Shown in pieces: positions 1 to 64,000 of a stretch of 64,000 nt of DNA. The stretch spans positions 248,001 to 312,000 of the forward strand of contig NZ_CP021112.1 in NCBI RefSeq assembly GCF_002119765.1, in the 5' to 3' direction. Every line of letters starts with the position of its first letter. The first letter of the stretch is position 1. The translations under genes were made by a program, and so were the position numbers. Below the pieces are notes generated by a model, which made no database searches, was not told the DNA's origin, and saw only the letters and a list, made by a program, of their open reading frames with translations. Source of the DNA: Pseudorhodoplanes sinuspersici (GTDB lineage: Bacteria; Pseudomonadota; Alphaproteobacteria; Rhizobiales; Xanthobacteraceae).

Positions 1-1129
1 CGGCAAATCGCTTCAGCGCGAACTCGTCGATCTTCTTGATATCGGAGGTGGAATTGGACAACGCGATCCAGCGGAACGGGCCGATGGCGCGCGCGAAAAG
101 CGGCCGCAGAAACGCCTCGGTGAAAATCGGGATATCGAAAGCGTCGGCGACGCCACCATGCTTGGCCTGGGTGCGGATCAGGTTGCCATTGTCGAACACC
201 ACCGATCCGGCCTTCTGAAAGCCGAGCATCGCCGTGACATGCTTGGCGATCGAGCGTGTCGATTCGCTCATCAGCCGCTTCGGATCGGTCTTGCGCAGCG
301 ACCGCGCCTCATCCAGCGTCATCGTGTCCGGCACATAGCCATAGACCAGATCATGCGCCGAGGTCTGGTCGGTGACGATATCGGGCACGATGCCTCGGGC
401 GAGAATATCAGGATAGATCGTCGCCGCATTTCCGAGCAGGCCGACCGAAATCGGCTTTTTCTCGGCGCGCGCCTTGTCGATCATCGCCAATGCCTCATCG
501 AGCGAGTTCGCCCGCTCATCAAGGTAGCCAATCTCCAGCCGCCGGGCGATCCGCGCCTCGTCGACGTCGATGCACAGGATCGCCGCCTCGGCCATGCGGC
601 CGGCCAGCGGCTGCGCGCCGCCCATGCCGCCAAGTCCGGCGGTGAGGATGAAGCGGCCTTTCAGGTCGCCATGGAAATGGCGTTCCGCAATCCGCATGAA
701 GATTTCATAGGTGCCCTGAATGACGCCTTGCGAACCGATATATTGCCAGTCGCCCGCGGTCAGTCCGCCCCAGCAGATCAGCCCCTTCTTTTCCCAGTCG
801 TAGAAATTCTCCGCCTTGGCCCATTGGCCGATCATGTTGCAATTGGCCATGATGACGATCGGCGCATCGGCATGGGTGCGGATCAGCCCGATCGGCTTGC
901 CCGATTGCACGATCAGGGTGTCTTCCTCATCCATGGTCCGCAGCGTTTCAACGATCTTGTCATGCGAGGGCCAGTCGCGGGCGGCCCGACCGAGCGCCGC
1001 ATAGACGACGAGATTATCGGGGTCTTCGCCGACCGCGAGCACATTCTCGAGCAGGCGCAGCAGGCCTTCCTGACGCCAGCCTTTACAGCGCAGATTACTG
1101 CCGGTCGTGACTGCGAATTCGCGCTTCAT
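1..1129 (-). CDS. hutU: Urocanate hydratase-like protein (partial, possible thiourocanate hydratase)
   Basis: This is an NAD-dependent hydratase of the urocanase family. The family adds water across urocanate to give imidazolone propionate; a related enzyme acts on thiourocanate in ergothioneine breakdown. The 376 residues present include the NAD-binding GLGGMGGAQP segment near residue 165 and TDQTSAHD near 265, both hallmarks of HutU. The C-terminal third, including the family's catalytic cysteine region, lies beyond the window. The start at 1129 gives MKREFAV, slightly shorter at the N terminus than typical HutU. It is the last visible gene of a minus-strand operon, 11 bp after a DUF917 gene. 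The neighbours (DUF917, carbamoylase, hydantoinase) are not the usual hutH/hutI/hutG set, which suggests a non-histidine substrate; that part is inference. Confidence 0.9.
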   Translation of the reverse strand, partial: MKREFAVTTGSNLRCKGWRQEGLLRLLENVLAVGEDPDNLVVYAALGRAARDWPSHDKIVETLRTMDEEDTLIVQSGKPIGLIRTHADAPIVIMANCNMIGQWAKAENFYDWEKKGLICWGGLTAGDWQYIGSQGVIQGTYEIFMRIAERHFHGDLKGRFILTAGLGGMGGAQPLAGRMAEAAILCIDVDEARIARRLEIGYLDERANSLDEALAMIDKARAEKKPISVGLLGNAATIYPDILARGIVPDIVTDQTSAHDLVYGYVPDTMTLDEARSLRKTDPKRLMSESTRSIAKHVTAMLGFQKAGSVVFDNGNLIRTQAKHGGVADAFDIPIFTEAFLRPLFARAIGPFRWIALSNSTSDIKKIDEFALKRFA

Positions 1130-1140
1130 TGTCTGTTTCC

Positions 1141-2238
1141 TTACCGCTTGGCCGCCAGCGCATAATCGGCGATGGAAATGCCGAGCGCCTTTTCGCAGAT
1201 CGGATAGACACTCGGATCGGTCACGCTCGACGACAGCGGAATGTGCTCTCTGGCGACGCGCAGGATCACAAGCTCCTGGCCTTCGTGGATTTCGCCGACG
1301 CTCATCGGCACGCCATCCGGGCTGAATGTGGTGATGACGTCGGGATAGGTCGCAAGACGTTTGCCGCCGGCATCATCCACCGCCATATATTCGTTCATCA
1401 CATGCAAGGTGAAGGACGCAGCGCCCGTGCCGACCGTCAGCGTACCGACATCGAAGGCTTCGCGGGTATAGGTCACGGCCTTTTTCGTCACCTTGCCGCT
1501 GCCGATCACCGCGCCATTGGTCTGCCGGCAGACGGCATCGATGATCGCCGTGCCGCCCCTGGATTCGGCGCCGATGATCGCAGCGCCCAGATCGAGCGCC
1601 ATGGTGATTCCGCCAAGCGCGGCATGGTCGCGCACATAGGATGCCGGCACCGGATTGCGGCAGGAAGCGATGAAGCCGCCGGACATATCGGCAGCGGTGC
1701 GCAGGATCGGCGAGACCTTGCCGGTCGCACCGCGCACGATCAGTTCGATATAGGCGTTGTTGGCGCGGTTACCGCCGACCGCCGACTGGATCATCGGCTC
1801 CGGCGAATTGGCAAGGCCGATCGAACCCATATCGCCGGTCGGATGCGCGCGCAGATCGCCGACAGCATCCACAACCTTGCAGCCGAGCATGGCCGACGGC
1901 AGCCAGGCATTCAGCGTCGATGATTTACCGTTCTGTCCGATGATCAGGCCGGCGATCGGCGCGCCCAGTTCGTCTTCCACCAGCCGCACGGCATTGACGT
2001 AATCGACGCCGAGCATCTGCCACGGTGTGGTCGAGGCCGGCGCGCCGATCGCCGCAGCGGTGGCGACAAAATCATCCGGGTCCAGTTCGTCGATCGAGAC
2101 AAGTTCGGGCTGGCCGGCATTCACCGCAGCGGTGCCGAGCATCCGGCCGTGATCGGCCCAGCCGCCACCACCGCAGGCAAACACCGCGCCGCCCTTGATC
2201 GCCGCCTCGATATCCTTCTCGACGAGTATGCGTCCCAT
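1141..2238 (-). CDS. DUF917 family protein, candidate thiohydantoin desulfhydrase
   Basis: About 365 residues of the DUF917 family, recognised by the N-terminal FACGGGGW glycine run (near residue 25), a DPDDF/ATAAAIGAP stretch and alternating glycine-rich beta segments. DUF917 proteins commonly sit beside hydantoinases. The start at 2238 is preferred because AGGAG lies 6 bp before it; an ATG immediately upstream at 2241 is too close. That AGGAG overlaps the TAG stop of the preceding carbamoylase gene, so the two are translationally coupled. By position between a urocanase-like gene and hydantoin-cleaving genes, a sulfur- or ring-processing step on a (thio)hydantoin propionate is plausible. 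That role is inferred, not visible in the sequence. Confidence 0.85.
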   Translation of the reverse strand: MGRILVEKDIEAAIKGGAVFACGGGGWADHGRMLGTAAVNAGQPELVSIDELDPDDFVATAAAIGAPASTTPWQMLGVDYVNAVRLVEDELGAPIAGLIIGQNGKSSTLNAWLPSAMLGCKVVDAVGDLRAHPTGDMGSIGLANSPEPMIQSAVGGNRANNAYIELIVRGATGKVSPILRTAADMSGGFIASCRNPVPASYVRDHAALGGITMALDLGAAIIGAESRGGTAIIDAVCRQTNGAVIGSGKVTKKAVTYTREAFDVGTLTVGTGAASFTLHVMNEYMAVDDAGGKRLATYPDVITTFSPDGVPMSVGEIHEGQELVILRVAREHIPLSSSVTDPSVYPICEKALGISIADYALAAKR

Positions 2239-2247
2239 CATCTTCTC

Positions 2248-3519
2248 CTAAGCGGCGCGCGGCGCCGGTGACATTCGATCAAAGCGCATCACGGCGTCGG
2301 CGATCACCGCGGTCCCGGCCGCCAGTGCGTCAGGCTCGGCCCATTCTTCCGGCGCGTGGCTTTTGCCATCGCGGCAGGGAATGAACAGCATCGCCGCCGG
2401 CGCGATCCGCGCCACAAAGGCGGCATCATGTCCCGCGCCTGACGCGATATCGGTGCTGCTGAAACCAAGCGCGTTCGCGCTGTCGCGGAGCAACTCGCGC
2501 AGGCCCGAATCGCAGGCGGTCGGACTGGTATCCGACAGGTGTTCGAAAACCGCGCGCTCGGTGCTGCTGTCGACGGCGAATTGAGCTGTCTCCGCATCCA
2601 GCCGTGCAAGGAATTCGTCCATCAGCGTCCGATTTTCGGACCGCGCATCGATGACGATCCGCGCCTCCTGCGGCACAACGTTGGACGCACCCGGAGCCAC
2701 TGATACGATGCCGATGGTCGCAACGAAGTGACCCTCGCCGCGAGCAACCAGTTCGCGTGCGATGCCGTCGACAAACACGGCCGTCTTTGCCGCAGGCGTG
2801 AAGGCATCGCGGCGCAGATGCATCGGTGTTGTGCCCGCATGATCGGCGGCGCCCCGGAACACGATCTCGACGCGCGTGATGCCGACGATGGCGGTGACGA
2901 TACCGACATCGATCCTGCTATCCTGCAGGACGAGGCCCTGTTCGATATGGAGCTCGAAAAATGCGGCAATGTCGCTGCGTCTGGCATTGGTGAGCGACGA
3001 CACCTTGCCGCCGACGCGATCGATCGCATGCGCCAGCACCTCGCCGGACGGATCGTTATAGCCGAGCATCCGCGCTTCCATCGCGCCGGCCATGCCGCGG
3101 CTACCGATGCAGGACAGGCCGAATTCGCTCGGCTCTTCGGCGAGAAAGTCGACCACTTCGATGGCGTGGCGCAGCATGACACCCCGATCGGCCAGCGAGC
3201 GGGCAATTTCCAGCGCCGTCAGCACGCCGGCGATGCCGTCGAAACGCCCGCCGGAGGGGACGGTGTCGGAATGCGAGCCGATCATGATGGTGCCGAGCGA
3301 CGGATCAGAGCCATCACGGCGGCCGATCAGATTGCCAGCCGCGTCAATGCGGGTCGCGAGCCCGGCCTCCTCGAAGCGGCGGCGCAGCCAGGCCCGCCCC
3401 TCGTCGAATAATGGCGAGAAAGAGCGGCGCGTGTAAGGCTTGTCCGGCTCGGTGATCGCCGCCAGTTGCATGAGATCGTCCCAAAGCCGCGCGCCGTCGA
3501 TCGGAAGGTTGCTGGCCAT
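2248..3519 (-). CDS. M20 family N-carbamoyl-L-amino acid hydrolase / amidase
   Basis: Binuclear-metal amidohydrolase of the M20 / AllC-HyuC type, 423 residues, a normal length. Metal-binding motifs are visible: GSHSDTVPSGGRFDG near 81-95, the EEPSEFG acidic pair near 127, ELHIEQG near 195, and a late GAGHDAAF histidine motif. Such enzymes release CO2 and ammonia from N-carbamoyl amino acids; N-carbamoyl-L-glutamate would fit this operon. The start at 3519 is chosen because its ATG shares one base with the TAA stop of the upstream hydantoinase gene (TAATG). An in-frame extension further upstream would run deep into that gene and is rejected. It is followed 9 bp later by the DUF917 gene. Confidence 0.9.
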   Translation of the reverse strand: MASNLPIDGARLWDDLMQLAAITEPDKPYTRRSFSPLFDEGRAWLRRRFEEAGLATRIDAAGNLIGRRDGSDPSLGTIMIGSHSDTVPSGGRFDGIAGVLTALEIARSLADRGVMLRHAIEVVDFLAEEPSEFGLSCIGSRGMAGAMEARMLGYNDPSGEVLAHAIDRVGGKVSSLTNARRSDIAAFFELHIEQGLVLQDSRIDVGIVTAIVGITRVEIVFRGAADHAGTTPMHLRRDAFTPAAKTAVFVDGIARELVARGEGHFVATIGIVSVAPGASNVVPQEARIVIDARSENRTLMDEFLARLDAETAQFAVDSSTERAVFEHLSDTSPTACDSGLRELLRDSANALGFSSTDIASGAGHDAAFVARIAPAAMLFIPCRDGKSHAPEEWAEPDALAAGTAVIADAVMRFDRMSPAPRAA

Positions 3520-4886
3520 TACGATCGCTGTCCGGCGCGAGCAGGCCGCACGAACTGGCCCTGGCCCGGTGGCGTCACGTCCTTGCCATCGAACACCATC
3601 CGACCGCGCAAGAAGGTCGCGACCGGGCGGTAGGTCAGCTCCATGTCCTGATAGGGACTCCAAGGCACGACGTTATGGCCGCTGGCGGCCGCATCGTAAC
3701 GCCCCGGCTGGTGCGCCATAACGGTGATGTCGGCATCGCGTCCGAGTTCGAGTGCACCCTTCCGATGGCCGAGCCGGAACAGCCGGGCAGGATTGGCGGC
3801 CAACAGCCGCGCCGCCCAGCTCGGACTGAGATTGCGATCCAACAGTCCCTTCAGCAGGAAGGAATAGAGCACTTCGAGTCCCGGCACGCCCGAGGCATTC
3901 TTCAGCATGTCAGGATCGGTCTTGCGTTCTTCCGACCAACTGACGTGATCGGTCGACACCACGGTGATGTTGCCAGCGGCGAGATGATGCCAGAGCTTGT
4001 CGCGTTCGGCCCGGCCGCGCACCGGCGGATTGATCTTGGCCTTGCCGCCGAGACGCGCGACATCGTCCTCCTCGGACAGGACGAGATAATGGATGCAGGC
4101 CTCGATCGTGGTGTCGAAGCCCTGCGCCCGATAGGCCGCGCACATGTCGTAGCCGCGACCGATCGAGCAATGCACGATATGGCCCGAACACGCGGTCGCC
4201 GCCGCCAGTTCATAGACTTCGGCGGTCGCCAGCGCTTCGGTATAGGGCGGGCGCGAGCGCGCATGCGCGCGATAATCGGTGCAGCCCGAAGCCTGCACCG
4301 CCTGTATCGCCGCCCGCACCGACTCGTCATTCTCGTTATGAACGCCAGCGATCAAACCCTCGCGCGCCACCGCGGCGAAACAATCATGCAGAAGCGGGGT
4401 CGGAATGCGTGGAAACCGGTCGGGATGGGTCTCGAAGGTGGAGAATTTGAAGCCGGCGGCACCGGCCTGCGCCAAAGCCGGGATCTGCGCCGGGCCGGAT
4501 TTCGGGTCGATGGTGGCGTATAGCGCGAAATCGACGCGGGCCTGTTCGACCGCCTCGCTGGCCTTGGTGGCGAGGCGCTCGGGCGTGCAGACCAGCACGC
4601 CGTCGTCGTAGGGCATATCGACGATGGTCGTGACCCCGCCAGCCGCCGCTGCGCGGGTCGACCATACAAAATCCTCCTGTCCCTTTTGCGATCGCGAATG
4701 CACTTGCGCGTCGATCGCCCCCGGCATCACGAAGGCCGAGCCGAAATCATGCCGCTCCGCCGCCAGCGGCGGCGCGCCCGATCCGACACGCTCGACAAGG
4801 CCGCCGCGCACGGCAACATAGCCACTGTCGATGATGCTGCCTGGCAGCACTACCCGTCCGGTGACGACGAGGTCGAAATCCGTCAT
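3519..4886 (-). CDS. Hydantoinase/allantoinase-type cyclic amidohydrolase
   Basis: A 455-residue member of the dihydropyrimidinase/dihydroorotase superfamily that opens cyclic amide rings. Seen: the metal-site region DAQVHSR near residue 62 (first His of the usual HxH is Gln), GFKFSTFE near 150 that supplies the carbamylated lysine, GVHNEND, IVHCSIGRG and the late catalytic aspartate in STDHVSW near 315. The start at 4886 has GGAG 8 bp upstream; a GTG nine bases further upstream (4895) lacks such a site. It is the first gene of the operon leading into the carbamoylase, DUF917 and hydratase genes. Hydantoin-5-propionate is a reasonable substrate from context. A 16-bp palindrome lies about 50 bp upstream. 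Confidence 0.88.
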   Translation of the reverse strand: MTDFDLVVTGRVVLPGSIIDSGYVAVRGGLVERVGSGAPPLAAERHDFGSAFVMPGAIDAQVHSRSQKGQEDFVWSTRAAAAGGVTTIVDMPYDDGVLVCTPERLATKASEAVEQARVDFALYATIDPKSGPAQIPALAQAGAAGFKFSTFETHPDRFPRIPTPLLHDCFAAVAREGLIAGVHNENDESVRAAIQAVQASGCTDYRAHARSRPPYTEALATAEVYELAAATACSGHIVHCSIGRGYDMCAAYRAQGFDTTIEACIHYLVLSEEDDVARLGGKAKINPPVRGRAERDKLWHHLAAGNITVVSTDHVSWSEERKTDPDMLKNASGVPGLEVLYSFLLKGLLDRNLSPSWAARLLAANPARLFRLGHRKGALELGRDADITVMAHQPGRYDAAASGHNVVPWSPYQDMELTYRPVATFLRGRMVFDGKDVTPPGQGQFVRPARAGQRS

Positions 4887-4937
4887 GGTATCCACTCCAT
4901 GACGAGAGCTTCGGGACCGTCGCCCGAAACCTGAAAT

Positions 4938-4953
4938 GCATTCTGCAGAATGC
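4938..4953. promoter_or_regulatory. 16-bp palindromic candidate operator
   Basis: GCATTCTGCAGAATGC is a perfect 16-bp palindrome about 50 bp upstream of the hydantoinase start, in the 4896-5008 gap before the four-gene operon. Position and symmetry suggest a repressor site. No regulator gene is adjacent, so the protein is unknown. Confidence 0.45.
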
Positions 4954-5008
4954 TGTTATCGAATTATTCGAAGGACCGGGGCTGCCTCCCGAGATATCTG
5001 GTAGTTGC

Positions 5009-6220
5009 TCAAATCAGCGGCGTTATCTGCTCCTTCACACCGAGCAGCGCTTTGCCGTACACTTCGTAACCGACCTGCGGCAGCGCCACGGCATGTCGCG
5101 CAGCGACAGCGGAATCGCGCCAAATCCGCTGAAGCGGAGATGTATTGGCAAATCCTCCCGAGCCATGAGCGAAGAGGAGAATGTCGATCGCCCGCGTAAT
5201 TTTCTCCGCCACCAATCCGGTGTCCGCCCTCACCCGTGCGCGGATCATCGCGTCTGGATAGCGACCGGCAATCGCCGCATTGTCGATATCGGCGGCCGCC
5301 CGATAGGCGTGCAGATGTGCGGTATCGATGAGCAGCGCTGCTTCGGCGACTTGTAACTGGAAGGCTGTCGACTGTGCCTGCGAATTAAAGAATGTGTATG
5401 AGACGGGTTTGTTCGGAGCTTTCGACAGAACGAAATTGAGCGCAGCGCGTCCCATGCCGAGTTGAGGCCCGACAAGAACCAGCGCCAATAGCGGCACGAA
5501 AGCAGAGCGGTAAAGCGCCTCTTCCTCTTTTCTTTCGGTCGGATAGTCGCCCTGGATTGCCGCCGGCACCGACATTATACGGTGGTCGGGCACGAATACG
5601 TTTTCGGCAATCAGACAATTGCTGCCCGAGGAGCTCATTCCGGCGACGAACCAGGTTTCTTCAAGCTTCAGTTCTTTGCAGGAAAAGAGCGCGAGTCCCT
5701 GGTCGACCGCCTCTCCAGCCTCATTCACAACTGGAAGGCCGAGCACCGCCCAATCGGCATGCCACGATCCGGAATTGTAAAACCATTTTCCGTTGACGAT
5801 GAATCCGCCGTCGACACGCCGAGACGTCGCGCTAGGGGTCAAAACACCCGAAACCTTCGCGTCCGGATTCTTTCCGAAGACCTCGTCCTGCGCACTGACC
5901 GGGAACAAGCTGGTCAACCAGGCGCAGACATTAGAGAGCGTGACGATCCATGATGTTCCACCATCAGCCTCTCCGACAATGGCGGACAGGTCGAGCATCG
6001 ACTTCATGCTGCTCTCGAGACCGCCATAGCGCCTTGGCGTCGCAATCTTGAACAAGCCGGCTCGTGTCATGGCATCGATGACGGGCTGCACCACACGGCG
6101 CTCATCTTCGCCCTTGGCGGCGTGCTCGCGTATCAGGGGTTGCAGCTTGCGCGCCTGCTCAAGCACGTCATCAATCAACGGATCAGCGCGAAAGGTATTT
6201 TGATTGACGATGTTCACCAT
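5009..6220 (-). CDS. Acyl-CoA dehydrogenase-fold flavin-dependent monooxygenase (HsaA/HpaH/DszC-like)
   Basis: A 403-residue oxygenase component of a two-component flavin monooxygenase. It has the acyl-CoA dehydrogenase N-terminal domain (RYGGLE near 60; EADGGTSWIVTLSN near 85), the middle beta domain (GGFIVNGKWFYNSGS near 160) and the HpaB/DszC-type C-terminal helical domain. Such enzymes use reduced flavin from a partner to hydroxylate aromatics. The partner, a flavin reductase, is directly upstream with a 7-bp gap. The start at 6220 follows AGGGAGGAA closely; the adjacent GTG codon is an alternative. A VOC dioxygenase and an FAH hydrolase precede it in the same direction, so the product is probably a catechol that is then cleaved. 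The exact substrate is not visible. Confidence 0.85.
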   Translation of the reverse strand: MVNIVNQNTFRADPLIDDVLEQARKLQPLIREHAAKGEDERRVVQPVIDAMTRAGLFKIATPRRYGGLESSMKSMLDLSAIVGEADGGTSWIVTLSNVCAWLTSLFPVSAQDEVFGKNPDAKVSGVLTPSATSRRVDGGFIVNGKWFYNSGSWHADWAVLGLPVVNEAGEAVDQGLALFSCKELKLEETWFVAGMSSSGSNCLIAENVFVPDHRIMSVPAAIQGDYPTERKEEEALYRSAFVPLLALVLVGPQLGMGRAALNFVLSKAPNKPVSYTFFNSQAQSTAFQLQVAEAALLIDTAHLHAYRAAADIDNAAIAGRYPDAMIRARVRADTGLVAEKITRAIDILLFAHGSGGFANTSPLQRIWRDSAVAARHAVALPQVGYEVYGKALLGVKEQITPLI

Positions 6221-6227
6221 TTCCTCC

Positions 6228-6746
6228 CTAGCTCGCGCATGCAGAAATTGCGTCAGCGATCGTGAACTTGCGGCCGGCGACGAGTTTTGAATTTGTCCCG
6301 AATTCTCTGGCCGTATAGATGAGCGGCAGCTCATCGTTGTGGTGAGCGGCCCTGATCAAGCCGAACAGCATCGCGTGATCGCCACCGCTGACTTCCTGAT
6401 GAAGATCGCAAGCGATGAAGCCCGCGACACCGGAAAGCTTCGGCAAATCGTCCTGCCAGTGCCAGCTAACTCCTGCAAACCGATCATCGGAGCGGGCCGC
6501 GAATTGAAGCGCGATCTCAGCTTGGCGGTGACCGAGAAGATTTATCGCAAACCGCTTCGAAGACCGGATGCTGTTCAGAAGCGTCGAGCCTTCGATCAAC
6601 GCAATTGAAACGAGTGGCGGATTCATTGAAAGCGACGCAAGCGACGAGACGGTTGCGCCACGCGGTGCACCGTCGAGCCGAGTGGTCACGACCGTCACCG
6701 GCGCAGGGACTTTCGCCATCAGCCGCTTAAATTCGTCAGGTTGCAC
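6228..6746 (-). CDS. Flavin reductase (HpaC/HsaB-like)
   Basis: A 172-residue flavin reductase domain protein that supplies reduced FMN or FAD to the neighbouring monooxygenase. Seen: the N-terminal PVTVVTTRLDG and GATVSSLASLSMNPPLVSIAL segments typical of the fold, and GGDHAMLFG near 123 in the flavin-binding part. Length is normal. It ends 7 bp before the oxygenase gene, and the pairing strongly supports a two-component system. Confidence 0.88.
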   Translation of the reverse strand: MQPDEFKRLMAKVPAPVTVVTTRLDGAPRGATVSSLASLSMNPPLVSIALIEGSTLLNSIRSSKRFAINLLGHRQAEIALQFAARSDDRFAGVSWHWQDDLPKLSGVAGFIACDLHQEVSGGDHAMLFGLIRAAHHNDELPLIYTAREFGTNSKLVAGRKFTIADAISACAS

Positions 6747-6810
6747 GGATCCCCCCGGACAATGCCTGCTCAGAGCAGCCGATCAATGCTTGACGTCCTG
6801 CGCTTCGTAG

Positions 6811-7749
6811 TTATGCGTAAAGTCGGGCGGCGGCGTCGGGCCCCACAGAGAAGGCATCCTCGGCCGGGTGATCAGCGCCCTTCCAATCCTGATCGACAGG
6901 GATGTAATCGATATCCGAGGAATATTCGGAGTAGCTGCCCCAGGGATCGCGGACGTAATGGAAATAATTGGAACCAAGCACGTGCCGGCCCAACCCCCAA
7001 CCGGCGGCAAAGCCCTTGTCGGCCATTTGCATTGCGCCCAGTCCGACCTCGTTGATCGATCCTACATCCCAACTGAGATGATGCAGTCCCGGTGCGTTCG
7101 ATTTGGCGAGCGCAATCATATGATGATCGCTGCCATGGATACCGTGCATAAAAGCTATTCCATCACCAGAGCGGTCACTCAGCCTAAGACCGACAACGGT
7201 GGAATAGAAATTGATCGCCCGGCTCACATCGCTGGTGAAGATCAGGATGTGGGCGAGCCGCCGCGGTCTCACCAGCGGAGCCTGCGAGCGCTTCGGGGCG
7301 CCCTGTACGCCTGGCGGCGGTGACGGATTCAAGAAACTGGATTTCTCGTTCGGCGAGGTTTTCTCGGCGACCCGAATTTCAATCAGGATGCCATCGGGAT
7401 CGCGAAACCAAATACCGTTGGTCTCGAAGCCGGCCGGCGGATCGAGCTGCTTGACGTCGGATTGTTGAAGCTTGACGCGAAACCGCTCGATGTCATCTTC
7501 GAAGGCACCGAATGAGACGTAAGTGAGTTTCTTGCTTGACCCCTCTCCTATACGGCCCCAGCGATGGCCGTGACCCACAGTATAGAGGCCAAGGCTATTG
7601 CCCTCTTCTCTGATGTCGAGCCCAAAAGCAGTATAGAACATCTCGGCCTGTTTGAGATCAGGCACGACCATGTTGAAATGGTCGACCGAGTGGACACCAA
7701 GTTCGCCGGAGCGGCGTGCCGGTTTCACAAAGCCGGTAATCTGGGTCAT
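6811..7749 (-). CDS. VOC-fold extradiol ring-cleavage dioxygenase
   Basis: About 312 residues forming two vicinal-oxygen-chelate modules, as in type I extradiol dioxygenases. Candidate Fe(II) ligands are visible: His in SVDHFNMVV near 25, His in GLHHLSWDV near 220 and Glu in YSEYSSD near 275. The enzyme would cleave the catechol produced by the flavin monooxygenase downstream. AGGAGG lies 8 bp before the ATG at 7749; an ATG at 7755 is only 2 bp away and less likely. The gene follows the FAH-family gene by 56 bp and precedes the flavin reductase by about 64 bp. Confidence 0.87.
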   Translation of the reverse strand: MTQITGFVKPARRSGELGVHSVDHFNMVVPDLKQAEMFYTAFGLDIREEGNSLGLYTVGHGHRWGRIGEGSSKKLTYVSFGAFEDDIERFRVKLQQSDVKQLDPPAGFETNGIWFRDPDGILIEIRVAEKTSPNEKSSFLNPSPPPGVQGAPKRSQAPLVRPRRLAHILIFTSDVSRAINFYSTVVGLRLSDRSGDGIAFMHGIHGSDHHMIALAKSNAPGLHHLSWDVGSINEVGLGAMQMADKGFAAGWGLGRHVLGSNYFHYVRDPWGSYSEYSSDIDYIPVDQDWKGADHPAEDAFSVGPDAAARLYA

Positions 7750-7805
7750 GTGCATTTCCTCCTGGCGCCGTTTTTTTATTTTGCGCACCGATCGATCGAC
7801 GAGTT

Positions 7806-8687
7806 CTATGCCACGGAGCGCAATTCCACCGCTTCGTCCTGGATTGGGTTCACCAATATGCCAAGCTGCTCGACCTCGATCTCGCATACATCGCCCGGCT
7901 TCATATAGAGAGGCGGCTTGCGGGCGAGGCCCACACCCGAGGGCGTACCGGTCACGATCAGGTCACCGGGCATGAGTGTGATGGCTTCGCTGATGATCGA
8001 AACAAGGCTCTCCACGTCGAACACCATCTCGTCGGTGGAGGCACTCTGAACGACGTTGCCGTTGAGACGTGTCTCCAGACGAAGGCCTTTGCAGCCGGGC
8101 GGCAATTCGTCGGCAGTCACAAAGGCCGGACCAAACGCGCCCGTATTGTCGAAATTCTTGCCAACCGTCCATTGCGGCGCCTTGAACTGATAGTCGCGGA
8201 TGGATCCTTCATTGGCGATCGAGTATCCAGCCACATGGTCGAGGGCGGATGACTTGGGAATGTATCGTCCTTGGCGGCCAATCACGGCAACGATTTCGCC
8301 CTCATAATCGAACTGCTCCGATACATGCGGGCGGATCAGCGGAGCTTTGTGGCCGACCAGGCTTGATGGGAATCGTGCGAATAATGTCGGATAATCCGGC
8401 TGTTTAAAGCCGCTTTCAGCCGAGTGGTCGGCGTAGTTCAGGCCGACACAAATGATTTTGCCGGGGTTTGGCAGCGGCGGCAGCAACCGTACGTGATCGA
8501 GATCAATCATCCTGCCGCGCCGGAGCTGTCGGGCGGCCTGCTCGAGAACCACTCTTCCCTGGGAGATCAGATTTCCAAGGTCACCGGGGTAATCATCGTC
8601 CTGAGAGGTTAGGCCGCGGTAGGCACCGTTGCCGGTATCGATTGCAAGGCCGGCGTGGCAGTCATCCGTAAAGGTTATGAACCGCAT
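7806..8687 (-). CDS. Fumarylacetoacetate hydrolase (FAH) family protein
   Basis: A 293-residue FAH-superfamily protein, which hydrolyses or decarboxylates C-C bonds in diketo acids from ring cleavage. Seen: KIICVGLNYADHSAE near 78-92, the metal-binding DYEGEIVAVIG near 128, DYQFKAPQWTVGKNFD near 165 and the VTGTPSGVG C-terminal motif near 246. It is the first gene of a four-gene minus-strand module and diverges from a GntR regulator with a 128-bp AT-rich gap. Because no alpha/beta-fold meta-cleavage hydrolase is present, this protein probably processes the ring-opened product. Confidence 0.9.
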   Translation of the reverse strand: MRFITFTDDCHAGLAIDTGNGAYRGLTSQDDDYPGDLGNLISQGRVVLEQAARQLRRGRMIDLDHVRLLPPLPNPGKIICVGLNYADHSAESGFKQPDYPTLFARFPSSLVGHKAPLIRPHVSEQFDYEGEIVAVIGRQGRYIPKSSALDHVAGYSIANEGSIRDYQFKAPQWTVGKNFDNTGAFGPAFVTADELPPGCKGLRLETRLNGNVVQSASTDEMVFDVESLVSIISEAITLMPGDLIVTGTPSGVGLARKPPLYMKPGDVCEIEVEQLGILVNPIQDEAVELRSVA

Positions 8688-8742
8688 TGAGGGAACTCCT
8701 GCTTCCGCTCTTCTAATGCCGCGCGCAGGTCCGCGTCAACGA

Positions 8743-8754
8743 AAAATATATTTT
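8743..8754. promoter_or_regulatory. AT-rich palindrome in divergent promoter region
   Basis: AAAATATATTTT is a perfect 12-bp palindrome in the AT-rich 8688-8815 gap between the divergent FAH and gntR genes. It is a candidate operator for the GntR protein or part of an overlapping promoter. Low base complexity makes this only suggestive. Confidence 0.35.
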
Positions 8755-8815
8755 CCAGATTAAATTTACTTTTTTGCTATATATGTTTTGCTGAATCAAA
8801 GGCGTAAATGGTTTC

Positions 8816-9520
8816 ATGAAGACGAGTTCGAGCTTAACCCAAGCAGCCTACGACGCCCTTCGGGCGGAGGTGTTGACCTGCCGGCTCGCGCCTGGGACCA
8901 AACTCGTCATTGCGGATTTGTGTGAGCGGCTGGGCTTTAGCCTGGGCGCCGTTCGTGAGGCCCTCTCTCGCTTGACATCGGAGGGGTTTGTTATTGCGGA
9001 ACCCCAACGGGGTTTTCGCGTATCGCCAATTTCAGAAGCGGAGCTCAGGGATTTGACCGAGGTCCGCGCCGATATCGAAAGCCAATGCCTTCGGCGTTCT
9101 ATTGAGGCCGGAGATATTGCATGGGAGGGCCGAGTTGTGGCGGCTTACCACGAGCTGGCGCGAACTCCGGAGCGTGTTGCTGACGATCCCGAACGGAACA
9201 GTGAGGCTTGGGCCCAAGCTCACGGCCGCTACCACGCTGCGCTTGTCGATGCGTGCGACAGCGCTTGGCTGCTGCGCTTACGAACGCTCCTTTATGCCCA
9301 GTCCGAACGTTACAGACGATTGTCAGTACCGCTCGCTCGGCAAGAACGAGACCTTAATCGGGAGCATCGCGAAATCATGGAAGCGACTATCGGGCGCGAC
9401 CCAACGCGTGCAGTGTCATTACTTCGGGAGCATCTCCTGACAACCACGCGCATTCTTCTGTCGTCGCAAGTTGTCAACCAGCCCGCGACGACCATGCCTG
9501 AAGCCGTCTCGAGCTCCTAG
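8816..9520 (+). CDS. GntR family (FadR/FCD) transcriptional regulator
   Basis: A 234-residue regulator with an N-terminal winged helix (YDALRAEVLTCRLAPGTKL then LGFSLGAVREALSRLTSEGFV near 38-60) and an FCD ligand-binding domain (LTEVRADIESQCLRRSIEAGD; histidines in the AHGRYHAALVDACDS and NREHREIMEA stretches that usually bind a metal). It is transcribed away from the aromatic ring-cleavage module and probably represses it until an aromatic acid intermediate binds. Confidence 0.9.
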   Translation: MKTSSSLTQAAYDALRAEVLTCRLAPGTKLVIADLCERLGFSLGAVREALSRLTSEGFVIAEPQRGFRVSPISEAELRDLTEVRADIESQCLRRSIEAGDIAWEGRVVAAYHELARTPERVADDPERNSEAWAQAHGRYHAALVDACDSAWLLRLRTLLYAQSERYRRLSVPLARQERDLNREHREIMEATIGRDPTRAVSLLREHLLTTTRILLSSQVVNQPATTMPEAVSSS

Positions 9521-9748
9521 CGCACGTACAATCTTCCGATCACCTTCCGCAGCACATGCAAAAGAGATTTGATCTCTGCGTCGTCGCGACAGCAGTCGCA
9601 ATGCTGACTCACAACATCCAATTGCCGCGATTCGAGAAAACCATCCCACGATTGGTGGCATAGAATGCTGTTGCCTTCCGGAGGTGAGATCGGACTTCGG
9701 CTCGTGTCGAGTGCGAAGGGACTGCAACAGCCTAATGAAAATAGCGAC

Positions 9749-10489
9749 TTAGCCGACGGCAGCGAACCGCGAGCGGGCCTTGTGAAGCACGACGAGCTCG
9801 GCAAGCGACGTGACGGCCAAGTCCGGCTCCGCTTCAGTCGCGAGCGTCGCGCCGCTTCCTTTCCGATTATGGCGGCGGTTCACCCAGATCGTGGAGAGCC
9901 CAAGTTGACGCCCCGGCATGACGTCGTGATGCTTGCTCTGCGCCACGTGCAGGATGTCGTCCTTGGCAAAACCCTGGCGCTCCAGCTCTTCCAGGGCGCG
10001 CGTGAAGTGCGGCAGGCCAGGCTTGTAGGAGCCGACATCCTCCGCAGTGACCGTAAGCACGAACGGAACTTCAAGCAGACGCAACGTGCGCGTGAGCGAC
10101 GAATTGTCGACGTTGGACAGAATGGCGAGCTTGTAGAAGCGCGACAGGTAGCGAAGGCTGCCAACGGTGTCGGCGAAAGGTGGCCAGTGGCCCACGGATT
10201 CCGCAAAAGCCTTTGCGCGGCTTTCATTCTTCTCCCAGCCGAACGTCCCCTCGATGTCGTGCCAGGTTCGCGCCAGCAGCTCAGGATACAGAAGAGCCGG
10301 ACGGACTTGCTGGTGCTTGGCCTGATGCAGGGCAAACGAGGTGATCACGAGATCCAGCGGAGTCGCCCCACCCAGCTCCGCCATCCAGGGACGAACCAGT
10401 TCCTCCATTCCGGTTTCCCAGTCGATGAGGGTTCCGTAGCAATCGAAGGTGAGAACTTTGAAGCTGTCGAAGTCGAGCATGTAAGGCAT
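9749..10489 (-). CDS. HAD-superfamily hydrolase, haloacid dehalogenase type II-like
   Basis: A 246-residue HAD hydrolase. Motif I FDCYGTLIDWETG (nucleophile Asp near 15), motif II LSNVDNSS near 120, the motif III lysine in YKPGLPHF near 150 and the distal acidic/His stretch SKHHDVMPG are visible. The arrangement matches type II 2-haloacid dehalogenase relatives, though many act on other small phosphorylated or halogenated substrates. The start at 10489 (MPYML) is used; 10480 is possible. It lies 28 bp after the amino-acid binding protein gene and looks co-transcribed with it. Confidence 0.85.
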   Translation of the reverse strand: MPYMLDFDSFKVLTFDCYGTLIDWETGMEELVRPWMAELGGATPLDLVITSFALHQAKHQQVRPALLYPELLARTWHDIEGTFGWEKNESRAKAFAESVGHWPPFADTVGSLRYLSRFYKLAILSNVDNSSLTRTLRLLEVPFVLTVTAEDVGSYKPGLPHFTRALEELERQGFAKDDILHVAQSKHHDVMPGRQLGLSTIWVNRRHNRKGSGATLATEAEPDLAVTSLAELVVLHKARSRFAAVG

Positions 10490-10517
10490 TCTTCCCGGCA
10501 GGGTGAGGCGATCGTTC

Positions 10518-11549
10518 TCAGCGGATCGGCGGCGGATAGTGAATGCCGCCGTCCGTCCAGAGACGATTGAGCGTTCGCGGCAGCTTGAGAGGAGCGACAT
10601 TGCGATCCCAGCTCTCGGCATAGTTGCCGACCTGCCGCACGATCCGCGCCGACCACTCGTTGTCGATGCCGAGCATCTTTCCGAAGTCGCCGGTCTTGCC
10701 AAGGAAACGCTGCACGTCGGGGTCCGGATTCGAAGCGGCCTGATCGATCGTCTTGCTGGACAGCCCCATCTCCTCGCCGATCAACATCGCGAAATTCGTC
10801 CAGCGCACGATGTCGTACCAACGCTGATCTCCCTTTCGGACCACAGGACCGAGCGGTTCCTTGGAGATGATCTCCTGAAGCAATTCGAACTCTTCGGCGC
10901 GCGACCCAAGTCCGGCACGGAACGCAGCGAGCGCCGCCGTGCCAATGGTGTAGGCGTCGCAGCGGGACGAAAGGAACGCCGAACGCAGCTCTTCGAGGTT
11001 GTCGATCACGAGCGGCGTCAGCTTCATGTTGTTGCGGCGGAAATAATCCGTGAGGTTGAGCTCGGTCGTCGTGCCGGGCTGAACGCAGACCGTCGCCCCG
11101 TCGAGACCCTTGGCTGATTTCACGCCGAGCGATTTGCGGACCAGAAAGCCCTGGCCGTCATAAAAGGTGACACCCGTGAACTGCAGACCGAGCGCAGCTT
11201 CGCGCGCGAGAGTCCAGGTCGTGTTCGACGCGAGAATGTCGATCTCGCCGGTCTGCAGCATCGGCAAGCGGTTTTGCGTCGTGGTGGCCACGAATTTCAC
11301 CTTCGTGGCGTTGCCGAAGATCGCCACGGCGACGGCGCGGCAAACGTCGACATACAAGCCGCTCCATTCGCCGCGCTCGTTCACCGCCGCAAATCCCGGC
11401 AGGTTCGGCGCGGCCCCGCAGATGATCACGCCGCGAGACCGGATCGCGTCCAGTGTGGGTGAAGCACTGCCGTGCGCCGCAGCATCGCCGACGGCACCGA
11501 TCGAAAGGCAGATCGCAGAAACGAACACGATATTACGCAATATCGACAT
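10518..11549 (-). CDS. aapJ: Amino acid ABC transporter substrate-binding protein (AapJ/BztA family)
   Basis: A 343-residue periplasmic binding protein with a signal peptide (residues 1-25 ending near DAAAHG). The SBP family 3 fold is recognised by LDAIRSRGVIICGAAPNLPGF, NTTWTLAREA and VCVQPGTTTELNL, the last being characteristic of AapJ general L-amino-acid binding proteins. The start at 11549 has a G-rich SD just upstream. It is transcribed opposite to its permease and ATPase genes and separated from them by a gntR gene 31 bp upstream, an unusual split arrangement. Confidence 0.9.
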   Translation of the reverse strand: MSILRNIVFVSAICLSIGAVGDAAAHGSASPTLDAIRSRGVIICGAAPNLPGFAAVNERGEWSGLYVDVCRAVAVAIFGNATKVKFVATTTQNRLPMLQTGEIDILASNTTWTLAREAALGLQFTGVTFYDGQGFLVRKSLGVKSAKGLDGATVCVQPGTTTELNLTDYFRRNNMKLTPLVIDNLEELRSAFLSSRCDAYTIGTAALAAFRAGLGSRAEEFELLQEIISKEPLGPVVRKGDQRWYDIVRWTNFAMLIGEEMGLSSKTIDQAASNPDPDVQRFLGKTGDFGKMLGIDNEWSARIVRQVGNYAESWDRNVAPLKLPRTLNRLWTDGGIHYPPPIR

Positions 11550-11580
11550 CCCCCTGAAAGACGCTTCTCGCTTTTGGTGT

Positions 11581-12276
11581 TCAGTCCTCGTCCGGAGAAA
11601 CCAATGTCTCCGGCAATTGCTCGACCATTCGATCCGACGCATCGGCAATTTGCTGGCGCGTCAGGTCGACGGCGACTTTCACCTTGCCCGCGCGCAACGC
11701 GTCGACGATCATCTGATGGCTCTCGCCCCAATCGGCCGACAGGCCGACTGCCCGCCAGACCGGAAGAACGTAACGGTTGATGGCAACCTGCAGCGCTTCG
11801 ATCTGACTCAGCAGACGCGGACGTTCCGCACGCACGTAGAGGCGGTTGTGGAATTGCCAGTGAAGGGCCGCCGCCTCCAAGCCGAGCCCGGCCGCCTCGA
11901 CCCGCGCAAGAATCGCTTCGGCCTCGTCGTAGTCGTGCGCCGTGAGACGCGGCGCCGAAAGCTGGAGCGCATGCGGTTCGAGCAGCAGCCGCATCTCCAT
12001 CACGTCGCGGAAGTCGTCGCGCGTGAGCGGTGCGACGCGGATTCCCTTGTTGATGCGCTGAACTGCCAGTCCTTCGGATACGAGTTTCATCAGCGCTTCG
12101 CGCACCGGCACACGCGAGACGCCAAAACGCGTGGCGATGTCATCTTGGTGAAGCCGCTCGTTCGGCCCGAACACGCCGGAAAACACGGCTTCCCGCAAAG
12201 CGCGCGCGATCGCGTCCGGAAGCCCGTCACGCGACGCCAAATAACGATCCGCCAATGTTTTGAGGGTCTCAGTCAT
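11581..12276 (-). CDS. GntR family (FCD) transcriptional regulator
   Basis: A 231-residue FadR-type regulator. The winged helix runs from about 17 to 80 (LREAVFSGVFGPNERL; ATRFGVSRVPVREALMKLVSEGL) and is followed by an FCD domain with metal-ligand-type residues in HWQFHNRLYVRAERP and GESHQMIVDAL. It lies between aapJ (same strand) and the divergent aapQMP genes, so it most likely controls both arms of the transporter. A short dyad sits between it and aapQ. Confidence 0.9.
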   Translation of the reverse strand: MTETLKTLADRYLASRDGLPDAIARALREAVFSGVFGPNERLHQDDIATRFGVSRVPVREALMKLVSEGLAVQRINKGIRVAPLTRDDFRDVMEMRLLLEPHALQLSAPRLTAHDYDEAEAILARVEAAGLGLEAAALHWQFHNRLYVRAERPRLLSQIEALQVAINRYVLPVWRAVGLSADWGESHQMIVDALRAGKVKVAVDLTRQQIADASDRMVEQLPETLVSPDED

Positions 12277-12298
12277 TGCCCTTGCTTTCGAATAATGC

Positions 12299-12310
12299 TG
12301 AATGTATTCA
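12299..12310. promoter_or_regulatory. Candidate GntR operator between gntR and aapQ
   Basis: TGAATGTATTCA has 5-bp inverted arms around GT. It sits 23 bp upstream of the gntR start and 36-47 bp upstream of aapQ, the place expected for an autoregulatory and operon-controlling site. Resemblance to FadR-type sites is loose. Confidence 0.35.
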
Positions 12311-12345
12311 TTTTCTAACCCGTGTCAAACAATTTCGAGTGTAAA

Positions 12346-13581
12346 ATGACGCGATGCTCCTCACCGGAGAGCGATTTGAACCTGAATGCCGTTCTCGATC
12401 GCGTGCCGAAGTCTAAAATGCGACGGCTGCCGACCCTGTCGCTCGGCGACCCGCTGCTGCGCGCCTGGGTCTATCAGGCGTTGGCGCTTGGAATTGTCGC
12501 GCTGACGGTCTGGTACCTCACCGCCAACACGTTGCGGAATCTCGAGCTGCGTGGGATTTCGACCGGCTTCGAATTCCTCTGGCGCGAAGCGGGCCTTCCG
12601 ATCGCCGAGACGCCGATCGACTACGCCCCCACCGATAGTTACGGGCGCGCGCTGCTGATCGGGATTCTCAACACGCTCAAAGTCGCGAGCCTCGGAATCG
12701 TCCTCGCGACCTTACTCGGCACGATGATCGGGATCGCCCAGCTTTCCCGCAACTGGCTTCTGGCGAAGATCTCCGCACTTTATGTCGAGCTGCTGCGCGA
12801 CCTGCCGCTCCTTCTGCAGCTTCTGTTCTGGTACACCGCGCTTCAGGCGCTGCCCGCGGCACGGCAAGCCTTCAATCTCCTTCCCGGCATCTTCCTGTCG
12901 AACCGCGGCTTGATGCTGCCGGCGCTGTCGATCGACAATTTTCAACACCTCGCCGTCGCGATTGCAGCAATCGTCATCGTCATCGCGGCGGCATTCTTTT
13001 TCCGCCGCTCGCGGTTCGCCAAACGTCAGGACGGGCAGCGGCGGCGACTCTGGCCGTCCGTATTGATCCTCGCCATGCTCCTCCCGACCGCCATCTTCTG
13101 GCGCTTAGGTACGCCATTCCAGGTCGATCTCCCCACTCTGCGCGGCTTCAATTTCCGCGGCGGGACGCTCGTCTCACCGGAATTTTTCGCGCTGTTGTTC
13201 GGCCTCGTCACCTACACCGCGGCCTTCATCGCCGAAATCGTGCGCGCCGGCATCATCGCCGTCAGCAAAGGCCAATGGGAGGCCGGTCGCGCGCTCGGCC
13301 TTCATAACGGGCTGATCCTGCGCAAGATCGTCATGCCGCAATCGCTGCGGCTGATCATTCCGCCTTTGACGAGCCAGTATCTCAACCTCGCCAAGAACTC
13401 CTCGCTCGCCGTCGCCATCGGCTACCAGGACATCGTGTCGATCGCCAACACAACGCTCAACCAGACAGGTCAGGCTATCGAAGGCATCGCCATCATCATG
13501 ATGGTCTATCTGACGATCAGCCTGTCCATCAGCCTCTTCATGAACTGGTACAACGACCACGTTGCCTTGAAAGGGCTCTGA
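12346..13581 (+). CDS. aapQ: Amino acid ABC transporter permease (AapQ family)
   Basis: Inner-membrane permease of about 411 residues with a first hydrophobic segment near 45-70 and a C-terminal permease domain. The EAA-loop signature WEAGRALGLHNGLILRKIV near 320 followed by PQSLRLIIPPL contacts the ATPase. The long N-terminal periplasmic insert (about 70-120) is typical of AapQ rather than ordinary HisM permeases. The start is uncertain: GTG 12322, ATG 12346, TTG 12376 (GGAG 5 bp upstream) and ATG 12418 are all in frame. It is followed 2 bp later by aapM. Confidence 0.88.
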   Translation: MTRCSSPESDLNLNAVLDRVPKSKMRRLPTLSLGDPLLRAWVYQALALGIVALTVWYLTANTLRNLELRGISTGFEFLWREAGLPIAETPIDYAPTDSYGRALLIGILNTLKVASLGIVLATLLGTMIGIAQLSRNWLLAKISALYVELLRDLPLLLQLLFWYTALQALPAARQAFNLLPGIFLSNRGLMLPALSIDNFQHLAVAIAAIVIVIAAAFFFRRSRFAKRQDGQRRRLWPSVLILAMLLPTAIFWRLGTPFQVDLPTLRGFNFRGGTLVSPEFFALLFGLVTYTAAFIAEIVRAGIIAVSKGQWEAGRALGLHNGLILRKIVMPQSLRLIIPPLTSQYLNLAKNSSLAVAIGYQDIVSIANTTLNQTGQAIEGIAIIMMVYLTISLSISLFMNWYNDHVALKGL

Positions 13582-13583
13582 GG

Positions 13584-14720
13584 ATGAATCAATTGACCTT
13601 GCGGCCCGGCAATCTCAGTGCGGCCATCGCACCGCCGGAACGACCAACGCCCCAGCGCTGGATGCGCGCGCTGAACTGGTTGCATCTGCATCTTTTTTCG
13701 TCTTGGCTGTCGACGGCAACGACGCTTACCTTGGCTTATCTTCTCGTCCGCGGGCTCATCACCGTCATCGACTGGGGCATTCTGCTGGCCGTGTGGTCTG
13801 TCCCGCAAGGCGACAGCGAGGCATGTCGTGCCGTGCAAGGACTTGGCGCCTGTTGGGCGGTCATCGGCGAGAAATATCGCTTCATTCTGTTCGGAACCTA
13901 TCCCTATGCCGAACAATGGCGCCCTACCTTAAGCGTTGCCCTTTTCATCGGCCTTTACGCGCTCTCGGGCTGGCGACGCATGTGGCGGCGCGAGCTGTTT
14001 CTGATCTGGATTGTCGGCTTGTTGGCGGTGATTGCGCTGATGCGCGGCGGAATGGCCGGCCTCAGCCATGTTCCGACGGAGCGGTGGGGCGGGCTGCCGA
14101 TCACGCTGATGCTGGCAACTGTCAGTCTCGTTGCAGCCTTTCCGCTCGCGATAGTCGTCGCCCTGGGGCGACGGTCGGACATGCCGGTGATCCGGTGGCT
14201 CTGCATCGCCTATGTCGAGCTCATACGGGGCGTGCCGCTGATCTCGCTGTTATTTGTCGCCAGCGTAATATTTCCGCTGTTCCTGCCGGAGGGCATCGAC
14301 TTCGACAAGCTCGTGCGTGCACAGATCGCCCTCATCCTGTTTGCCGCGGCCTATCTCTCCGAGGTCATTCGCGGAGGCCTGCAAAGCGTCGGCACGGGCC
14401 AATACGAGGCTGCCAATGCGCTTGGGCTCGGCTACTGGCGAAAGATGGGGCTGATCGTTCTTCCTCAAGCGCTGCGACGAACCATCGCTCCCCTGGTTAA
14501 CACTTTCATCGCGCTATTCAAGGACACTTCGCTGGTTCTCATCATCGGAATTTTCGATCTGCTGTCGGCCGCAAAAACCGCGATCGTCGAACCGGCGTGG
14601 CAGGGATTCGGCGTCGAGGTCTATCTGATCGTGGGAGCAATCTATTTTGCCTTCTGCTTTGCGATGTCCCGATACAGCCGCTCGCTCGAGCGTCATCTCA
14701 AGGCTACCGAACACGCTTAA
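13584..14720 (+). CDS. aapM: Amino acid ABC transporter permease (AapM family)
   Basis: A 378-residue second permease subunit. Hydrophobic segments cluster near 45-70, 120-160 and 175-365. The permease EAA loop ([21 protein letters not shown] near 272) and the [16 protein letters not shown] segment are characteristic of AapM/BztC. The [17 protein letters not shown] region belongs to the AapM periplasmic part. It starts 2 bp after aapQ and is followed 10 bp later by the ATPase gene, forming one operon. Confidence 0.9.
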
Positions 14721-14730
14721 GGGAGATTCA

Positions 14731-15528
14731 GTGCCGATGCGAAGAGCCATCGCGGCCGATCAATTTGAACACAGCAACGACACGCGAGAGAGCCGGCACG
14801 ACGCGGTTCAGTTCGAGGGCGTGCACAAATGGTTCGGTAACTTCCATGTACTACGCAACATCAATCTAATCGTTCAGCGCGGCGAGCGGATCGTGATATG
14901 CGGACCTTCCGGCTCCGGCAAGTCGACCATGATCCGCTGCGTGAACCGCCTCGAGGAACACCAGCAAGGCCGCATCGTCGTCGACGGCACCGAGCTCACG
15001 AACGACGTCAAGAAGATTGACGTCATCCGCCGCGAGGTCGGAATGGTGTTTCAGCATTTCAACCTTTTTCCGCACCTGACAATTCTCGAGAATTGCACCC
15101 TCGCCCCCATCTGGATGAAGAAAATTCCGAAGAAAGAGGCGGAAGACATCGCGATGCAATATCTGCACCGGGTTAAAATCCCGGAGCAGTCGCACAAATA
15201 TCCCGGCCAGCTCTCCGGAGGGCAACAGCAACGCGTCGCCATCGCGCGGTCGCTCTGCATGAATCCGAAGATCATGCTTTTCGACGAACCGACGTCCGCC
15301 CTCGATCCTGAGATGGTCAAGGAGGTGCTCGACACCATGGTCCTGCTCGCCGAGGAGGGCATGACCATGCTTTGCGTCACCCACGAAATGGGATTCGCGC
15401 GCCAGGTGGCCGATCGCGTCATTTTCATGGATTGCGGGCAAATTGTAGAAGCAAATACACCCGATCAATTTTTCAGAAATCCACAGAACGAGCGCACCCG
15501 GCTCTTCCTTGGTCAGATTCTGCAATAA
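14731..15528 (+). CDS. aapP: Amino acid ABC transporter ATP-binding protein (AapP family)
   Basis: A 265-residue ABC ATPase: Walker [10 protein letters not shown] near 58, Q-loop [10 protein letters not shown] near 107, signature LSGGQQQR near 162, Walker B IMLFDEP near 182, H-loop CVTHEMG near 215. The GTG start at 14731 is preferred because GGGAG sits 5 bp upstream; ATG 14737 is the alternative. It closes the aapQMP operon and energises uptake of L-amino acids captured by AapJ. Confidence 0.92.
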
Positions 15529-15841
15529 AAACCTCCGCGTGGTTCCCTCCTGCCAATAGAACTACGGACGATAATCTCATCTCCGATCTGGCACGTGCGT
15601 GCCGCCACACATCTTGACGCCGGGTGCTCTTTCCGGTCCTGGTTTCGACGAATTGGAGGAACGATCTCGTCTCTTGCGTAAAGGACGCACGTTTCTGCTG
15701 GCCATCACTGGATGAGTTAGCCCGGAAAGCAAGCTCACCAAGACCGATGGATAACCGAGAGACCTGCACACTTTATCCGATTGCCGTTGGATCAAATAAC
15801 AAGGCGCTCAACAGGAATGACAATTGGCAGCTCACTTGTCA
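15529..15841. other. Convergent intergenic region, no gene recognised
   Basis: A 313-bp gap between aapP and the end of the RND pump gene. I see no convincing coding sequence. A short dyad GGCACGTGCGTGCC lies at 15590-15603. No clear terminator with a T-run was found. Confidence 0.5.
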
Positions 15842-18800
15842 TCATGCGCTTTGCGTTTCGCTGCTCAGAAAGCGGTTCCTGATCCACCGTTCCAGGTCGT
15901 CCATAACCGTGAAAACGGCGGGAACGTAAACAAGGCTGAGAACGGTTGAACTGACGAGCCCTCCGATAATGGCGATCGCCATGGGCGCCCGCGTCTCAGC
16001 GTCGGCTCCAATGCCAAGCGCAATCGGCAACATTCCAGCCCCCATCGCTACCGTGGTCATCACGATCGGCCGAGCGCGCTTACGAGCTGCATCCAAAAGC
16101 GCCTCGGCGCGGTCCAAGCCACTGTCTCGCTGAGCAACAATCGCATACTCGACCAAAAGAATTGAATTCTTCGCCGCAATCCCCATGAGCATCAAAATGC
16201 CTATTAGAACGGGCAGGGAAATTGACGTTCCCGTCACGAGCAGCAGACCGAGTGCTCCACCTAGTGACAACGGGAGTGCAGTCAGGATCGTGACCGGTTG
16301 AACGAATCCGTTGAACAGGAGAGCAAGGACAAAAAAGAGCAGCGCAATGCCTGAAATAATTGCAAGCGTAAAGCTGCTGAAGAGCTCCTGCATGCGCTCG
16401 GCATCGCCCTCCGGCTTGCGGATCACAGACGCTGGAAGCTGGCTGATCGACGGCAACTTCGATATCACATCCTCGGCCTCCCCAATTGTAATCCCGCTCA
16501 ATTCCGCTTCGACGGTTTCGCTTCGGGTCCGGTTAATGCGCTCTATCTGGTTCGGCCCTGCCCCGAAAGTGACGTCTGCAACTGCCGATAGCGGCAGCGG
16601 CCCTTCAAATGTTGGAACCTGAAGATTCGATATGCGGGAAAGATCGGTGCGCGCATCTTCATTCAACAACACGCGGATGGGTATCTGTCTGACGTTCAAA
16701 CTGAACTTGGCGAGGTCGCGGTCGACGTCTCCTATGGTAGCAATGTTGACAGTTCTCGCGATCATTGTTGTGGACACACCAAGGGCCGCAGCCTTATCCG
16801 CTTTAGGAACGATCTGCAGCTCAGGTCTCGCAACGCTGCTGGTCGCCGCGGCCCGCTGAAATCCCGGCGTCGAACGCATCTCCTGAACCAATTGCCGCAC
16901 CGAACTCGCGAGCGCCACCGGGTCATCGCTCAACAACGAGACCTGAACCTTTGTGCCCGATGACCCCTCCCCTCCGAAACGTATCCGTGCGCCGGCAATC
17001 CTTGATAGCTCCGGTCCAACCGAAGCCTCAAACGCCTGTTGCGAAAGCGTTCTCTGGCTCCTCGGGACCAGGTTAATTGTGATCGTCGCTTTTCTCACCT
17101 CCCCGGCCGACATCGGCGATTCGTCGGGTCCGAACGACAGTGATGTCTGCGTTCCAAGTGCTGAATATACGGCTCCCACTTCCGGCCGCGCCCTTAAAAC
17201 AGACATGACTTTCTGTGTCACAGTGTCGGTTTCCTGCAACGTCGCGCCCGGTGCCAGTTCAACGGCAAGAATGGAGCGACCTTGGTCAGCCGCCGGCATG
17301 AACTCGGCGGGAAGAAAACGAACGAGCGAAAGCGAACCCAGGAAAAATACTACGCCCGCGAAGATCGTGATCCATCGACGACGCAAGGTCCAGTCCAGCA
17401 TCCACGTGTATTGCCGTACCCATGCAGGCTCCCTCTGCTCGTTACCTGTTGTCTTCAGAAGGAAAGCCGCCATCAAAGGCGTTAAAAGACGCGCGACAAC
17501 AAGAGAAAAGAACACCGAACTGCAGACGGCAATTGAGAACGACTTGAAGAACTGCCCCGGTATTCCTGGCATCAGCCCAACAGGCATGAAAACCGCAATG
17601 ATCGCGAAAGTCGTTGCAACGACAGCCAGACCGATTTCGTCAGCGGCGTCGATCGCGGCGTCATAGACGCTCTTTCCGGACTGCCGTACGTGTCGAACGA
17701 TATTCTCAATTTCCACAATAGCGTCGTCGACCAAGATTCCGACAACGATGGCAATCGCCAGCAGCGAGATATTGTTGAGAGATTGATTGAGCGCATACAT
17801 GATCGCGAATGTCGGGATCAACGACATCGGGAGCGCGACACTCGAGATCAACGTTGCCCGGAGATCGCGCAGAAACAGCCAGACGACCAAAACGGCTAGC
17901 AATGCACCGAGGGCGAGCGCTTCGAGAGCCGCATTGTATCCCTCGACCACTGCATCGGTCGATGTGGTTACTTCAACGATCCTTATTCCGGGATGGGCGG
18001 CCTCGAATTCCGTCATTCGCCTTCGCACATCCCGGGTCACGGCAATCTCGCCCGTGCCGACCGCCCGGTAAACACTGAAGCCGACGACTTCCCGATCGTT
18101 GAATCGCGCCCTCTGCCGCGGCTCAGCCCAGGACCGCTCGACGACCCCCAGATCGGCGAGCCTGATGCTCCGGCCGTCACTAAAGGCGAGACGCATGTCT
18201 CTCAGGGCTGCAACATCGAGGGCACTCCCGACAGCGCGAATCGTCTGCTCCGCCGCCCCCAACGTCACACGACCACCGGGTTGGTTGATGTTCTGACTTT
18301 TGATCAGGTCGGAGACTTCGAAGGCTGTCAGGCCAAGTGCCATCAGCCGGTCAGGATCGAGTTTGACCGAAATCTCGGCGTCGACGCCACCGGATCTCGA
18401 AATTCTGGATACGCCCGGCACGGCAAGCGCGGCCTTGGCGATGTCGTTATCGATAAACCAACTCAGATCGTCGGGGGCCATCGCCGGCGCATCGACGATG
18501 AATGTCAGGACCGCCTGTCCTGTCGCATCGACACGCTGAATTATGGGATCGAGGGCCGCCTGAGGCAATTTCGAACGCGTAGACATGACAGCATTGCGAA
18601 CGTCATTCGTTGCCCGGTCGATGTCTGTTCCAATTGCGAACTCGACGTTGCTTGAGGAGATCCCCTCATTCACAGTTGAACGTACATGATTGACATTGCC
18701 CAATCCGGTGACGCTGTCTTCAATCAGGCGCGTAACCTGCGTTTCGATCTCGGTCGGCGCAGCTCCAGCCCATACGACACTGACGGTCACTGTGGGAGGA

Positions 18801-18925
18801 TCGATATCGGGCAAGTTGTTGAGCCGAAGCTTCGAAAACGAGACGAGGCCCAATAGCGTCAGGAACAAGAACAGTACCGTCGTTGCTACGGGATTGCGGA
18901 TCGCCCAGCTGGAGATCTTGTTCAT
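15842..18925 (-). CDS. RND efflux transporter permease (AcrB/MexB superfamily, HAE1-like)
   Basis: A 1027-residue inner-membrane proton/drug antiporter. Seen: N-terminal ISSWAIRNPVATTVLFLFL (first TM), the GVSRISRSGG porter segment, the TM4 pair VGILVDDAIVEIENIVRH near 407 (the two Asp of the proton relay), the duplicated C-terminal half with FVLALLFNGF and GIAAKNSILLVEYAI near 925. Length is normal for the HAE family. It overlaps its adaptor gene by 4 bp (ATGA). No outer-membrane factor is encoded nearby, so it must borrow one. The divergent response regulator upstream is its likely controller. Confidence 0.93.
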   Translation of the reverse strand: MNKISSWAIRNPVATTVLFLFLTLLGLVSFSKLRLNNLPDIDPPTVTVSVVWAGAAPTEIETQVTRLIEDSVTGLGNVNHVRSTVNEGISSSNVEFAIGTDIDRATNDVRNAVMSTRSKLPQAALDPIIQRVDATGQAVLTFIVDAPAMAPDDLSWFIDNDIAKAALAVPGVSRISRSGGVDAEISVKLDPDRLMALGLTAFEVSDLIKSQNINQPGGRVTLGAAEQTIRAVGSALDVAALRDMRLAFSDGRSIRLADLGVVERSWAEPRQRARFNDREVVGFSVYRAVGTGEIAVTRDVRRRMTEFEAAHPGIRIVEVTTSTDAVVEGYNAALEALALGALLAVLVVWLFLRDLRATLISSVALPMSLIPTFAIMYALNQSLNNISLLAIAIVVGILVDDAIVEIENIVRHVRQSGKSVYDAAIDAADEIGLAVVATTFAIIAVFMPVGLMPGIPGQFFKSFSIAVCSSVFFSLVVARLLTPLMAAFLLKTTGNEQREPAWVRQYTWMLDWTLRRRWITIFAGVVFFLGSLSLVRFLPAEFMPAADQGRSILAVELAPGATLQETDTVTQKVMSVLRARPEVGAVYSALGTQTSLSFGPDESPMSAGEVRKATITINLVPRSQRTLSQQAFEASVGPELSRIAGARIRFGGEGSSGTKVQVSLLSDDPVALASSVRQLVQEMRSTPGFQRAAATSSVARPELQIVPKADKAAALGVSTTMIARTVNIATIGDVDRDLAKFSLNVRQIPIRVLLNEDARTDLSRISNLQVPTFEGPLPLSAVADVTFGAGPNQIERINRTRSETVEAELSGITIGEAEDVISKLPSISQLPASVIRKPEGDAERMQELFSSFTLAIISGIALLFFVLALLFNGFVQPVTILTALPLSLGGALGLLLVTGTSISLPVLIGILMLMGIAAKNSILLVEYAIVAQRDSGLDRAEALLDAARKRARPIVMTTVAMGAGMLPIALGIGADAETRAPMAIAIIGGLVSSTVLSLVYVPAVFTVMDDLERWIRNRFLSSETQSA

Positions 18926-20007
18926 CGTACGGCGCCAATTCTCACGGACGCTGTTTCGATGTTGACGGTATCGCCATCATTCAGAAATCCAGCCCCTTGA
19001 GTCACGATGCGGTCTCCCACATCCACACCCCGCAGGACTTCGACTTGGTCGGTTGTCCCTCGGCCGATCCTGACTTCCGTGAGCGCCACCAGATTGTCGG
19101 GACTGACCTTGAAGACGTGTGCCTTGGCTTCGCGCCAGACCAGCGCCCTCAGCGGAACGGTCAGCGCAAACTTGCTTTCGACCGCAATTTCCACACGCGC
19201 AAACATGCCAGGCTTCAAGTGCGTATCGCGGGAGAGCGCAATGCGGACCGTACCCAAACGAGTCTTGGGATCGACAATCGGCGAAATGATGCGAACGACT
19301 CCGTGTTCAGGCCGGCCGGTGGGACCGATGATCGTTGCAAATTGCCCGACTGCGGCAGAAAGCAGATCTGACTCCAGCACGCGGGCGTCGACCTCGATTC
19401 GGTTTTCCTGAACGAGCCGGACCATTTCGGTTCCAGTCTGCATCACCTGGCCAATCGCTACCGATCGGGATGCGATCATGCCGGCCGCAGGGGCGACAAT
19501 CACCGTCTGGCGGTGCCGCGCCTCGATTTCGAGCAACTGCGCCCTCGCTGCCTCCAGCCTGGCTTCCGTCGTCTTAACGAGCGTCTCGCGCTGCTCGATC
19601 GTCTGAGCCGTGATCACACCGGACGTAACTGAACGGGCCCGTATGGCATCCGATCTGGCGCTTGCAAGGCTCGCCTCAAGTTCGTCGATCGCCGCCTTTT
19701 GCTTCAGTATCTCCGCTCTTATACGATCATCGTTAAGGCGCGCCAAAACCTGACCTTTTGCAACGAGATCGCCCTCGTCGACCGCGATCTCGGTTACGGC
19801 AAGACCGCTGGCTTCCGTGCCAACAAGTATCTCACGCCAGGCGACAACGCCTCCCATTGCGGTGATGCTCCGAATGACCTTGGTTTTCTCCACCGAAACA
19901 GCGGTGACCGTCACGGCCGCCGATGGGCCTTGCGCGTGAGCTGCGGAATAGAGAAGCGCGAAGATGGAGACGGACGCAGCGCGCATGCATTTGGCCATAG
20001 CTGTCAT
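18922..20007 (-). CDS. RND efflux periplasmic adaptor (membrane fusion protein)
   Basis: A 361-residue adaptor with a signal peptide (1-26, ending SAAHAQG), a lipoyl half (GLAVTEIAVDEGDLVAKGQVLARLND near 70-95), a predicted coiled-coil hairpin (about 98-165), the second lipoyl half (IVAPAAGMIASRSVAIGQ) and beta-barrel plus membrane-proximal domains. It couples the RND pump to an outer-membrane channel. It starts first in the operon, and its 3' end overlaps the pump start. The 245-bp upstream gap is shared with the divergent response regulator. Confidence 0.92.
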   Translation of the reverse strand: MTAMAKCMRAASVSIFALLYSAAHAQGPSAAVTVTAVSVEKTKVIRSITAMGGVVAWREILVGTEASGLAVTEIAVDEGDLVAKGQVLARLNDDRIRAEILKQKAAIDELEASLASARSDAIRARSVTSGVITAQTIEQRETLVKTTEARLEAARAQLLEIEARHRQTVIVAPAAGMIASRSVAIGQVMQTGTEMVRLVQENRIEVDARVLESDLLSAAVGQFATIIGPTGRPEHGVVRIISPIVDPKTRLGTVRIALSRDTHLKPGMFARVEIAVESKFALTVPLRALVWREAKAHVFKVSPDNLVALTEVRIGRGTTDQVEVLRGVDVGDRIVTQGAGFLNDGDTVNIETASVRIGAVR

Positions 20008-20176
20008 CCTGCATTTTCCCTACGTTCGTTTTGCAATAGGACGCATCGAGCCGCTTCGGCGGACAGGTGCGGATACCCACATAGACCGGAGGCTTTGCTC
20101 GCGTTGGACAATTCGTGTCTGATTGTCCTGGTCACGATCGATTTGTGTCGAAATGTTTCTGCAAGAGTAGGGTGTC

Positions 20177-20195
20177 GCAATTTGTTACGAATTGC
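20177..20195. promoter_or_regulatory. Inverted repeat around TTTGTTACGAA, candidate response-regulator site
   Basis: GCAATT-N7-AATTGC surrounds TTTGTTACGAA (20181-20191), in the gap between the RND operon and the first response regulator, 62 bp upstream of the latter. A one-mismatch copy, TTTGTTACAAA, occurs at the same relative place before the second response regulator (23511-23521, minus). Confidence 0.4.
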
Positions 20196-20252
20196 AGCAT
20201 TTTTCGACCGTACTCCGCTGTAGAACATGACCTGAAGCCATCGAATGACAAC

Positions 20253-20981
20253 ATGACCGAACACATTCCGCAAATCCTTGTCGTCGACGACGATCCGGAA
20301 ATTCGAAAACTGCTCGCACGCTATATCGAAGGTCAGGCATTTCGCGTTCTCCTGGCCTCGAACTGCCGCGAACTTCGCGAGCGTATTACGACCAATCAGA
20401 TAGATCTCATTATTCTTGACGTGATGCTTCCGGATGGCTCGGGCCTCGATGCATGCCGGGACTTAAGAGCAGAAAGAAACACTATCCCGATCATACTTCT
20501 GACCGCTCTCAAGGAGGACATCGATCGCATCATCGGTCTCGAAATGGGAGCCGACGACTATCTCGGAAAGCCGTTCAACCCGCGAGAGTTGGTTGCCCGC
20601 ATTCGTGCTGTACTGCGACGTCACTCGAAACCCATTTCTCGGGGCCTCAGTTCAACGGCGTATATTTTCGAAGGATTCGTTGTCGACCCGCAAGGACGCA
20701 GCGTTGTGGACGCTCAAGGTAACAACATAGAGTTAACGGGCGCCGAGTTTGATCTCTTGCAGACTTTCCTTGACCGACCCGGGCGGGTCCTTTCGCGGGA
20801 CCAGCTCCTTGATCTGACTCATGGCCGGGACGGTGACGTACTCGATCGTTCGATCGATGTCCTTGTCAGCCGTTTGAGACGCAAGCTGGACCCATCAGGG
20901 ACGACCAGTCTCATTAAGACAATTCGCAATGGCGGATATCAACTGGTCGTTAAAGTCGAATCACAGGAACCCGTGTCGTGA
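20253..20981 (+). CDS. OmpR-family response regulator
   Basis: A 242-residue two-component regulator. The receiver domain (1-120) has the acidic pair VVDDD near 11, the phospho-acceptor Asp in LIILDVMLPDGSG near 55 and the conserved Lys in LGKPFNP near 105. The winged-helix domain carries LTGAEFDLLQTFLDRPGRVLSRDQLLD and RSIDVLVSRLRRKLD. It is divergent from the RND operon, which it probably controls. Its start has no clear SD. The expected kinase gene overlaps its stop but is destroyed (next feature). It is strongly similar to the second regulator at 22719-23441, pointing to duplication. Confidence 0.92.
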   Translation: MTEHIPQILVVDDDPEIRKLLARYIEGQAFRVLLASNCRELRERITTNQIDLIILDVMLPDGSGLDACRDLRAERNTIPIILLTALKEDIDRIIGLEMGADDYLGKPFNPRELVARIRAVLRRHSKPISRGLSSTAYIFEGFVVDPQGRSVVDAQGNNIELTGAEFDLLQTFLDRPGRVLSRDQLLDLTHGRDGDVLDRSIDVLVSRLRRKLDPSGTTSLIKTIRNGGYQLVVKVESQEPVS

Positions 20982-21206
20982 TCACTCTGCGGGCTAAGCT
21001 CGCTATGCTCATCGCCGCGGCGAATCGTTTCTGCGATCGGTATCTCGACGGGAGTGCTCGTCTATCCCGCGCGCACAAAGAATGTCGATGGCGCGGGACT
21101 GGGTTTGACGATCGCACATGAGAGCGTGCAGCGCGCCGGAGGCAGCATCACGATTAGAAAACGGTCCCGTGCATGGTTTGCTCCAGACTGTGAAGTTGCC
21201 GGTTGA
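20978..21206 (+). pseudogene. Histidine kinase remnant with internal deletion and frameshift
   Basis: A GTG overlapping the TGA of the response regulator (GTGA) opens a frame reading VITLRAKLAMLIAAA, a typical kinase N terminus. After a shift of frame near 21020 the sequence continues IVSAIGISTGVLVYPART, completing a transmembrane helix. It then jumps straight to DGAGLGLTIAHESVQRAGG, the G2 box of a HATPase domain, and stops at 21206. The periplasmic, HAMP, H-box and N-box regions are missing. This is direct sequence evidence for a deleted sensor kinase. Confidence 0.8.
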
Positions 21207-21414
21207 TCACATGCCACAATCCCGACCTGCCTAGAACAGCGCTGTGGTCGCTGCATCGTCCGTTGATCATGATACCTTTGCAATATTGAAGTGTCCTGCA
21301 AGGGGCTGGCTTTCGGCGTCATGGAAAAGACGAGATATCCTCGGGAATTGCACCGGCATGAAGTTCGACGATGCATTCGGCTGCTGCAGAAATCTGCATT
21401 TGCACGAGCACAAC

Positions 21415-22722
21415 TTAGTCCGACAACGACAGAGTCAAATCCAGAGTTTCCGGACGTTTGAGTGTAGGAATCTTGGACCTCGTTGCTAACCCCGGCGGGA
21501 CTTTAATCCAGCGGTAACCTTGGACCCCAGAGCGATAGCCTTCATCGTAAAGTGCTTGCATGTAGGCCTTTTCAAATGGCTCAGCCCATCTAACGCTGAA
21601 GCTGGACGGAATGGCGGCCAAGTTGAAGTCGGTGCCATCGGCCAGCGCATTGACGTAAATGCGATAAAGGTCACCAATGCTTTGGCTTTTGATGAGTGTA
21701 AACACCGACCGCCGGGAAATTGAGAAGATACCTTCCTCGACGGCTTCCCATTCGGGAGTGATCTTCCCGTTGCGGATAATGAACAGACGCCTCGCCGGGG
21801 ATGCTTTTGTCGCAGAGCCGAGCCCACGGCCGGCAACTGAAGATGGCGGCACGAAGACCTGCTGAGTCACTCCACCATCAACATGCAACTCTTCATAAGT
21901 CTGGCCACCAGCCCGGACCTTGATGCGTACCGGAGGAAAGGCACCTGGGATCGACGCAGAGGCCAATAGAACCTTACGAAAAAGACTAAGCGCCTGTGGA
22001 TGACCGCTCATTGCGATGCGTCCCATATCCCAAAGGACGGGCCGCTCCGCATCCAGATTTGTCGTGCCAATCAGTAAGATCCGCCCTTTTTTGCGCTCGC
22101 GGGCGACATCGCGGAGGAAAGCCTCATCGACATAGTTTGCAATCAGACTTCCGAGCGGAGAACTGTCAACCAATCCACCGCCAAATAGCGGCGCTATAAT
22201 GCCAGGATCATAAATGTCACTGCGCGTGTATTTGGTAAAAATCTCCCTCAGCTGCACATCTTTCCCTTGGCCCAGATAGACGAAAGGAGCGGTGAGTGCA
22301 CCTGCGCTAACACCGGTGACAACATCGAAGTCGGGTCGCGTCCCGGCATCACTCCAGCCGACCAGGAGACCGGCTCCGAACGCACCGTTGTCAGCTCCAC
22401 CTGAGATCGCGACGATGTTGAATGCTCGTGATTGCTGTTCTGAGCGTCCCACCGCTGAAGTGAACGCGGCCATCTTGTGCCTTTCGGCCCTGAAGAGCGC
22501 GACGAAGGATTCGGCCGGCGCGTCACCCCAAACGCGGATATTTGGCATGCCAGCGAGTTCGGCCTCGTTTGAAAGCTGTTCCGGCACAATATTGCGGGGG
22601 AAGACGGTTGCGCATCCAGCGCCGAGTACAGCGAACACGAGCAGCACAATGGTCAATGGTATTCCGGACCGCGCACGTACGGCAGCCGCGCTTGTTCGTC
22701 GATCTCCGACACTCCGGCTCAA
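21415..22722 (-). CDS. Patatin-like phospholipase lipoprotein
   Basis: A 435-residue lipid acyl hydrolase. The N terminus has a positively charged stretch, a hydrophobic helix and a lipobox LGAGC near residue 36, so it is probably a lipoprotein. Patatin motifs: oxyanion SGGADNGAFGAG near 105, catalytic serine GVSAG near 140, and the DGG of the Ser-Asp dyad in VDGGVTQQVF near 285. It overlaps the second response regulator gene by 4 bp, occupying the place where a sensor kinase would normally be. Confidence 0.9.
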   Translation of the reverse strand: MSRSVGDRRTSAAAVRARSGIPLTIVLLVFAVLGAGCATVFPRNIVPEQLSNEAELAGMPNIRVWGDAPAESFVALFRAERHKMAAFTSAVGRSEQQSRAFNIVAISGGADNGAFGAGLLVGWSDAGTRPDFDVVTGVSAGALTAPFVYLGQGKDVQLREIFTKYTRSDIYDPGIIAPLFGGGLVDSSPLGSLIANYVDEAFLRDVARERKKGRILLIGTTNLDAERPVLWDMGRIAMSGHPQALSLFRKVLLASASIPGAFPPVRIKVRAGGQTYEELHVDGGVTQQVFVPPSSVAGRGLGSATKASPARRLFIIRNGKITPEWEAVEEGIFSISRRSVFTLIKSQSIGDLYRIYVNALADGTDFNLAAIPSSFSVRWAEPFEKAYMQALYDEGYRSGVQGYRWIKVPPGLATRSKIPTLKRPETLDLTLSLSD

Positions 22723-23441
22723 CGTTGCCCATCCGATTGAGTGACCTTTGCGACAAGTTGGTAACCTCCATTGCGAACCGTCTTGAACATCTGATTCGAT
22801 TCACCGTTCGCGAGCTTGCGTCGCAGGCGACTAATCAACACGTCGATCGAGCGATCTAACGCGTCTCCATCGCGCCCGTACACCAGATCGAACAGTTGAT
22901 CCCGCGAAAGGACGCGACCGGGGCGATCAAGAAAGGTCAATAGCAGATTGAATTCTGCGCCGGTCAGCTCGACTTCGCTGCCTTCCGAATTGATCACTGA
23001 CCGAGCAAAAGGATCCGCCCTGAACCCTTCGAAAAAATAGCAACTCGCGTCACTCTGTATGGAGCGGTTATCTTTGTCGCGGCGCAGTACTGCGCGGATG
23101 CGGGCGGCAAGCTCGCGCGGATTGAAAGGTTTCCCCAAGTAATCGGCAGCTCCGATCTCAAGACCTATGATCCGGTCCACGTCCTCCTTCAGAGCCGTGA
23201 GCAGTATGACAGGAATTTTTGACCGCATCGTCCGAAGGTCCCGACAAAGATCAAGTCCAGATCCGTCCGGCAACATGACATCAAGGATGATGAGGTCGAC
23301 TTGGTAGTTCGAAATGCATTCGCGCGCGTCCGCACATCTAGAAGCAAGCTGAACACGCAAGCCCTGCCCTTTCAGATAGCGCGCCAAAAGCTTTCGAATT
23401 TCAAGATCGTCATCCACAACAAGAACTTGTGGGGGGTGCAT
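22719..23441 (-). CDS. OmpR-family response regulator (paralogue)
   Basis: A 240-residue regulator closely resembling the one at 20253: QVLVVDDDLEIRKLLARYL, LIILDVMLPDGSGLD, LGKPFNPREL and the C-terminal winged helix LTGAEFNLLLTFLDRPGRVLSRDQ / LDRSIDVLISRLRRKL. All phosphorylation residues are intact. It is followed by a patatin lipoprotein rather than a kinase, so it is an orphan here. It is divergent from the LpxO-like gene. Confidence 0.92.
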   Translation of the reverse strand: MHPPQVLVVDDDLEIRKLLARYLKGQGLRVQLASRCADARECISNYQVDLIILDVMLPDGSGLDLCRDLRTMRSKIPVILLTALKEDVDRIIGLEIGAADYLGKPFNPRELAARIRAVLRRDKDNRSIQSDASCYFFEGFRADPFARSVINSEGSEVELTGAEFNLLLTFLDRPGRVLSRDQLFDLVYGRDGDALDRSIDVLISRLRRKLANGESNQMFKTVRNGGYQLVAKVTQSDGQR

Positions 23442-23510
23442 GGCAGTCCGGCTGTCCGATTATGCTCTCGTCGCCGAGTAACCATAATTCACAAGGCCGA
23501 AGGAAAATTT

Positions 23511-23521
23511 TTTGTAACAAA
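23511..23521 (-). promoter_or_regulatory. TTTGTTACAAA motif upstream of second response regulator
   Basis: Reads TTTGTTACAAA on the minus strand, 70 bp upstream of the regulator start, matching TTTGTTACGAA found 62 bp upstream of the paralogous regulator. A conserved position suggests a shared binding site, possibly autoregulatory. Confidence 0.4.
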
Positions 23522-23655
23522 CGCTGTCTCCAACTCGGCTGGACTTGTTCTGACACAAAATCAGCTCTTGGCGAAACATTCGGACGTCTCTGACCAAATT
23601 CCGACTCACGCGCTCCCTTAATCAGGGCGGCGATGTTGAAACCTCGGAGATACTT

Positions 23656-24825
23656 ATGTTGGCACTTGGGGGCCTTTTTACTTTTGTGGCAGCGAGCATC
23701 GTATACGTATATCGCTTTAGGGGAACTACTCGCTACGAGAGCTTGACGGAGTACATCCGCAAGGGTTGGCCAATCTTCACGCCTTTGAACTGCGCGTTGT
23801 ATATGACAACCATGCCACGCGGATCAAAAGCCATTCTCGATCCGAATGATTTTCCGGAACTCGACTTGTTGCGTCAAAATTGGCAAACCATTCGCGATGA
23901 AGGCTTAGAGCTCGTGCGCCAGAACTACTTCGACGCCGCCAAGCGGCCCGGAACCGCGGGATATTACGACGTCGGCTTCCGGTCGTTTTTCAAATACGGC
24001 TGGAGTCGCTTCTACGTCAAATGGTACGGCTACACACATCAATCGGCAAGACGATTGTGCCCCGAGACAGTGAGGATAATAAACACAGTCCCGGCCGTGC
24101 ATGGAGCCATGTTTGCCTTTTTACCGAGAGGGGCCCGGCTATCCCGTCACGCCGACCCAATTGCCGTATCCCTGCGCTACCACCTGGGCCTCTCGACGCC
24201 CAACTCCGACGCTTGCTTCATCAATGTAGACGGCCGCAACCAAAGTTGGCGAGACGGCGAGGTTCTCATGTTTGATGAGACCTACCTCCACTACGTGCGC
24301 AACGATACCGACTCCGATCGCCTTATCCTTATGTGCGATGTTAGACGACCCCAAAATCCGCTGGGGGCCGTTCTCAACTTCCTCTACCAAGGCGTTGTGC
24401 GCGCCTCAGTTGTACCCAACACGCCAGAAGACTACCGGGGTTTCGCCAATAAGATCTTTGCAGGGCTCGCGCCACTACTCACATGGAGCAAAGGACTGAA
24501 AACAGCGAACCGGTTTCTGTATCTCGTCCTCAAGTGGTCGGTGAATGCCTTGCTGATAGTGTTGCTGTTGGGAATGGCAGCGGGCGTGGTGCACTTTCAT
24601 TGCGTCATGTTGAATGAGATCCTGGGCCACGTATCCACTTTATCAATAGGACCACGTAAACACCCTGGGGGTCGGAATGCGCTTTCTTGCGTCGTCGTTT
24701 GGTCACGCCTTTCTCATGTCAGGACCGTCTTTGAAATGCCAGATGGGCAAGATTGGGTGCAGGCACCTACGCGAGGATTACTCATGGCGAAAGTGCACCA
24801 AGACGTCAATGAGAGGACCGCGTAG
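23656..24825 (+). CDS. Aspartyl/asparaginyl beta-hydroxylase domain protein (LpxO-like)
   Basis: A 389-residue Fe(II)/2-oxoglutarate dioxygenase related to LpxO, which 2-hydroxylates lipid A acyl chains. Seen: N-terminal membrane helix (1-20), the metal triad region LSRHADPIAVSLRYHLGL near 165-182 and the distal histidine in DETYLHYVRND near 215, followed by SDRLILMCDVRRP. A second hydrophobic segment lies near 295-320. The last roughly 65 residues look unrelated to the family and run 17 bp into the next gene, so the C terminus may be an out-of-family extension. GGAG precedes the ATG. It sits among lipid-modification genes. Confidence 0.85.
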   Translation: MLALGGLFTFVAASIVYVYRFRGTTRYESLTEYIRKGWPIFTPLNCALYMTTMPRGSKAILDPNDFPELDLLRQNWQTIRDEGLELVRQNYFDAAKRPGTAGYYDVGFRSFFKYGWSRFYVKWYGYTHQSARRLCPETVRIINTVPAVHGAMFAFLPRGARLSRHADPIAVSLRYHLGLSTPNSDACFINVDGRNQSWRDGEVLMFDETYLHYVRNDTDSDRLILMCDVRRPQNPLGAVLNFLYQGVVRASVVPNTPEDYRGFANKIFAGLAPLLTWSKGLKTANRFLYLVLKWSVNALLIVLLLGMAAGVVHFHCVMLNEILGHVSTLSIGPRKHPGGRNALSCVVVWSRLSHVRTVFEMPDGQDWVQAPTRGLLMAKVHQDVNERTA

Positions 24826-25660
24826 TCCGATATTATTGGCTATGTTGGCCATCATTAGCTTATTGCCAGGTTGCGCGACTGCTCCCCTTGTACAGGGTAA
24901 CAGTCTTTCTTCGTACGATGGACTAAAACAGGATGACGGCAAGATCACCAAGTCGCGGCTTCACGTGAGAAAGGATCAGGTGATGGCTGCGAAAACCGTC
25001 AACATTGTGCCAACCACCTTTCCGCCTACGATCGCACCGGCATTGTCAAATGAACAGCGGGCGCTCGTGGCGAACGCCGTCAACCGGGCCCTGTGTGTTA
25101 GCCTCAGCGATCGTTTCACCGTTGTCACGCCAGATGTCCCGGCAGACTTGACCGTGCGAAGCGCCGTCACCCATGCAACAGAAACCAACGAAGTTGCAGC
25201 GGGCATCTCCGTAGCAGCCTCAATCGGCACAAAGTTTATCGATACGAGCGTTCCAATTCCGACACCACGGATTCCGATTGGCTTGGGAGAAATCGCTATT
25301 GAGGCGGAGGCCCTTGACCGCTCCGGCCGACAGCAGGCAGCCATCGTTTGGGGTAGAGGTGCAATGGCCTTTTTTAGCACGCCGAGAGTATCGAAAGTGA
25401 GTGATGCCTACGATCTGGCCGAGGCCTTTGGCGAAGATTTTGCAAAAGTGCTCGCCAAAGGCGAAAGCCCTTTCAAGTCTAACGGCATCGATTTCCCCAC
25501 TCCGGAAAAGGTCCGTTCCAAGATGGGATTCGCTCCGAAGTACGCAGCGTGCGAGGCCTATGGTCGCTCTCCAGGCTTTGCCGGCTGGGTGGGCGGCAAG
25601 ATCGGTTTACCACCTGAATGGACTGATAAGGGTTCGAAGAAGGAGCCACAGGCGCAATAG
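24809..25660 (+). CDS. DUF3313 family lipoprotein
   Basis: A 283-residue predicted lipoprotein: MRGPRSP, then a hydrophobic helix and lipobox LLPGC near 20. The body (YDGLKQDDGK, KTVNIVPTTF, VVTPDVPADLTVRSAVTH, RSGRQQAAIVWGRGA) matches DUF3313. Function is unknown; it is probably anchored in the outer membrane. The start at 24809 is chosen because it places the signal peptide at the N terminus; it overlaps the hydroxylase gene by 17 bp. Confidence 0.75.
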   Translation: MRGPRSPILLAMLAIISLLPGCATAPLVQGNSLSSYDGLKQDDGKITKSRLHVRKDQVMAAKTVNIVPTTFPPTIAPALSNEQRALVANAVNRALCVSLSDRFTVVTPDVPADLTVRSAVTHATETNEVAAGISVAASIGTKFIDTSVPIPTPRIPIGLGEIAIEAEALDRSGRQQAAIVWGRGAMAFFSTPRVSKVSDAYDLAEAFGEDFAKVLAKGESPFKSNGIDFPTPEKVRSKMGFAPKYAACEAYGRSPGFAGWVGGKIGLPPEWTDKGSKKEPQAQ

Positions 25661-25933
25661 AGGGCCATCCGAGCGGTCAAACGTCTGCCGCGCAAAATCA
25701 TTGTTGCAGCGTGCATCTTGAAGATGAGCAGAAGGTCGCGACGCACGTCGTGATCTTCTGCTAGCTGAATGGAACGGCTTGGTTGATATTGTCAGCTTCG
25801 CCGAAGACACGAGCGCCCCCAGCGACCGCTCGCTTGGAAACCGTAACCGATCCGATAATAGAAGCCGTCGCGGGGTTGCCTATTTGTGCCGGCCCGCTCC
25901 ATGGAACCACTTGGTTTAATGAGCCGACGCAGC

Positions 25934-26251
25934 TTATACCCGGCTCTCGCGGATCACAAAATAGACGTTGCGCAGATAGATGAAAAATCCAAACGTCTGC
26001 CCGGCGACAAAGACCGGGTCTTTGCGATGTAGTGCATAGATCAACAGCATCGCGCCGCCGGCCAGTGACAGCAGCCAGAATGCGGTTGGGATCACGCTGC
26101 GGCCTGCACGCTCGGATGCAATCCACTGGACCGCGAAACGCGCGGTGAAGAAGGCTTGTGCGACGACTCCGACAACCACCCATACGTCAAGGTTACGAAC
26201 GAACACGTCTTGCATGTACGTTCCGATTATCTGCAACAGATCAACCAGCAT
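25934..26251 (-). CDS. Lipid-A-disaccharide synthase N-terminal domain (LAB_N) protein
   Basis: A 105-residue membrane protein with three to four hydrophobic segments. VWVVVGVVAQAFFTARFAVQWIASERAGRSVIPTAFWLLSLAGG carries the arginine/glutamine-rich signature of the LAB_N family. Family members are found with undecaprenyl-phosphate glycosyltransferases and lipid A modification. It overlaps the GT2 gene by 11 bp and is the last gene of a PAP2-GT2-LAB_N operon. Confidence 0.88.
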   Translation of the reverse strand: MLVDLLQIIGTYMQDVFVRNLDVWVVVGVVAQAFFTARFAVQWIASERAGRSVIPTAFWLLSLAGGAMLLIYALHRKDPVFVAGQTFGFFIYLRNVYFVIRESRV

Positions 26252-27008
26252 CTGACTTCAGCTCTCTCACCCGCGGAACCACTTTGCGGCGACGAATCAA
26301 CCACCACACACCCATGAGATCGAGCAGACCAACCCAGAAGCGATCCCACAAACCGTATTTTGAAACACCGCGACGACGGTCTCGATCCATAACGTCGATC
26401 TGCACGACCGCGTAGCCCTCTCGTCGCACGAGCGCTGGCAAGAAACGGTGCAACCCATCAAAGACCGGCAGCGCCAGGAATACCTCGCGCGGAATTGCCT
26501 TCATTCCACAGCCGGTGTCGGTTGTGTGATCGCGCAGGATGGTACCACGCACGGAATTCGCAATGCGCGACTGCATTATCTTGAAGCGGGTTGCCTTGCG
26601 ACCGACCCGCCGCCCAGCGACGAGGCCAACCTCCGGCATACCGGCTGCAAGCCTCTGTGTAAATTCAAGGATGTACTTCGGATCGTTCTGACCATCGCCA
26701 TCGATTGTCACGATTACAGCGCCGCGCGCCGCGCGCACGCCGCTCGATACGGCTATTGACTGCCCGCTCTTGCGGTCATGCGAAACTGACCTCACTTCCG
26801 GGTAAAATGTCGTCAGGCGCGCAAGCTTCGTTGCGGTGCCGTCAGTCGAGCCGTCGTCGACGAAGACTATCTCGAATGCAGTTTTGCCGCGCAGCGCCGC
26901 TAAAATCTCGGCCGCGAGGCAGGCGATGTTTTCCACTTCGTCGTGAACCGGAATCACGACGGAAATGTCCAGATCAGCCCCGCGTGCAATGATCCGAGAC
27001 TGGTTCAT
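26241..27008 (-). CDS. Family 2 glycosyltransferase (dolichyl/undecaprenyl-phosphate sugar synthase-like)
   Basis: A 255-residue GT-A glycosyltransferase: ISVVIPVHDEVENI near 15, VFVDDGSTDGT near 50 and DGDGQNDPKYI near 95 (the metal-binding DxD-like motif). A hydrophobic tail near 225-245 implies membrane association. It probably loads a sugar onto a polyprenyl phosphate for lipid A or surface glycan modification. The start at 27008 follows GGAG and overlaps the PAP2 stop by 4 bp. Confidence 0.9.
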   Translation of the reverse strand: MNQSRIIARGADLDISVVIPVHDEVENIACLAAEILAALRGKTAFEIVFVDDGSTDGTATKLARLTTFYPEVRSVSHDRKSGQSIAVSSGVRAARGAVIVTIDGDGQNDPKYILEFTQRLAAGMPEVGLVAGRRVGRKATRFKIMQSRIANSVRGTILRDHTTDTGCGMKAIPREVFLALPVFDGLHRFLPALVRREGYAVVQIDVMDRDRRRGVSKYGLWDRFWVGLLDLMGVWWLIRRRKVVPRVRELKSDAG

Positions 27009-27847
27009 CGGAGGCTCCGGAGGTTGCCGATTGCGCGCGCTATTCTGCGCAAACCTGGCCCCGGCATTGCGTGCACATGTCCGGCAGCGTCGACCGAAAA
27101 GACCCAGCGTCGCGCCGCAAAATAATTCCGGATCACGAGAGCGCCGAGCCCACCAATGACGACACCCATCATGACATCGGTGGGATGATGAACGGCGATA
27201 ATTAGGCGCGTCGCAGAGATAACAAGGGCAAAGGTCCAGAACAGTGGCCAGAGCCGCGGCCACAGCGCGCCCAGTGCGACCGCCGCTGCAACCGCAGTGG
27301 TGGCGTGGCCAGACGGCATGCTGCCATACGCATATTCGGGAAACGGCATGCCCCCGAACAGTCGCTCACGGAAATACGCAAATGGCACATAGAGGAAGGC
27401 GTCAGGCTGTCCCGTTAGATAAGGCCGCGCGCGCCCAATCACCGCCTTCAGGGCGCTGGCCAGCAATCCCGGTAACGCTATCGCCGAAAAGAGAAATGTC
27501 AGTCTCAGCGACAGCGCCGAAAAGATCAGCCCGTCCCGCCGACTTGCCGCCACAAACCCAGCTGCGACGCACAGCGCGAGCAACCCTGCCAGCGGCCACA
27601 GGATCCAGCCCGACTTACCGTAGGCGCTGATTTTGCCGGACAGGTCGACAAGCCACCGCGGCAAATGACGCGCCTCAGTGATGCTCCAAACATCAAGCCG
27701 CAGCTTTGCGATAGCGAAGAGCGCGATAAAGGTCAGAACTCCGATCGCAACAGCAGCGACCGTGGGCCCGAATGGCCCGGTCCCCGAGGCACGGCGCGGC
27801 TTTTGAAACGCCGTAGCAACAACGGCCGAAACTGCGGCGCGTTTCAT
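27005..27847 (-). CDS. PAP2-family membrane phosphatase
   Basis: A 280-residue integral membrane phosphatase. The three PAP2 motifs are present: KAVIGRARP near 137, SMPSGHATT near 175 and SATRLIIAVHHPTDVMMG near 215-230. Six or so hydrophobic segments are visible. Possible roles are undecaprenyl pyrophosphate recycling or lipid A dephosphorylation, as in LpxE/LpxF-like enzymes. It is first in the operon with GT2 and LAB_N, and GGGGTG lies before the ATG at 27847. Confidence 0.9.
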   Translation of the reverse strand: MKRAAVSAVVATAFQKPRRASGTGPFGPTVAAVAIGVLTFIALFAIAKLRLDVWSITEARHLPRWLVDLSGKISAYGKSGWILWPLAGLLALCVAAGFVAASRRDGLIFSALSLRLTFLFSAIALPGLLASALKAVIGRARPYLTGQPDAFLYVPFAYFRERLFGGMPFPEYAYGSMPSGHATTAVAAAVALGALWPRLWPLFWTFALVISATRLIIAVHHPTDVMMGVVIGGLGALVIRNYFAARRWVFSVDAAGHVHAMPGPGLRRIARAIGNLRSLR

Positions 27848-28056
27848 GATTGGTGACACCCCCTGATCGCTAATGCTGGCTATCAATAGTGCGATCTCGT
27901 GGCCTAAAATCGGCCCTTCGATGTATGGATGTTTCTGCCGGACTGATTTTTGTATCAAAGCACTTCGCAATGACGAGCCCGCAAGTAGCGCACGTTAACT
28001 GCCAGTCAGACGACCGCTGCCGGATACGATTGATTTGATCGTCGGCGCACACCCAT

Positions 28057-28698
28057 CTAGGGTAGCGACACCAGGACAGGTAACAGCCCCTCCAGTTGCA
28101 AGGATCGACAAGCTGCTATCAAGGGAACGGCCATCAAGAACAAGAGCGCGTCCGCGAAGGTCATGAGCACACGACTCTGCCGTATGGTCAGCGTTTCCGT
28201 GTCTCGCCATAGGCGCAGGTTTGGAAGAAAACGCGGCACAAGTCTCAAATATTCTGCATAGGGCTGACCATGTCGCTCCAGTAGCCGACGCTCTTCCTGT
28301 TGTGTGACCATCCAGAATACCAGCGATCCGACGCATGCGCCCACCAGCGTCAACATGATGCTTCGTCCCAAAGCACCAATTCCCGCAGTGCCCAGTATCG
28401 AAAAGAAATACAATGGATTGCGCATGATCGAGTAAGGACCGTCGGTAACAAGCTCGACTGTTTTCCTTCCTGCGACATACAGCGACGACCATGTGCGCCC
28501 GAGAATACAGGCTATGATGAGGCTGAGGCCAAGCCACCCGAATGCGTCATGCGCGGCTGAATCGGACGGGTACGCCGACTCGGACACAGCAAGAATGACA
28601 GCTCCGGCAAAAACTGCGATCAATAGAATCATCTTTCGAACCGACTCAACACCAGAAATGTTGCTTCGTTCGAGACTGACCAATTCTCGCTTACTCAT
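28057..28698 (-). CDS. Isoprenylcysteine carboxyl methyltransferase-like membrane protein
   Basis: About 213 residues with five or so hydrophobic segments and the ICMT/phospholipid-methyltransferase signature: VTDGPYSIMRNPLYFF near 85-100 and QEERRLLERHGQPYAEY near 135, followed by VPRFLP. In bacteria such proteins methylate small lipophilic or membrane substrates using SAM; the substrate here is unknown. ATG 28698 is used; an in-frame ATG at 28719 is possible. It is preceded by, and overlaps by 8 bp, a short open frame. Confidence 0.85.
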   Translation of the reverse strand: MSKRELVSLERSNISGVESVRKMILLIAVFAGAVILAVSESAYPSDSAAHDAFGWLGLSLIIACILGRTWSSLYVAGRKTVELVTDGPYSIMRNPLYFFSILGTAGIGALGRSIMLTLVGACVGSLVFWMVTQQEERRLLERHGQPYAEYLRLVPRFLPNLRLWRDTETLTIRQSRVLMTFADALLFLMAVPLIAACRSLQLEGLLPVLVSLP

Positions 28699-28954
28699 AT
28701 GACGGCGCCCTCTCTCCATCGCCCAATCCGGACGGGTCGTTCAAATTCAAGAGAGAGTGCGCAGGCGCTCCATCCGAGAGGCTGACATCATCATAAAACT
28801 GAAGTATCCCTGCCCATTCTGCGTTCGCGGTTATGCATGCCGTTGGCAGCCCATTCGTCAGTGGCGAGAGACATAATGTTATCCCACGACGCGAGCAGCG
28901 CTGAACCAGCCGGCTGTCCTCTTGAAACGACACAAATATAAGTACATTCCCCAT
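28691..28954 (-). CDS. Short hypothetical protein
   Basis: An 87-residue frame, MGNVLIFVSFQEDSRLVQRC onward, ending ERAPSYE and overlapping the ICMT-like start by 8 bp. The tight overlap and plausible composition suggest it could be translated with the methyltransferase. I do not recognise a family, and it may be a chance frame. Confidence 0.35.
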   Translation of the reverse strand: MGNVLIFVSFQEDSRLVQRCSRRGITLCLSPLTNGLPTACITANAEWAGILQFYDDVSLSDGAPAHSLLNLNDPSGLGDGERAPSYE

Positions 28955-29437
28955 TCTGATCCCCGCGGAGTGTTAACACCGCATAATTGCTAGAGGGATC
29001 GTGCTCGGAATTAGGTCAGAGGTGTTTCAATGCTTCTGCTCAGCGGACTTTTGTGTCAGGAAATGTCTGATCGAGTTGAGGACAACCTTTGACACAAAAT
29101 TGTCTTCTCCAGCCTGCTCCGATGGCGGGCCATCATTTTCTGCAATCGGGACGACGGCGGATTTTTTTGCCGATCTCCCCTTCGCGCCTGAACGATGCCG
29201 GACGCATAGATTTCGAGGATCACGCTGCAGGACTCTTCATTTCTCAAGCTCTCCAGGGAGCACGGATCGCTTGTTGAGATGCTGCAACACGCGTACCGCT
29301 CTTTAAGAAAGCCTAGTCCTCATCCCGAGGCACGCCCTTGATGTCCACGTCAGTTTGAACATGGACGGTTCGCCGCAGCTTGTGCAGTTCTGCGGCCGCT
29401 TCGGCTGGATCCTGAAACTGATTATTCTCAGTTGGAT

Positions 29438-29474
29438 GGATGGCGCGCGAGGTGTCGATTCGATCGCGCCATCC
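29438..29474. repeat. 10-bp perfect inverted repeat (hairpin)
   Basis: GGATGGCGCG at 29438-29447 pairs with CGCGCCATCC at 29465-29474 across a 17-base loop. There is no adjacent T-run, so it is not a classic terminator. Confidence 0.6.
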
Positions 29475-29663
29475 TTCGACCGGTGCGCGTCAGCACCGTC
29501 GTCGTCGCCCGCGTTCATCGACGTTTGTCGTCATCGTTTCTGGGCGAAACTGGGGCGGCACTTAAATACTGTGCTGCCGCCAAGCTGAATTTGACCGCAC
29601 AGATAACCACACATGTTTCGCAACGGAGCCGGCGGGACAGGAGGGCCCCACCGGCTTCGACGC

Positions 29664-29698
29664 CGGATCCCCCGATCGCGTCGCGATCGCGGCATCCG
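29664..29698. terminator. GC-rich hairpin after small secreted protein gene
   Basis: CGATCGCG and CGCGATCG pair around a single T (29673-29689), extended by outer CGGAT/ATCCG arms (29664-29698). It lies 5 bp past the stop of the 29704-29982 gene, consistent with a transcript end, although a T-tract is missing. Confidence 0.4.
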
Positions 29699-29703
29699 AA
29701 TAG

Positions 29704-29982
29704 TTAGCGAACCATCAGCCCGTGGAACATATCGAGCAGCGGGTTCATCCGCACCATCTGGATACGCCCTTCGGTGCGCACAGCACGCGAACGCACGGTC
29801 GTGGTCTGCGCAAACGAACTGCGCGCGGACGGCGCGAATGCCGACTTCGGGCCGCCGATATAGGTGGCAGCAGAGGTGTTGCCATGAAAGCCAGTATCGA
29901 GACCGCCGCGATCGGCGGCATTGACGACGGTGGCGGCGACAACGAGCGAAGCAGCGACGAGAGCAGTCTTGGTGATCGACAT
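29704..29982 (-). CDS. Small secreted protein, unknown function
   Basis: 92 residues with a clear signal peptide (MSITKTALVAASLVVAATVVNAA, cleavage near residue 23) followed by a basic, alanine/serine-rich mature part with two methionine-containing stretches (MVRMNPLLDMFHGLMVR) and no cysteine. GGAG lies 7 bp before the ATG. Its promoter region contains a perfect LysR-type box with the downstream element found before the bufferin operon, so it belongs to the same putative regulon. The C-terminal methionines and histidines could contact copper; that is speculation. Confidence 0.7.
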   Translation of the reverse strand: MSITKTALVAASLVVAATVVNAADRGGLDTGFHGNTSAATYIGGPKSAFAPSARSSFAQTTTVRSRAVRTEGRIQMVRMNPLLDMFHGLMVR

Positions 29983-30057
29983 TTTCAGTCTCCTTCGGTT
30001 TAAGCTACGCCCGTTATCGAGCGTCGAGGCAGGTGTAAGACGGCGCGCTTCTCAGTT

Positions 30058-30097
30058 GAAATATCGCTTGAGAATTGTGCTGATAGCGATGCGCTAT
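30058..30097 (-). promoter_or_regulatory. LysR-type box A plus downstream element
   Basis: On the minus strand: ATAGC-N5-GCTATC, then 16 bp, then GATATTTC. The box (30083-30097) has perfect 5-bp arms and is a T-N11-A dyad. It overlaps the 3' end of the MFS gene and its centre is 108 bp upstream of the small secreted protein start. It aligns without gaps with the bufA1 promoter. Confidence 0.7.
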
Positions 30098-31329
30098 GTA
30101 ACGACGGCGGGCTGGGCGGGAAGCTTGAGCCGAACGGCAAGCAGCGCCGCAACCGCAAGCGACAGCGCGATTCCAGCAACACAAGCAAGCCAGCCGAACT
30201 GATCGAACAATTGCCCAAGCAGCGCCGTGCCTACTAGGCCGCCGAAGAAATAGCATGCGAGGTAGATGCCGCTCGCCGATCCACGATCCGTGGTCGCGGC
30301 GCGCCCAACAAAGCTGGTCGCGGCCGCCTGCGCAAAGAAGGTGCCGATCCCAACCAACGCGAGGCCCACAATCACGGCAACAAGATTAGGCAACAGCAAC
30401 AGCGGCAGTCCCAGCCCGGCCAGCGCGAGTGCACCCCAGAATGTCGGACGTGTTCCGAACCGCTGGGCGGCAGCTCCGGCGAAAGGCGTGGTAATAACTG
30501 ACGGCAGGAATACGAAATAGATCAATCCGAGCGCCATCATGCTGAGCGCATGCGGCTCCCGCACGAGCACAAAATTGATGTAGGTGAACGTGCCGATAAA
30601 TGCGAACAGGATGCAGAAGCCGATCCCGAATGCAGCGCGCAAAGGCGGGTTTTGCAGATGTTTACTCCACAGCGCGAGCGGCGACGCCAAAGCTTCGCCA
30701 CCCGGCTGCACCGGCATGGTCGAGCGGACCGAAAAATAGACCAAGATCGCCCCGGCAAGATTGAGCGCCGAAAAGAAATAGAAATTCGCCGCCAACCCGA
30801 GGTGATCCGCAACACCGGCCGAGATCAGCCGACCGACCAGATTACTCGCTACATTGCCGGTGATATAGGCGGCAAAGGCAGCGCCTGCGTCCATCGCACT
30901 GCATTCTTCCCCGAGATAAGCCAGTGTCAGTGTGAACGCCGCAGCCATGCACAGACCCTGTAAGACTCGCAGGATCGCGAAGCTGGCAAGATCGGGCGCC
31001 CAGGCCAGCAATGCGGTCGGAATCGCAAGCACGCAAAGACTTAGGACAGTGCCGGAGCGCCGGTTCAAGCGCCGGCTGAAGAACGCGACCGACACCCCTG
31101 CGACCGCCATTCCGAGTGTGCTCGCATTGACGGCGAGTCCCATGGCGGCCGGCGTCACACCGTAAGCTTTCGTCAGCGCGGGCAGAATGGCCTGTGTCGC
31201 AAACAGATCCACGACCGTCAGAAAGGCGATAACTCCGATGATGACATTACGACGGAGCGCGCGCAGCGCTCCGCCTTGTGCACCCGCAACACTGATCGCC
31301 GGCGATATGTGGGACGAGGCATGTGACAT
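30094..31329 (-). CDS. MFS transporter
   Basis: A 411-residue major facilitator with about 12 hydrophobic segments. The first segment IIGVIAFLTVVDLFATQAILPAL and the motif-A-like region between segments 2 and 3 (FFSRRLNRRSG near 105) are visible, with a repeat of the pattern in the second half. Likely an exporter of the YnfM/AraJ kind; substrate unknown. It follows the patatin gene by 25 bp and is the third gene of a bdhA-patatin-MFS operon driven by LysR box C1. Confidence 0.9.
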   Translation of the reverse strand: MSHASSHISPAISVAGAQGGALRALRRNVIIGVIAFLTVVDLFATQAILPALTKAYGVTPAAMGLAVNASTLGMAVAGVSVAFFSRRLNRRSGTVLSLCVLAIPTALLAWAPDLASFAILRVLQGLCMAAAFTLTLAYLGEECSAMDAGAAFAAYITGNVASNLVGRLISAGVADHLGLAANFYFFSALNLAGAILVYFSVRSTMPVQPGGEALASPLALWSKHLQNPPLRAAFGIGFCILFAFIGTFTYINFVLVREPHALSMMALGLIYFVFLPSVITTPFAGAAAQRFGTRPTFWGALALAGLGLPLLLLPNLVAVIVGLALVGIGTFFAQAAATSFVGRAATTDRGSASGIYLACYFFGGLVGTALLGQLFDQFGWLACVAGIALSLAVAALLAVRLKLPAQPAVVT

Positions 31330-31354
31330 GATGGAATACCGTGGAAACCCGCGT

Positions 31355-32506
31355 CTACTCTGCCGCTTCCACCATCCCGGACATCAGCTCATGCAGCAGC
31401 ACACCCTCGAGTGGATCGAACTCGTTCTCCCATGGCGCCTGCTCGAGCACGCGCATCGTATTCTGATAGCCAGCCTCCCAGCGCACGCGCAGGCTCGATG
31501 GACTGAAATCAACGTCCTTGGTGTGGTTCTCATTTTCAATCTGCGGCGCGAGCAGGCGCACGACGTGCATCGTCGTGGGGCATCCATAAGATGCCAGTTC
31601 CCGTACCTTCGGGAGGTTGCGGATCTCCTCCGGCAGGTACTTCGCCAGATCATTGATCACGTGGCGGAGATCGTGCATCTGCCGCTGCCGCGCGATATGA
31701 CTGGCCACGCGGCTGGAATACTGGATGTCCTTGTGCCGGTTCAGCACTTCCCAGATCGTGGATGGCTCGTTGCCGACCGGATTCCACAAATGGGCGGCGA
31801 AGATCAGTGAATCCTTGCGCGGATTGTCGTCGAAGATGGCTTCGGTCGGCGTGTTCGATAGGATGCCGCCATCCCAATAGAGCTCACCATCAATGCGAAC
31901 CGCCGGGAATGCGGGCGGCAACGCTCCTGATGCGAGGATGTGCTTCACATCGATTTCACCGTCACGGCTATCGAAGTATTTCATCGCGCTGGTGCGCACA
32001 TGTGCCGCGCCAACGGTGAGCCTCGGCTTGCATTGATTCAGTAGCTCGAAATCGACCAGCTCGAGCAGCGTCCTTTCCAATGGCGCCGTCGAATAGAAGC
32101 CAGCGCTGTCCACCCCGAGCGGAACATGCGTGCCGAGAAACGCTCCCGGATTGGGCTCGAAGAAATCCGGGATGCCGCGCAGCAATGTTCGCCAATAAGC
32201 CACCGTGTCGGACAGACCCGTCCAGGTTGGCACGCCGAATGGCGGGCGATAGGCCATGCGAGTCCAGAATTCCTTGAGGGCGTCCAGGCGGTCGTTGCGG
32301 GCGTTGCCCGCGATCAGACCCGCATTGATGGCGCCGATCGACGTGCCGATGATCCAGTCGGGGTCGATGCCATGCTCATGCAACGCGTGGTACACGCCGG
32401 CATGATAGGCGCCGAGCGCTCCGCCGCCCTGCAGGACCAGCACGATCTGCCGATCTTGTTTCTGTCCGTCTCGCGCCGAGATCTGTGTGACCGAACCAGG
32501 TTCCAT
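31355..32506 (-). CDS. Patatin-like phospholipase with DUF3734 domain
   Basis: About 383 residues. The N-terminal patatin domain shows LQGGGALGAYHAGV (oxyanion glycines near 27), catalytic serine in GTSIGAINAG near 57 and DGG in YWDGGILSNTP near 212. The C-terminal part (LRVRWEAGYQNTMRVLEQAPW) matches DUF3734. Such proteins are often tied to polyhydroxybutyrate metabolism or membrane lipids, and its neighbour is a 3-hydroxybutyrate dehydrogenase 27 bp upstream. ATG 32506 has GGAGG 5 bp upstream; ATG 32509 is adjacent. Confidence 0.92.
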   Translation of the reverse strand: MEPGSVTQISARDGQKQDRQIVLVLQGGGALGAYHAGVYHALHEHGIDPDWIIGTSIGAINAGLIAGNARNDRLDALKEFWTRMAYRPPFGVPTWTGLSDTVAYWRTLLRGIPDFFEPNPGAFLGTHVPLGVDSAGFYSTAPLERTLLELVDFELLNQCKPRLTVGAAHVRTSAMKYFDSRDGEIDVKHILASGALPPAFPAVRIDGELYWDGGILSNTPTEAIFDDNPRKDSLIFAAHLWNPVGNEPSTIWEVLNRHKDIQYSSRVASHIARQRQMHDLRHVINDLAKYLPEEIRNLPKVRELASYGCPTTMHVVRLLAPQIENENHTKDVDFSPSSLRVRWEAGYQNTMRVLEQAPWENEFDPLEGVLLHELMSGMVEAAE

Positions 32507-32536
32507 CATCTCCTCCCGAAAAATCCGCGTGGCGGC

Positions 32537-33358
32537 TCAATGTGCGGTCCAGCCGCCATCGACCGGCAAGGCAACACCTGTAATCGAGGACGCCGCGTCG
32601 CTTGCGAGAAAGACCGAGAGCGCGCCGAGTTCCTCGACGCTCGCAAAGCGCTTGCTGGGCTGCTGCGCCAGCAGCACGTCGCGGATCACCTGCTCGCGCG
32701 GAATATTGTGCGCCTTCGCCTGCCCTTCGATCTGCGCCTCGACGAGCGGCGTATAGACATAGCCGGGGCAGATCGCGTTGCAGGTGATGTTGGACTCCGC
32801 AGTTTCCAGCGCGGTCACCTTGGTAAGACCGACTATGCCGTGCTTGGCGGCGACATAGGCGGACTTGAACGGTGATGCTACCAGACCATGCGCGGACGCG
32901 ATGTTGATGATGCGGCCGAAATTATATCTACGCATCGAAGGCAGCGCCGCGCGCGTCGTATGAAATGCCGATGAAAGATTGATCGCAAGGATCATGTCCC
33001 ATTTGTCGGCGGGAAATACCTCGAGCGGAGCGACATACTGGATTCCAGCGTTGTTGACGAGAATGTCCAGCCGACCGAACGTATCGAGCGTCATCGCAAT
33101 CAGATCGGCCGCAGCAGCAGCCTTAGACAAATCTGCCGGCGAATAGCGCACCTCTACCCCGAATTCGGCGATCGTCCGCGCCTGCACTTCGGCAATATCC
33201 TCAGGCTTGCCAAAGCCGTTCAACACAATCGCAGAACCCGCCGCCGCGAGCGAACGTGCGATGCCGAGACCGATTCCACTGGTCGATCCCGTGACGAGCG
33301 AAACTTTACCTTCGAGAGACTGGGGTATCTGATGAAGGCTGAGCGGCTGAAAATTCAT
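32537..33358 (-). CDS. bdhA: 3-hydroxybutyrate dehydrogenase (SDR family)
   Basis: About 273 residues of the short-chain dehydrogenase family, NAD-linked interconversion of 3-hydroxybutyrate and acetoacetate. Seen: VTGSTSGIGLGIA near 22-34, NNAG near 104, catalytic Ser in INIASAHG near 153, the YVAAKHG Tyr-Lys pair near 168, and AICPGYVYTPLVEAQI near 200, which is characteristic of BdhA. First gene of a three-gene operon. Its promoter carries LysR box C1, 110 bp upstream of the start by box centre. Confidence 0.9.
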   Translation of the reverse strand: MNFQPLSLHQIPQSLEGKVSLVTGSTSGIGLGIARSLAAAGSAIVLNGFGKPEDIAEVQARTIAEFGVEVRYSPADLSKAAAAADLIAMTLDTFGRLDILVNNAGIQYVAPLEVFPADKWDMILAINLSSAFHTTRAALPSMRRYNFGRIINIASAHGLVASPFKSAYVAAKHGIVGLTKVTALETAESNITCNAICPGYVYTPLVEAQIEGQAKAHNIPREQVIRDVLLAQQPSKRFASVEELGALSVFLASDAASSITGVALPVDGGWTAH

Positions 33359-33435
33359 TGACCTGATCCTTCCGTTGCAGACTGCGCGCCGCGCGTCTGG
33401 TTGCAACGAAACTGACACGGCAGGCGAACGGCCTG

Positions 33436-33475
33436 GAAATGCCGATTGGCTAGGGTGACGATAGCTGCGCGCTAC
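33436..33475 (-). promoter_or_regulatory. LysR-type box C1 plus element (bdhA operon)
   Basis: On the minus strand: GTAGC-N5-GCTATC, 16 bp, GGCATTTC. The box is at 33461-33475 (nine of ten arm bases match), the element at 33436-33443. It faces the bdhA-patatin-MFS operon. Confidence 0.65.
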
Positions 33476-33498
33476 GCTGCGGGCCCGACCATGCATGA

Positions 33499-33538
33499 AT
33501 AGACGCAAGCTATCGCGCCCATCTGGAATTGATATTTC
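33499..33538 (+). promoter_or_regulatory. LysR-type box C2 plus element (doxX)
   Basis: On the plus strand: ATAGA-N5-GCTATC, 16 bp, GATATTTC. The box is at 33499-33513, the element at 33531-33538. It faces doxX and is back-to-back with box C1, giving one divergent control region. Confidence 0.65.
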
Positions 33539-33596
33539 TGAATCAGCTCCATTTCGCATTTGATCCGCGCATCGAACATTGTGGCAGGAGATCCCG

Positions 33597-34091
33597 ATGC
33601 ACGTATTCAAATGGCTCGACAAAAGCCGCAGCCTCGTCGACCGAATCCCCACGAGCCTGATCTTGCTCACGGCGCGTCTTGCCGTCGCCAACGTCTTCTG
33701 GCGCTCAGGCCAGACCAAAGTGAATGGCCTTTCAATCCGCGAGGAGACGTTCTTTCTGTTCCGCGAGGAATACAAGGTGCCGCTGTTGCCGCCAGATGTT
33801 GCGGCCTATCTCGCAACGATTAGCGAACATATCCTTCCGATCCTTTTGGTCATCGGCCTTGCGGCGCGCCTGTCTGCCGCCGGACTGCTCGGCATGACTC
33901 TGGTAATCCAGTTCTTTGTCGTGCCCGGCGGTTGGCCCGAACATCTTCTGTGGTTCGCGTTGCTCGGGCTGATCATTGCACGCGGACCCGGAGTGATATC
34001 GCTGGATCATCTGCTCTGGAATGCCTCTGCGCCTGCGTTGTCGACGAATAGCACCGCGCTATCGACACTAGAGCGGTCTGGCATTTCCTAA
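33597..34091 (+). CDS. DoxX family membrane protein
   Basis: A 164-residue membrane protein with four hydrophobic segments (about 20-38, 70-90, 92-112, 120-138). LARLAVANVFWRSGQTKV near 25-45 and the EHILPILLVIGLAARLSAAGLL stretch are typical of DoxX. Relatives commonly accompany DUF692/DUF2282 genes and redox or thiol-stress functions. AGGAG precedes ATG 33597. The cupin gene follows after 75 bp. Its promoter has LysR box C2. Confidence 0.88.
   Translation: MHVFKWLDKSRSLVDRIPTSLILLTARLAVANVFWRSGQTKVNGLSIREETFFLFREEYKVPLLPPDVAAYLATISEHILPILLVIGLAARLSAAGLLGMTLVIQFFVVPGGWPEHLLWFALLGLIIARGPGVISLDHLLWNASAPALSTNSTALSTLERSGIS
34048..34087 (+). promoter_or_regulatory. LysR-type box G plus element (cupin)
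   Basis: On the plus strand: ATAGC-N5-GCTATC, exactly 16 bp, GGCATTTC. The box (34048-34062) has perfect arms and lies inside the last codons of doxX; its centre is 112 bp upstream of the cupin start. The site provides an internal promoter for the cupin gene. Confidence 0.65.
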
Positions 34092-34166
34092 TCAAGCAAG
34101 GCCACTGCACCATCGCATTACTGCACGGCTCGAACGAGCCGCGGCGCAACAGAGGAGACCAAAATC

Positions 34167-34646
34167 ATGCTCACGTTCAACTGCGGCCGGCTTCGTTCGG
34201 TTGCCGCCCTCACAATCATGGCCTCAACCGGGTTCGCCGTTGGCGCACACGCGGGCGAATGCCCGACCGGCAAATTCAAACCAAATGCGCGCGAGGCGGT
34301 CACGCTCGCAGCATCGGGTGTCAGCGACACGACACTTGGGTCGATCGATCTCGGCAAGGAAAAAGCCAAGATCAAGGGCCGCGAGCTCCGCTTCCGGAAG
34401 ATGGTGATCCAGCCCGGCGGTGTTGTGCCGTGGCACAGCCACGATGACCGTCCGGCGCTGATCTATGTCGCGGAAGGCGAGATTATCGAATACGCCAGCA
34501 ATTGCGCGGCGCCTATCCATCACAAGGCCGGTGAAATCCGGACCGAGAGGCTCGGCACGTCGCATTGGTGGAAGAATCTCAGCGATGCCCCAGTCGTGCT
34601 GTTCATTGCCGACGTTCGCGCGGATCCCAACGACAAGCATATGTGA
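34167..34646 (+). CDS. Secreted cupin-domain protein
   Basis: 159 residues with a signal peptide (1-27, ending VGAHAG) and a single cupin barrel: GGVVPWHSHDDRPALIYVAEGEI near 88-110 supplies the first His/Glu motif and TSHWWKNLSDAPVVLFIADV near 133-152 the second. A metal site is likely; reaction unknown. GAGGAG precedes the start. It ends 35 bp before an intrinsic terminator. LysR box G sits upstream. Confidence 0.88.
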   Translation: MLTFNCGRLRSVAALTIMASTGFAVGAHAGECPTGKFKPNAREAVTLAASGVSDTTLGSIDLGKEKAKIKGRELRFRKMVIQPGGVVPWHSHDDRPALIYVAEGEIIEYASNCAAPIHHKAGEIRTERLGTSHWWKNLSDAPVVLFIADVRADPNDKHM

Positions 34647-34680
34647 CGGTTGCCCTGTCCCCTCACCGGCCGTCACACCA

Positions 34681-34718
34681 TGACGCCCCGCTCGTCCCAA
34701 GCGGGGCGTCACTTTTTG
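34681..34718 (+). terminator. Rho-independent terminator after cupin gene
   Basis: GACGCCCCGC (34682-34691) pairs with GCGGGGCGTC (34701-34710) across a short loop, extended by an outer T/A pair, and is followed by CTTTTTG. It ends the doxX-cupin transcript and insulates the peroxiredoxin promoter beyond it. Confidence 0.9.
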
Positions 34719-34741
34719 CGGCGCCAGTGCGCCGCACAACT

Positions 34742-34774
34742 ATAGAGGGGAGCTATCGTCGATCGGGCATTTTC
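34742..34774 (+). promoter_or_regulatory. LysR-type box D (first peroxiredoxin-like gene)
   Basis: ATAGA-N5-GCTATC at 34742-34757, directly after the terminator. The following element is GCATTTTC only 9 bp downstream instead of 16, a variant geometry shared approximately with box E. The box centre is 98 bp upstream of ATG 34847. Confidence 0.55.
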
Positions 34775-34846
34775 AGTGGAAATCGGCGGGCCCGATCGCA
34801 TATGAAATATGGGACGCCCCTATCTCGCAGCACGAGCAGTTCCACG

Positions 34847-35545
34847 ATGGCTACTCAAACCGTGGCAACCGGCCTTAAACAAGCTTTTGACCAGGCCCGC
34901 GATCTTGATGGATCAATGAGCGAGCGGCTGGACCTGCTTGCGGACGCCATGCGGCGGCTGACGCCGGACAGAGTGGCCGTCATCGACAGGCTGGTGAACC
35001 GTTTAAAGGAGCACGATGCCGGCACCAGTGCGCCCCGTGTCGGTGACGCGATGCCGCCCTTCATCCTGCCGGACGAAAACGGCCAGCTCGTCAGCCTTCA
35101 GAGCCTTCTGGATCATGGGCCGGCCGTCGTAACCTTCCATCGCGGCCATTGGTGTCCGTGGTGCCGCATCAGCATCAACACGCTGGCGCGCGCTCAGGCG
35201 CGGCTTGAAGCGGCCGGCGCACGAATGGTCGCCATCGTGCCGGACCGTGAACAATTCGCGGCCGAGATGAAGCACGATGCCAATGCGAGCTTCCCGATCC
35301 TCTCTGACATAGACAATGGCTACGCGATGTCACTAAACCTTGCGATCTGGGTAGGTCCGGAGATGGAAGCCTACATCATCGACCGCGGCCACTCGCTGCC
35401 CGACTACCATGGCAATGACAGCTGGATGCTGCCGATCCCCGCGACATTCGTGATCGGTCAGGATGGCCGTATCAAAGCACGCTTTGTCGATCCGGATTAC
35501 CGCAAGCGCGCCGCCATCGAAGATTTGATCGCTGCGCTAGGATAG
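34847..35545 (+). CDS. Peroxiredoxin-like AhpC/TSA family protein (CPWC)
   Basis: A 232-residue thioredoxin-fold protein. After a helical N-terminal region (1-65), the Prx-like domain shows PPFILPDENGQLVSL near 73, the active site FHRGHWCPWCRISINTLA near 102 (both cysteines of CxxC present), PILSDIDNGYAMSLNLAIWVG near 150 and PATFVIGQDGRIKARFVDPDYRKR near 205. It probably reduces peroxides or thiols. ATG 34847 is preferred over 34802, because it matches the box-to-start distance of the other LysR-box genes and the length of its paralogue at 40373. It converges on the LysR gene. Confidence 0.87.
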   Translation: MATQTVATGLKQAFDQARDLDGSMSERLDLLADAMRRLTPDRVAVIDRLVNRLKEHDAGTSAPRVGDAMPPFILPDENGQLVSLQSLLDHGPAVVTFHRGHWCPWCRISINTLARAQARLEAAGARMVAIVPDREQFAAEMKHDANASFPILSDIDNGYAMSLNLAIWVGPEMEAYIIDRGHSLPDYHGNDSWMLPIPATFVIGQDGRIKARFVDPDYRKRAAIEDLIAALG

Positions 35546-35559
35546 CGATTTTCGTGCAG

Positions 35560-36447
35560 TTAGTCTGTCTTGTGCGGCCATTTCGCCGCGCGCAGCATTT
35601 TCATGAAAGTTGCGGCGATCGGCGAACGCTGACGGCCAGCGACGCCGTAAAGGCAGACAGTGCGGCCAAGCTCGAGGCCCTCCACAGTCGTTCGCACCAC
35701 AGTCTGCGGCGAACTGACCGTGCGCGGCAGAAAGCCGATGCCGATATTTGCTTCCAATAGCGCGAGCAAGTCCTGGTCCGAGGAGACCTCGTGGCGGTGA
35801 TCAGCATTAAGGCCTTTCGTCTTCAGCAGCGCGGCAAGATCGGTGCTTCGCTCGCAATGACTACGCAGCAGGAAACGCTCGGGCTTCAGATCGTCGAGCT
35901 GTATCGTTTCCTGATTGGCCAGCCGATGCGCGCGGCTGAACACCATGTCGAAGGATTCATCGAACAGCTTCCAGGTGTCGAGCCGATCCCACGCCTCGCC
36001 GATCGATGACGCGATCGCAAGCTCCGCCTCTCCGGACTTCATGTATTCGACCAGTTGCGGACCGGTACCGCGCAGGATCTTCAGTTCGATTTCATTGAAA
36101 TTTTTACGAAGCTCATTCACCTGCGTCAGGATCAGACTCAGTTCTATGCTACTCGAAACTGCGAGCTTGAGGGCACCAACCTCACCGTCGTTGATCTGGG
36201 CGGCCAGTGCCCGGGCAGCTTGCGCGCTCTCGTAGCATTGCTTTAGCAGCGGATACATCCGCTCGCCCAGTGGGGTCAGCATCGCGTGCGGGCGCTCGCG
36301 CCGGAACAGGTCGCCGCCAAGCTCGCCCTCCAGCAGCTTGATGGCGCGCGTCAGCGACGGCTGCGCAACGTTGCACTCCTCAGCGGCACGCGTGAAGTTC
36401 AGCGTCCGCGCGACGGCCAGAAAGTACCTGACCTGGTGCATTTCCAT
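35560..36447 (-). CDS. LysR family transcriptional regulator
   Basis: A 295-residue LTTR: N-terminal winged helix (FLAVARTLNFTRAAEECNVAQPSLTRAIKLLEGELGGDLFRRE, residues 8-50) and a two-lobed effector domain (LKLAVSSSIELSLILTQVNEL; the ELAIASSIGEAWDRLDTW hinge; SSDQDLLALLEANIGIGFLP). Its C terminus resembles LTTRs linked to oxidative or thiol stress, although I cannot assign a ligand. It is central to a block with eight T-N11-A dyads and is the only LysR gene in the window, so it is the natural candidate to bind them. No box was found at its own promoter. Confidence 0.92.
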   Translation of the reverse strand: MEMHQVRYFLAVARTLNFTRAAEECNVAQPSLTRAIKLLEGELGGDLFRRERPHAMLTPLGERMYPLLKQCYESAQAARALAAQINDGEVGALKLAVSSSIELSLILTQVNELRKNFNEIELKILRGTGPQLVEYMKSGEAELAIASSIGEAWDRLDTWKLFDESFDMVFSRAHRLANQETIQLDDLKPERFLLRSHCERSTDLAALLKTKGLNADHRHEVSSDQDLLALLEANIGIGFLPRTVSSPQTVVRTTVEGLELGRTVCLYGVAGRQRSPIAATFMKMLRAAKWPHKTD

Positions 36448-36472
36448 GGCGACGCCCCCCTCGGGCGATCGA

Positions 36473-37777
36473 TCAACTTTCTTTAGAGATCAGTTCCATT
36501 CGCGAAGTTCTAGCCACATCGTCAAGAGGCCGCACGTGCAGTCCCGTGATCAGGCGGCTGCCTCGCTGAAACGTGATGTAGCTCCACATCCAGTTCAGCA
36601 CGACGGTAAAGCGGTTGCGAAACCCGATCAGAAAGTAGATGTGGGCGGCGCTCCACAGCAGCCACGCAGGCAATCCGGACAGGTGCAAACCGCCCATCTG
36701 CGCCACCGCTCGCTTTCGGCCGATGGTCGCGAGCGACCCGAAGTCACGGTAACGGAAAGGCTGGATCGAGCGGCCATTACAGCGTGCAATCAGGGCTTTG
36801 GCGACATATTGGCCCTGTTGCTTGGCCACCGGCGCAACACCCGCTAGCGGGCGCCCTTCGACATCGGTCGACACTGCTGTGTCGCCAATGACGAAAATGT
36901 CGGGATGACCCGGGGCCGTCAAATCCGGTCGCACTCGCACGCGGCCGGCACGGTCCGTATCAGCGCCGAGCCAGCGACCGGCGGGTGACGCCATCACGCC
37001 GGCAGCCCAAATGATCGTGCGCGTCGGAATCACCTCCGTGCCTATTCGGACGTCCTCACAGCTACAATCGTCGACAGCCGCACCAAGCCGCACCTCGACG
37101 CCAAGTTGCTCGAGTGCGCGGCGCGCGGCTTCCGACAGCGGTTCGGTGAATGGAGTCAGGATTCGCGGCGCAGCTTCGATCAGAATGATGCGGGCGCAAC
37201 GCGGATCGATCGAACGAAAATCAGCCGCAAGCGCACGCTTGGCAAGTTCCGCGATCGCACCGGCCATTTCAACCCCTGTTGGCCCGCCACCGACAACGAC
37301 GAATGTCAACAGACGGCGACGCTCCTCGGCATTCGGCTCGATCTCAGCGCTTTCGAAGGCAAGCAAGATGCGGCGGCGCAGATAGGTGGCGTCATCGACC
37401 GACTTCAGACCCGGCGCAAAGGTCGCCCAGTCATCTCGTCCGAAATAGGCGTGGCGTGCGCCGGTTGCGAGCACGAGATAGTCGTAGGAGACGCGCAAAC
37501 CAGCGGCAACGACTTCGCAGTTGACTGTATCCACGCCGGTAACCTCTGCCAGCATGACCTTGGTATTGCGCTGCTCACGCAGAATATTACGGATGGGTGA
37601 TGCGATGTCCGCCGGCGACAGACCTGCCGTTGCGACCTGATAGAGCAGCGGCTGGAATAGATGGTGATTGTTACGGTCGATCAGTACAACCTCGAAAGGC
37701 TGACCGGCAAGCCCCTTGGCCACGGACAATCCGCCAAAACCGCCGCCTACAATCACGACACGAGGCCTAGGTCGCAT
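36473..37777 (-). CDS. ndh: Type II NADH:quinone oxidoreductase (NDH-2)
   Basis: A 434-residue single-polypeptide flavoprotein that transfers electrons from NADH to quinone without proton pumping. Seen: the FAD-binding VVIVGGGFGGLSVAKGL near 7-23, DRNNHHLFQPLLYQVATAGL near 37, LVLATGARHAYFG near 105, the NADH-binding VVVGGGPTGVEMAGAIAEL near 165, TIIWAAGV and IFVIGDTA near 300. A hydrophobic C-terminal stretch suits membrane attachment. AAAGG lies 7 bp before ATG 37777. It follows bufC in the same direction after 131 bp and probably belongs to the bufferin transcript. Confidence 0.92.
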   Translation of the reverse strand: MRPRPRVVIVGGGFGGLSVAKGLAGQPFEVVLIDRNNHHLFQPLLYQVATAGLSPADIASPIRNILREQRNTKVMLAEVTGVDTVNCEVVAAGLRVSYDYLVLATGARHAYFGRDDWATFAPGLKSVDDATYLRRRILLAFESAEIEPNAEERRRLLTFVVVGGGPTGVEMAGAIAELAKRALAADFRSIDPRCARIILIEAAPRILTPFTEPLSEAARRALEQLGVEVRLGAAVDDCSCEDVRIGTEVIPTRTIIWAAGVMASPAGRWLGADTDRAGRVRVRPDLTAPGHPDIFVIGDTAVSTDVEGRPLAGVAPVAKQQGQYVAKALIARCNGRSIQPFRYRDFGSLATIGRKRAVAQMGGLHLSGLPAWLLWSAAHIYFLIGFRNRFTVVLNWMWSYITFQRGSRLITGLHVRPLDDVARTSRMELISKES

Positions 37778-37908
37778 CTGAATGCCTTTCATGGCGTTGA
37801 CCTGGCGCAATTGCTACAGCCCGCGCGCGTAGCAACAAGCCCGAATTACCTATCTGGTCGATGCACAGCGGCTATGGTCGACGGACCGGACCCACGGTCT
37901 CTAAGGGC

Positions 37909-38703
37909 TCAGGCGTGCGGGCCCGCAGCGGCCGCCATTCCGGTGACAATCCCTGCGCAAATCATGATGCGGAAGGCGGTCGCAAGATCGAAAGCGTCCG
38001 AACTCGCCGTGGCTGCGGCCGCAGCACCTACGGTTTCGCCCTTGGCAATCGCCGCAAAAAACTCATAAGTTCCCGGCGGCAAATCCCAGACCTCGACATC
38101 GAAGTGCGGGCGAACGACCAGCGCCCCTTCGGGTTTCCAGGCAATAGGCTGCTCGCCGTCGTCGCGAAGATAGGCTTGCCAGATGGAGACAGCCGGAAAA
38201 CGCGAGCACAACAGAATCGCCGATGGATGCATCGTCAGTCGCAGGTTCAGCACATCATCCGCGGATAGATGCGTGAACAGATCGGCAGCAAGCGGCACGG
38301 CGTCTGCGGCGTGATAGGCGCAGGTTCGCGCATTCTCTATCGCCGCAACGTCGGCAACACACTGGGCAGCAGCTCCTTCTCCCACGCTGCGAAGGAATTG
38401 CGGGAAATCCTTTCCGTATTGGGAGAGAATCGGCGAACGCGGCGGCTCGGTAACGACATAAAGACGCGCAATTCCGTCGAAGGTATCAGGCCAGAGCAGC
38501 CGGCGTGTAACGGGATAGCGTGACGCCAAAGCCCTTATCAGGCTTGCGATGACATTGTTGCGATAGACGCCGAACCGGCTGAGACTGGCAGCGCCACAGC
38601 TCAGCTTGATCGCGGCAGGCACCGGCGCATCGTTGTTCAACAACGCCTCCGCAAAATCGCGCTCAAGCCGGAATGGGGCGCTCTCACGCGCAAATACGGT
38701 CAT
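37909..38703 (-). CDS. bufC: DUF2063 protein, bufferin maturation partner BufC-like
   Basis: A 264-residue protein with the DUF2063 N-terminal domain (FAEALLNNDAPVPAAI near 18; LSRFGVYRNNVIASLIRALASRYPVTRRLL near 46-75) and YGKDFPQFL near 105. In bufferin systems this type of protein pairs with the DUF692 oxidase and recruits the precursor peptide. It begins 4 bp after the bufB stop. The C-terminal portion (VRPHFDVEVWDLPPGTYEFFAAIAKG) is the second domain common to such partners. Confidence 0.85.
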   Translation of the reverse strand: MTVFARESAPFRLERDFAEALLNNDAPVPAAIKLSCGAASLSRFGVYRNNVIASLIRALASRYPVTRRLLWPDTFDGIARLYVVTEPPRSPILSQYGKDFPQFLRSVGEGAAAQCVADVAAIENARTCAYHAADAVPLAADLFTHLSADDVLNLRLTMHPSAILLCSRFPAVSIWQAYLRDDGEQPIAWKPEGALVVRPHFDVEVWDLPPGTYEFFAAIAKGETVGAAAAATASSDAFDLATAFRIMICAGIVTGMAAAAGPHA

Positions 38704-38707
38704 CCAG

Positions 38708-39583
38708 TTAGGCCGCCGCCATGGTTGGAGACACAGCGAGACGAAGCCTGCGCGCCCTGCCCGCCTCGGCGGCCAAAGCCGCAAAATCAGGCACCTCGTT
38801 GTCCCACTCGATCAGTGTCGGCGCGGTACAATGCCTTGCAAGGACCCGACGATAAAGCGTCCACACGGCCTCGCTCACGGCACGGCCATGATCATCAATC
38901 AATAACCTTGCACCCTCGCTGTCCTGATCTTCGGCAAAACCTGCCAGATGAAGCTCACCAACATGCTCGACCGGAAATGCGTCGATATAGGCCGATGCCT
39001 CGAAGCCGAGATTGACCGACGACACATAGACATTGTTCACATCAAGCAACAGGCCACAGCCAGTCCGCGCAACCACTGCGCGCAAAAAATCGATCTCGGG
39101 CATCGTGCTTGTCGCAAATGTGACGTAGGTCGCCGGATTTTCCAGAAGCATACGTGTTGTGAGTACATCCTGTACTTGATCGATATGTGCGCAGACATGT
39201 CCCAATGTGCTCTCGTTGTACGGAAGCGGAAGTAGATCGTTGAGGAACACGCCCTCGTGGCTCGACCAGGCGAGATGCTCGGAGAACAGAAAGGGCTCGT
39301 AGATATCTATCAGCCGCTGGAGTCGTCGCAGATGGTCGCGATCCAGTGGAGCGGCTCCGCCGATCGACAGGCCGACGCCGTGGAGCGATACCGAATAGTC
39401 GGACCGGATACGATGAAGCAGATGATGCATCGGGCCGCCGGCGCCCATGTAGTTTTCCGCGTGAACCTCGAAGAAGTCGACACGCCGATCGCCTTCAAAG
39501 ATTTCTCGCGCATGCTCATGCTTGAAGCCGACGCCGATCGTGTGGGGGTCACACGGCGATTTGACGTTTGTTTTGGTCCACAT
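38708..39583 (-). CDS. bufB: DUF692 multinuclear non-heme iron oxidase (MNIO), BufB-like
   Basis: A 291-residue TIM-barrel enzyme of the DUF692/MbnB family. Conserved iron-site motifs are visible: FFEVHAENYM near 40, SLHGVGLSIG near 70, FSEHLAW near 105, LLLDVNNVYVSSVNLG near 185, ELHLAGF near 217 and IEWDNEVPDF near 262. In bufferin systems the enzyme converts precursor cysteines to sulfur heterocycles that bind copper. The start at 39583 is preferred since GAGG lies 8 bp upstream; an in-frame ATG at 39649 overlaps the bufA1 end. It lies between bufA1 and bufC. Confidence 0.9.
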   Translation of the reverse strand: MWTKTNVKSPCDPHTIGVGFKHEHAREIFEGDRRVDFFEVHAENYMGAGGPMHHLLHRIRSDYSVSLHGVGLSIGGAAPLDRDHLRRLQRLIDIYEPFLFSEHLAWSSHEGVFLNDLLPLPYNESTLGHVCAHIDQVQDVLTTRMLLENPATYVTFATSTMPEIDFLRAVVARTGCGLLLDVNNVYVSSVNLGFEASAYIDAFPVEHVGELHLAGFAEDQDSEGARLLIDDHGRAVSEAVWTLYRRVLARHCTAPTLIEWDNEVPDFAALAAEAGRARRLRLAVSPTMAAA

Positions 39584-39654
39584 GAACTGGGCCTCTTTTT
39601 GTTTGGCTTCGGCGGAAGCTGGCGCGGCTGCCAGCTTCCGCCGTGACATGAGGA

Positions 39655-39945
39655 TCACGCCGGGCGCTTGATTTCGATGAGCGATCCCGGACCGAACGGC
39701 GTCTGCGTGGTGACGCAGGTACCCTTGTTGACGAGCTTCCAGGCATTGCCTTGATAGTCGATCTTGGAGGTACCGGCACAGGTCGTGCCAGGGCCGGCGG
39801 CGCAATCGTTCTGGCCTTTCAGCGACACGCCAAAGCACTTCTCCTTTTCGGCAGCCTGAGCCGGCGCGGTGGCAATAGTCGCCAGCGCAGACGTCAGCGC
39901 CGCGGCGATCGCAAGCGACGTGATGGAATTGATTTTCTCGGACAT
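39655..39945 (-). CDS. bufA1: DUF2282 family bufferin precursor (BufA1-like)
   Basis: A 96-residue secreted precursor. The signal peptide covers roughly residues 1-31 (ending APAQA). The mature part begins AEKEKCFG, matching the KCxG motif of DUF2282 bufferins, and has four cysteines (37, 48, 56 and 77 in this numbering). In characterised bufferins some cysteines become thiooxazoles and the product chelates copper in the periplasm. ATG 39945 is chosen because GGAG is 7 bp upstream; ATG 39951 is too near. It is first in bufA1-bufB-bufC-ndh, with LysR box B 103 bp upstream. Confidence 0.9.
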
Positions 39946-40015
39946 CGACATTCTCCGTGTTCAAACGCTCGCTATTGAGCGTTTCCGGCACCGTGCCGCC
40001 TTTGTCGATGCTGTT

Positions 40016-40055
40016 GAAATATCGTCAGCGAATTATTCCGATAGCGGGTTGCTAT
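40016..40055 (-). promoter_or_regulatory. LysR-type box B plus element (bufferin operon)
   Basis: On the minus strand: ATAGC-N5-GCTATC, 16 bp, GATATTTC. The box is 40041-40055 with perfect arms, the element 40016-40023. Alignment with box A is gap-free and continues as CGATATTTCAAC in both. A second dyad, AACGCTC-N6-GAGCGTT (39964-39983), lies in the leader. Confidence 0.72.
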
Positions 40056-40058
40056 CCG

Positions 40059-40259
40059 TCAGCGAATCCACGGGTCGCTGTTGCCGGCGTGTATCGTCGT
40101 CTCTCGCTTGGCGATCATCACGCGCTGATCTGACTGATCATGCAGCGCATCGGTGCGCGCACAGATCGCACCCATCGTCACAGCAATGCCAGCCACGAGC
40201 GCGATAACTACGATCCGGATATGGGTCTGAACACCAGCCGTTTGCAGTGAATAATGCAC
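40059..40259 (-). CDS. Small single-pass membrane or secreted protein
   Basis: 66 residues from a GTG start with GGGAG 7 bp upstream. Residues 14-34 (IRIVVIALVAGIAVTMGAIC) form one hydrophobic segment; the remainder is polar (RTDALHDQSDQRVMIAKRET). No family is recognised. Support for it being real comes from a LysR-type box and GGCATTTC element at the same distances (95 and 63-70 bp) seen before the bufferin and doxX genes. Confidence 0.6.
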   Translation of the reverse strand: MHYSLQTAGVQTHIRIVVIALVAGIAVTMGAICARTDALHDQSDQRVMIAKRETTIHAGNSDPWIR

Positions 40260-40321
40260 TGCGATGCTCCCGATGCAGGATAAGCAGTCGTATAATCTTT
40301 AGACGTCGGCAGCGCACGCGT

Positions 40322-40361
40322 GAAATGCCGCGTCGATAAAAGCCCGATAGCTGCGCAATAT
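40322..40361 (-). promoter_or_regulatory. LysR-type box F plus element (small protein)
   Basis: On the minus strand: ATATT-N5-GCTATC, 16 bp, GGCATTTC. The box is 40347-40361 (weaker left arm), the element 40322-40329. It lies 12 bp after the stop of the second peroxiredoxin-like gene. Confidence 0.55.
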
Positions 40362-40372
40362 CGCGAGCGCTC

Positions 40373-41083
40373 TTACAGGCCGGCGCGAAGCTGCTCCAGC
40401 ACACCGACAATGGTCTCCGGCTCCATGCGCTCACGGAACTCGATATTGACCTGGCGCGCCTTGACGAGCCCATCCCGCCCGACAATGAACTTCGCGGCCA
40501 TCGGCAGGAAATAGCCGTCGCGACCCTGATATTGATCGAGCGCGACGCCTGCCTCCTGATAGAGCCGCTGAACCTCCGCACCGACCCAAAAGATCAAATC
40601 GAGCGAGAGTGCATAGCCAAGATCAATATCGCTGAGGACTGGAAAGGGCAGATCGTTCTCCCGAACATAGTCCGCCGTCGCTTGTGCGGTTTCGGGCATG
40701 ATGGCCACGACGCTCGCTCCCAGCCCTTTGATGCGATCGTGACTGGCGGCGAGCGAGCGTAGTTCCATCTTGCAATAGGGGCACCAATGCCCGCGGTTCA
40801 AGCTGATCACCGCAGGTCCGGATCGCAACAGCGATTCTAGCGAGACCAGCCGACCTTTCTGATCCGGCATCATGAAGGATGGCATGCGTTCGCCGAGCTT
40901 CGGCCCGATGTCGCCGCGATCGAGCGCCTCCAGACGCGCGACTAGCGCATCATAAGCCGCCGCAAAATCGGGTCGCCTCGTGCGGCTTTCCCGTTCATAG
41001 GCGGATAGCTGAATGCCGAGCGGCGCCGCTTCGCGCTGCGGCCGATCTTCGCTCGGCTGATCGCTTTTTTTTTGTTTCTGCAA
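40373..41083 (-). CDS. Peroxiredoxin-like AhpC/TSA family protein (CPYC)
   Basis: About 236 residues, paralogous to the protein at 34847. Seen: MPSFMMPDQKGRLVSLESLL, the active site LNRGHWCPYCKMELRSLA with both CxxC cysteines, VLSDIDLGYALSLDLIFWVG and AAKFIVGRDGLVKARQVNIEFRER. Thiol-based peroxide or disulfide chemistry is likely. The start is proposed at TTG 41083, which has GAGG 5 bp upstream. An in-frame TTG at 41155 falls inside LysR box E and so would precede the promoter. Only the small membrane protein gene lies downstream, with its own box. Confidence 0.82.
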   Translation of the reverse strand: MQKQKKSDQPSEDRPQREAAPLGIQLSAYERESRTRRPDFAAAYDALVARLEALDRGDIGPKLGERMPSFMMPDQKGRLVSLESLLRSGPAVISLNRGHWCPYCKMELRSLAASHDRIKGLGASVVAIMPETAQATADYVRENDLPFPVLSDIDLGYALSLDLIFWVGAEVQRLYQEAGVALDQYQGRDGYFLPMAAKFIVGRDGLVKARQVNIEFRERMEPETIVGVLEQLRAGL

Positions 41084-41130
41084 TATTGCCTCACATCGGA
41101 AGAGCCGCAGACAGTCACTGGAAGTGAAAG

Positions 41131-41163
41131 CAAATACCACGAGGTGATATAGCAAGGCGCTAT
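41131..41163 (-). promoter_or_regulatory. LysR-type box E (second peroxiredoxin-like gene)
   Basis: Box 41149-41163 has perfect ATAGC/GCTAT arms. On the minus strand it is followed after 9-10 bp by GGTATTTG, the short-spacing variant seen also at box D before the paralogous gene. Confidence 0.55.
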
Positions 41164-42202
41164 GGAATCTATCGTTCCGCCGTGAGAGGGCGTACCGACC
41201 GCCCGCTTAGACCATAAGCAGACCTCGCCTGACGGGAGGTGCCTTGCATAAACGACATTATAGAATGGCTGCTAGTCATTATATCTAGTTTAGCTCGCAA
41301 AGCGCTACCGCACTGTTTGCCCGTGGCAGTTCGGAAGCTTCCATCTTGCTCGACCCATCGTAAGCAAACTTGATCCGCAAGGCGGATATCGACGAGTGGC
41401 GCCTCATTGAGTCCATCAGAAATCCGGCCGGAAAAGACGGCCCGCTCGCAGGTTGTCAGACGGAACGCATCGCTTGCTGGTCGGAGATGTCGCCGCGCGC
41501 TTGCATCGCACAAAATCGAAGCGCGGCGAGCGGCGGCCCATAGCATCGTATTTTCTGCGAGGCCGCGATTTCGAAGCCAAGCTTGAGCAGTTCGCCGTGA
41601 ATGCGTGGCGCTCCCGAAAAGCGGATTCTCGATGGATCAGCGCCCGCAACTCCGCCTCGATCTGAGGCCGCCCTCCCTGTGAGAGTGACTTCCAACGCCA
41701 ATAGAGACGAAAGCCGGCTCCGTGCCAGCGGGCGAGGGTCTCCGGCTGGACAACGTGCGCCGCGCCGAGCACGGCTTGAGAGATTGCAAATGTGGTGGCC
41801 GGCCGATCACCGCAGATCAATCGCGCTACCCTTCGCTGCGAACCGCTTCGCAACCATGAACTGATGCAACGCATGTCCCATTCCGCCGATCAAGCCGCGG
41901 ACCGCCAGAATAAACGAAGCTGTTGCCGGGTGGAACATTCGGCGATTTCGCCGCACGGCAACCGAAATGATTTGAGATTGCTTGGATCTCGTACCCGCAG
42001 CCTACCGGCAACGACAGTTGGCGTCGCAAACTCGCGACGATGATCACACAACCCACCCGCGTGCCTAACTAATCCCGGCGGCGCTGGTGCTTCCACCAAG
42101 ACTCGCCGATCAAAGAAGGCCCTTCCCAGTGCCCCATTGACACCGTGAGGACGGCACGTCGCACGCTTGGCCAAGCCTGTAGCAACCCGTCCGTCTTTCT
42201 AT
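41164..42202. other. Gene-poor stretch containing a transposase remnant
   Basis: About 1 kb without an intact gene. The only recognisable content is the broken transposase at 41416-41874. The rest, including 41875-42200, gives no convincing frame or family match. Confidence 0.55.
41416..41874 (-). pseudogene. Degenerate IS3/rve-type transposase fragment
   Basis: One minus-strand frame reads VQPETLARWHGAGFRLYWRW then GGRPQIEAELRALI, the linker before an integrase core. After a frame change, FSGAPRIHGELLKLGFEI continues the same protein in another frame (within 41456-41701). Homologous transposases read through these two segments contiguously, so a frameshift has occurred, and the DDE catalytic core that should follow is missing or unrecognisable. 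No terminal inverted repeats were identified. Confidence 0.7.
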
Positions 42203-42230
42203 TTGACAATTATGAATGATATTCATAATT
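42203..42230 (+). promoter_or_regulatory. Promoter with embedded 23-bp inverted repeat
   Basis: TTGACA (42203-42208) is followed 15 bp later by CATAAT (42224-42229), a reasonable sigma-70 promoter with a short spacer. Overlapping it is AATTATGAAT (42208-42217), GAT, ATTCATAATT (42221-42230), a perfect 10-bp inverted repeat. A repressor bound here would block the hydroxylase gene 60 bp downstream. Confidence 0.6.
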
Positions 42231-42290
42231 ATACAACCACTAATCACGCCAGTTCGTTCGATTAATAGGAAAATGCAGGAGGATGCCCTT

Positions 42291-43493
42291 GTGCAAACCA
42301 AGGCGCATGTGATCATCGCCGGTGCTGGAATCGGCGGGCTGACCGCGGCCCTCGCTCTTCTCCAACGCGGATTTGACGTCGACGTCTACGAACAGGCGTC
42401 GGAGCTGCGCGAGGTCGGTGCCGGCGTGCAGATCGCCGCGAATGGAACGCGGGTGCTTATCAATCTCGGCCTTAAGGACCGGCTTTGCCCCCTGGTTTGC
42501 GAGGCGGCCGCCAAGGAAGTGCGCATCTGGAACACGGGCCAGACCCGCAAGCTGTTCGATCTCGGCGCGGACTCGGCGAAGCGCTTCGGTGCGCCCTACT
42601 GGATGATACACCGCGGCGATCTGCATCGCGTGCTGCTTGAAGCTGTCAAGGAGTTGAAGGCCGATGCGGTGCATGTTAACGCGCGCTGTATCGGCTTCCG
42701 GCAGGATGCTCAGTCGGTCGATCTGCAATTGGCCGACGGACGCAGCATCCATGGCGACATCCTGATCGGCGCCGACGGCGTTCATTCGCAACTGCGCGCG
42801 CAAATGTTTCATTCGCCCAAGGCGGAGTTCACCGGCCTGATGGCGTGGCGCGGCCTCGCGCCGATGGACCAACTCAGCGACGAACTGCAGCGCCCAGTGG
42901 GCACCAATTGGATCGGACCGGGAGGGCACGTCATCACCTATCCGATCCGCGGCAATACATTGCTCAATTTCGTCGGTCTGGTCGAGAACCGCGAATGGAC
43001 CAGCGAATCCTGGACCGAAGCCGGCACCAAGGAAGAATGCGCGGCGGATTTCGCCGGCTGGCATCCGCTGATCAATGAGGTCATCAAGAACTTCGACACT
43101 CCGTTCCGCTGGGCCTTGGTTGGACGCGAACCGCTCGAACAATGGACCCAGGGGCGCGTGACATTGCTCGGCGACGCTTGCCATCCGACGCTGCCGTTTT
43201 TGGCACAGGGCGCGATTATGGCAATCGAGGATGGGCTCATTCTGGCCCGTTGCCTGCAGGAATTTTCCAGCAGGCCGGAACAGGCGCTCATGGTTTACGA
43301 GAACCTCCGCAAGGATCGCACTACCGCGATCGTGCGCGGCTCGTTCGCCAATCTCGAACGCTTTCACAATGCGGCGCTCGCCGATCCCATCACGGCAGCG
43401 GCCCATCTCGACCACGAGTGGGAGCCGGAGAAGGTCCGGCGCCGCTACGATTGGCTGTTCGAATACGACGCAACGCAGCTCGCGCTCGCCTGA
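42291..43493 (+). CDS. FAD-dependent aromatic monooxygenase (salicylate / 6-hydroxynicotinate hydroxylase-like)
   Basis: A 400-residue group A flavoprotein hydroxylase. Seen: the GxGxxG of HVIIAGAGIGGLTAALAL near 6-24, the DG motif ILIGADGVHSQLR near 160, and GDACHPTLPFLAQGAIMAIEDG near 290, the GD motif contacting FAD. It would hydroxylate, possibly with decarboxylation, a small aromatic or pyridine acid. The GTG start at 42291 has AGGAGG exactly 8 bp upstream, whereas the ATG codons further upstream lie within the SD or promoter. It converges on the TAXI operon. Confidence 0.88.
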   Translation: MQTKAHVIIAGAGIGGLTAALALLQRGFDVDVYEQASELREVGAGVQIAANGTRVLINLGLKDRLCPLVCEAAAKEVRIWNTGQTRKLFDLGADSAKRFGAPYWMIHRGDLHRVLLEAVKELKADAVHVNARCIGFRQDAQSVDLQLADGRSIHGDILIGADGVHSQLRAQMFHSPKAEFTGLMAWRGLAPMDQLSDELQRPVGTNWIGPGGHVITYPIRGNTLLNFVGLVENREWTSESWTEAGTKEECAADFAGWHPLINEVIKNFDTPFRWALVGREPLEQWTQGRVTLLGDACHPTLPFLAQGAIMAIEDGLILARCLQEFSSRPEQALMVYENLRKDRTTAIVRGSFANLERFHNAALADPITAAAHLDHEWEPEKVRRRYDWLFEYDATQLALA

Positions 43494-43602
43494 CGTGGCT
43501 TGCGCAGCCGTTTTTAATGCTCCGCATTTCGTAGCCAGGATCGACGCGACCTTCTCCGTCACGATTGCCGCCCCGCAATCCATGTCGGTTAATCTATCAA
43601 AA

Positions 43603-43638
43603 CGAAATGTCCGCGAGCGATGACTCGCGGGCATTTCG
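43603..43638. terminator. Strong hairpin between convergent genes
   Basis: A 15-bp stem (43603-43617 with 43624-43638, one G-T pair) around a 6-base loop. On the minus strand it is followed by TTTTGATAG, fitting a terminator for the TRAP-TAXI operon ending at 43652; it may also stop the plus-strand hydroxylase transcript. Confidence 0.75.
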
Positions 43639-43651
43639 CAAGTGTTCGCGC

Positions 43652-44662
43652 CTATTTCTTGGCTTGCGCCAGCAACTCGTCCTGACGCTTCTGATCCGCC
43701 TCGGTCCACATTCCTTTCTCCTTGTAGAAGGCGATGGCGGCCGGATGATAGGGAATGACCGGCGCGTCGGTGACCGCGGCATCGTGCGTATATCCGCGCA
43801 TGCTCGGATGTATCGGCAGCAGGTCGTCTGTACCCTTCCACAATCCGTCTAGCAGCTTGGCGATCATCGCACCCGATGCGTCCTTGTTGGCGACGATATA
43901 TGAATCGTATGACAAGAGGCGCGTCGGCGCCTCGACACCCGGCGCCGCATTCGCCTTGGCAATGGTGATGCGCGCACCGGGAAAAACGATCTCCTGATAG
44001 ATCGCGGCCGCGTCTGGGGAATCAGGTATGGAAAGATAGCGGACACCAATCTGGGTGTCGGCCTCGCGCGCCTGGGGCTGGCCGAGCGACGCCCAGGTCG
44101 CATCGAGCCGGTTGGCCACTAACGCCTCGATTCCATCATTGGCGCCCGCGACCGGGACCGAGGTGACATCCTTCCAGGTATAGCCGGCCACTTTCAGTGA
44201 GGCCGTCAGCGAATTGGCGATTGACAGATGGCCGCCGAAATCGCTCGATATTCGCTTACCCTTCAAATCCGCATAGGTCTTGATCGGACCTTCCTTGCGA
44301 ACGAGAAAGCCCAGCATCAGGGTCGCACTGCCGGCACGAATAAGACGAAGATCGGTGTAGGCTGTCTTCTGCTCATTGTCCCCGGAGAAGGCCTGGTAGG
44401 CGCTGTTGGCCGACATGACGCCGAGCTTCACCTCGCCGGAATTGAGCACCGGCACCCAGGCGGCGGGTCCGGCGTAAGGCCGTACGATGATGTTGAGGCC
44501 ACCGTATTTCTTGGCGACGACGGCGACGCCCGAGCCGATGGTATTGAATGTCGTGCCGGCACGATCCGCCGCCAAAGCCACCGTCTGCGCCGACGATGGC
44601 GCCGCATAAGCGGACATCAAGGCGACCGCGATCCCGGAAAACAATACATGCACACGTTTCAT
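43652..44662 (-). CDS. TAXI family TRAP transporter solute-binding protein
   Basis: 336 residues with a signal peptide (1-25, ending PSSAQ). The TAXI fold is shown by ADRAGTTFNTIGSGVAVVAKKYGGLNIIVRPYAGPAAWVPVLNSGEV (30-78), GVMSANSAYQAFSG, LKGKRISSDFGGHLSI near 135 and VAGANDGIEALVANRLDATW near 170. It captures an organic acid for the fused permease encoded 104 bp upstream in the same operon. GGGAGG precedes the start. Confidence 0.92.
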   Translation of the reverse strand: MKRVHVLFSGIAVALMSAYAAPSSAQTVALAADRAGTTFNTIGSGVAVVAKKYGGLNIIVRPYAGPAAWVPVLNSGEVKLGVMSANSAYQAFSGDNEQKTAYTDLRLIRAGSATLMLGFLVRKEGPIKTYADLKGKRISSDFGGHLSIANSLTASLKVAGYTWKDVTSVPVAGANDGIEALVANRLDATWASLGQPQAREADTQIGVRYLSIPDSPDAAAIYQEIVFPGARITIAKANAAPGVEAPTRLLSYDSYIVANKDASGAMIAKLLDGLWKGTDDLLPIHPSMRGYTHDAAVTDAPVIPYHPAAIAFYKEKGMWTEADQKRQDELLAQAKK

Positions 44663-44766
44663 GATCTTCCTCCCTCGTTGATTTTTTTGAGTTTACATCT
44701 GTGGCCGATCCGCTCGCGCGGAGTCGATCCACGCGGAATCGGCGATTGCGCCGGTTCCGCGCGCCT

Positions 44767-46719
44767 TCATTCGCCGGCCTGAGCCGAAGTCTGCGAACCC
44801 TCCGGAAGCATCCGGCTGGCGAACCACTCGAACGCGACGATCAGTCCGCCGCCGACCAATCCGACGACGTTGGCGATGAGCATTTCCGGGCTCGCGAACG
44901 GCGACACCATCACCGCGCAGCCGAACACGATCAGCAGCGCGCGAAACGCCGGATTGAGCGGCCTGAACAGATAGCCGACCAGTCCCGCGGCGATGCCTAT
45001 GACACCGAGCACCGCCGTCCCGAACGCGATCACGACCTCGGTCGGCCCACCCATCATCAGGAGCCCGGGGCTGAACGGAAAGACGAACGGCAAAATGAAA
45101 GCGGCGATGCCGTATCGCATGCCAGAAATCGCCGTCGTCCAGAAGTTCGAGCCAGCAATGGCGGCCGCCGTATAGGTCGCGAAGCAGACCGGCGGCGTGA
45201 TCATGGACAGCATGCCCACATAGAAAATGAACAGATGGGCCGCGAGGCGATCCACGCCGAGTTGAACCAGCGCCGGCGCCACCAGCACTGCTAACATCGT
45301 GTAGATCACCGCCGTCGGCAGCGCCATGCCAAGGATGGTGCAGACAATAGCCGTCATCAGCAGAATGAGAAGGATATTGTCGCCGGCGAGCTCCAGCAGG
45401 ATCGATGACATGCTGAACCCGAGGCCTGCAAGCTGAAGCGCTCCGATGACGATGCCCGCGACGGCCGTGAGCACCAGAATGTTCATGGACGTTTTGCCGG
45501 TCGACAGCAGGGCGCCGTACAAATCGGCAAGCGTGGGCCGATTCCGCGCCGACAGGCAGCCGACCACCAGCGCCGCGGCGGTGGCAGCGAGGCCGGCCTC
45601 GCCCGGAGGCCAGAAGCCGAACATCACCGTGTAGATCAGCACCGCCAGGGGAATGATGAACGCATAACCGCGTCCGAGCGTGGCGAGCAGTTTCGGCAGA
45701 TCGCGAACCGCTAACCCCTTCAGGCCGCGCTTGCCCGCTTCCAGATCGACCTGCACGAAAGCCGCCAGGTAATAAAGCAACGCCGGAAGCAATGCCGCGA
45801 GGACGACCTGACTATAGGGAATAGACAGGAAGTCGGCCATCAGGAAGGCGGTGATGCCCATGACAGGCGGCATGATCTGTCCGCCGGTCGACGAAACCGC
45901 CTCGATGGCGGCGGCTTGATGTTTCGGATAGCCGGCGCGTTCCATCATCGGAATCGAGATCGGGCCGACCACCGCGACGTTGGAAACGGCGCTGCCGGAC
46001 ACTGTGCCGAATAGCGTCGAAGCCACGATCGATACCTTAGCCGGCCCGCCACGAAATCGTCCCATGGCGACGAGCGCCAGGTCGGTGATGAAGGTGTCGC
46101 CCTTCACCGCCTTCAAGACCGCACCGAACAGGATGAAGGTGATGATCGTATTCGCCGCGACATTGAGCGGCAGGCCGAACAGAGCGCTCGAGTCGAGATA
46201 GGAATAGACAGCGATCCGCTGCCAGGTCGAAGCCGGCACGGAGAATATGCCAGGCATCATCTCGCCGAACCGGGCATAGAAAATGAAGAAAAGCGCGACG
46301 ATGACGAGCGTCCAGCCAATCATCCGCCGGGTCGCCTCACACACCAGAAAGAGCAGGATCGCGGCGAGTATGATGCGATCCGTCCTGAGCGTCGCCAGAT
46401 CGTGGACCAGCCAACTGTAGTTCACGAAGACGTAGCCGCAGGTGACGAGGGAAAGAGCGGCGAAGATCCAATCATACCAAGGAACCTGGTCGCCGCGGAT
46501 GGACTTCGACGCACGGACGTTGACGAAGCAACCCAGCAGCGCGCAGGCAAGCATCAACGCCAGGAATTGCTCGTTGAAGGCGACCAGTCCCAACAGATGC
46601 TGGAAGCCCGTCGCCCACAAGCAAGCAACGATCACCGGAAGAACCAGAGCCGCCTGACCGATCCATCGTGAAATGCCGTGGAGCTCGCGCTTGGTCTCGA
46701 CCTCGGATGTGTCATCCAT
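44767..46719 (-). CDS. TRAP transporter fused permease (4TM/12TM)
   Basis: A 650-residue integral membrane protein. The N-terminal part (about 20-170) corresponds to the small DctQ-like subunit, and the rest is the large DctM-like subunit: FGTVSGSAVSNVAVVGPISIPMMERAGY near 235, SSTGGQIMPPVMGITAFLM near 270, ILGMALPTAVIYTMLAVLVAP near 480 and the C-terminal MITPPVCFATYTAAAIAGSNF. This fused architecture is standard for TAXI systems. It starts 18 bp after the enoyl-CoA hydratase stop and precedes its binding protein. Confidence 0.93.
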   Translation of the reverse strand: MDDTSEVETKRELHGISRWIGQAALVLPVIVACLWATGFQHLLGLVAFNEQFLALMLACALLGCFVNVRASKSIRGDQVPWYDWIFAALSLVTCGYVFVNYSWLVHDLATLRTDRIILAAILLFLVCEATRRMIGWTLVIVALFFIFYARFGEMMPGIFSVPASTWQRIAVYSYLDSSALFGLPLNVAANTIITFILFGAVLKAVKGDTFITDLALVAMGRFRGGPAKVSIVASTLFGTVSGSAVSNVAVVGPISIPMMERAGYPKHQAAAIEAVSSTGGQIMPPVMGITAFLMADFLSIPYSQVVLAALLPALLYYLAAFVQVDLEAGKRGLKGLAVRDLPKLLATLGRGYAFIIPLAVLIYTVMFGFWPPGEAGLAATAAALVVGCLSARNRPTLADLYGALLSTGKTSMNILVLTAVAGIVIGALQLAGLGFSMSSILLELAGDNILLILLMTAIVCTILGMALPTAVIYTMLAVLVAPALVQLGVDRLAAHLFIFYVGMLSMITPPVCFATYTAAAIAGSNFWTTAISGMRYGIAAFILPFVFPFSPGLLMMGGPTEVVIAFGTAVLGVIGIAAGLVGYLFRPLNPAFRALLIVFGCAVMVSPFASPEMLIANVVGLVGGGLIVAFEWFASRMLPEGSQTSAQAGE

Positions 46720-46736
46720 GATGTTCTTCCTGCGCT

Positions 46737-47477
46737 TTAGCGGGTGTCGATGAAGCGTTCCGATACGGCGCTCGAGTTCGCGACCGCGGCGTATTCCTTG
46801 ATCGCCGCAAAGCTCGACTCGGGCACGAGGTTCAGGAACTGCTTGACGGCCATCAATGTCACGCGGCTGTTGGCCGCGATGCGCTGCCGGTATTTGGTGA
46901 GAACCACTTCAGCTTCAGCCGAACTGCACGCCTCGGCCGCGAGGCCCATGGCGACCGCCTGTTGCGCGTCGATGGAATCGCGCGAATAGACCATGCGCGC
47001 GAGCGATGCGCGCGAAAGCCGGTTGCCGAGCGCCGTCATGACGAGCAGCGGCGGGATATCGCGATTCATTTCCGGGATTATGAATTCCGCGGTCTCGTCA
47101 GCGATCGCGATATCGGCAAGACCCGCGAGCGCGCATCCCACGCCATGAGCGCGGCCTTTGACCACGGCGATGATCGGAACGCAGACGTCGCGGACGACGG
47201 TGTAGAATTCGAGCACCGAATCGGCGACGCGAGCGCGGATCTGGCTTGTGGTCATCACCGTTCCGGCCGGCGGCATCGGCGACACGCGGCCGGCGCAGAA
47301 ATCAGAACCTTCGCCGCGCAGGACGACAAACTTCGACGACTCGGGGAGTTCGCGCAGCGCCGTTCCGAGGGCTGTCGTCATGGCCGGCGTCAGCACATTG
47401 CCGGTCTCCGGCCGATCGATCAGAATCTCGAAGCCGCCGTCGGAGGCGAGCGACGTGCGAATCTGCCCCTCGTTCAT
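46737..47477 (-). CDS. Enoyl-CoA hydratase/isomerase family protein
   Basis: 246 residues with the crotonase fold. The oxyanion-hole segments LRGEGSDFCAGR near 57 and VKGRAHGVGCALAGLADIAIAD near 105-127 are visible; the usual second catalytic glutamate region reads IIPEMNRDIPP near 137. It would hydrate or hydrolyse an acyl-CoA or related ring-opened intermediate. Its ATG overlaps the stop of the molybdenum hydroxylase gene (ATGA). Confidence 0.88.
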   Translation of the reverse strand: MNEGQIRTSLASDGGFEILIDRPETGNVLTPAMTTALGTALRELPESSKFVVLRGEGSDFCAGRVSPMPPAGTVMTTSQIRARVADSVLEFYTVVRDVCVPIIAVVKGRAHGVGCALAGLADIAIADETAEFIIPEMNRDIPPLLVMTALGNRLSRASLARMVYSRDSIDAQQAVAMGLAAEACSSAEAEVVLTKYRQRIAANSRVTLMAVKQFLNLVPESSFAAIKEYAAVANSSAVSERFIDTR

Positions 47478-49849
47478 GTGGAGCCGCCTTTCGCTTCGTT
47501 GATCAGCGCCCAGATTTTTGCCGGCGTGGCCGGCATCTCGACATGGTCGACGCCGAATTCCGACAGGGCGTCGACGACCGCGTTGATCGTCGTGGCCAGC
47601 GCCGGAGTGATGCCGCTTTCACCGCCGCCTTTCACCCGAAGCGGATTGCCATTTGTCGGATCCTCGACCAGATCGACCGCGAAGCTCGGCATGTGGCCGG
47701 CGCGCGCCATCGCATAATCCATGAAGCTGCCAGTCGTGACCTGACCGCTGGCGATGTCGTAGACGACACCCTCGTAAAGCGCCTGCCCGACGCCTTGAAC
47801 GATGCCGCCGTGCACCTGGCCATGGAGAATGAGGGGGTTGATCGCCTGGCCGGCGTCGTCGATCGACGTGTAGCGCACCACCTGCGTCACGCCCGTATCC
47901 GGATCGATCTCGACCTCGCAGACGGCCGCGCCGGTCGGGTAAGCCGGCATGCGGCCGGTGAAGCTTGCCGAGGCCGACAAGGGACCGCGCAGATTTTCGG
48001 GCAGCGTACCGTCTTCCTTGGCGATGCGCGCGACTTCGAAGACGTCGACGGTTTCGTTGCTATTCTTGGTGCGCAGCATGCCGTCGGTGAATTCGACGTT
48101 CTCGACCGGGACACCGGCGTGGTGCGCGAGAATATCCTTGGCCTTGGCAATGATGGTCCCACTGCTTTCGACGAGCAGCGCGCCGCCAAGTCGCATCGAC
48201 CGGTCGGAATGGCTGCCGCCGCCCGATTTGACGATCCGCGTATCGCCGGAGATCAGCCGAACCTGTTGCGGCGTTATACCGAGATGGTCGGCGATCACCT
48301 GGGCGAAGCTGGTCTCGTGACCCTGGCCGGTGGATTGAGTCCCGGTGACGACTTTGACGACGCCCTCGGGCTCGACCGTGACATCGACACGCTCATGCGG
48401 AATGCCGACCGGCGATTCAACGTAATTGGCGACGCCGATGCCGGCGAGCCGGCCGCGCCGGCGGGCGCTCGCCCGGCGATCCGCGAAGCCATCCCAATCA
48501 GCGACATCGAGCACGCGATCGAAATTGCTCGCGAAGTCGCCGCTGTCGTAGGTGAGCCCCATCGCGGAGGTGTAGGGCAGCCGATCATACGGCACGAGAT
48601 TGCGCCGGCGAATCTCGAGCCGGTCGATGCCGAGTTTCGCCGCGGCGATGTCCAGCGTCCGCTCCATGGCATAGGTCGCTTCCGGCCGCCCGGCGCCACG
48701 AAATGGCGCCGTTGGCACCGTGTTGGTCATCACGCCTTTAACCACCACGCTGGCATGCGGGACGTGATAGACTGTCGTCATGATGCGGAAGCTGTTGGCC
48801 ATCGGCACGAAGGCGACCGTATAGGCGCCGACATTGCCGACAATCTCGCAGGCATAGCCAGCGATCCGGCCGTCGGGGTGGAAACCCATGCGAACCCGCG
48901 TGACGATATCCCGGCATTGATAGTCGGTGAGGAACGCCTCGGAGCGGGTGCTCGTCCAGCGAACCGGGCGGCCGACCCGACGCGCGGCCACGGCAAGGAC
49001 CGGCTGCTCCGGCGAGAGATTGGTGCGTGTGCCGAAACCGCCGCCGACATCGGGGCAGATCACCTCCACCTTGTCGCGTTCGACACCGAGCGCTGCGGCC
49101 AGTGTATCGCGCTGCCGAATCGCGCCCTGGCTTCCAGCGATCATCGTGAACGTGCCCGTCGCCGCGTCGTAGCTGACGATCGCCGAGCGCGGCTCCATCT
49201 GCGCATTAACGATGCGCTGGTTGACGAAGGTCTTCTCGATCACCAGCGTGGACGCCGCGATCGCCCGCTCGGTCGCATCGGCGTCGCCAAAATGGGCATC
49301 GACGGCGAGGTTGTTGCCGAGGCTCTCCTCCAGGCGCGGGGCATCGTCGCGCAGCGCCTCCTCCACGCTCATCACGCACGGCAATTCGTCGTAGTCCACA
49401 GCGACGTGCTCGGCCGCGTCCTGGGCGGCGGCGAGAGTCTCCGCGACGATCATTGCCACCGGCTCTCCGAGATAGCGCACCCGCTCGACGGGCATCGGGG
49501 CATGCGCAATGTCGACGGACATATTTCCCGGAAGGGAACGGAACGCCCGCTTGGTATGATCCCGCGCGTCAGCCGGATCGGCGAAATGATCGATTGGCGC
49601 GCCGCCGACGGCAAGGTAATCGGCGCCGGTCACAACCGTCAGAACGCCGGGCTGGCCGGCGGCCTTCGCGACATCGATGCCGCGTATGCGTGCATGCGGA
49701 TAAGGCGAGCGCACGAAGACGGCATGGCATTCGGCCGGCAGCGTGAAATCGTCCGTATAGCGGCCTCGGCCCTGGACCAGACGTTCGTCCTCGAAGCGCG
49801 GCAAAGGCCGTCCGATGAACGGCCCGCCGTTTCCGGTGAGCGCGGGCAT
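47474..49849 (-). CDS. Xanthine dehydrogenase family molybdopterin-binding large subunit
   Basis: 791 residues of the CoxL/aldehyde oxidase type. Seen: FIGRPLPRFEDERLVQGRGRYTDD at the N terminus, VRYLGEPVAMIVAETLAAAQDAAE near 120, VEVICPDVGGGFGTRTN near 245 (Moco contact), NTVPTAPFRGAGRPEATYAMERTLDIAA near 345 and TGTQSTGQGHETSFAQ near 480, with the active-site Glu region in VRVKGGGESGITP near 740. It hydroxylates a heteroaromatic ring or oxidises an aldehyde using water. Start 49849 lies 4 bp after the UbiD stop. No [2Fe-2S] or FAD subunit gene is adjacent. Confidence 0.92.
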   Translation of the reverse strand: MPALTGNGGPFIGRPLPRFEDERLVQGRGRYTDDFTLPAECHAVFVRSPYPHARIRGIDVAKAAGQPGVLTVVTGADYLAVGGAPIDHFADPADARDHTKRAFRSLPGNMSVDIAHAPMPVERVRYLGEPVAMIVAETLAAAQDAAEHVAVDYDELPCVMSVEEALRDDAPRLEESLGNNLAVDAHFGDADATERAIAASTLVIEKTFVNQRIVNAQMEPRSAIVSYDAATGTFTMIAGSQGAIRQRDTLAAALGVERDKVEVICPDVGGGFGTRTNLSPEQPVLAVAARRVGRPVRWTSTRSEAFLTDYQCRDIVTRVRMGFHPDGRIAGYACEIVGNVGAYTVAFVPMANSFRIMTTVYHVPHASVVVKGVMTNTVPTAPFRGAGRPEATYAMERTLDIAAAKLGIDRLEIRRRNLVPYDRLPYTSAMGLTYDSGDFASNFDRVLDVADWDGFADRRASARRRGRLAGIGVANYVESPVGIPHERVDVTVEPEGVVKVVTGTQSTGQGHETSFAQVIADHLGITPQQVRLISGDTRIVKSGGGSHSDRSMRLGGALLVESSGTIIAKAKDILAHHAGVPVENVEFTDGMLRTKNSNETVDVFEVARIAKEDGTLPENLRGPLSASASFTGRMPAYPTGAAVCEVEIDPDTGVTQVVRYTSIDDAGQAINPLILHGQVHGGIVQGVGQALYEGVVYDIASGQVTTGSFMDYAMARAGHMPSFAVDLVEDPTNGNPLRVKGGGESGITPALATTINAVVDALSEFGVDHVEMPATPAKIWALINEAKGGST

Positions 49850-49853
49850 GCGA

Positions 49854-51440
49854 TCAAGCACCGACACGCGCTCCGCCGCGTGGCTTGTCGCCTGCGTCGG
49901 CCAATGTCCAGCGGCCATCCGCGGTACGCCGCAAGGTGCCGCCGGCGCGCAGATCGTCGAAGGCGCGCACAATCTCGCGGCCGTCGCGAGAGCCCGTCGC
50001 CGCCATGAGCTGCTCGAAAGTCTTCGGCCCGTCGTGCAACGCGCTCTCGATCGAGCCGAACCGCTTGCCTTCATATGTCGGCGGCTTCGGCACCTTGCTT
50101 TCGAGCGAACTCGCAACCTCGATCGGCATGGTGCAGTCGAAGCCTGCCTTGGCGCCGGCGCGCGAGCCTGCGAGCGACGGATCGAGCGGCAGCGTGCGCA
50201 GGCCCGAGATCACCACGAGATCGCGGTCCGCCTGAAAGCGCGTGGCCAGCGCCCAATCGACCTGGCCGTCCGAGAAGATGTCGATGTCGGGATCGAAGAC
50301 GAAAACGTGCTTGACGTTAGCGAGCGAGCCGAAGGCCGCGGCGATAGCGTTGCGCGCCTCGCCCGGCACGCGCTGGCGCATCGAAATGCGCACATTAAAC
50401 ATGCCGCCCGACGAGGTGGTGGCGTAGACGTTCAACGGTTCACGGATCGCGTTCTCGAGCGCGCGCCAGACCGTCACCTCGGTGCGCAGCGCGATCAATT
50501 GCGCCGAATCGGTGAGACTGAGCTGACGCCCGGCGATGGTCGAGGTCTGGAAGATCGGATTGCGCCGGTGCGTGATGGCCGTGAGATGGAACACGGGGTT
50601 CATCTTCACCCCGCCGTAATAGCCGAGGAATTCGCCGTAAGGACCTTCCGGTTCGACATGACCCGCCGGATCGAGATAGCCCTCCAGAATATATTCGGCT
50701 TCGGCGGGCACGCGCAGATCGTTGGTCACGCACTTGACTACCGGCAGAACATCCTGCCGCAGCGACGCCATCAGCCCGACTTCGTCGACCGGAATGCGCA
50801 TCGTCGCCGCCAGGTGATCGATCGGATGCGATCCCACCACGAAAGCGATCGGCAGCGGCTCGCCGCGCGCGGCCTGATATTCATAGATCGCTTTGAGATC
50901 GCTCGGCGACACGAGATCGACGCCCGCCTCACGGCGGCCGCGCAGCATCAGCCGGCGGATGCCGACATTGGTCAACCCGTTGCGCGGGTCGACAACGATG
51001 TCCATCGACGACGAGATATAGGGAGCGCCATCGAGGCCGTGCTGAAGATGCACCGGCAAAGCGGTGAGGTCTGCCTGGTCACCTGTCAGCACCACTTCCT
51101 GCGCTGGCGCCACCGCGGCCGGTACTTCCCGCGTGCCGGGCACGGAACGCAGGTTGGCGAGGACCTTGTGAAGCAGGTTTTCCTGATCGGTGCCGAAGGC
51201 CAGCGCCAGCCGCTCGCGGCTTCCGGCGACATTGCCAACCAACGTGGCGCGCTCGGGACCAACATTCTGGAAGAGAACGGCCTTTTCGTTGCCTTCGAGA
51301 ATTGCAGCCACAGCGCCGAGTTCGATATCGTCTTCAATTACGGTGAGGAGACCGGCCGATGCGAGGCGCCCCAAGAATGTTCGAAGCTCGAATTCGCTTG
51401 ACCCGGCGACGGCGACGGCACTCATCGGTCTTTCCGACAT
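49854..51440 (-). CDS. UbiD family (de)carboxylase
   Basis: A 528-residue prenylated-FMN-dependent decarboxylase. Family motifs: ISSSMDIVVDPRNGLTNVGIRRLML near 145-170, AFVVGSHPIDHLAAT near 200 and EGYLDPAGHVEPEGPYGEFLGYYG near 255-278, which holds the catalytic glutamates. The C-terminal 60 residues form a small winged-helix-like extension (FEQLMAATGSRDGREIVRAFDDL). It acts on an aromatic or heteroaromatic acid. ATG 51440 has GGAGG 4 bp upstream. First gene of a five-gene minus-strand operon, divergent from an IclR regulator. No ubiX partner is seen here. Confidence 0.9.
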   Translation of the reverse strand: MSERPMSAVAVAGSSEFELRTFLGRLASAGLLTVIEDDIELGAVAAILEGNEKAVLFQNVGPERATLVGNVAGSRERLALAFGTDQENLLHKVLANLRSVPGTREVPAAVAPAQEVVLTGDQADLTALPVHLQHGLDGAPYISSSMDIVVDPRNGLTNVGIRRLMLRGRREAGVDLVSPSDLKAIYEYQAARGEPLPIAFVVGSHPIDHLAATMRIPVDEVGLMASLRQDVLPVVKCVTNDLRVPAEAEYILEGYLDPAGHVEPEGPYGEFLGYYGGVKMNPVFHLTAITHRRNPIFQTSTIAGRQLSLTDSAQLIALRTEVTVWRALENAIREPLNVYATTSSGGMFNVRISMRQRVPGEARNAIAAAFGSLANVKHVFVFDPDIDIFSDGQVDWALATRFQADRDLVVISGLRTLPLDPSLAGSRAGAKAGFDCTMPIEVASSLESKVPKPPTYEGKRFGSIESALHDGPKTFEQLMAATGSRDGREIVRAFDDLRAGGTLRRTADGRWTLADAGDKPRGGARVGA

Positions 51441-51502
51441 GCTTCCTCCCACCACACCATCGTTTTTGATTTTGTTGAACTTGATTGTATTATTGTAAAA
51501 TC

Positions 51503-52354
51503 ATGAAGAGCGTCAAGGCAAAACCAGTTCGCGCCTCCCGGACTAAGGCGGACCACGATTCCGCCGATGCGCGCCGCGGCATCCAGTCGATCGAGGTCGG
51601 ATTTGCGCTGATCCGCGAGCTCAGCCTGGCACAAAGCAAGCTGCCGCTGAAAATCCTGGCGGCCCGCGCCGACATGAGCCCGAGCAAAGCCCATCTTTAC
51701 CTCGTCAGCTTCACACGGCTCGGGCTCGTGGTGCAGGATGTGGTCACCCAGCGCTACGGGCTCGGGCCGGCGGCGATTCAACTCGGCATCGCCGCGATCA
51801 ACCAGTTGAACGTGGTCGACGCCGCCCACAAACATCTCGAAGCGGTGCTGGAAAGCACCGGCGTCTCGGTCAGCCTGTCGATCTGGGGCAACCGCGGTCC
51901 GACGATCATCTTTCGCCTGGACGGACAATTGCCAGTGCCTATGTCGGTGCGGATCGGCTTCGTGTTGCCGCTGCTGTCGACGGCGACCGGTCGAATTTTC
52001 ATGACATATCTGCCGGAACGCGAGTGGCGCAGCATTGCCAATGCTGAAGAGGCCATCGCTCCTGGAAGACTGGCCCGTACGCTACAGAAGGTCGAAGCGT
52101 TCCGCAGCGAAGGCATTACGCTGACCGAAAGCGAAACACATGAGGGCTTCTTCGGCATTTCGGCGCCCGTCTTCGGCAGCGGCAACGTGCTCTGCGCGGC
52201 CGTCACCGCGCTGGGCCTGAGCGCCGATGTCGATCTCAAGCCGACCGGCCCGGTCGCCGTGGCGATCCGCGATGCGGCACGCCGCATCAGTCGCGACCTC
52301 GGCTGCAACATGCCAGACCTCGGGCCGCCTGCACCAGTAGGCGGATCGAAATAA
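51503..52354 (+). CDS. IclR family transcriptional regulator
   Basis: 283 residues: an N-terminal helix-turn-helix (LAARADMSPSKAHLYLVSFTRLGLV, about 45-72) and the IclR effector domain (VVDAAHKHLEAVLESTGVSVSLSIWG; MSVRIGFVLPLLSTATGRIFMTYL; GITLTESETHEGFFGISAPVF). It is divergent from the UbiD operon with a 62-bp AT-rich gap holding GATTTT (51468-51473) and AAAATC (51497-51502) in inverted orientation. It probably controls that operon. Confidence 0.9.
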   Translation: MKSVKAKPVRASRTKADHDSADARRGIQSIEVGFALIRELSLAQSKLPLKILAARADMSPSKAHLYLVSFTRLGLVVQDVVTQRYGLGPAAIQLGIAAINQLNVVDAAHKHLEAVLESTGVSVSLSIWGNRGPTIIFRLDGQLPVPMSVRIGFVLPLLSTATGRIFMTYLPEREWRSIANAEEAIAPGRLARTLQKVEAFRSEGITLTESETHEGFFGISAPVFGSGNVLCAAVTALGLSADVDLKPTGPVAVAIRDAARRISRDLGCNMPDLGPPAPVGGSK

Positions 52355-52411
52355 GCAGCGCTGCCCATTGCTGCCCGCATCGTCTCGATGCGTGGTCGTA
52401 TCTGACGTCAG

Positions 52412-52633
52412 TCAGCCCGCGAGCATCCGCGCCTTCTTCTCCATCCATGCATTCATGCCGTCATGGGCTTCGGCCGCAGCCTTCTCCAGATAGCCCGGCT
52501 CGTCGACCCGCGCCGTCACTTCGAGGCGCAGGCCGTTCGGATCGTAGCAATAGATCGAGTTGATGAAGTGGTGGTCGACCAGATCGGTCGTCTTGACGCC
52601 GGCGTCATTGAGGCGCCGCTTGATCGCCAGCAC
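52412..52633 (-). pseudogene. Truncated glyoxalase/VOC protein (C-terminal half only)
   Basis: 73 residues, LAIKRRLNDAGVKTTDLVDH through an intact VOC C-terminal half (HHFINSIYCYDPNGLRLEVTARVDEPGYLEK). The N-terminal half, with the first metal ligand, is absent: the frame breaks at about 52633 where composition changes to AT-richer DNA. The gene appears to have been cut by an insertion or recombination event. Confidence 0.75.
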
Positions 52634-52842
52634 CCCGATAATTTGATTTTGCTGGTGGGCCCGGCACCCTTCACATTTAGAAGAGTTATCCTTTTTAAAC
52701 CAAATGCTTACCGATATATGAAAACATCCGATGCCAACAAAAATACCAACATCCGGTTGCGTGGAGCGGTCCTGAGGTAGTGACTAATAAGCTTGAAATT
52801 TACCTCCCGAATCGCCGCTAATAAATACTCCTCCACAGGAGC

Positions 52843-53337
52843 ATGAGCATGACACCAGAACTGCGAGAGCAGCGTCGACGCGCTTTCACGCAGCACAGCC
52901 GCGGCCGCCCGAAAGGTTCTACTCGCGAAACATCATTGTTGACTAAGCGTACGCGCTTTGAATTTGTGCTCGCAACGGCCCTCCAAGCAGTTGGAAAAAT
53001 GCCCCCAGCCCGCGCCGAGGATCTTGCAATCATCCTGGCGTCCGGACGCCCAGTGAAAGCCTGGAAGTCAGGCCGGAAAGTAGTGGTTTCGCTTGAGTAT
53101 TGCGGCCTGGAGGATCGGCGGGAATATCTTGCGGCATTTTCGCGTAAGGTCGGTTCGGGCCAAGGACTTACAAAGGAAGAGATCGGCTGGATCACGCAAT
53201 CATTTCTATGGCTCACCAAGCTGTTCACTGCGATTGCCAATAACAAAGACTGCTCACTCTTTATCTCTATGCTGCAAGGCCTCGGATGGACTCCCATCAT
53301 CGGAAATATCGTGAACCTCTGCACGCAAAAACAGTAG
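52843..53337 (+). CDS. Hypothetical protein in anomalous insert
   Basis: 164 residues starting MSMTPELREQRRRAFTQHSR, with AGGAG just upstream (ATG 52849 also possible). The first 40 residues are strongly basic (RGRPKGSTRETSLLTKRTR), suggesting nucleic-acid binding, perhaps an AT-hook-like RGRPKG. No family is recognised. Neighbouring genes are phage- or plasmid-like, and base composition is lower in GC than the surroundings. Confidence 0.65.
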   Translation: MSMTPELREQRRRAFTQHSRGRPKGSTRETSLLTKRTRFEFVLATALQAVGKMPPARAEDLAIILASGRPVKAWKSGRKVVVSLEYCGLEDRREYLAAFSRKVGSGQGLTKEEIGWITQSFLWLTKLFTAIANNKDCSLFISMLQGLGWTPIIGNIVNLCTQKQ

Positions 53338-53454
53338 CTTTACCAATTGCTTAGGCCTGAATTATTTTCCGGAGTGAACTGAAGCCATCCGTCCGTATGT
53401 TGGTGCACGTTAACAGCGCAGCACACGCGCTGAAGCACAATCAAGGACGAAACG

Positions 53455-53658
53455 ATGATCAGTAATCCTTCCGGAAAACTCCTGAAAACTATTTATGAGG
53501 CGGCCGCTGAGCTCAATGTCGGCCGAAGCACCATCTATCAACTCATCAATCAGAAAGAGCTTGAGGTCGTCAAAATCGGCCGGTGCACTCGAATCCCAAG
53601 TGAAACCATCGGCCGATACGTCACTCGGCTGCGTCAGAATGGTCAAGATGCAGCATAG
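53455..53658 (+). CDS. Excisionase-like helix-turn-helix protein
   Basis: 67 residues, KTIYEAAAELNVGRSTIYQL followed by INQKELEVVKIGRCTRIPSETIGRYVTRL: a MerR-like winged helix of the excisionase/DNA-binding domain type common on mobile elements. AAGGA precedes the ATG. Its stop is followed at once by the next gene. Confidence 0.85.
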   Translation: MISNPSGKLLKTIYEAAAELNVGRSTIYQLINQKELEVVKIGRCTRIPSETIGRYVTRLRQNGQDAA

Positions 53659-54302
53659 TGAGTGTACGCATGGCTGCACCGTTCCAATTGAATAAGATGC
53701 GCTGGCTCAATGCGATCTTCTACGATTGTGGCGTCACCCCGATGACATGTCGGGTCGCTTTCGTGATCGCTGATCACCTGAATAGCGTGTCAGGCGACGC
53801 ATGGCCGTCAGTCGTGAGGATTGCAAACAAGCTGTGTGTGAGCACGAAGACAGTTCAACGATGCGTAAAGGAGCTGGAGAAAGCCGATTGGCTCCAAGTA
53901 AATAGACCCAGAGGTCGTACTCGCACCAATCGATATCGGCCAAACCTTCCAGGCGGGTTGGCAACCAAAGGCTACAAGGGCGACAAATCAGGGCAAGAAA
54001 GTGGACAGCGACGCCCTAGTAAACCGGAAGCACATGTCCCCCAATCCTACTTAGGGAATCTACCCAAATCCTACTTGGAAGGGACTGCCGCTGAGAGGCC
54101 GGCTGTGATGCGGGATCAAGGGACTTACGAACAGCGCATCATAAGCCGGTTGGGCACAAATGGGTTTCACTGGCTGGAAGCATTAGCCAAGGAGGATCCC
54201 GAAACGCTCACACGCCTCTGCCAGGCCGAAAAATTGGGCTTGCTATCTGATGCACAGCTAGAGGCTGTGATTTCCCGAGTAGCCTTGCGATCCGCTCCGT
54301 AA
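53658..54302 (+). CDS. Helix-turn-helix (HTH_36-type) protein, replication-initiator-like
   Basis: 214 residues. The N-terminal domain WLNAIFYDCGVTPMTCRVAFVIADHLN / WPSVVRIANKLCVSTKTVQRCVKELEKADWL (about 15-80) is an HTH_36 winged helix as found in plasmid and phage replication proteins. A basic linker and an acidic C-terminal helical region follow. Start options are GTG 53658, abutting the previous stop, and ATG 53670. No integrase is seen with it. Confidence 0.75.
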   Translation: MSVRMAAPFQLNKMRWLNAIFYDCGVTPMTCRVAFVIADHLNSVSGDAWPSVVRIANKLCVSTKTVQRCVKELEKADWLQVNRPRGRTRTNRYRPNLPGGLATKGYKGDKSGQESGQRRPSKPEAHVPQSYLGNLPKSYLEGTAAERPAVMRDQGTYEQRIISRLGTNGFHWLEALAKEDPETLTRLCQAEKLGLLSDAQLEAVISRVALRSAP

Positions 54303-54467
54303 CGCGGGGCGAACCAGTCTTAATTTTCTCAGACACAGCGTCCATCTTGCGATGGACGAAAACAGCGGCTTCTGGCACGCAAATGGTTTTTCTTACGGAT
54401 GCCATTTGCGGAACGACGCGAGCGGCGCGAAGCACGACCACTATCTAAATCCATACAGGAACCAATC

Positions 54468-54881
54468 ATGAAAGAACTTTCCTTTCGCGACTTCATCCTC
54501 TCTCATTCACCCGAAGACTCCGCGGCTGGCGACTTCGTAAGGGACACCAAAGCTATGAAGGAGATTCCCGACGTCACAAGTTGGGAGCAACTGCTGGCCT
54601 ATCTTGAACAGTATGGCGCGTACCAGCCTGCGATTGATGCTGCTAAGGTGGTCTGGGCGCGCTACGACGTCGCGAGGAAGCCGATCCCCGTCGAACTCGG
54701 GGTTGGACTTACAGTGGCGAGGCTTACTGAGCTTCTAGCGAAAGAAAATCCAGACGCCCACGTGATCACATATAACCCGCGCGCACCGGGGCGGACTGGC
54801 CGAGTCTTGGGCTTTGCGCGGGTCACAATTGAAAACGGAGGACCGCACCGCCTAACTCCAGCCCTGATGTTAGAGGGCTAG
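54468..54881 (+). CDS. YozE/SAM-like fold protein
   Basis: 137 residues. Residues 1-65 (FRDFILSHSPEDSAAGDFVRDTKAMKEIPDVTSWEQLLAYLEQYGA) resemble the YozE SAM-like domain. The remainder (VARLTELLAKENPDAHVITYNPRAPGRTGRV) is unassigned. AGGA lies 8 bp before ATG 54468. Function unknown; typical of mobile-element cargo. Confidence 0.7.
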   Translation: MKELSFRDFILSHSPEDSAAGDFVRDTKAMKEIPDVTSWEQLLAYLEQYGAYQPAIDAAKVVWARYDVARKPIPVELGVGLTVARLTELLAKENPDAHVITYNPRAPGRTGRVLGFARVTIENGGPHRLTPALMLEG

Positions 54882-55020
54882 CTGCTCATCAGAAGCACCT
54901 AGAAGCGCTCCGATTCGCCACCAGCCTGGTGCGGATCCAAATGAAACTGACTGCACAGCAGCCGACTAGTTCGGCCAGCTGCGCAGTCTTCCGCTCGCAC
55001 TGACCGCGTAGCGGGTCCTC

Positions 55021-55260
55021 CTAGGTGACCGCACCTTGCGGCTGCGCGGCAGCCCAAAAACGCGCTAGCGGAACCGCAGCAGTTTTGACCTGACACTCCT
55101 GACAAGCCTGACAGTCCAATTGAGCGACCTTCATGCGGACGATCCTCCAGCTTGTGATATCGGTGTCTGACACAAGGCAGAGTTGTACGACCACCATATC
55201 GCCTTCTGACCCAACGGACATTTGGTGGCTGGCCAACCGGTTCACCAGTTGCTTCTCCAC
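55021..55260 (-). CDS. Short hypothetical protein after mhpA
   Basis: 79 residues from a GTG start 6 bp after the mhpA-like stop. It contains two cysteine pairs (CQACQEC) resembling a metal knuckle, and VGSEGDMVVVQLCLVSDTD. No family is recognised. It may be co-transcribed with the hydroxylase or be a chance frame at the island edge. Confidence 0.4.
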   Translation of the reverse strand: MEKQLVNRLASHQMSVGSEGDMVVVQLCLVSDTDITSWRIVRMKVAQLDCQACQECQVKTAAVPLARFWAAAQPQGAVT

Positions 55261-55266
55261 GACGAC

Positions 55267-56988
55267 TCAACCAACGTTGGCGCAATTGTTGTCCGCGTTC
55301 GTGCAGTAAGGCACACCCTTTTCTGATTGCATTCTCATCGCTCGCCCGAGCGCATTTATGGCGCGCGAGATCTCCTGCGGACGACAGACCGCGGCGACAA
55401 AGCGATCCGGCCGAAGAATCGCGACGGATGTATCCTCGGTGGCAAACCATTCCTTCAGCCCGCCACTTACGTCACCGACCAGCACAGTCTCGGGGTCGAC
55501 ATCGTTCGTATCGGACATGAGCTCGGTCTGGGACCGCACGACGACAGTTGTGCCATTGAGACGCGACCAGACACGCCGTGCCTCGCCGTTCATATAGATG
55601 CAAGGGTCCGCCGCCCAGGCGACGATGGCGAAGCGATATCCAATGGCATCATCAAGGCGCACGACGCTTCCATTCCTCAGCGCAACGCGGGGCTGGACAA
55701 AGAGGCGTCCAACAGCATTCCGAGTTCGTCCACTTGAGACTCCGCCCACCACTACACCTTCGGTATATTTTGGCATGGGCTTGAAGCGCATCTGAACGAC
55801 GTAATCGCGCACCGGTGGAATGCGGTTCAGTATCCCGAACACGACGTCACGAAACGACGCAAGCAGCCAGCTGGTCGGCGAGAAGATCCGCCCCACTAGT
55901 GTTGAGAGCGAGATCATCGCTCGTGCATGTTCTCGGCGCTCGGTCTCGTAAGTATCGAGCAGAGTAGGATCGCAGCCGTCGCGCAACACGGAAATCAGCT
56001 TCCAGCTCAGGTTATTGGCATCTCGAATTCCGCTGTTGTAGCCTTGTCCCTGCCAAACAGGCATCAAGTGCGCCGCATCGCCGGCGAGCAGAACGCGTCC
56101 GGCCCGAAACGCCTTCGCAAGTCTCGCGTGGTGAGTATAGACGCGGCTGCGAATTATGCGCGCCGAAGCCGGATCGGGCATCGCAATAGACAATATCCGC
56201 TTCAGGCCCTCCGTGCTGCACAGCTCCTCCTCGGTCTCGTTCGGCTTGACCATGAACTCAAGCCGTCGAATGCCGTGAGGCAGCGCGATCGTGACATAGG
56301 GACGGGACGGATCGCAGACCAGGATTGCGCTCGGTACACCGATCGGGTCGTTCTTGATGTCGATGACAAGCCATCGTGTGGATTCTGTCTGCCCCTCGAA
56401 GGGGATGCCGACAAGCTTGCGGGTGAGACTTCGACCTCCGTCGCAGCCGACAAGGTAGCTGGTCGTGAAGCGGCGTTCCTCCCCGTCGATGGCGCGGGCG
56501 GTGACATGAACCGCTCGGCCATTGTCGGACAGGCCGGTCATTTCATAGCCGAGACGCATCTCGACATTCTTGTAGCGCACCAGCCCTTCTAGAAGGACGC
56601 GATCAATCAGCGGCTGAATAAAGGCGTTGCGCTTGGGAAATCCGAAAGCCTCTCCCTTTGGCTTGACCATTGCAAAGGTGCGGCCCCGCGCGGTCCGGAA
56701 ATCGAGCCACTGGTTGGGAAAGGTGAAGGGGATAGCCTTCTCCACGAGTCCGGCGGACTGGAACACCCGCAGGCATTCGTCGTCCATACCCACGCCTCGC
56801 GGGTAGTCGATCAGACTCGGCAGCTGTTCGAGGATCAGCACGCGGAGGCCGCTTGGGCCGACCAGATTGGCAATCATCATGCCGACGGGGCCGGCACCCA
56901 CGACGATCAGATCATATTCTTCTTTTTCCAGCACTATCGTAGGCCTTTTATGCACGGAAGCCGTCAGCGCAGCACTGTCGGTAGCCAC
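55267..56988 (-). CDS. mhpA: FAD-dependent 3-(3-hydroxyphenyl)propionate hydroxylase-like (MhpA)
   Basis: Up to 573 residues of a group A flavin hydroxylase. Seen: EEYDLIVVGAGPVGMMIANL (FAD GxGxxG near 25-45), VGCDGGRSLTRKLVGI near 185 (DG motif), and VLLAGDAAHLMPVWQGQGYNSGIRDANNLSWKL near 300-332 (GD motif, characteristic of MhpA/PheA). It ortho-hydroxylates a phenolic side-chain acid to the catechol cleaved by MhpB. The GTG start at 56988 overlaps the TRAP gene by 25 bp; GTG 56955, just past that gene's stop, is an equally good alternative. The long C-terminal thioredoxin-like region is present. Confidence 0.88.
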   Translation of the reverse strand: MATDSAALTASVHKRPTIVLEKEEYDLIVVGAGPVGMMIANLVGPSGLRVLILEQLPSLIDYPRGVGMDDECLRVFQSAGLVEKAIPFTFPNQWLDFRTARGRTFAMVKPKGEAFGFPKRNAFIQPLIDRVLLEGLVRYKNVEMRLGYEMTGLSDNGRAVHVTARAIDGEERRFTTSYLVGCDGGRSLTRKLVGIPFEGQTESTRWLVIDIKNDPIGVPSAILVCDPSRPYVTIALPHGIRRLEFMVKPNETEEELCSTEGLKRILSIAMPDPASARIIRSRVYTHHARLAKAFRAGRVLLAGDAAHLMPVWQGQGYNSGIRDANNLSWKLISVLRDGCDPTLLDTYETERREHARAMISLSTLVGRIFSPTSWLLASFRDVVFGILNRIPPVRDYVVQMRFKPMPKYTEGVVVGGVSSGRTRNAVGRLFVQPRVALRNGSVVRLDDAIGYRFAIVAWAADPCIYMNGEARRVWSRLNGTTVVVRSQTELMSDTNDVDPETVLVGDVSGGLKEWFATEDTSVAILRPDRFVAAVCRPQEISRAINALGRAMRMQSEKGVPYCTNADNNCANVG

Positions 56989-58823
56989 AGCGTGATCACG
57001 GGAAAGAGAATCAGCAGCAGCAGCCGGATGCTGTCCGCTATCAGAAAGGGAACGACGCCCTTGAAGATCGTGGATATCGGGACTTCTTTGCCAACCAGGC
57101 TTTTCATGACAAAGACGTTCATGCCGATCGGCGGCGTAATCATGCCGATCTCAACGAGCGTTAATGTCACGACACCCCACCAGATCAGGTCGTATCCAAG
57201 GGCGCTGATGATCGGCACGACAAAGGGCACCGTAATGATGAGCGCGGCAACGGTGTCGAACACGCTGCCAAGAACAAGGTACATCGCAACCAGGATGACG
57301 AGAATCAGCCAGGCGGGTGTCGTTGCAGGATCAATAATCGAGAGAACGGCATTGGTGATGCCGGCGAGATTGAGGAACGCCCCGAAGATGTTGGCACCGA
57401 CAATCAGCAGATAGAGTGTCGCGCTGGTCGTTGCCGCAGCGCGCACGGCGGTGAAAAGACCGTGCCACGATGCGCGGCCCGACAACAGCCAGAAAAGGAA
57501 TGCAAAGCCCGTCCCGACGGCGGCAGCCTCCTGAGCCGTGAAGAGTCCGCCATACAGGCCACCGATGACCAACAGAAACAGCAATCCGGGTCGCCAGGCA
57601 ATGAACATCGCTTTCAGGCGCGATGTCTTCGTCTCGGCGCCTTCGGGGGCCAGTTCCGGCTTCAACCGCACGAGAGTTGAGATGGCGATCACATAGAGCG
57701 AGACCGCGAGCAGGCCGGGGATCAGACTGGCCATGAAGGAGGCCGGAATCGATTGCTCCGCGATCACACAGTAGATGATCAGGATCACCGAGGGCGGTAT
57801 CAGCGCGCCCAACGTGCCGCCGGCTGCGATGCTGCCGGTCGCGAGACCCGGTGCGTAGTTCCGGCTCCGCATTTCGCGATAGGCGACGCCGCCGATCGTG
57901 GCCGTCGTGGCAACGGACGAGCCGCTGACGGTGCCGAAGCCCGCGCACCCGATGATTGTTGCGATGGCGTGGCCGCCGCGGAGGCGGCCGAAGAACGATG
58001 TCGCCGCGCTAAAGATCTGATCCGCAAATCCGGCGGCGACCGCAAGGTTGCCCATCAGCAGAAACAGCGGGACGGACGCGATGTCCGCACTCGAGAGCAC
58101 GCTGGTGAGGTTGTTGGTGCCGACGAGGGCGGCCGGACTGGCGCCCAGCAAAGCATAGGCGCCGATCAGTCCCGACAGCGCCATGGCGATGCCAATTGGG
58201 ATATGCGTCAGGGCCAGGAGATAGAGTGTGGTGAAGCCGATCAGGACTTTGACCACCTCATTCATCTGGCCCTGCCAGAGAATGAGCGCGCCGCCGGCCG
58301 CGGCAACAAGCAGAAGGCTGATGAGGGAGGGCGCCAGTTCACGGACGATGTGACTGGCGTGATGTTTCGTCAGCGCTCTCACATCCTCGAAGAATACCGC
58401 CGTCTGCGTTACGAAGGAGAAGGCCATCATGATGCCGGCCAAGTACCAGAACGGGGCCAGCGGCCATTGGAGGACAAGGGTTTTCTCGGAGAACTGCGCC
58501 TTTGCCGCGCCGTACGAGAATAAGAAAAGTGTGAATAGGGCGAAGGTGATTGCGGTTAGCAGATGCGCGACGACCCAGATGCCGGCCACACGTTTCGTCA
58601 GATGTCCGACCAGCTCCATGGAGACATGGGATCGCCGATAGTTTGCATCGGCGAAGGCGAGCGACATGAGAGCCGCAAAGACAAGCTCGGAGACCTCGAA
58701 CATGCCCTTGATGGGCATCGACAGCGCCCAGCGCAGGACCACATCGATCATGATGACGAGCGCCACAAGAAGCAGCGCGCCACCGGCGGCATAGCCTGTA
58801 AGCGAAGCCAGTCGTTTGGTCAT
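56964..58823 (-). CDS. TRAP transporter fused DctQ-DctM permease
   Basis: 619 residues. Residues 1-165 form the DctQ small subunit (four hydrophobic segments; LRWALSMPIKGMFEVSELVFAALMSLAFADANYRRSHVSMEL), joined to a DctM large subunit (IGIAMALSGLIGAYALLG; GTVSGSSVATTATIGGVAYREMRSRNY near 300; GTLGALIPPSVILIIYCVI; MITPPIGMNVFVMKSLVG near 570). It imports an organic acid bound by the DctP protein encoded 75 bp upstream. Its stop overlaps the mhpA start. Confidence 0.93.
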   Translation of the reverse strand: MTKRLASLTGYAAGGALLLVALVIMIDVVLRWALSMPIKGMFEVSELVFAALMSLAFADANYRRSHVSMELVGHLTKRVAGIWVVAHLLTAITFALFTLFLFSYGAAKAQFSEKTLVLQWPLAPFWYLAGIMMAFSFVTQTAVFFEDVRALTKHHASHIVRELAPSLISLLLVAAAGGALILWQGQMNEVVKVLIGFTTLYLLALTHIPIGIAMALSGLIGAYALLGASPAALVGTNNLTSVLSSADIASVPLFLLMGNLAVAAGFADQIFSAATSFFGRLRGGHAIATIIGCAGFGTVSGSSVATTATIGGVAYREMRSRNYAPGLATGSIAAGGTLGALIPPSVILIIYCVIAEQSIPASFMASLIPGLLAVSLYVIAISTLVRLKPELAPEGAETKTSRLKAMFIAWRPGLLFLLVIGGLYGGLFTAQEAAAVGTGFAFLFWLLSGRASWHGLFTAVRAAATTSATLYLLIVGANIFGAFLNLAGITNAVLSIIDPATTPAWLILVILVAMYLVLGSVFDTVAALIITVPFVVPIISALGYDLIWWGVVTLTLVEIGMITPPIGMNVFVMKSLVGKEVPISTIFKGVVPFLIADSIRLLLLILFPVITLWLPTVLR

Positions 58824-58898
58824 TGCGGCGCTCGGTCGATTCTGGGATATGATGCACCGTCTCTTGACGGCGCATCACATGGCGCGGCGATTCGTCGG

Positions 58899-59927
58899 TT
58901 ACTTCGCCGCGGAAGCGGCTTTCACGCCGCCCTGAAAGGCTTCCAAGACAGCCGCGCCGTTCTTGGTGTTCCTCACCCAGTTGTCGATCACCTGCTTGCT
59001 GATCTCCTGCCACTTCGCGCTGTCCTCGGCACTCGGCTCGATGAGCTTATGGCCGGCGGAGCTGGCGACGACCTGGCGCACCCGGTTGCTTTCTTTCTCC
59101 AACCGGTTGCCCCAGAACATGGCGAAGTCACGCACGCTGTATTTGTCGAACGCGGCCTTCACCTTGGGCGGCAGCTGATCGTATTTGGCCTGGTTCATCA
59201 CGAGGTAGATGCCGGTCGCTCCCATCGGGAGATCGATATGTGTCTTCGTGACCTCGATGAGGCGGAAGCCCTCCATCGAGAACCAGTCCGCCGCCGTGCC
59301 GTCGACGACCTTCTTGGCGAGGCTCTCGGCGAGCGAGGTGATCGGGATGTTCATCGGTGCTGCGCCAATGCGTTGGACCATGGTCGACAACACAGCGCCC
59401 GCCGCGCGCACCTTGGCGCCCTTGAAGTCGGCAAGGCCTTTCACGTCCTGCGCGTGATGCAAGCGCATGATGTCGGTCGTGGATACGCCCAGAATCTTGA
59501 CGCCGTCGAAGCCATCGAGCAGGCCCTTCTCATGCAGCGCGGCCATTCCGGCGGATCCTTCGGCCGGCGCACGGATGACCTGTGGCAATTCAGTGACGCC
59601 AGCCGCGTTGAAGCGTCCCGGATTGTATGACGTTCCGCTCCAGCCGATATCAACGACACTCGTCCGCACCGCGTCGATGACTTCATTCGGCTTCGCGGCC
59701 GATCCACCAGACAGGAAGTCGATCTTGACGGCGCCGCCGGCCTCATCCTCGATCTGCTTGAACCACGGCCTGAAGATTCCGGTCGTCAGAAACGAGTTCG
59801 GGCCGACAAAGTTTGCGAACTTCAGCGTGATTTGGGTCTGAGCGGACGCGTCGGTTACATTTACGCACGTCAATGCGGCAATCGTGGCAATTGCAATTCG
59901 CCGCGACATCCTGATGCCAAGAGTCAT
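58899..59927 (-). CDS. dctP: TRAP transporter substrate-binding protein (DctP family)
   Basis: 342 residues with a signal peptide (1-29, ending TDASAQ). The DctP fold is indicated by ITLKFANFVGPNSFLTTGIFRPWFKQIEDEAGGAVKIDFLSGGS, VDIGWSGTSYNPGRF and AGAVLSTMVQRIGAAPMNIPITSLAESLAKKVVDGTAADWF near 175-215. It binds the aromatic acid feeding the mhp pathway (inferred). GGGAGG precedes the ATG. A 15-bp palindrome lies 104-118 bp upstream. Confidence 0.92.
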   Translation of the reverse strand: MTLGIRMSRRIAIATIAALTCVNVTDASAQTQITLKFANFVGPNSFLTTGIFRPWFKQIEDEAGGAVKIDFLSGGSAAKPNEVIDAVRTSVVDIGWSGTSYNPGRFNAAGVTELPQVIRAPAEGSAGMAALHEKGLLDGFDGVKILGVSTTDIMRLHHAQDVKGLADFKGAKVRAAGAVLSTMVQRIGAAPMNIPITSLAESLAKKVVDGTAADWFSMEGFRLIEVTKTHIDLPMGATGIYLVMNQAKYDQLPPKVKAAFDKYSVRDFAMFWGNRLEKESNRVRQVVASSAGHKLIEPSAEDSAKWQEISKQVIDNWVRNTKNGAAVLEAFQGGVKAASAAK

Positions 59928-60030
59928 GGAATATCCTCCCTTGCAACGAACCGGCGCTCGGTCGCGCTCTTTGTTTCGTTGCGATACGGCACGTCAGAAT
60001 TGCCGTCTTGGCAATTTTGATCTGACCTTT

Positions 60031-60045
60031 GTTCGCAATGCGAAC
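60031..60045. promoter_or_regulatory. IclR-type operator, copy 1
   Basis: GTTCGCAATGCGAAC, a perfect dyad with 7-bp arms around one base, between the iclR stop and the dctP start. An identical copy lies upstream of iclR. It probably controls the dctP-dctQM-mhpA transcript. Confidence 0.7.
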
Positions 60046-60089
60046 AGCCCGGATCAGGCTACGAATGAAAAAGGAGGCGGGGCAGTTTG

Positions 60090-60851
60090 CTACGCCGAAA
60101 GCGCTTTCTTGACTCTCCGGACGCAGGCTTTCAGCGGCTCGAGGTATCTGTCCGCAGCGATCTGCGGCGTCATTGCGCTGCGAAAGAAGACAATATTTAC
60201 AGCCCCCACGACCCGGCCGACCCGCAGGGGCAAGGCAATGGCGCTAATGTTGATTTCGCTTTCTCCCACGGATGATGCATAGCCAGCCTTGCGTACATCG
60301 CCGATCAGCTTTCGGATCGTTTTTTTGTCCCAGATGTACTGGGAATTCGGCGCCTCGAGCTGCGCGACCACCGAAGCGGTATCGATTTCTTTCTGACTCA
60401 TAACACTGAGCATGGCGCGGCCCAGCGCCGAACGAAACAGCGAGTGATGCCGGCCAACAACCGCGCGATGGACCGACATCGGGCTAAGCTTGTGCGTCGT
60501 CACTTGGACGGTGACGGCACCCTCGCTGAATGTCGCGAAATCGCTCGGCCACAATACGATGTGGGTGAGCTCGTGAATGTAAGGCGTAATCGCCTGTGCG
60601 ATCAGATCGTCGTCGCGGAACCCGTCGGCGATATTCGCCATCTTTGAGGTCAGAGAAACTGCTCCGTCCTCGCCGCGACGCAGCACATACCCCATGCTCT
60701 CAAGCGTGCTGACAAGCCGGTAAGTGCTTGTGCGGTCGATATCGGTCGATTCCGCGAGTGCGCTGACCTTCATCGAGCCCTTCTGTCCGAGCGACTCCAG
60801 AATCTGCAGTCCGCGAACCAGCGATTTAACGTCCCTATATGCGCTCGACAT
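60090..60851 (-). CDS. IclR family regulator of the mhp cluster
   Basis: 253 residues: helix-turn-helix MKVSALAESTDIDRTSTYRLVSTLESMGYVLRR (about 25-57) and an IclR effector domain (IHELTHIVLWPSDFATFSEGAVTVQV; RSALGRAMLSVMSQKEID; GYASSVGESEINISAIALPL). ATG 60851 is the natural start. It sits between the TRAP/mhpA and mhpBCD arms, and two identical palindromes flank it, so it most likely binds both. Confidence 0.9.
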   Translation of the reverse strand: MSSAYRDVKSLVRGLQILESLGQKGSMKVSALAESTDIDRTSTYRLVSTLESMGYVLRRGEDGAVSLTSKMANIADGFRDDDLIAQAITPYIHELTHIVLWPSDFATFSEGAVTVQVTTHKLSPMSVHRAVVGRHHSLFRSALGRAMLSVMSQKEIDTASVVAQLEAPNSQYIWDKKTIRKLIGDVRKAGYASSVGESEINISAIALPLRVGRVVGAVNIVFFRSAMTPQIAADRYLEPLKACVRRVKKALSA

Positions 60852-60870
60852 GCCTGCACCGCTGGATGCT

Positions 60871-60885
60871 GTTCGCAATGCGAAC
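60871..60885. promoter_or_regulatory. IclR-type operator, copy 2
   Basis: GTTCGCAATGCGAAC, identical to the copy at 60031. It is 20 bp upstream of the iclR start and about 142 bp upstream of mhpB, positioned for autoregulation and for control of the divergent mhpBCD operon. Confidence 0.7.
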
Positions 60886-61026
60886 ACTATAGCATTGCCG
60901 ATTGTCACTCGCCAGGGAATTCCCATCCTCGCCGTATCTTGCTGTGGCTTAGGTTCGCACAACCAAAGCAAGGTCAAGCTCCCGCAATTCAAGAGGAGCA
61001 ATGCAGGGCAACAAGGAGGAACGTAA

Positions 61027-61959
61027 ATGATCGTCGGCGCGGTTTGCATGTCTCATAGTCCGCTGCTCGATCGCAATCGCGCCCCAACGGACACAGAACA
61101 GCGATTCAACATTGCACTGAAACAGGCGACCGATTTTGTCGCATCGCTCGAACCGACATTGACGATCGTTTTCTATCCCGATCACGTCAACGGCTTCTTC
61201 TACAATCTCCTGCCGGCCTTCTGCATCGGCGTGGAGGGATATTCAATCGGCGATTACGGTACCGTCGCCGGCAAGCTCGATATTCCCGAAGCTCTGGCGA
61301 TGAGCTGCGTCTCGAGCGTCCTGGCGCAAGGCGTAGACGCTGCGCTGTCGTATAGGATGAATGTCGATCACGGTGCGGTGCAGCCGGTGGAGCTCTTATC
61401 CAACGGCAGGGATATTTCGCGCCTCATTCCCGTTTTCATCAACTGTGCCGCGGCGCCGCGGCCGACCTTCGCGCGGGTGCACGCGCTTGGCAGCGCGGTC
61501 GGGGCGTGGGCGCGGTCATGCCCGGAACGGGTGCTGATCGTGGCGTCCGGTGGGTTGTCTCATGATCCGCCGGTCCCCGCACTTGCCACCGCGACGCCTG
61601 AAGTCCGCGCGCATCTTATCGATGGCGGCGCGCTGGAACATGCCCAGAGGATGGCGCGGCAGATCAGGGCGCATCAATTGGGCTACCAACTGGGAGCGGG
61701 GACGTCCGGTCTGCTTCCGCTCAATCCCGAATGGGACCGGAAAATGCTCGATGCGTTTGCCGCAGGTGACCTGGCGCAGCTCGACGAAATCGCCGATGAG
61801 GACATCACGGCAACCGGCGGGCGCGGTGCGCACGAGATCCGCTCCTGGTTCGCCGCGCTGGCTGCGCTCGGTCCGGATTATCGGGCGGACGTGCTCTTCT
61901 ATGAGGCGATCAACGAGTGGATCACCGGAATGGGCATCCTGACGGCCCGGGCGGCCTGA
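61027..61959 (+). CDS. mhpB: 2,3-dihydroxyphenylpropionate 1,2-dioxygenase-like (MhpB)
   Basis: 310 residues of the class III (LigB) extradiol dioxygenase family. Seen: VGAVCMSHSPLL at the N terminus, FYPDHVNGFFYNLLPAFCIG near 49-68, the conserved NVDHGAVQPVELL near 113 and SGGLSHDPPVP near 177, which provide the catalytic and iron-binding histidines. It opens the catechol ring made by MhpA. AAGGAGGAACGTAA precedes ATG. First gene of a plus-strand mhpB-mhpC-mhpD-SDR operon. Confidence 0.93.
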   Translation: MIVGAVCMSHSPLLDRNRAPTDTEQRFNIALKQATDFVASLEPTLTIVFYPDHVNGFFYNLLPAFCIGVEGYSIGDYGTVAGKLDIPEALAMSCVSSVLAQGVDAALSYRMNVDHGAVQPVELLSNGRDISRLIPVFINCAAAPRPTFARVHALGSAVGAWARSCPERVLIVASGGLSHDPPVPALATATPEVRAHLIDGGALEHAQRMARQIRAHQLGYQLGAGTSGLLPLNPEWDRKMLDAFAAGDLAQLDEIADEDITATGGRGAHEIRSWFAALAALGPDYRADVLFYEAINEWITGMGILTARAA

Positions 61960-62003
61960 TCTCCCGGCCATCATCATCACGCGCAATCGAACGAAGATAC
62001 CTC

Positions 62004-62873
62004 ATGACGGACGCTGCTTACTCGTCGATCTGGTCGGACCTGACACGTGCTTCCTTTGCTCAGGGTTATCTGGACGCAGATGGCATCAGAACGCGCTATC
62101 TATCGTCTGGAACGCCGGACAAACCGCTGCTGCTGTTGCTGCACGGCACGGGCGGTCATGCCGAAGCCTATAGCCGCAATCTCGCCGCCCATGGCGAACA
62201 GTTCTGGACGGTCGCACTCGATTTCGTCGGTCATGGATGGAGCGACAAGCCCGCCATTGATTACGAGATCAAGGACTACGCAGATCATGTGCTGAAGGTT
62301 ATGAAAGTCTTGAAGCGCGACAAGGCGCACCTCTCTGGCGAGTCGCTGGGCGGATGGGTGGCGGCGCATATCGCCATTCATCATCCGCAGGCTGTCGACC
62401 GCATGGTGCTGAACACCGCAGGCGGCTGGACTGCGCATCCGGAGGTCATGGAACGGATCAAACGGCTGTCCATGGAAGCGGTCAACGATCCAAGCCCTGA
62501 GCGCATCCGCAGCCGCCTTGAATTCCTCATGCACGACAAGACCAAGGTCAATGACGACCTCGTCGAGACGCGCCGTGCGATTTACTCTCAACCCGGATTT
62601 CGCGATACGATGGAGCGTATCCTTTGTCTGCAGGACATGACGATACGCAGGCGCAACATGTTCTCGGCCGAGCAGAGCCACGTGATCCGTGCCAGGACGC
62701 TTGTGCTGTGGACATCGCATGACCCTACGGCAACGCCGGAGGAAGGCCAGAAGATCGCGGAGCTGATTCCCGGTGCGAGGTACGTGGTGATGAATGGATG
62801 CGGTCACTGGCCGCAATTCGAGAACCACGATCTCTTCAACAGAATCCATCTTGAGTTTCTGACGGAACCTTAG
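62004..62873 (+). CDS. mhpC: Meta-cleavage product hydrolase-like alpha/beta hydrolase (MhpC)
   Basis: 289 residues with an alpha/beta hydrolase fold: oxyanion LLHGTGGHAEAYSRN near 40, nucleophile serine in SGESLGGW near 112, acid in LWTSHDPT near 237 and catalytic His in GCGHWPQFENHD near 267. It hydrolyses the C-C bond of the ring-opened dienoate. It starts 44 bp after mhpB. Confidence 0.9.
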   Translation: MTDAAYSSIWSDLTRASFAQGYLDADGIRTRYLSSGTPDKPLLLLLHGTGGHAEAYSRNLAAHGEQFWTVALDFVGHGWSDKPAIDYEIKDYADHVLKVMKVLKRDKAHLSGESLGGWVAAHIAIHHPQAVDRMVLNTAGGWTAHPEVMERIKRLSMEAVNDPSPERIRSRLEFLMHDKTKVNDDLVETRRAIYSQPGFRDTMERILCLQDMTIRRRNMFSAEQSHVIRARTLVLWTSHDPTATPEEGQKIAELIPGARYVVMNGCGHWPQFENHDLFNRIHLEFLTEP

Positions 62874-62958
62874 TTGCTCCTTGTCAACGTTAAGGTCAGG
62901 CGCGGCGTAAGGGTGTGCCGCCCGCGACATATGCCATGATGGCTGGAAGATAGCGAAC

Positions 62959-63747
62959 ATGACAACGACCGAGACTATTACCCAGATTGCCGATGCCGTC
63001 TTTGAGGCCCGAAACAGCTTGAAGCAGATCAAGCCGCTACGCGAGACGTTCAGGGTCGATTCAATCGAGACGGCGCAGAAGGTCCAGGACTACAACACCA
63101 ACCGGTGGATCAAGCAGGGCCGGCACATGGTCGGGCGCAAGATCGGTCTGACCTCCAAAGCTGTGCAGGAACAGTTCGGAGTCAATGAGCCGGACTTCGG
63201 TATCCTGTGGGCCGATTATGCCTTCGAAGACCGTGCGACCGTGAGCATGCGCCGGCTGATGCAGCCGCGCATGGAAGCGGAAGTCGCGTTCGTGATGGAT
63301 CGAGCGATTGACAATCCGGATGCTACGCTTCCGGAACTGATTTCGGCCATTGCCTACGCGCTACCGGCCATCGAGATCGTGGACACCGCCATCGAGAACT
63401 GGAACATCAAGTTGTTCGACACGATTGCCGATAATGCTTCCGCAGGGGGATACGTTCTCGGGACCAGCCCGCGCAAGGTGACGGATGTCGATCTCAAACT
63501 TGGTGGGGTCGTGATGTCCCGGAACGCCCTGCCGGTTTCACTCGGTGTCGGCGCAGCGTGCCTCGGACATCCCTTCAACGCGACGTTATGGCTGGCCCGG
63601 AAGATGGCCTCGCTCGGTAGGCCTGTCGGAGCGGGCGATATCGTCTTGTCCGGCGCGCTCAGCCCGATGACGCCGGCTGCCGCGGGCGACGTCTATTCAG
63701 TCGAAATCCAAGGCTTCGTGCCCTTGCAGGTTGCATTCGCATGCTAA
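62959..63747 (+). CDS. mhpD: 2-hydroxypenta-2,4-dienoate hydratase-like (MhpD)
   Basis: 262 residues of the hydratase/decarboxylase family. Seen: VGRKIGLTSKAVQEQFGVNEPDFG near 55-78, the metal-site region RMEAEVAFVMDRAI near 103, ALPAIEIVDTAIENW near 135 and the C-terminal SGALSPMTPAAAGD near 232. It hydrates the dienoate to 4-hydroxy-2-oxovalerate. The gap from mhpC is 85 bp. Confidence 0.92.
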   Translation: MTTTETITQIADAVFEARNSLKQIKPLRETFRVDSIETAQKVQDYNTNRWIKQGRHMVGRKIGLTSKAVQEQFGVNEPDFGILWADYAFEDRATVSMRRLMQPRMEAEVAFVMDRAIDNPDATLPELISAIAYALPAIEIVDTAIENWNIKLFDTIADNASAGGYVLGTSPRKVTDVDLKLGGVVMSRNALPVSLGVGAACLGHPFNATLWLARKMASLGRPVGAGDIVLSGALSPMTPAAAGDVYSVEIQGFVPLQVAFAC

Positions 63748-63765
63748 CACCGGTCAGAACCGCCA

Positions 63766-64000
63766 ATGAACAAAATTGATCTCGAAGGACGCGTCGCCGT
63801 TATCACCGGAGGCGCGTCCGGCCTTGGTCTCGCGATAGCGGAGCGGATGGCGCAGTCGGGCGCGCAATGCATCATCTGGGACTACGATGCCGATGCGTTG
63901 AAGGCGCTCCCTAAACCACTTGAACGTGCGACGAGATACAAGGTCGATGTCAGCGATCTAAGCGCAGTCGAAGACGCTGCGCGGAAAACGCTCGAAAAGC
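63766..64000 (+). CDS. SDR family oxidoreductase (partial)
   Basis: The first 78 residues of a short-chain dehydrogenase, cut by the window end. LEGRVAVITGGASGLGLAIAERM shows the TGxxxGxG cofactor site, and KVDVSD near 67 the adenine-binding acidic residue. It starts 18 bp after mhpD in the same operon. Confidence 0.85.
   Translation, partial: MNKIDLEGRVAVITGGASGLGLAIAERMAQSGAQCIIWDYDADALKALPKPLERATRYKVDVSDLSAVEDAARKTLEK

Follow-up and report, generated by a model that had tools for sequence, protein, structure and literature searches.

A conserved OxyR-like composite site probably unites a LysR regulon that includes a bufferin operon in Pseudorhodoplanes sinuspersici

Described regulators that bear comparison with the locus reported here include OxyR, whose consensus is ATAG-N7-CTAT, and RclR, which is of the AraC type. 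Bufferins, which are copper-binding RiPPs, have recently been named as a family. A survey of the bufferin landscape names sigma factors with NrsF as the regulators beside them and does not mention LysR in its main text (PMC12452194). In Caulobacter, SigF-NrsF controls the DUF2282-DUF692-DUF2063 genes CC3252-CC3257 (PMC3511200, PMC12452194). In H. influenzae, HOCl induces a doxX/DUF2063/COG3220 operon under RpoE2, which is an ECF sigma factor and not a LysR protein; bdhA, cupin and patatin genes are not named in the accessible text of that report (PMC7907618). In the RclR-RclABC system of E. coli and the RclR-RclX system of P. aeruginosa, a regulator of the reactive-chlorine response governs either a flavoprotein disulfide reductase or a peroxiredoxin-like enzyme, and RclA ties HOCl to copper, with no bufferin named in the accessible text of the two reports (PMC7464077, PMC7950407). 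LsrB, a redox-linked LysR-type regulator described from Rhizobiales, is encoded in a trxB-lsrB operon and has the conserved cysteines C144 and C273 (PMC11975290). No published account of the regulon described below was found among the matches listed, in which coverage of subscription journals is thin.

We analysed a window of 64,000 nucleotides from P. sinuspersici, in which a cluster of about eleven kilobases, with genes predicted to serve in defence against thiol stress, oxidants and copper, carries a repeated dyad (Table 1). Genes for a DUF2282 precursor, an MNIO maturase and a DUF2063 partner stand in a row, as in Buf1 operons. Inspection by eye and a profile search revealed a single LysR gene in the window. 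It starts 25 bp past ndh on the same strand and is therefore probably the last gene of a bufA-bufB-bufC-ndh-lysR unit; an earlier note on this DNA had recognized it as the sole LysR gene, placing it simply in the middle of the cluster. The weakest member of the regulon is the small secreted-looking ORF, for which tblastn gave no match in 80 loci carrying LysR orthologs.

Table 1. Predicted genes and sites of the cluster, in window positions (mismatches are to ATAGC-N5-GCTAT).
Feature	Position	Strand	Basis or remark
Small secreted-looking ORF, 92 aa	29704..29982	-	no Pfam/NCBIfam match at E 0.001
Composite site, small secreted ORF promoter	30058..30097	-	dyad 30083-30097, 0 mismatches; GATATTTC
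MFS transporter, third gene of bdhA-patatin-MFS	30094..31329	-	PF07690
Patatin-like phospholipase with DUF3734	31355..32509	-	PF01734, PF12536
bdhA, 3-hydroxybutyrate dehydrogenase	32537..33358	-	TIGR01963, 372 bits (cut-off 307)
Composite site, bdhA promoter	33436..33475	-	dyad 33461-33475, 1 mismatch; GGCATTTC
Composite site, doxX promoter	33499..33538	+	dyad 33499-33513, 1 mismatch; GATATTTC
DoxX membrane protein	33597..34091	+	PF07681
Composite site, cupin promoter	34048..34087	+	dyad 34048-34062, 0 mismatches; overlaps doxX 3' end; GGCATTTC
Secreted-looking cupin	34167..34646	+	PF07883; signal by eye
Dyad, peroxiredoxin 1 promoter	34742..34756	+	1 mismatch, ATAGA variant; no distal GRYATTTC in register
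Peroxiredoxin-like protein 1 (CPWC)	34847..35545	+	PF00578/PF08534
LysR-type regulator	35560..36447	-	PF00126 68.9 bits, PF03466 111.2 bits, both above cut-off
ndh, type II NADH dehydrogenase	36473..37810	-	PF07992, PF22366 NDH2_C
bufC, DUF2063 partner protein	37909..38703	-	PF09836; ORF open from 38784, start placed after bufB
bufB, MNIO bufferin maturase	38708..39580	-	NF050167, 382 bits (cut-off 310); PF05114; start approximate
bufA, DUF2282 (Buf1-type) bufferin precursor, four Cys	39655..39951	-	PF10048, 82.6 bits
Composite site, bufA promoter	40016..40055	-	dyad 40041-40055, 0 mismatches; GATATTTC
Small membrane protein, 66 aa, GTG start	40059..40259	-	by eye
Composite site, small membrane protein promoter	40322..40361	-	dyad 40347-40361, 2 mismatches; GGCATTTC
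Peroxiredoxin-like protein 2 (CPYC)	40373..41155	-	PF00578; coordinates are of the open frame, true start probably near 41080
Dyad, peroxiredoxin 2 promoter	41149..41163	-	0 mismatches; no distal GRYATTTC in register

Re-scanning of the window recovered all eight ATAGC-N5-GCTAT dyads where the earlier note had placed them, although its description of the dyad as exact holds for four of them, the other four having one or two mismatches. It had also reported GCTATC-N16-GRYATTTC in fixed register at six of the eight sites, and the same six were found, both peroxiredoxin sites being without it. Its assignment of the dyad to the T-N11-A boxes of LysR proteins stands, since the dyad lies ahead of target genes and, in relatives, in the promoter divergent from lysR, and is here refined: the box belongs to the OxyR subtype, in which an OxyR-type dyad is followed 22 bp on by a weaker second dyad, and GRYATTTC contains the last quarter of this degraded second dyad. 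Among aligned site contexts, no -10 promoter element at fixed spacing was recognized by eye. One further dyad with a single mismatch, missing from the earlier list, lies inside an ORF at window position 5258.

The composite of dyad and distal element is specific to the cluster. In the 5.97-Mb genome, the six best matches to ATAG-N7-CTAT-N17-GRYATTTC, four perfect and two with one mismatch, all lie inside it, and two matches with two mismatches lie elsewhere. Four of the five exact dyads in the genome are in the cluster, and the one outside it (C1:3579671) falls within an ORF. By contrast, the dyad alone at up to two mismatches is a weak signal in the window (26 matches vs. 15.5 expected, with 25 in the largest of 100 shuffles), and at up to one mismatch, in its 16-base form, it shows no genome-wide enrichment (34/33 vs. 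45/48 for the reversed control). The bare dyad was consequently dropped as a genome-wide predictor. The possibility that the motif is equally frequent at unrelated loci thus applies to the one-mismatch dyad, while the composite and the exact dyad survive it.

Orthologs of this LysR protein, the same site and many of the cluster genes are found again in relatives belonging to several families, so the repetition of the motif is genuine and not due to chance. Composite sites numbered 271 in 101 sequences, not all of them independent, since six or more of the 20 stretches fetched by motif probably come from contigs already represented among the loci fetched by LysR (L165/L045, L158/L048, L159/L082, L160/L093, L161/L101, and L163/L086); 232 of the 271 were placed 20-450 bp ahead of a cargo gene, with median distances of 95-143 bp except for single cases at bufC (259) and lysR (329). 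The 80 LysR-ortholog loci contain 95 exact dyads, compared with an average of 2.8 for each of 60 half-site permutations (an average that includes the true half-site pattern) and 22 for the next best, and the dyad at other spacings of 0-13 yielded zero or one exact match. Of 222 contexts, 111 had the distal element, which was not selected for, at offset 17; the offset ranking second was seen in 12. With up to one mismatch, the dyad is present in the promoter divergent from lysR at 25 of the 80 loci, 74-79 bp from lysR in 24 of these, whereas lysR of the window is probably within an operon.

A blind search for the motif in 397 genomes of the order returned 33 places in 21 genomes, and the reversed pattern returned one. 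All 20 of these genomes other than P. sinuspersici were fetched, and the stretch held a lysR homologue in 18, with a further cargo homologue in 17; of the two with no LysR at the site, G055 had no cargo match and G299 only a 32% bdhA-like match 7.6 kb off. Motif and LysR ortholog were found together in 16 genomes where 1.4 were expected, with the motif only in 5, LysR only in 10 and neither in 366 (p = 7e-18, based on the best five or six first-look candidates scored per genome, and with kinship among the sampled genomes, 9 of the 16 being from the window's own family). In G037, the LysR ortholog counted sits on a different contig from the motif. Nine of the 10 LysR-only genomes were fetched, and three of these nine had no composite site even at three mismatches. 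A plasmid search gave nine records, all below 41% identity.

The recurrent core consists of patatin/bdhA, cupin/MFS and peroxiredoxin genes, with DUF302/FAD disulfide reductase genes added in relatives; patatin and MFS, often with bdhA, are among the most constant members across loci. In the closest relative (L031), an exact dyad precedes prx2 and the same ATAGA variant precedes prx1. L031 also has an exact dyad upstream of ndh, where the window has only a three-mismatch remnant at 37861. Its FAD disulfide reductase, used as a single query, found at best 32% identity in the P. sinuspersici genome, which therefore has no close copy. The earlier note's central claim of a LysR regulon is upheld by the specificity of the sites, their conservation ahead of the same genes, their co-inheritance with LysR and the lysR-divergent dyads, and the cluster is very probably one such regulon.

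The same note had the regulon built around bufferins, and here the data point elsewhere: the core lies in other genes, and a site with zero or one mismatch is ahead of bufA at only four of 14 bufB places checked. Bufferins are accessory members, under the predicted site in three lineages. The second bufferin operon of the same genome (L199) has the SigF-NrsF arrangement: genes for an ECF sigma factor and NrsF adjoin it, the site is absent, and doxX follows bufC; the window operon has the LysR site instead, and ndh and lysR after bufC. A search for signs of SigF/NrsF control at the window operon gave none, no SigF/NrsF homologue lying within 4 kb of its bufB, and over the extent of the fetched stretches the same 4-kb range was free of them at all 13 bufB places linked to LysR. 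In Bradyrhizobium bufferin operons, the best match to the LysR site has five to six mismatches, a level also reached by chance (exactly five in 850 of 20,000 random stretches, five or fewer in 12% and six or fewer in 32%, in a null that contains real sites).

The regulator has an N-terminal HTH_1 and a C-terminal LysR_substrate domain. Its Cys25, Cys71 and Cys198 are invariant in 81 of 81 sequences (the window and the 80 loci), and Cys198 is kept in 21 of 21 close-to-remote homologues, down to 30% identity. Cys198 would correspond to the peroxidatic cysteine of OxyR (C199, E. coli numbering) in two of three alignments: a single-sequence search matches it to C199D of P. aeruginosa OxyR (4x6g) and a profile search to the DGHC cysteine of C. 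glutamicum OxyR (6g1b), while the profile alignment to 4x6g puts it two residues beyond C199D. At the position of the resolving cysteine, nine residues past Cys198, no cysteine is conserved in the 81 sequences or the 21 homologues, and Cys198 without such a partner may have a structural role or contribute to a ligand pocket. The likeness to OxyR extends to the LysR fold, the dyad spacing, the second dyad one step on and this cysteine. Unlike OxyR, the cluster LysR scores only 90.2 bits against the OxyR equivalog NF008361 (cut-off 329, passed in none of the 397 genomes), its half-sites have an inner C/G, its target genes differ, and a separate OxyR-type protein is encoded in the genome; by profile, it is not OxyR. 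Nor did a Foldseek search with a structural model of the LysR single out OxyR as the nearest structure, placing CcmR (2-OG) first, above OxyR, and also listing itaconate and shikimate LysR domains. An identity with LsrB was dismissed on gene neighbours, here ndh and prx1 in place of the trxB-lsrB arrangement (PMC11975290), and on cysteine positions, since none of the three conserved cysteines is near C144 or C273 when compared by position, without alignment to the LsrB sequence. With regard to the Rcl systems, RclX is AhpD-like, and of three FAD enzymes tested from relatives, two score 348-359 bits to RclA and one 179, against a cut-off of 740.

Drawing on the computed sites, their specificity and conservation, their co-inheritance with LysR and the invariant cysteine, we consider it reasonably probable that this LysR regulates the whole cluster through thiol-stress sensing by Cys198. 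A LysR tetramer would occupy the two-dyad site, with the strong dyad as the recognition half and the degraded dyad 22 bp nearer the gene, ending in GRYATTTC at about the -35 position, as the activation half. Activation rather than repression would then apply to bdhA-patatin-MFS, doxX, cupin, the two peroxiredoxins, the small membrane protein and bufA-bufB-bufC-ndh-lysR, and lysR, being inside the last of these units, is proposed to amplify itself. The signal would most likely be a thiol-reactive oxidant or electrophile (reactive chlorine, a hypothiocyanite-like compound, or copper-linked thiol stress), read by Cys198 with no resolving partner nine residues on. A metabolic signal would suit the catabolic-looking members bdhA, patatin and MFS roughly equally well.

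LysR might regulate these sites in response to a small metabolite, such as a ketone-body, fatty-acid or aromatic compound, with peroxiredoxins and bufferins as collateral protection. The constancy of patatin, MFS and often bdhA, the Foldseek ranking and the missing resolving cysteine agree with this, while the deep retention of Cys198 and the redox/thiol character of several recurrent members (peroxiredoxins, DoxX, NDH-2, the relatives' FAD disulfide reductase) argue against it, and we judge it unlikely, at perhaps one chance in a few. It is more doubtful still that the six composite sites are real and the two peroxiredoxin dyads are due to chance: both lack GRYATTTC in register, but both recur in L031, and 21 composite sites of other loci are ahead of prx1 homologues.

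It is very improbable that the OxyR-type protein of the genome (C1:1862128, 264 bits) is what binds the sites and that the local LysR is incidental. The dyad spacing is OxyR-like. An OxyR-type protein is encoded in 280 of the 397 genomes, and these include every one of the 21 that carry the motif; the association is weak but genuine (p = 0.0005, under the same limited scoring of candidates). However, 259 of the 280 OxyR-bearing genomes have no motif, compared with 16 of 26 LysR-bearing genomes that do, the composite with up to one mismatch is confined to the cluster in its own genome, and the dyad recurs in lysR-divergent promoters; OxyR is thus disfavoured even though every motif genome has such a protein. 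Least probable of all is that the sites are not operators but mobile repeats, promoter elements or sigma-factor elements. The distal GRYATTTC at its fixed offset could be part of a promoter, but what is conserved takes in a symmetric dyad whose spacing is strict, SigF/NrsF homologues are missing within 4 kb of the LysR-linked bufB places to the extent of the stretches, and the letters between conserved positions vary, unlike those of a mobile repeat.

Beyond regulation of the cluster by thiol-stress sensing, we tentatively propose, at a little under even chances, that a distinct LysR class, OxyR-like in site design and in one cysteine and without the resolving cysteine, masters thiol, reactive-chlorine and copper defence in Hyphomicrobiales, and that it recruited bufferins independently of SigF-NrsF. 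If so, one genome would have two bufferin operons under two different sensors, and the LysR input would suggest that the bufferin peptide is used against a second signal. The relevant chemistry is indicated by the co-regulated thiol peroxidase-like proteins, DoxX, NDH-2 and FAD disulfide reductase. The regulon also provides a concrete shared context for DUF302, the secreted cupin, patatin-DUF3734 and the peroxiredoxin-like proteins, all poorly understood, and on this reading a new class of thiol sensor is predicted for Bradyrhizobium, for which genetics are available. By eye, a look-alike of the small membrane protein stands behind a site in a further locus, L104.

The bare dyad ATAGC-N5-GCTAT is not decisive on its own. 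An earlier note had placed eight such boxes ahead of genes in the window, and all eight lie where it put them; its description of the dyad as exact holds for four, while three carry one mismatch and the box at 40347 carries two. Allowing two mismatches, the window holds 26 matches against 15.5 expected, and allowing one, the whole genome gives 34 and 33 matches against 45 and 48 for the reversed pattern, so at one mismatch the motif is no more frequent than its control. The exact dyad and the longer composite site (ATAG-N7-CTAT-N17-GRYATTTC), by contrast, are concentrated in the cluster: four of the five exact dyads in the 5.97-Mb genome lie there, the fifth being within an ORF, as do all composite sites that are perfect (four) or have one mismatch (two). 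The two composite matches with two mismatches are both away from the cluster. The reported GCTATC-N16-GRYATTTC register was found at six of the eight sites, both peroxiredoxin sites lacking GRYATTTC in that register. The dyad centre stands 89-112 bp ahead of the start codon at seven of the eight sites; the eighth start is unsure.

Features of the LysR-linked cluster and its relatives, with composite sites assigned to each cargo gene across 101 sequences
Feature	Location	Composite sites
bdhA-patatin-MFS, behind a site in the window		bdhA 62, patatin 23
doxX, behind a site in the window		4
cupin, behind a site in the window		86
peroxiredoxin 1, behind a site in the window		21
peroxiredoxin 2, behind a site in the window		
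bufA-bufB-bufC-ndh, behind a site in the window		bufA 4, bufC 1, ndh 1
small membrane protein, behind a site in the window		1
small secreted-looking ORF, behind a site in the window		1
lysR	window 35560-36447 (-)	1
DUF302, all loci		27
FAD disulfide reductase (RclA/MerA-like superfamily) and secreted-looking DUF302 in relatives' clusters	L031:15889-17265, L033:12812-14173, L039:7878-9251, L104:13452-13934	
Second bufferin operon of the own genome (L199), outside the window	C1:3804000-3818000; operon at C1:3810641	
Overlapping frames past peroxiredoxin 2	window 41416-41874	
Two OmpR-type response regulator genes	window 20115-23441	

Scanning related genomes, as the earlier note had proposed, showed that the dyad recurs in loci of LysR orthologs. 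A query with the LysR protein gave 299 candidates, of which the best 80 loci (1.57 Mb in total, mostly Bradyrhizobium) were kept; LysR identity is 83% in one MAG and 54-61% in the others, and most of these 80 loci have the window's neighbour genes in differing arrangements. They contain 95 exact dyads, compared to an average of 2.8 for 60 half-site permutations (the true pattern counted in; runner-up 22), and no other spacing gives more than one match. Among 222 contexts chosen for a dyad 60-160 bp ahead of a gene, GRYATTTC follows at offset 17 in 111 and at any other offset in at most 12. Composite sites number 271 in the 80 LysR loci, 20 loci found by motif and the window, a partly redundant set in which at least six motif loci probably duplicate LysR loci and all 20 hold a site by construction. 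Most (232) are 20-450 bp ahead of a cargo gene, with median dyad-to-start distances per cargo of 95-143 bp, two single cases excepted; many of the 39 without assigned cargo have the peroxiredoxin-type form but lie farther upstream. At 25 of these loci the promoter that diverges from lysR contains a dyad with no more than one mismatch, usually in the form ATAGG-N5-GCTAT; in 24 of the 25 it lies 74-79 bp from lysR, and in the examples displayed its distal element is oriented toward bdhA or patatin. This is the classical LysR arrangement.

A screen that made no use of LysR points the same way. Among 397 genomes from the order, 21 contain composite sites with at most one mismatch; they total 33 places, or 28 without the own genome, against 1 for the reversed control. 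A lysR homologue at 30-60% identity was present in the fetched stretch in 18 of the 20 other motif genomes, and 17 of these stretches also contain one or more other cargo homologues; in G344, lysR at 30% is the sole homologue. The stretch from G055 gave no match to lysR or cargo, and that from G299 gave no lysR and only a 32% bdhA-like match 7.6 kb away. With orthologs defined by E <= 1e-60 (26 genomes), motif and LysR co-occur in 16 genomes against 1.4 expected, five having the motif only, 10 LysR only and 366 neither; the Fisher p of 7e-18 overstates the case because nine of the 16 belong to the window's family and the G037 LysR is on a contig other than the motif's. All LysR-only genomes except G002 were fetched. 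Six of these nine have a composite site with between one and three mismatches, which in five genomes lies ahead of cupin, bdhA, peroxiredoxin or MFS homologues; the other three have none at up to three mismatches.

The site itself raises the question of OxyR, since the dyad is a T-N11-A box and equally ATAG-N7-CTAT, which is the spacing of OxyR. OxyR-type proteins are present in 280 of the 397 genomes, and each of the 21 motif genomes has one (p = 0.0005). This association is real, yet much less strong than the one between motif and LysR. Conserved bases 3' of the dyad form a second, degraded dyad at a 22-bp step (cupin-group consensus GCTAT-N7-AGAGC-N5-GGCATTTC, where N7 begins with CG), and GRYATTTC is therefore read as containing what would be the last quarter of a tetramer site.

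The LysR gene is, as had been claimed, the only one found in the window. It probably closes the bufferin transcription unit, because it is on the same strand and starts 25 bp after ndh. All 81 proteins compared, the window's and those of the 80 loci, carry Cys25, Cys71 and Cys198. A second set of 21 combines the window protein with 20 other homologues whose identity goes as low as 30%, some from genomes already in the first set; here Cys25 and Cys198 are kept in 21 of 21, Cys71 is absent from remote homologues, and Glu follows Cys198 in 20 of 21. A single-sequence alignment pairs Cys198 with C199D in P. aeruginosa OxyR, whereas a profile alignment places it two residues past that position; for C. 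glutamicum OxyR, the profile alignment matches it to the DGHC cysteine. No conserved cysteine occurs nine residues after Cys198 among the homologues aligned. In the structural model the effector domain is good (pLDDT 82-91 per ten-residue block, 91 to 290) and the HTH poor; Foldseek ranked CcmR first and OxyR next, which indicates class membership and nothing beyond. This LysR is likely a thiol sensor, but a role of Cys198 as a ligand-pocket cysteine is possible. In L148 (G247), three lysR homologues of 31-35% identity, each with the conserved cysteine, surround common cargo and are possibly paralogous sensors.

The regulon was described as built around its bufferin operon, and this does not hold. 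BufB passes the NCBIfam bufferin maturase model (382 bits, cut-off 310) and BufA is a DUF2282 protein, i.e. of Buf1 type. Among 14 bufB places examined (13 LysR-linked), a composite site precedes bufA without mismatch in the window and its closest relative L031, and with one mismatch in L148 and L149, from two other families; best matches elsewhere have 3 (L039), 5 (L196), 8 (L156) and 7 (L199) mismatches; the remaining six stretches, of which five bear the name Bradyrhizobium and one probably duplicates one of these, have 5-6. The site thus precedes bufA in only three lineages among the places examined, making bufferins an accessory member. Next to the second bufferin operon of the own genome (DUF2282, MNIO, DUF2063, DoxX) lie an ECF sigma gene and an NrsF gene, both divergent from it, and allowing three mismatches gave no composite site there; the operon is a natural internal control, in the same genome, for the LysR-linked operon. 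In the sequence available within 4 kb of each of the 13 LysR-linked places, no SigF/NrsF homologue was found. In five Bradyrhizobium loci (L045, L050, L053, L064, L080), bufferin operons near lysR lack both a good LysR site and any SigF/NrsF homologue within 4 kb; upstream of bufA they share, at nearly equal distance, a degenerate stretch ending in AGGCATTGG, which may be a weak LysR site or reflect a third mode of control.

Predicted regulon members comprise thiol peroxidase-like proteins, DoxX, NDH-2, a secreted-looking cupin, an MFS transporter and the bufferin system (predicted to bind copper), joined in relatives by DUF302 and FAD disulfide reductases. Two of these reductases are of the PRK06370 family, scoring 348-359 bits to RclA (under the cut-off of 740), and a third, more distant one scores 179 bits; with the L031 reductase as query, the window genome yielded no close counterpart. 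Published work describes induction of an H. influenzae doxX/DUF2063 operon by HOCl (PMC7907618), control of a Caulobacter DUF2282-DoxX operon by SigF under metals (PMC3511200), a connection through RclA between HOCl and copper defence (PMC7464077) and cupin genes accompanying chlorite dismutase (PMC9751292). Given these members and the HOCl and copper parallels, a thiol-reactive oxidant is favoured as the signal, perhaps reactive chlorine with copper. We conjecture that bdhA and patatin could supply NADH for NDH-2 from polyhydroxybutyrate or lipid. The literature matches listed, with subscription journals mostly outside their scope, include no report of this LysR regulon, and the word LysR is absent from the main text of the bufferin landscape paper; new here are a sensor candidate and its cargo, within a predicted LysR regulon with an OxyR-type site.

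By eye, the frames just past peroxiredoxin 2 resemble broken transposase/integrase pieces and perhaps mark one edge of the cluster. Elsewhere in the window, the two OmpR-type regulator genes, close to one another, appear, also by eye, to adjoin a patatin-like gene and an RND efflux system.
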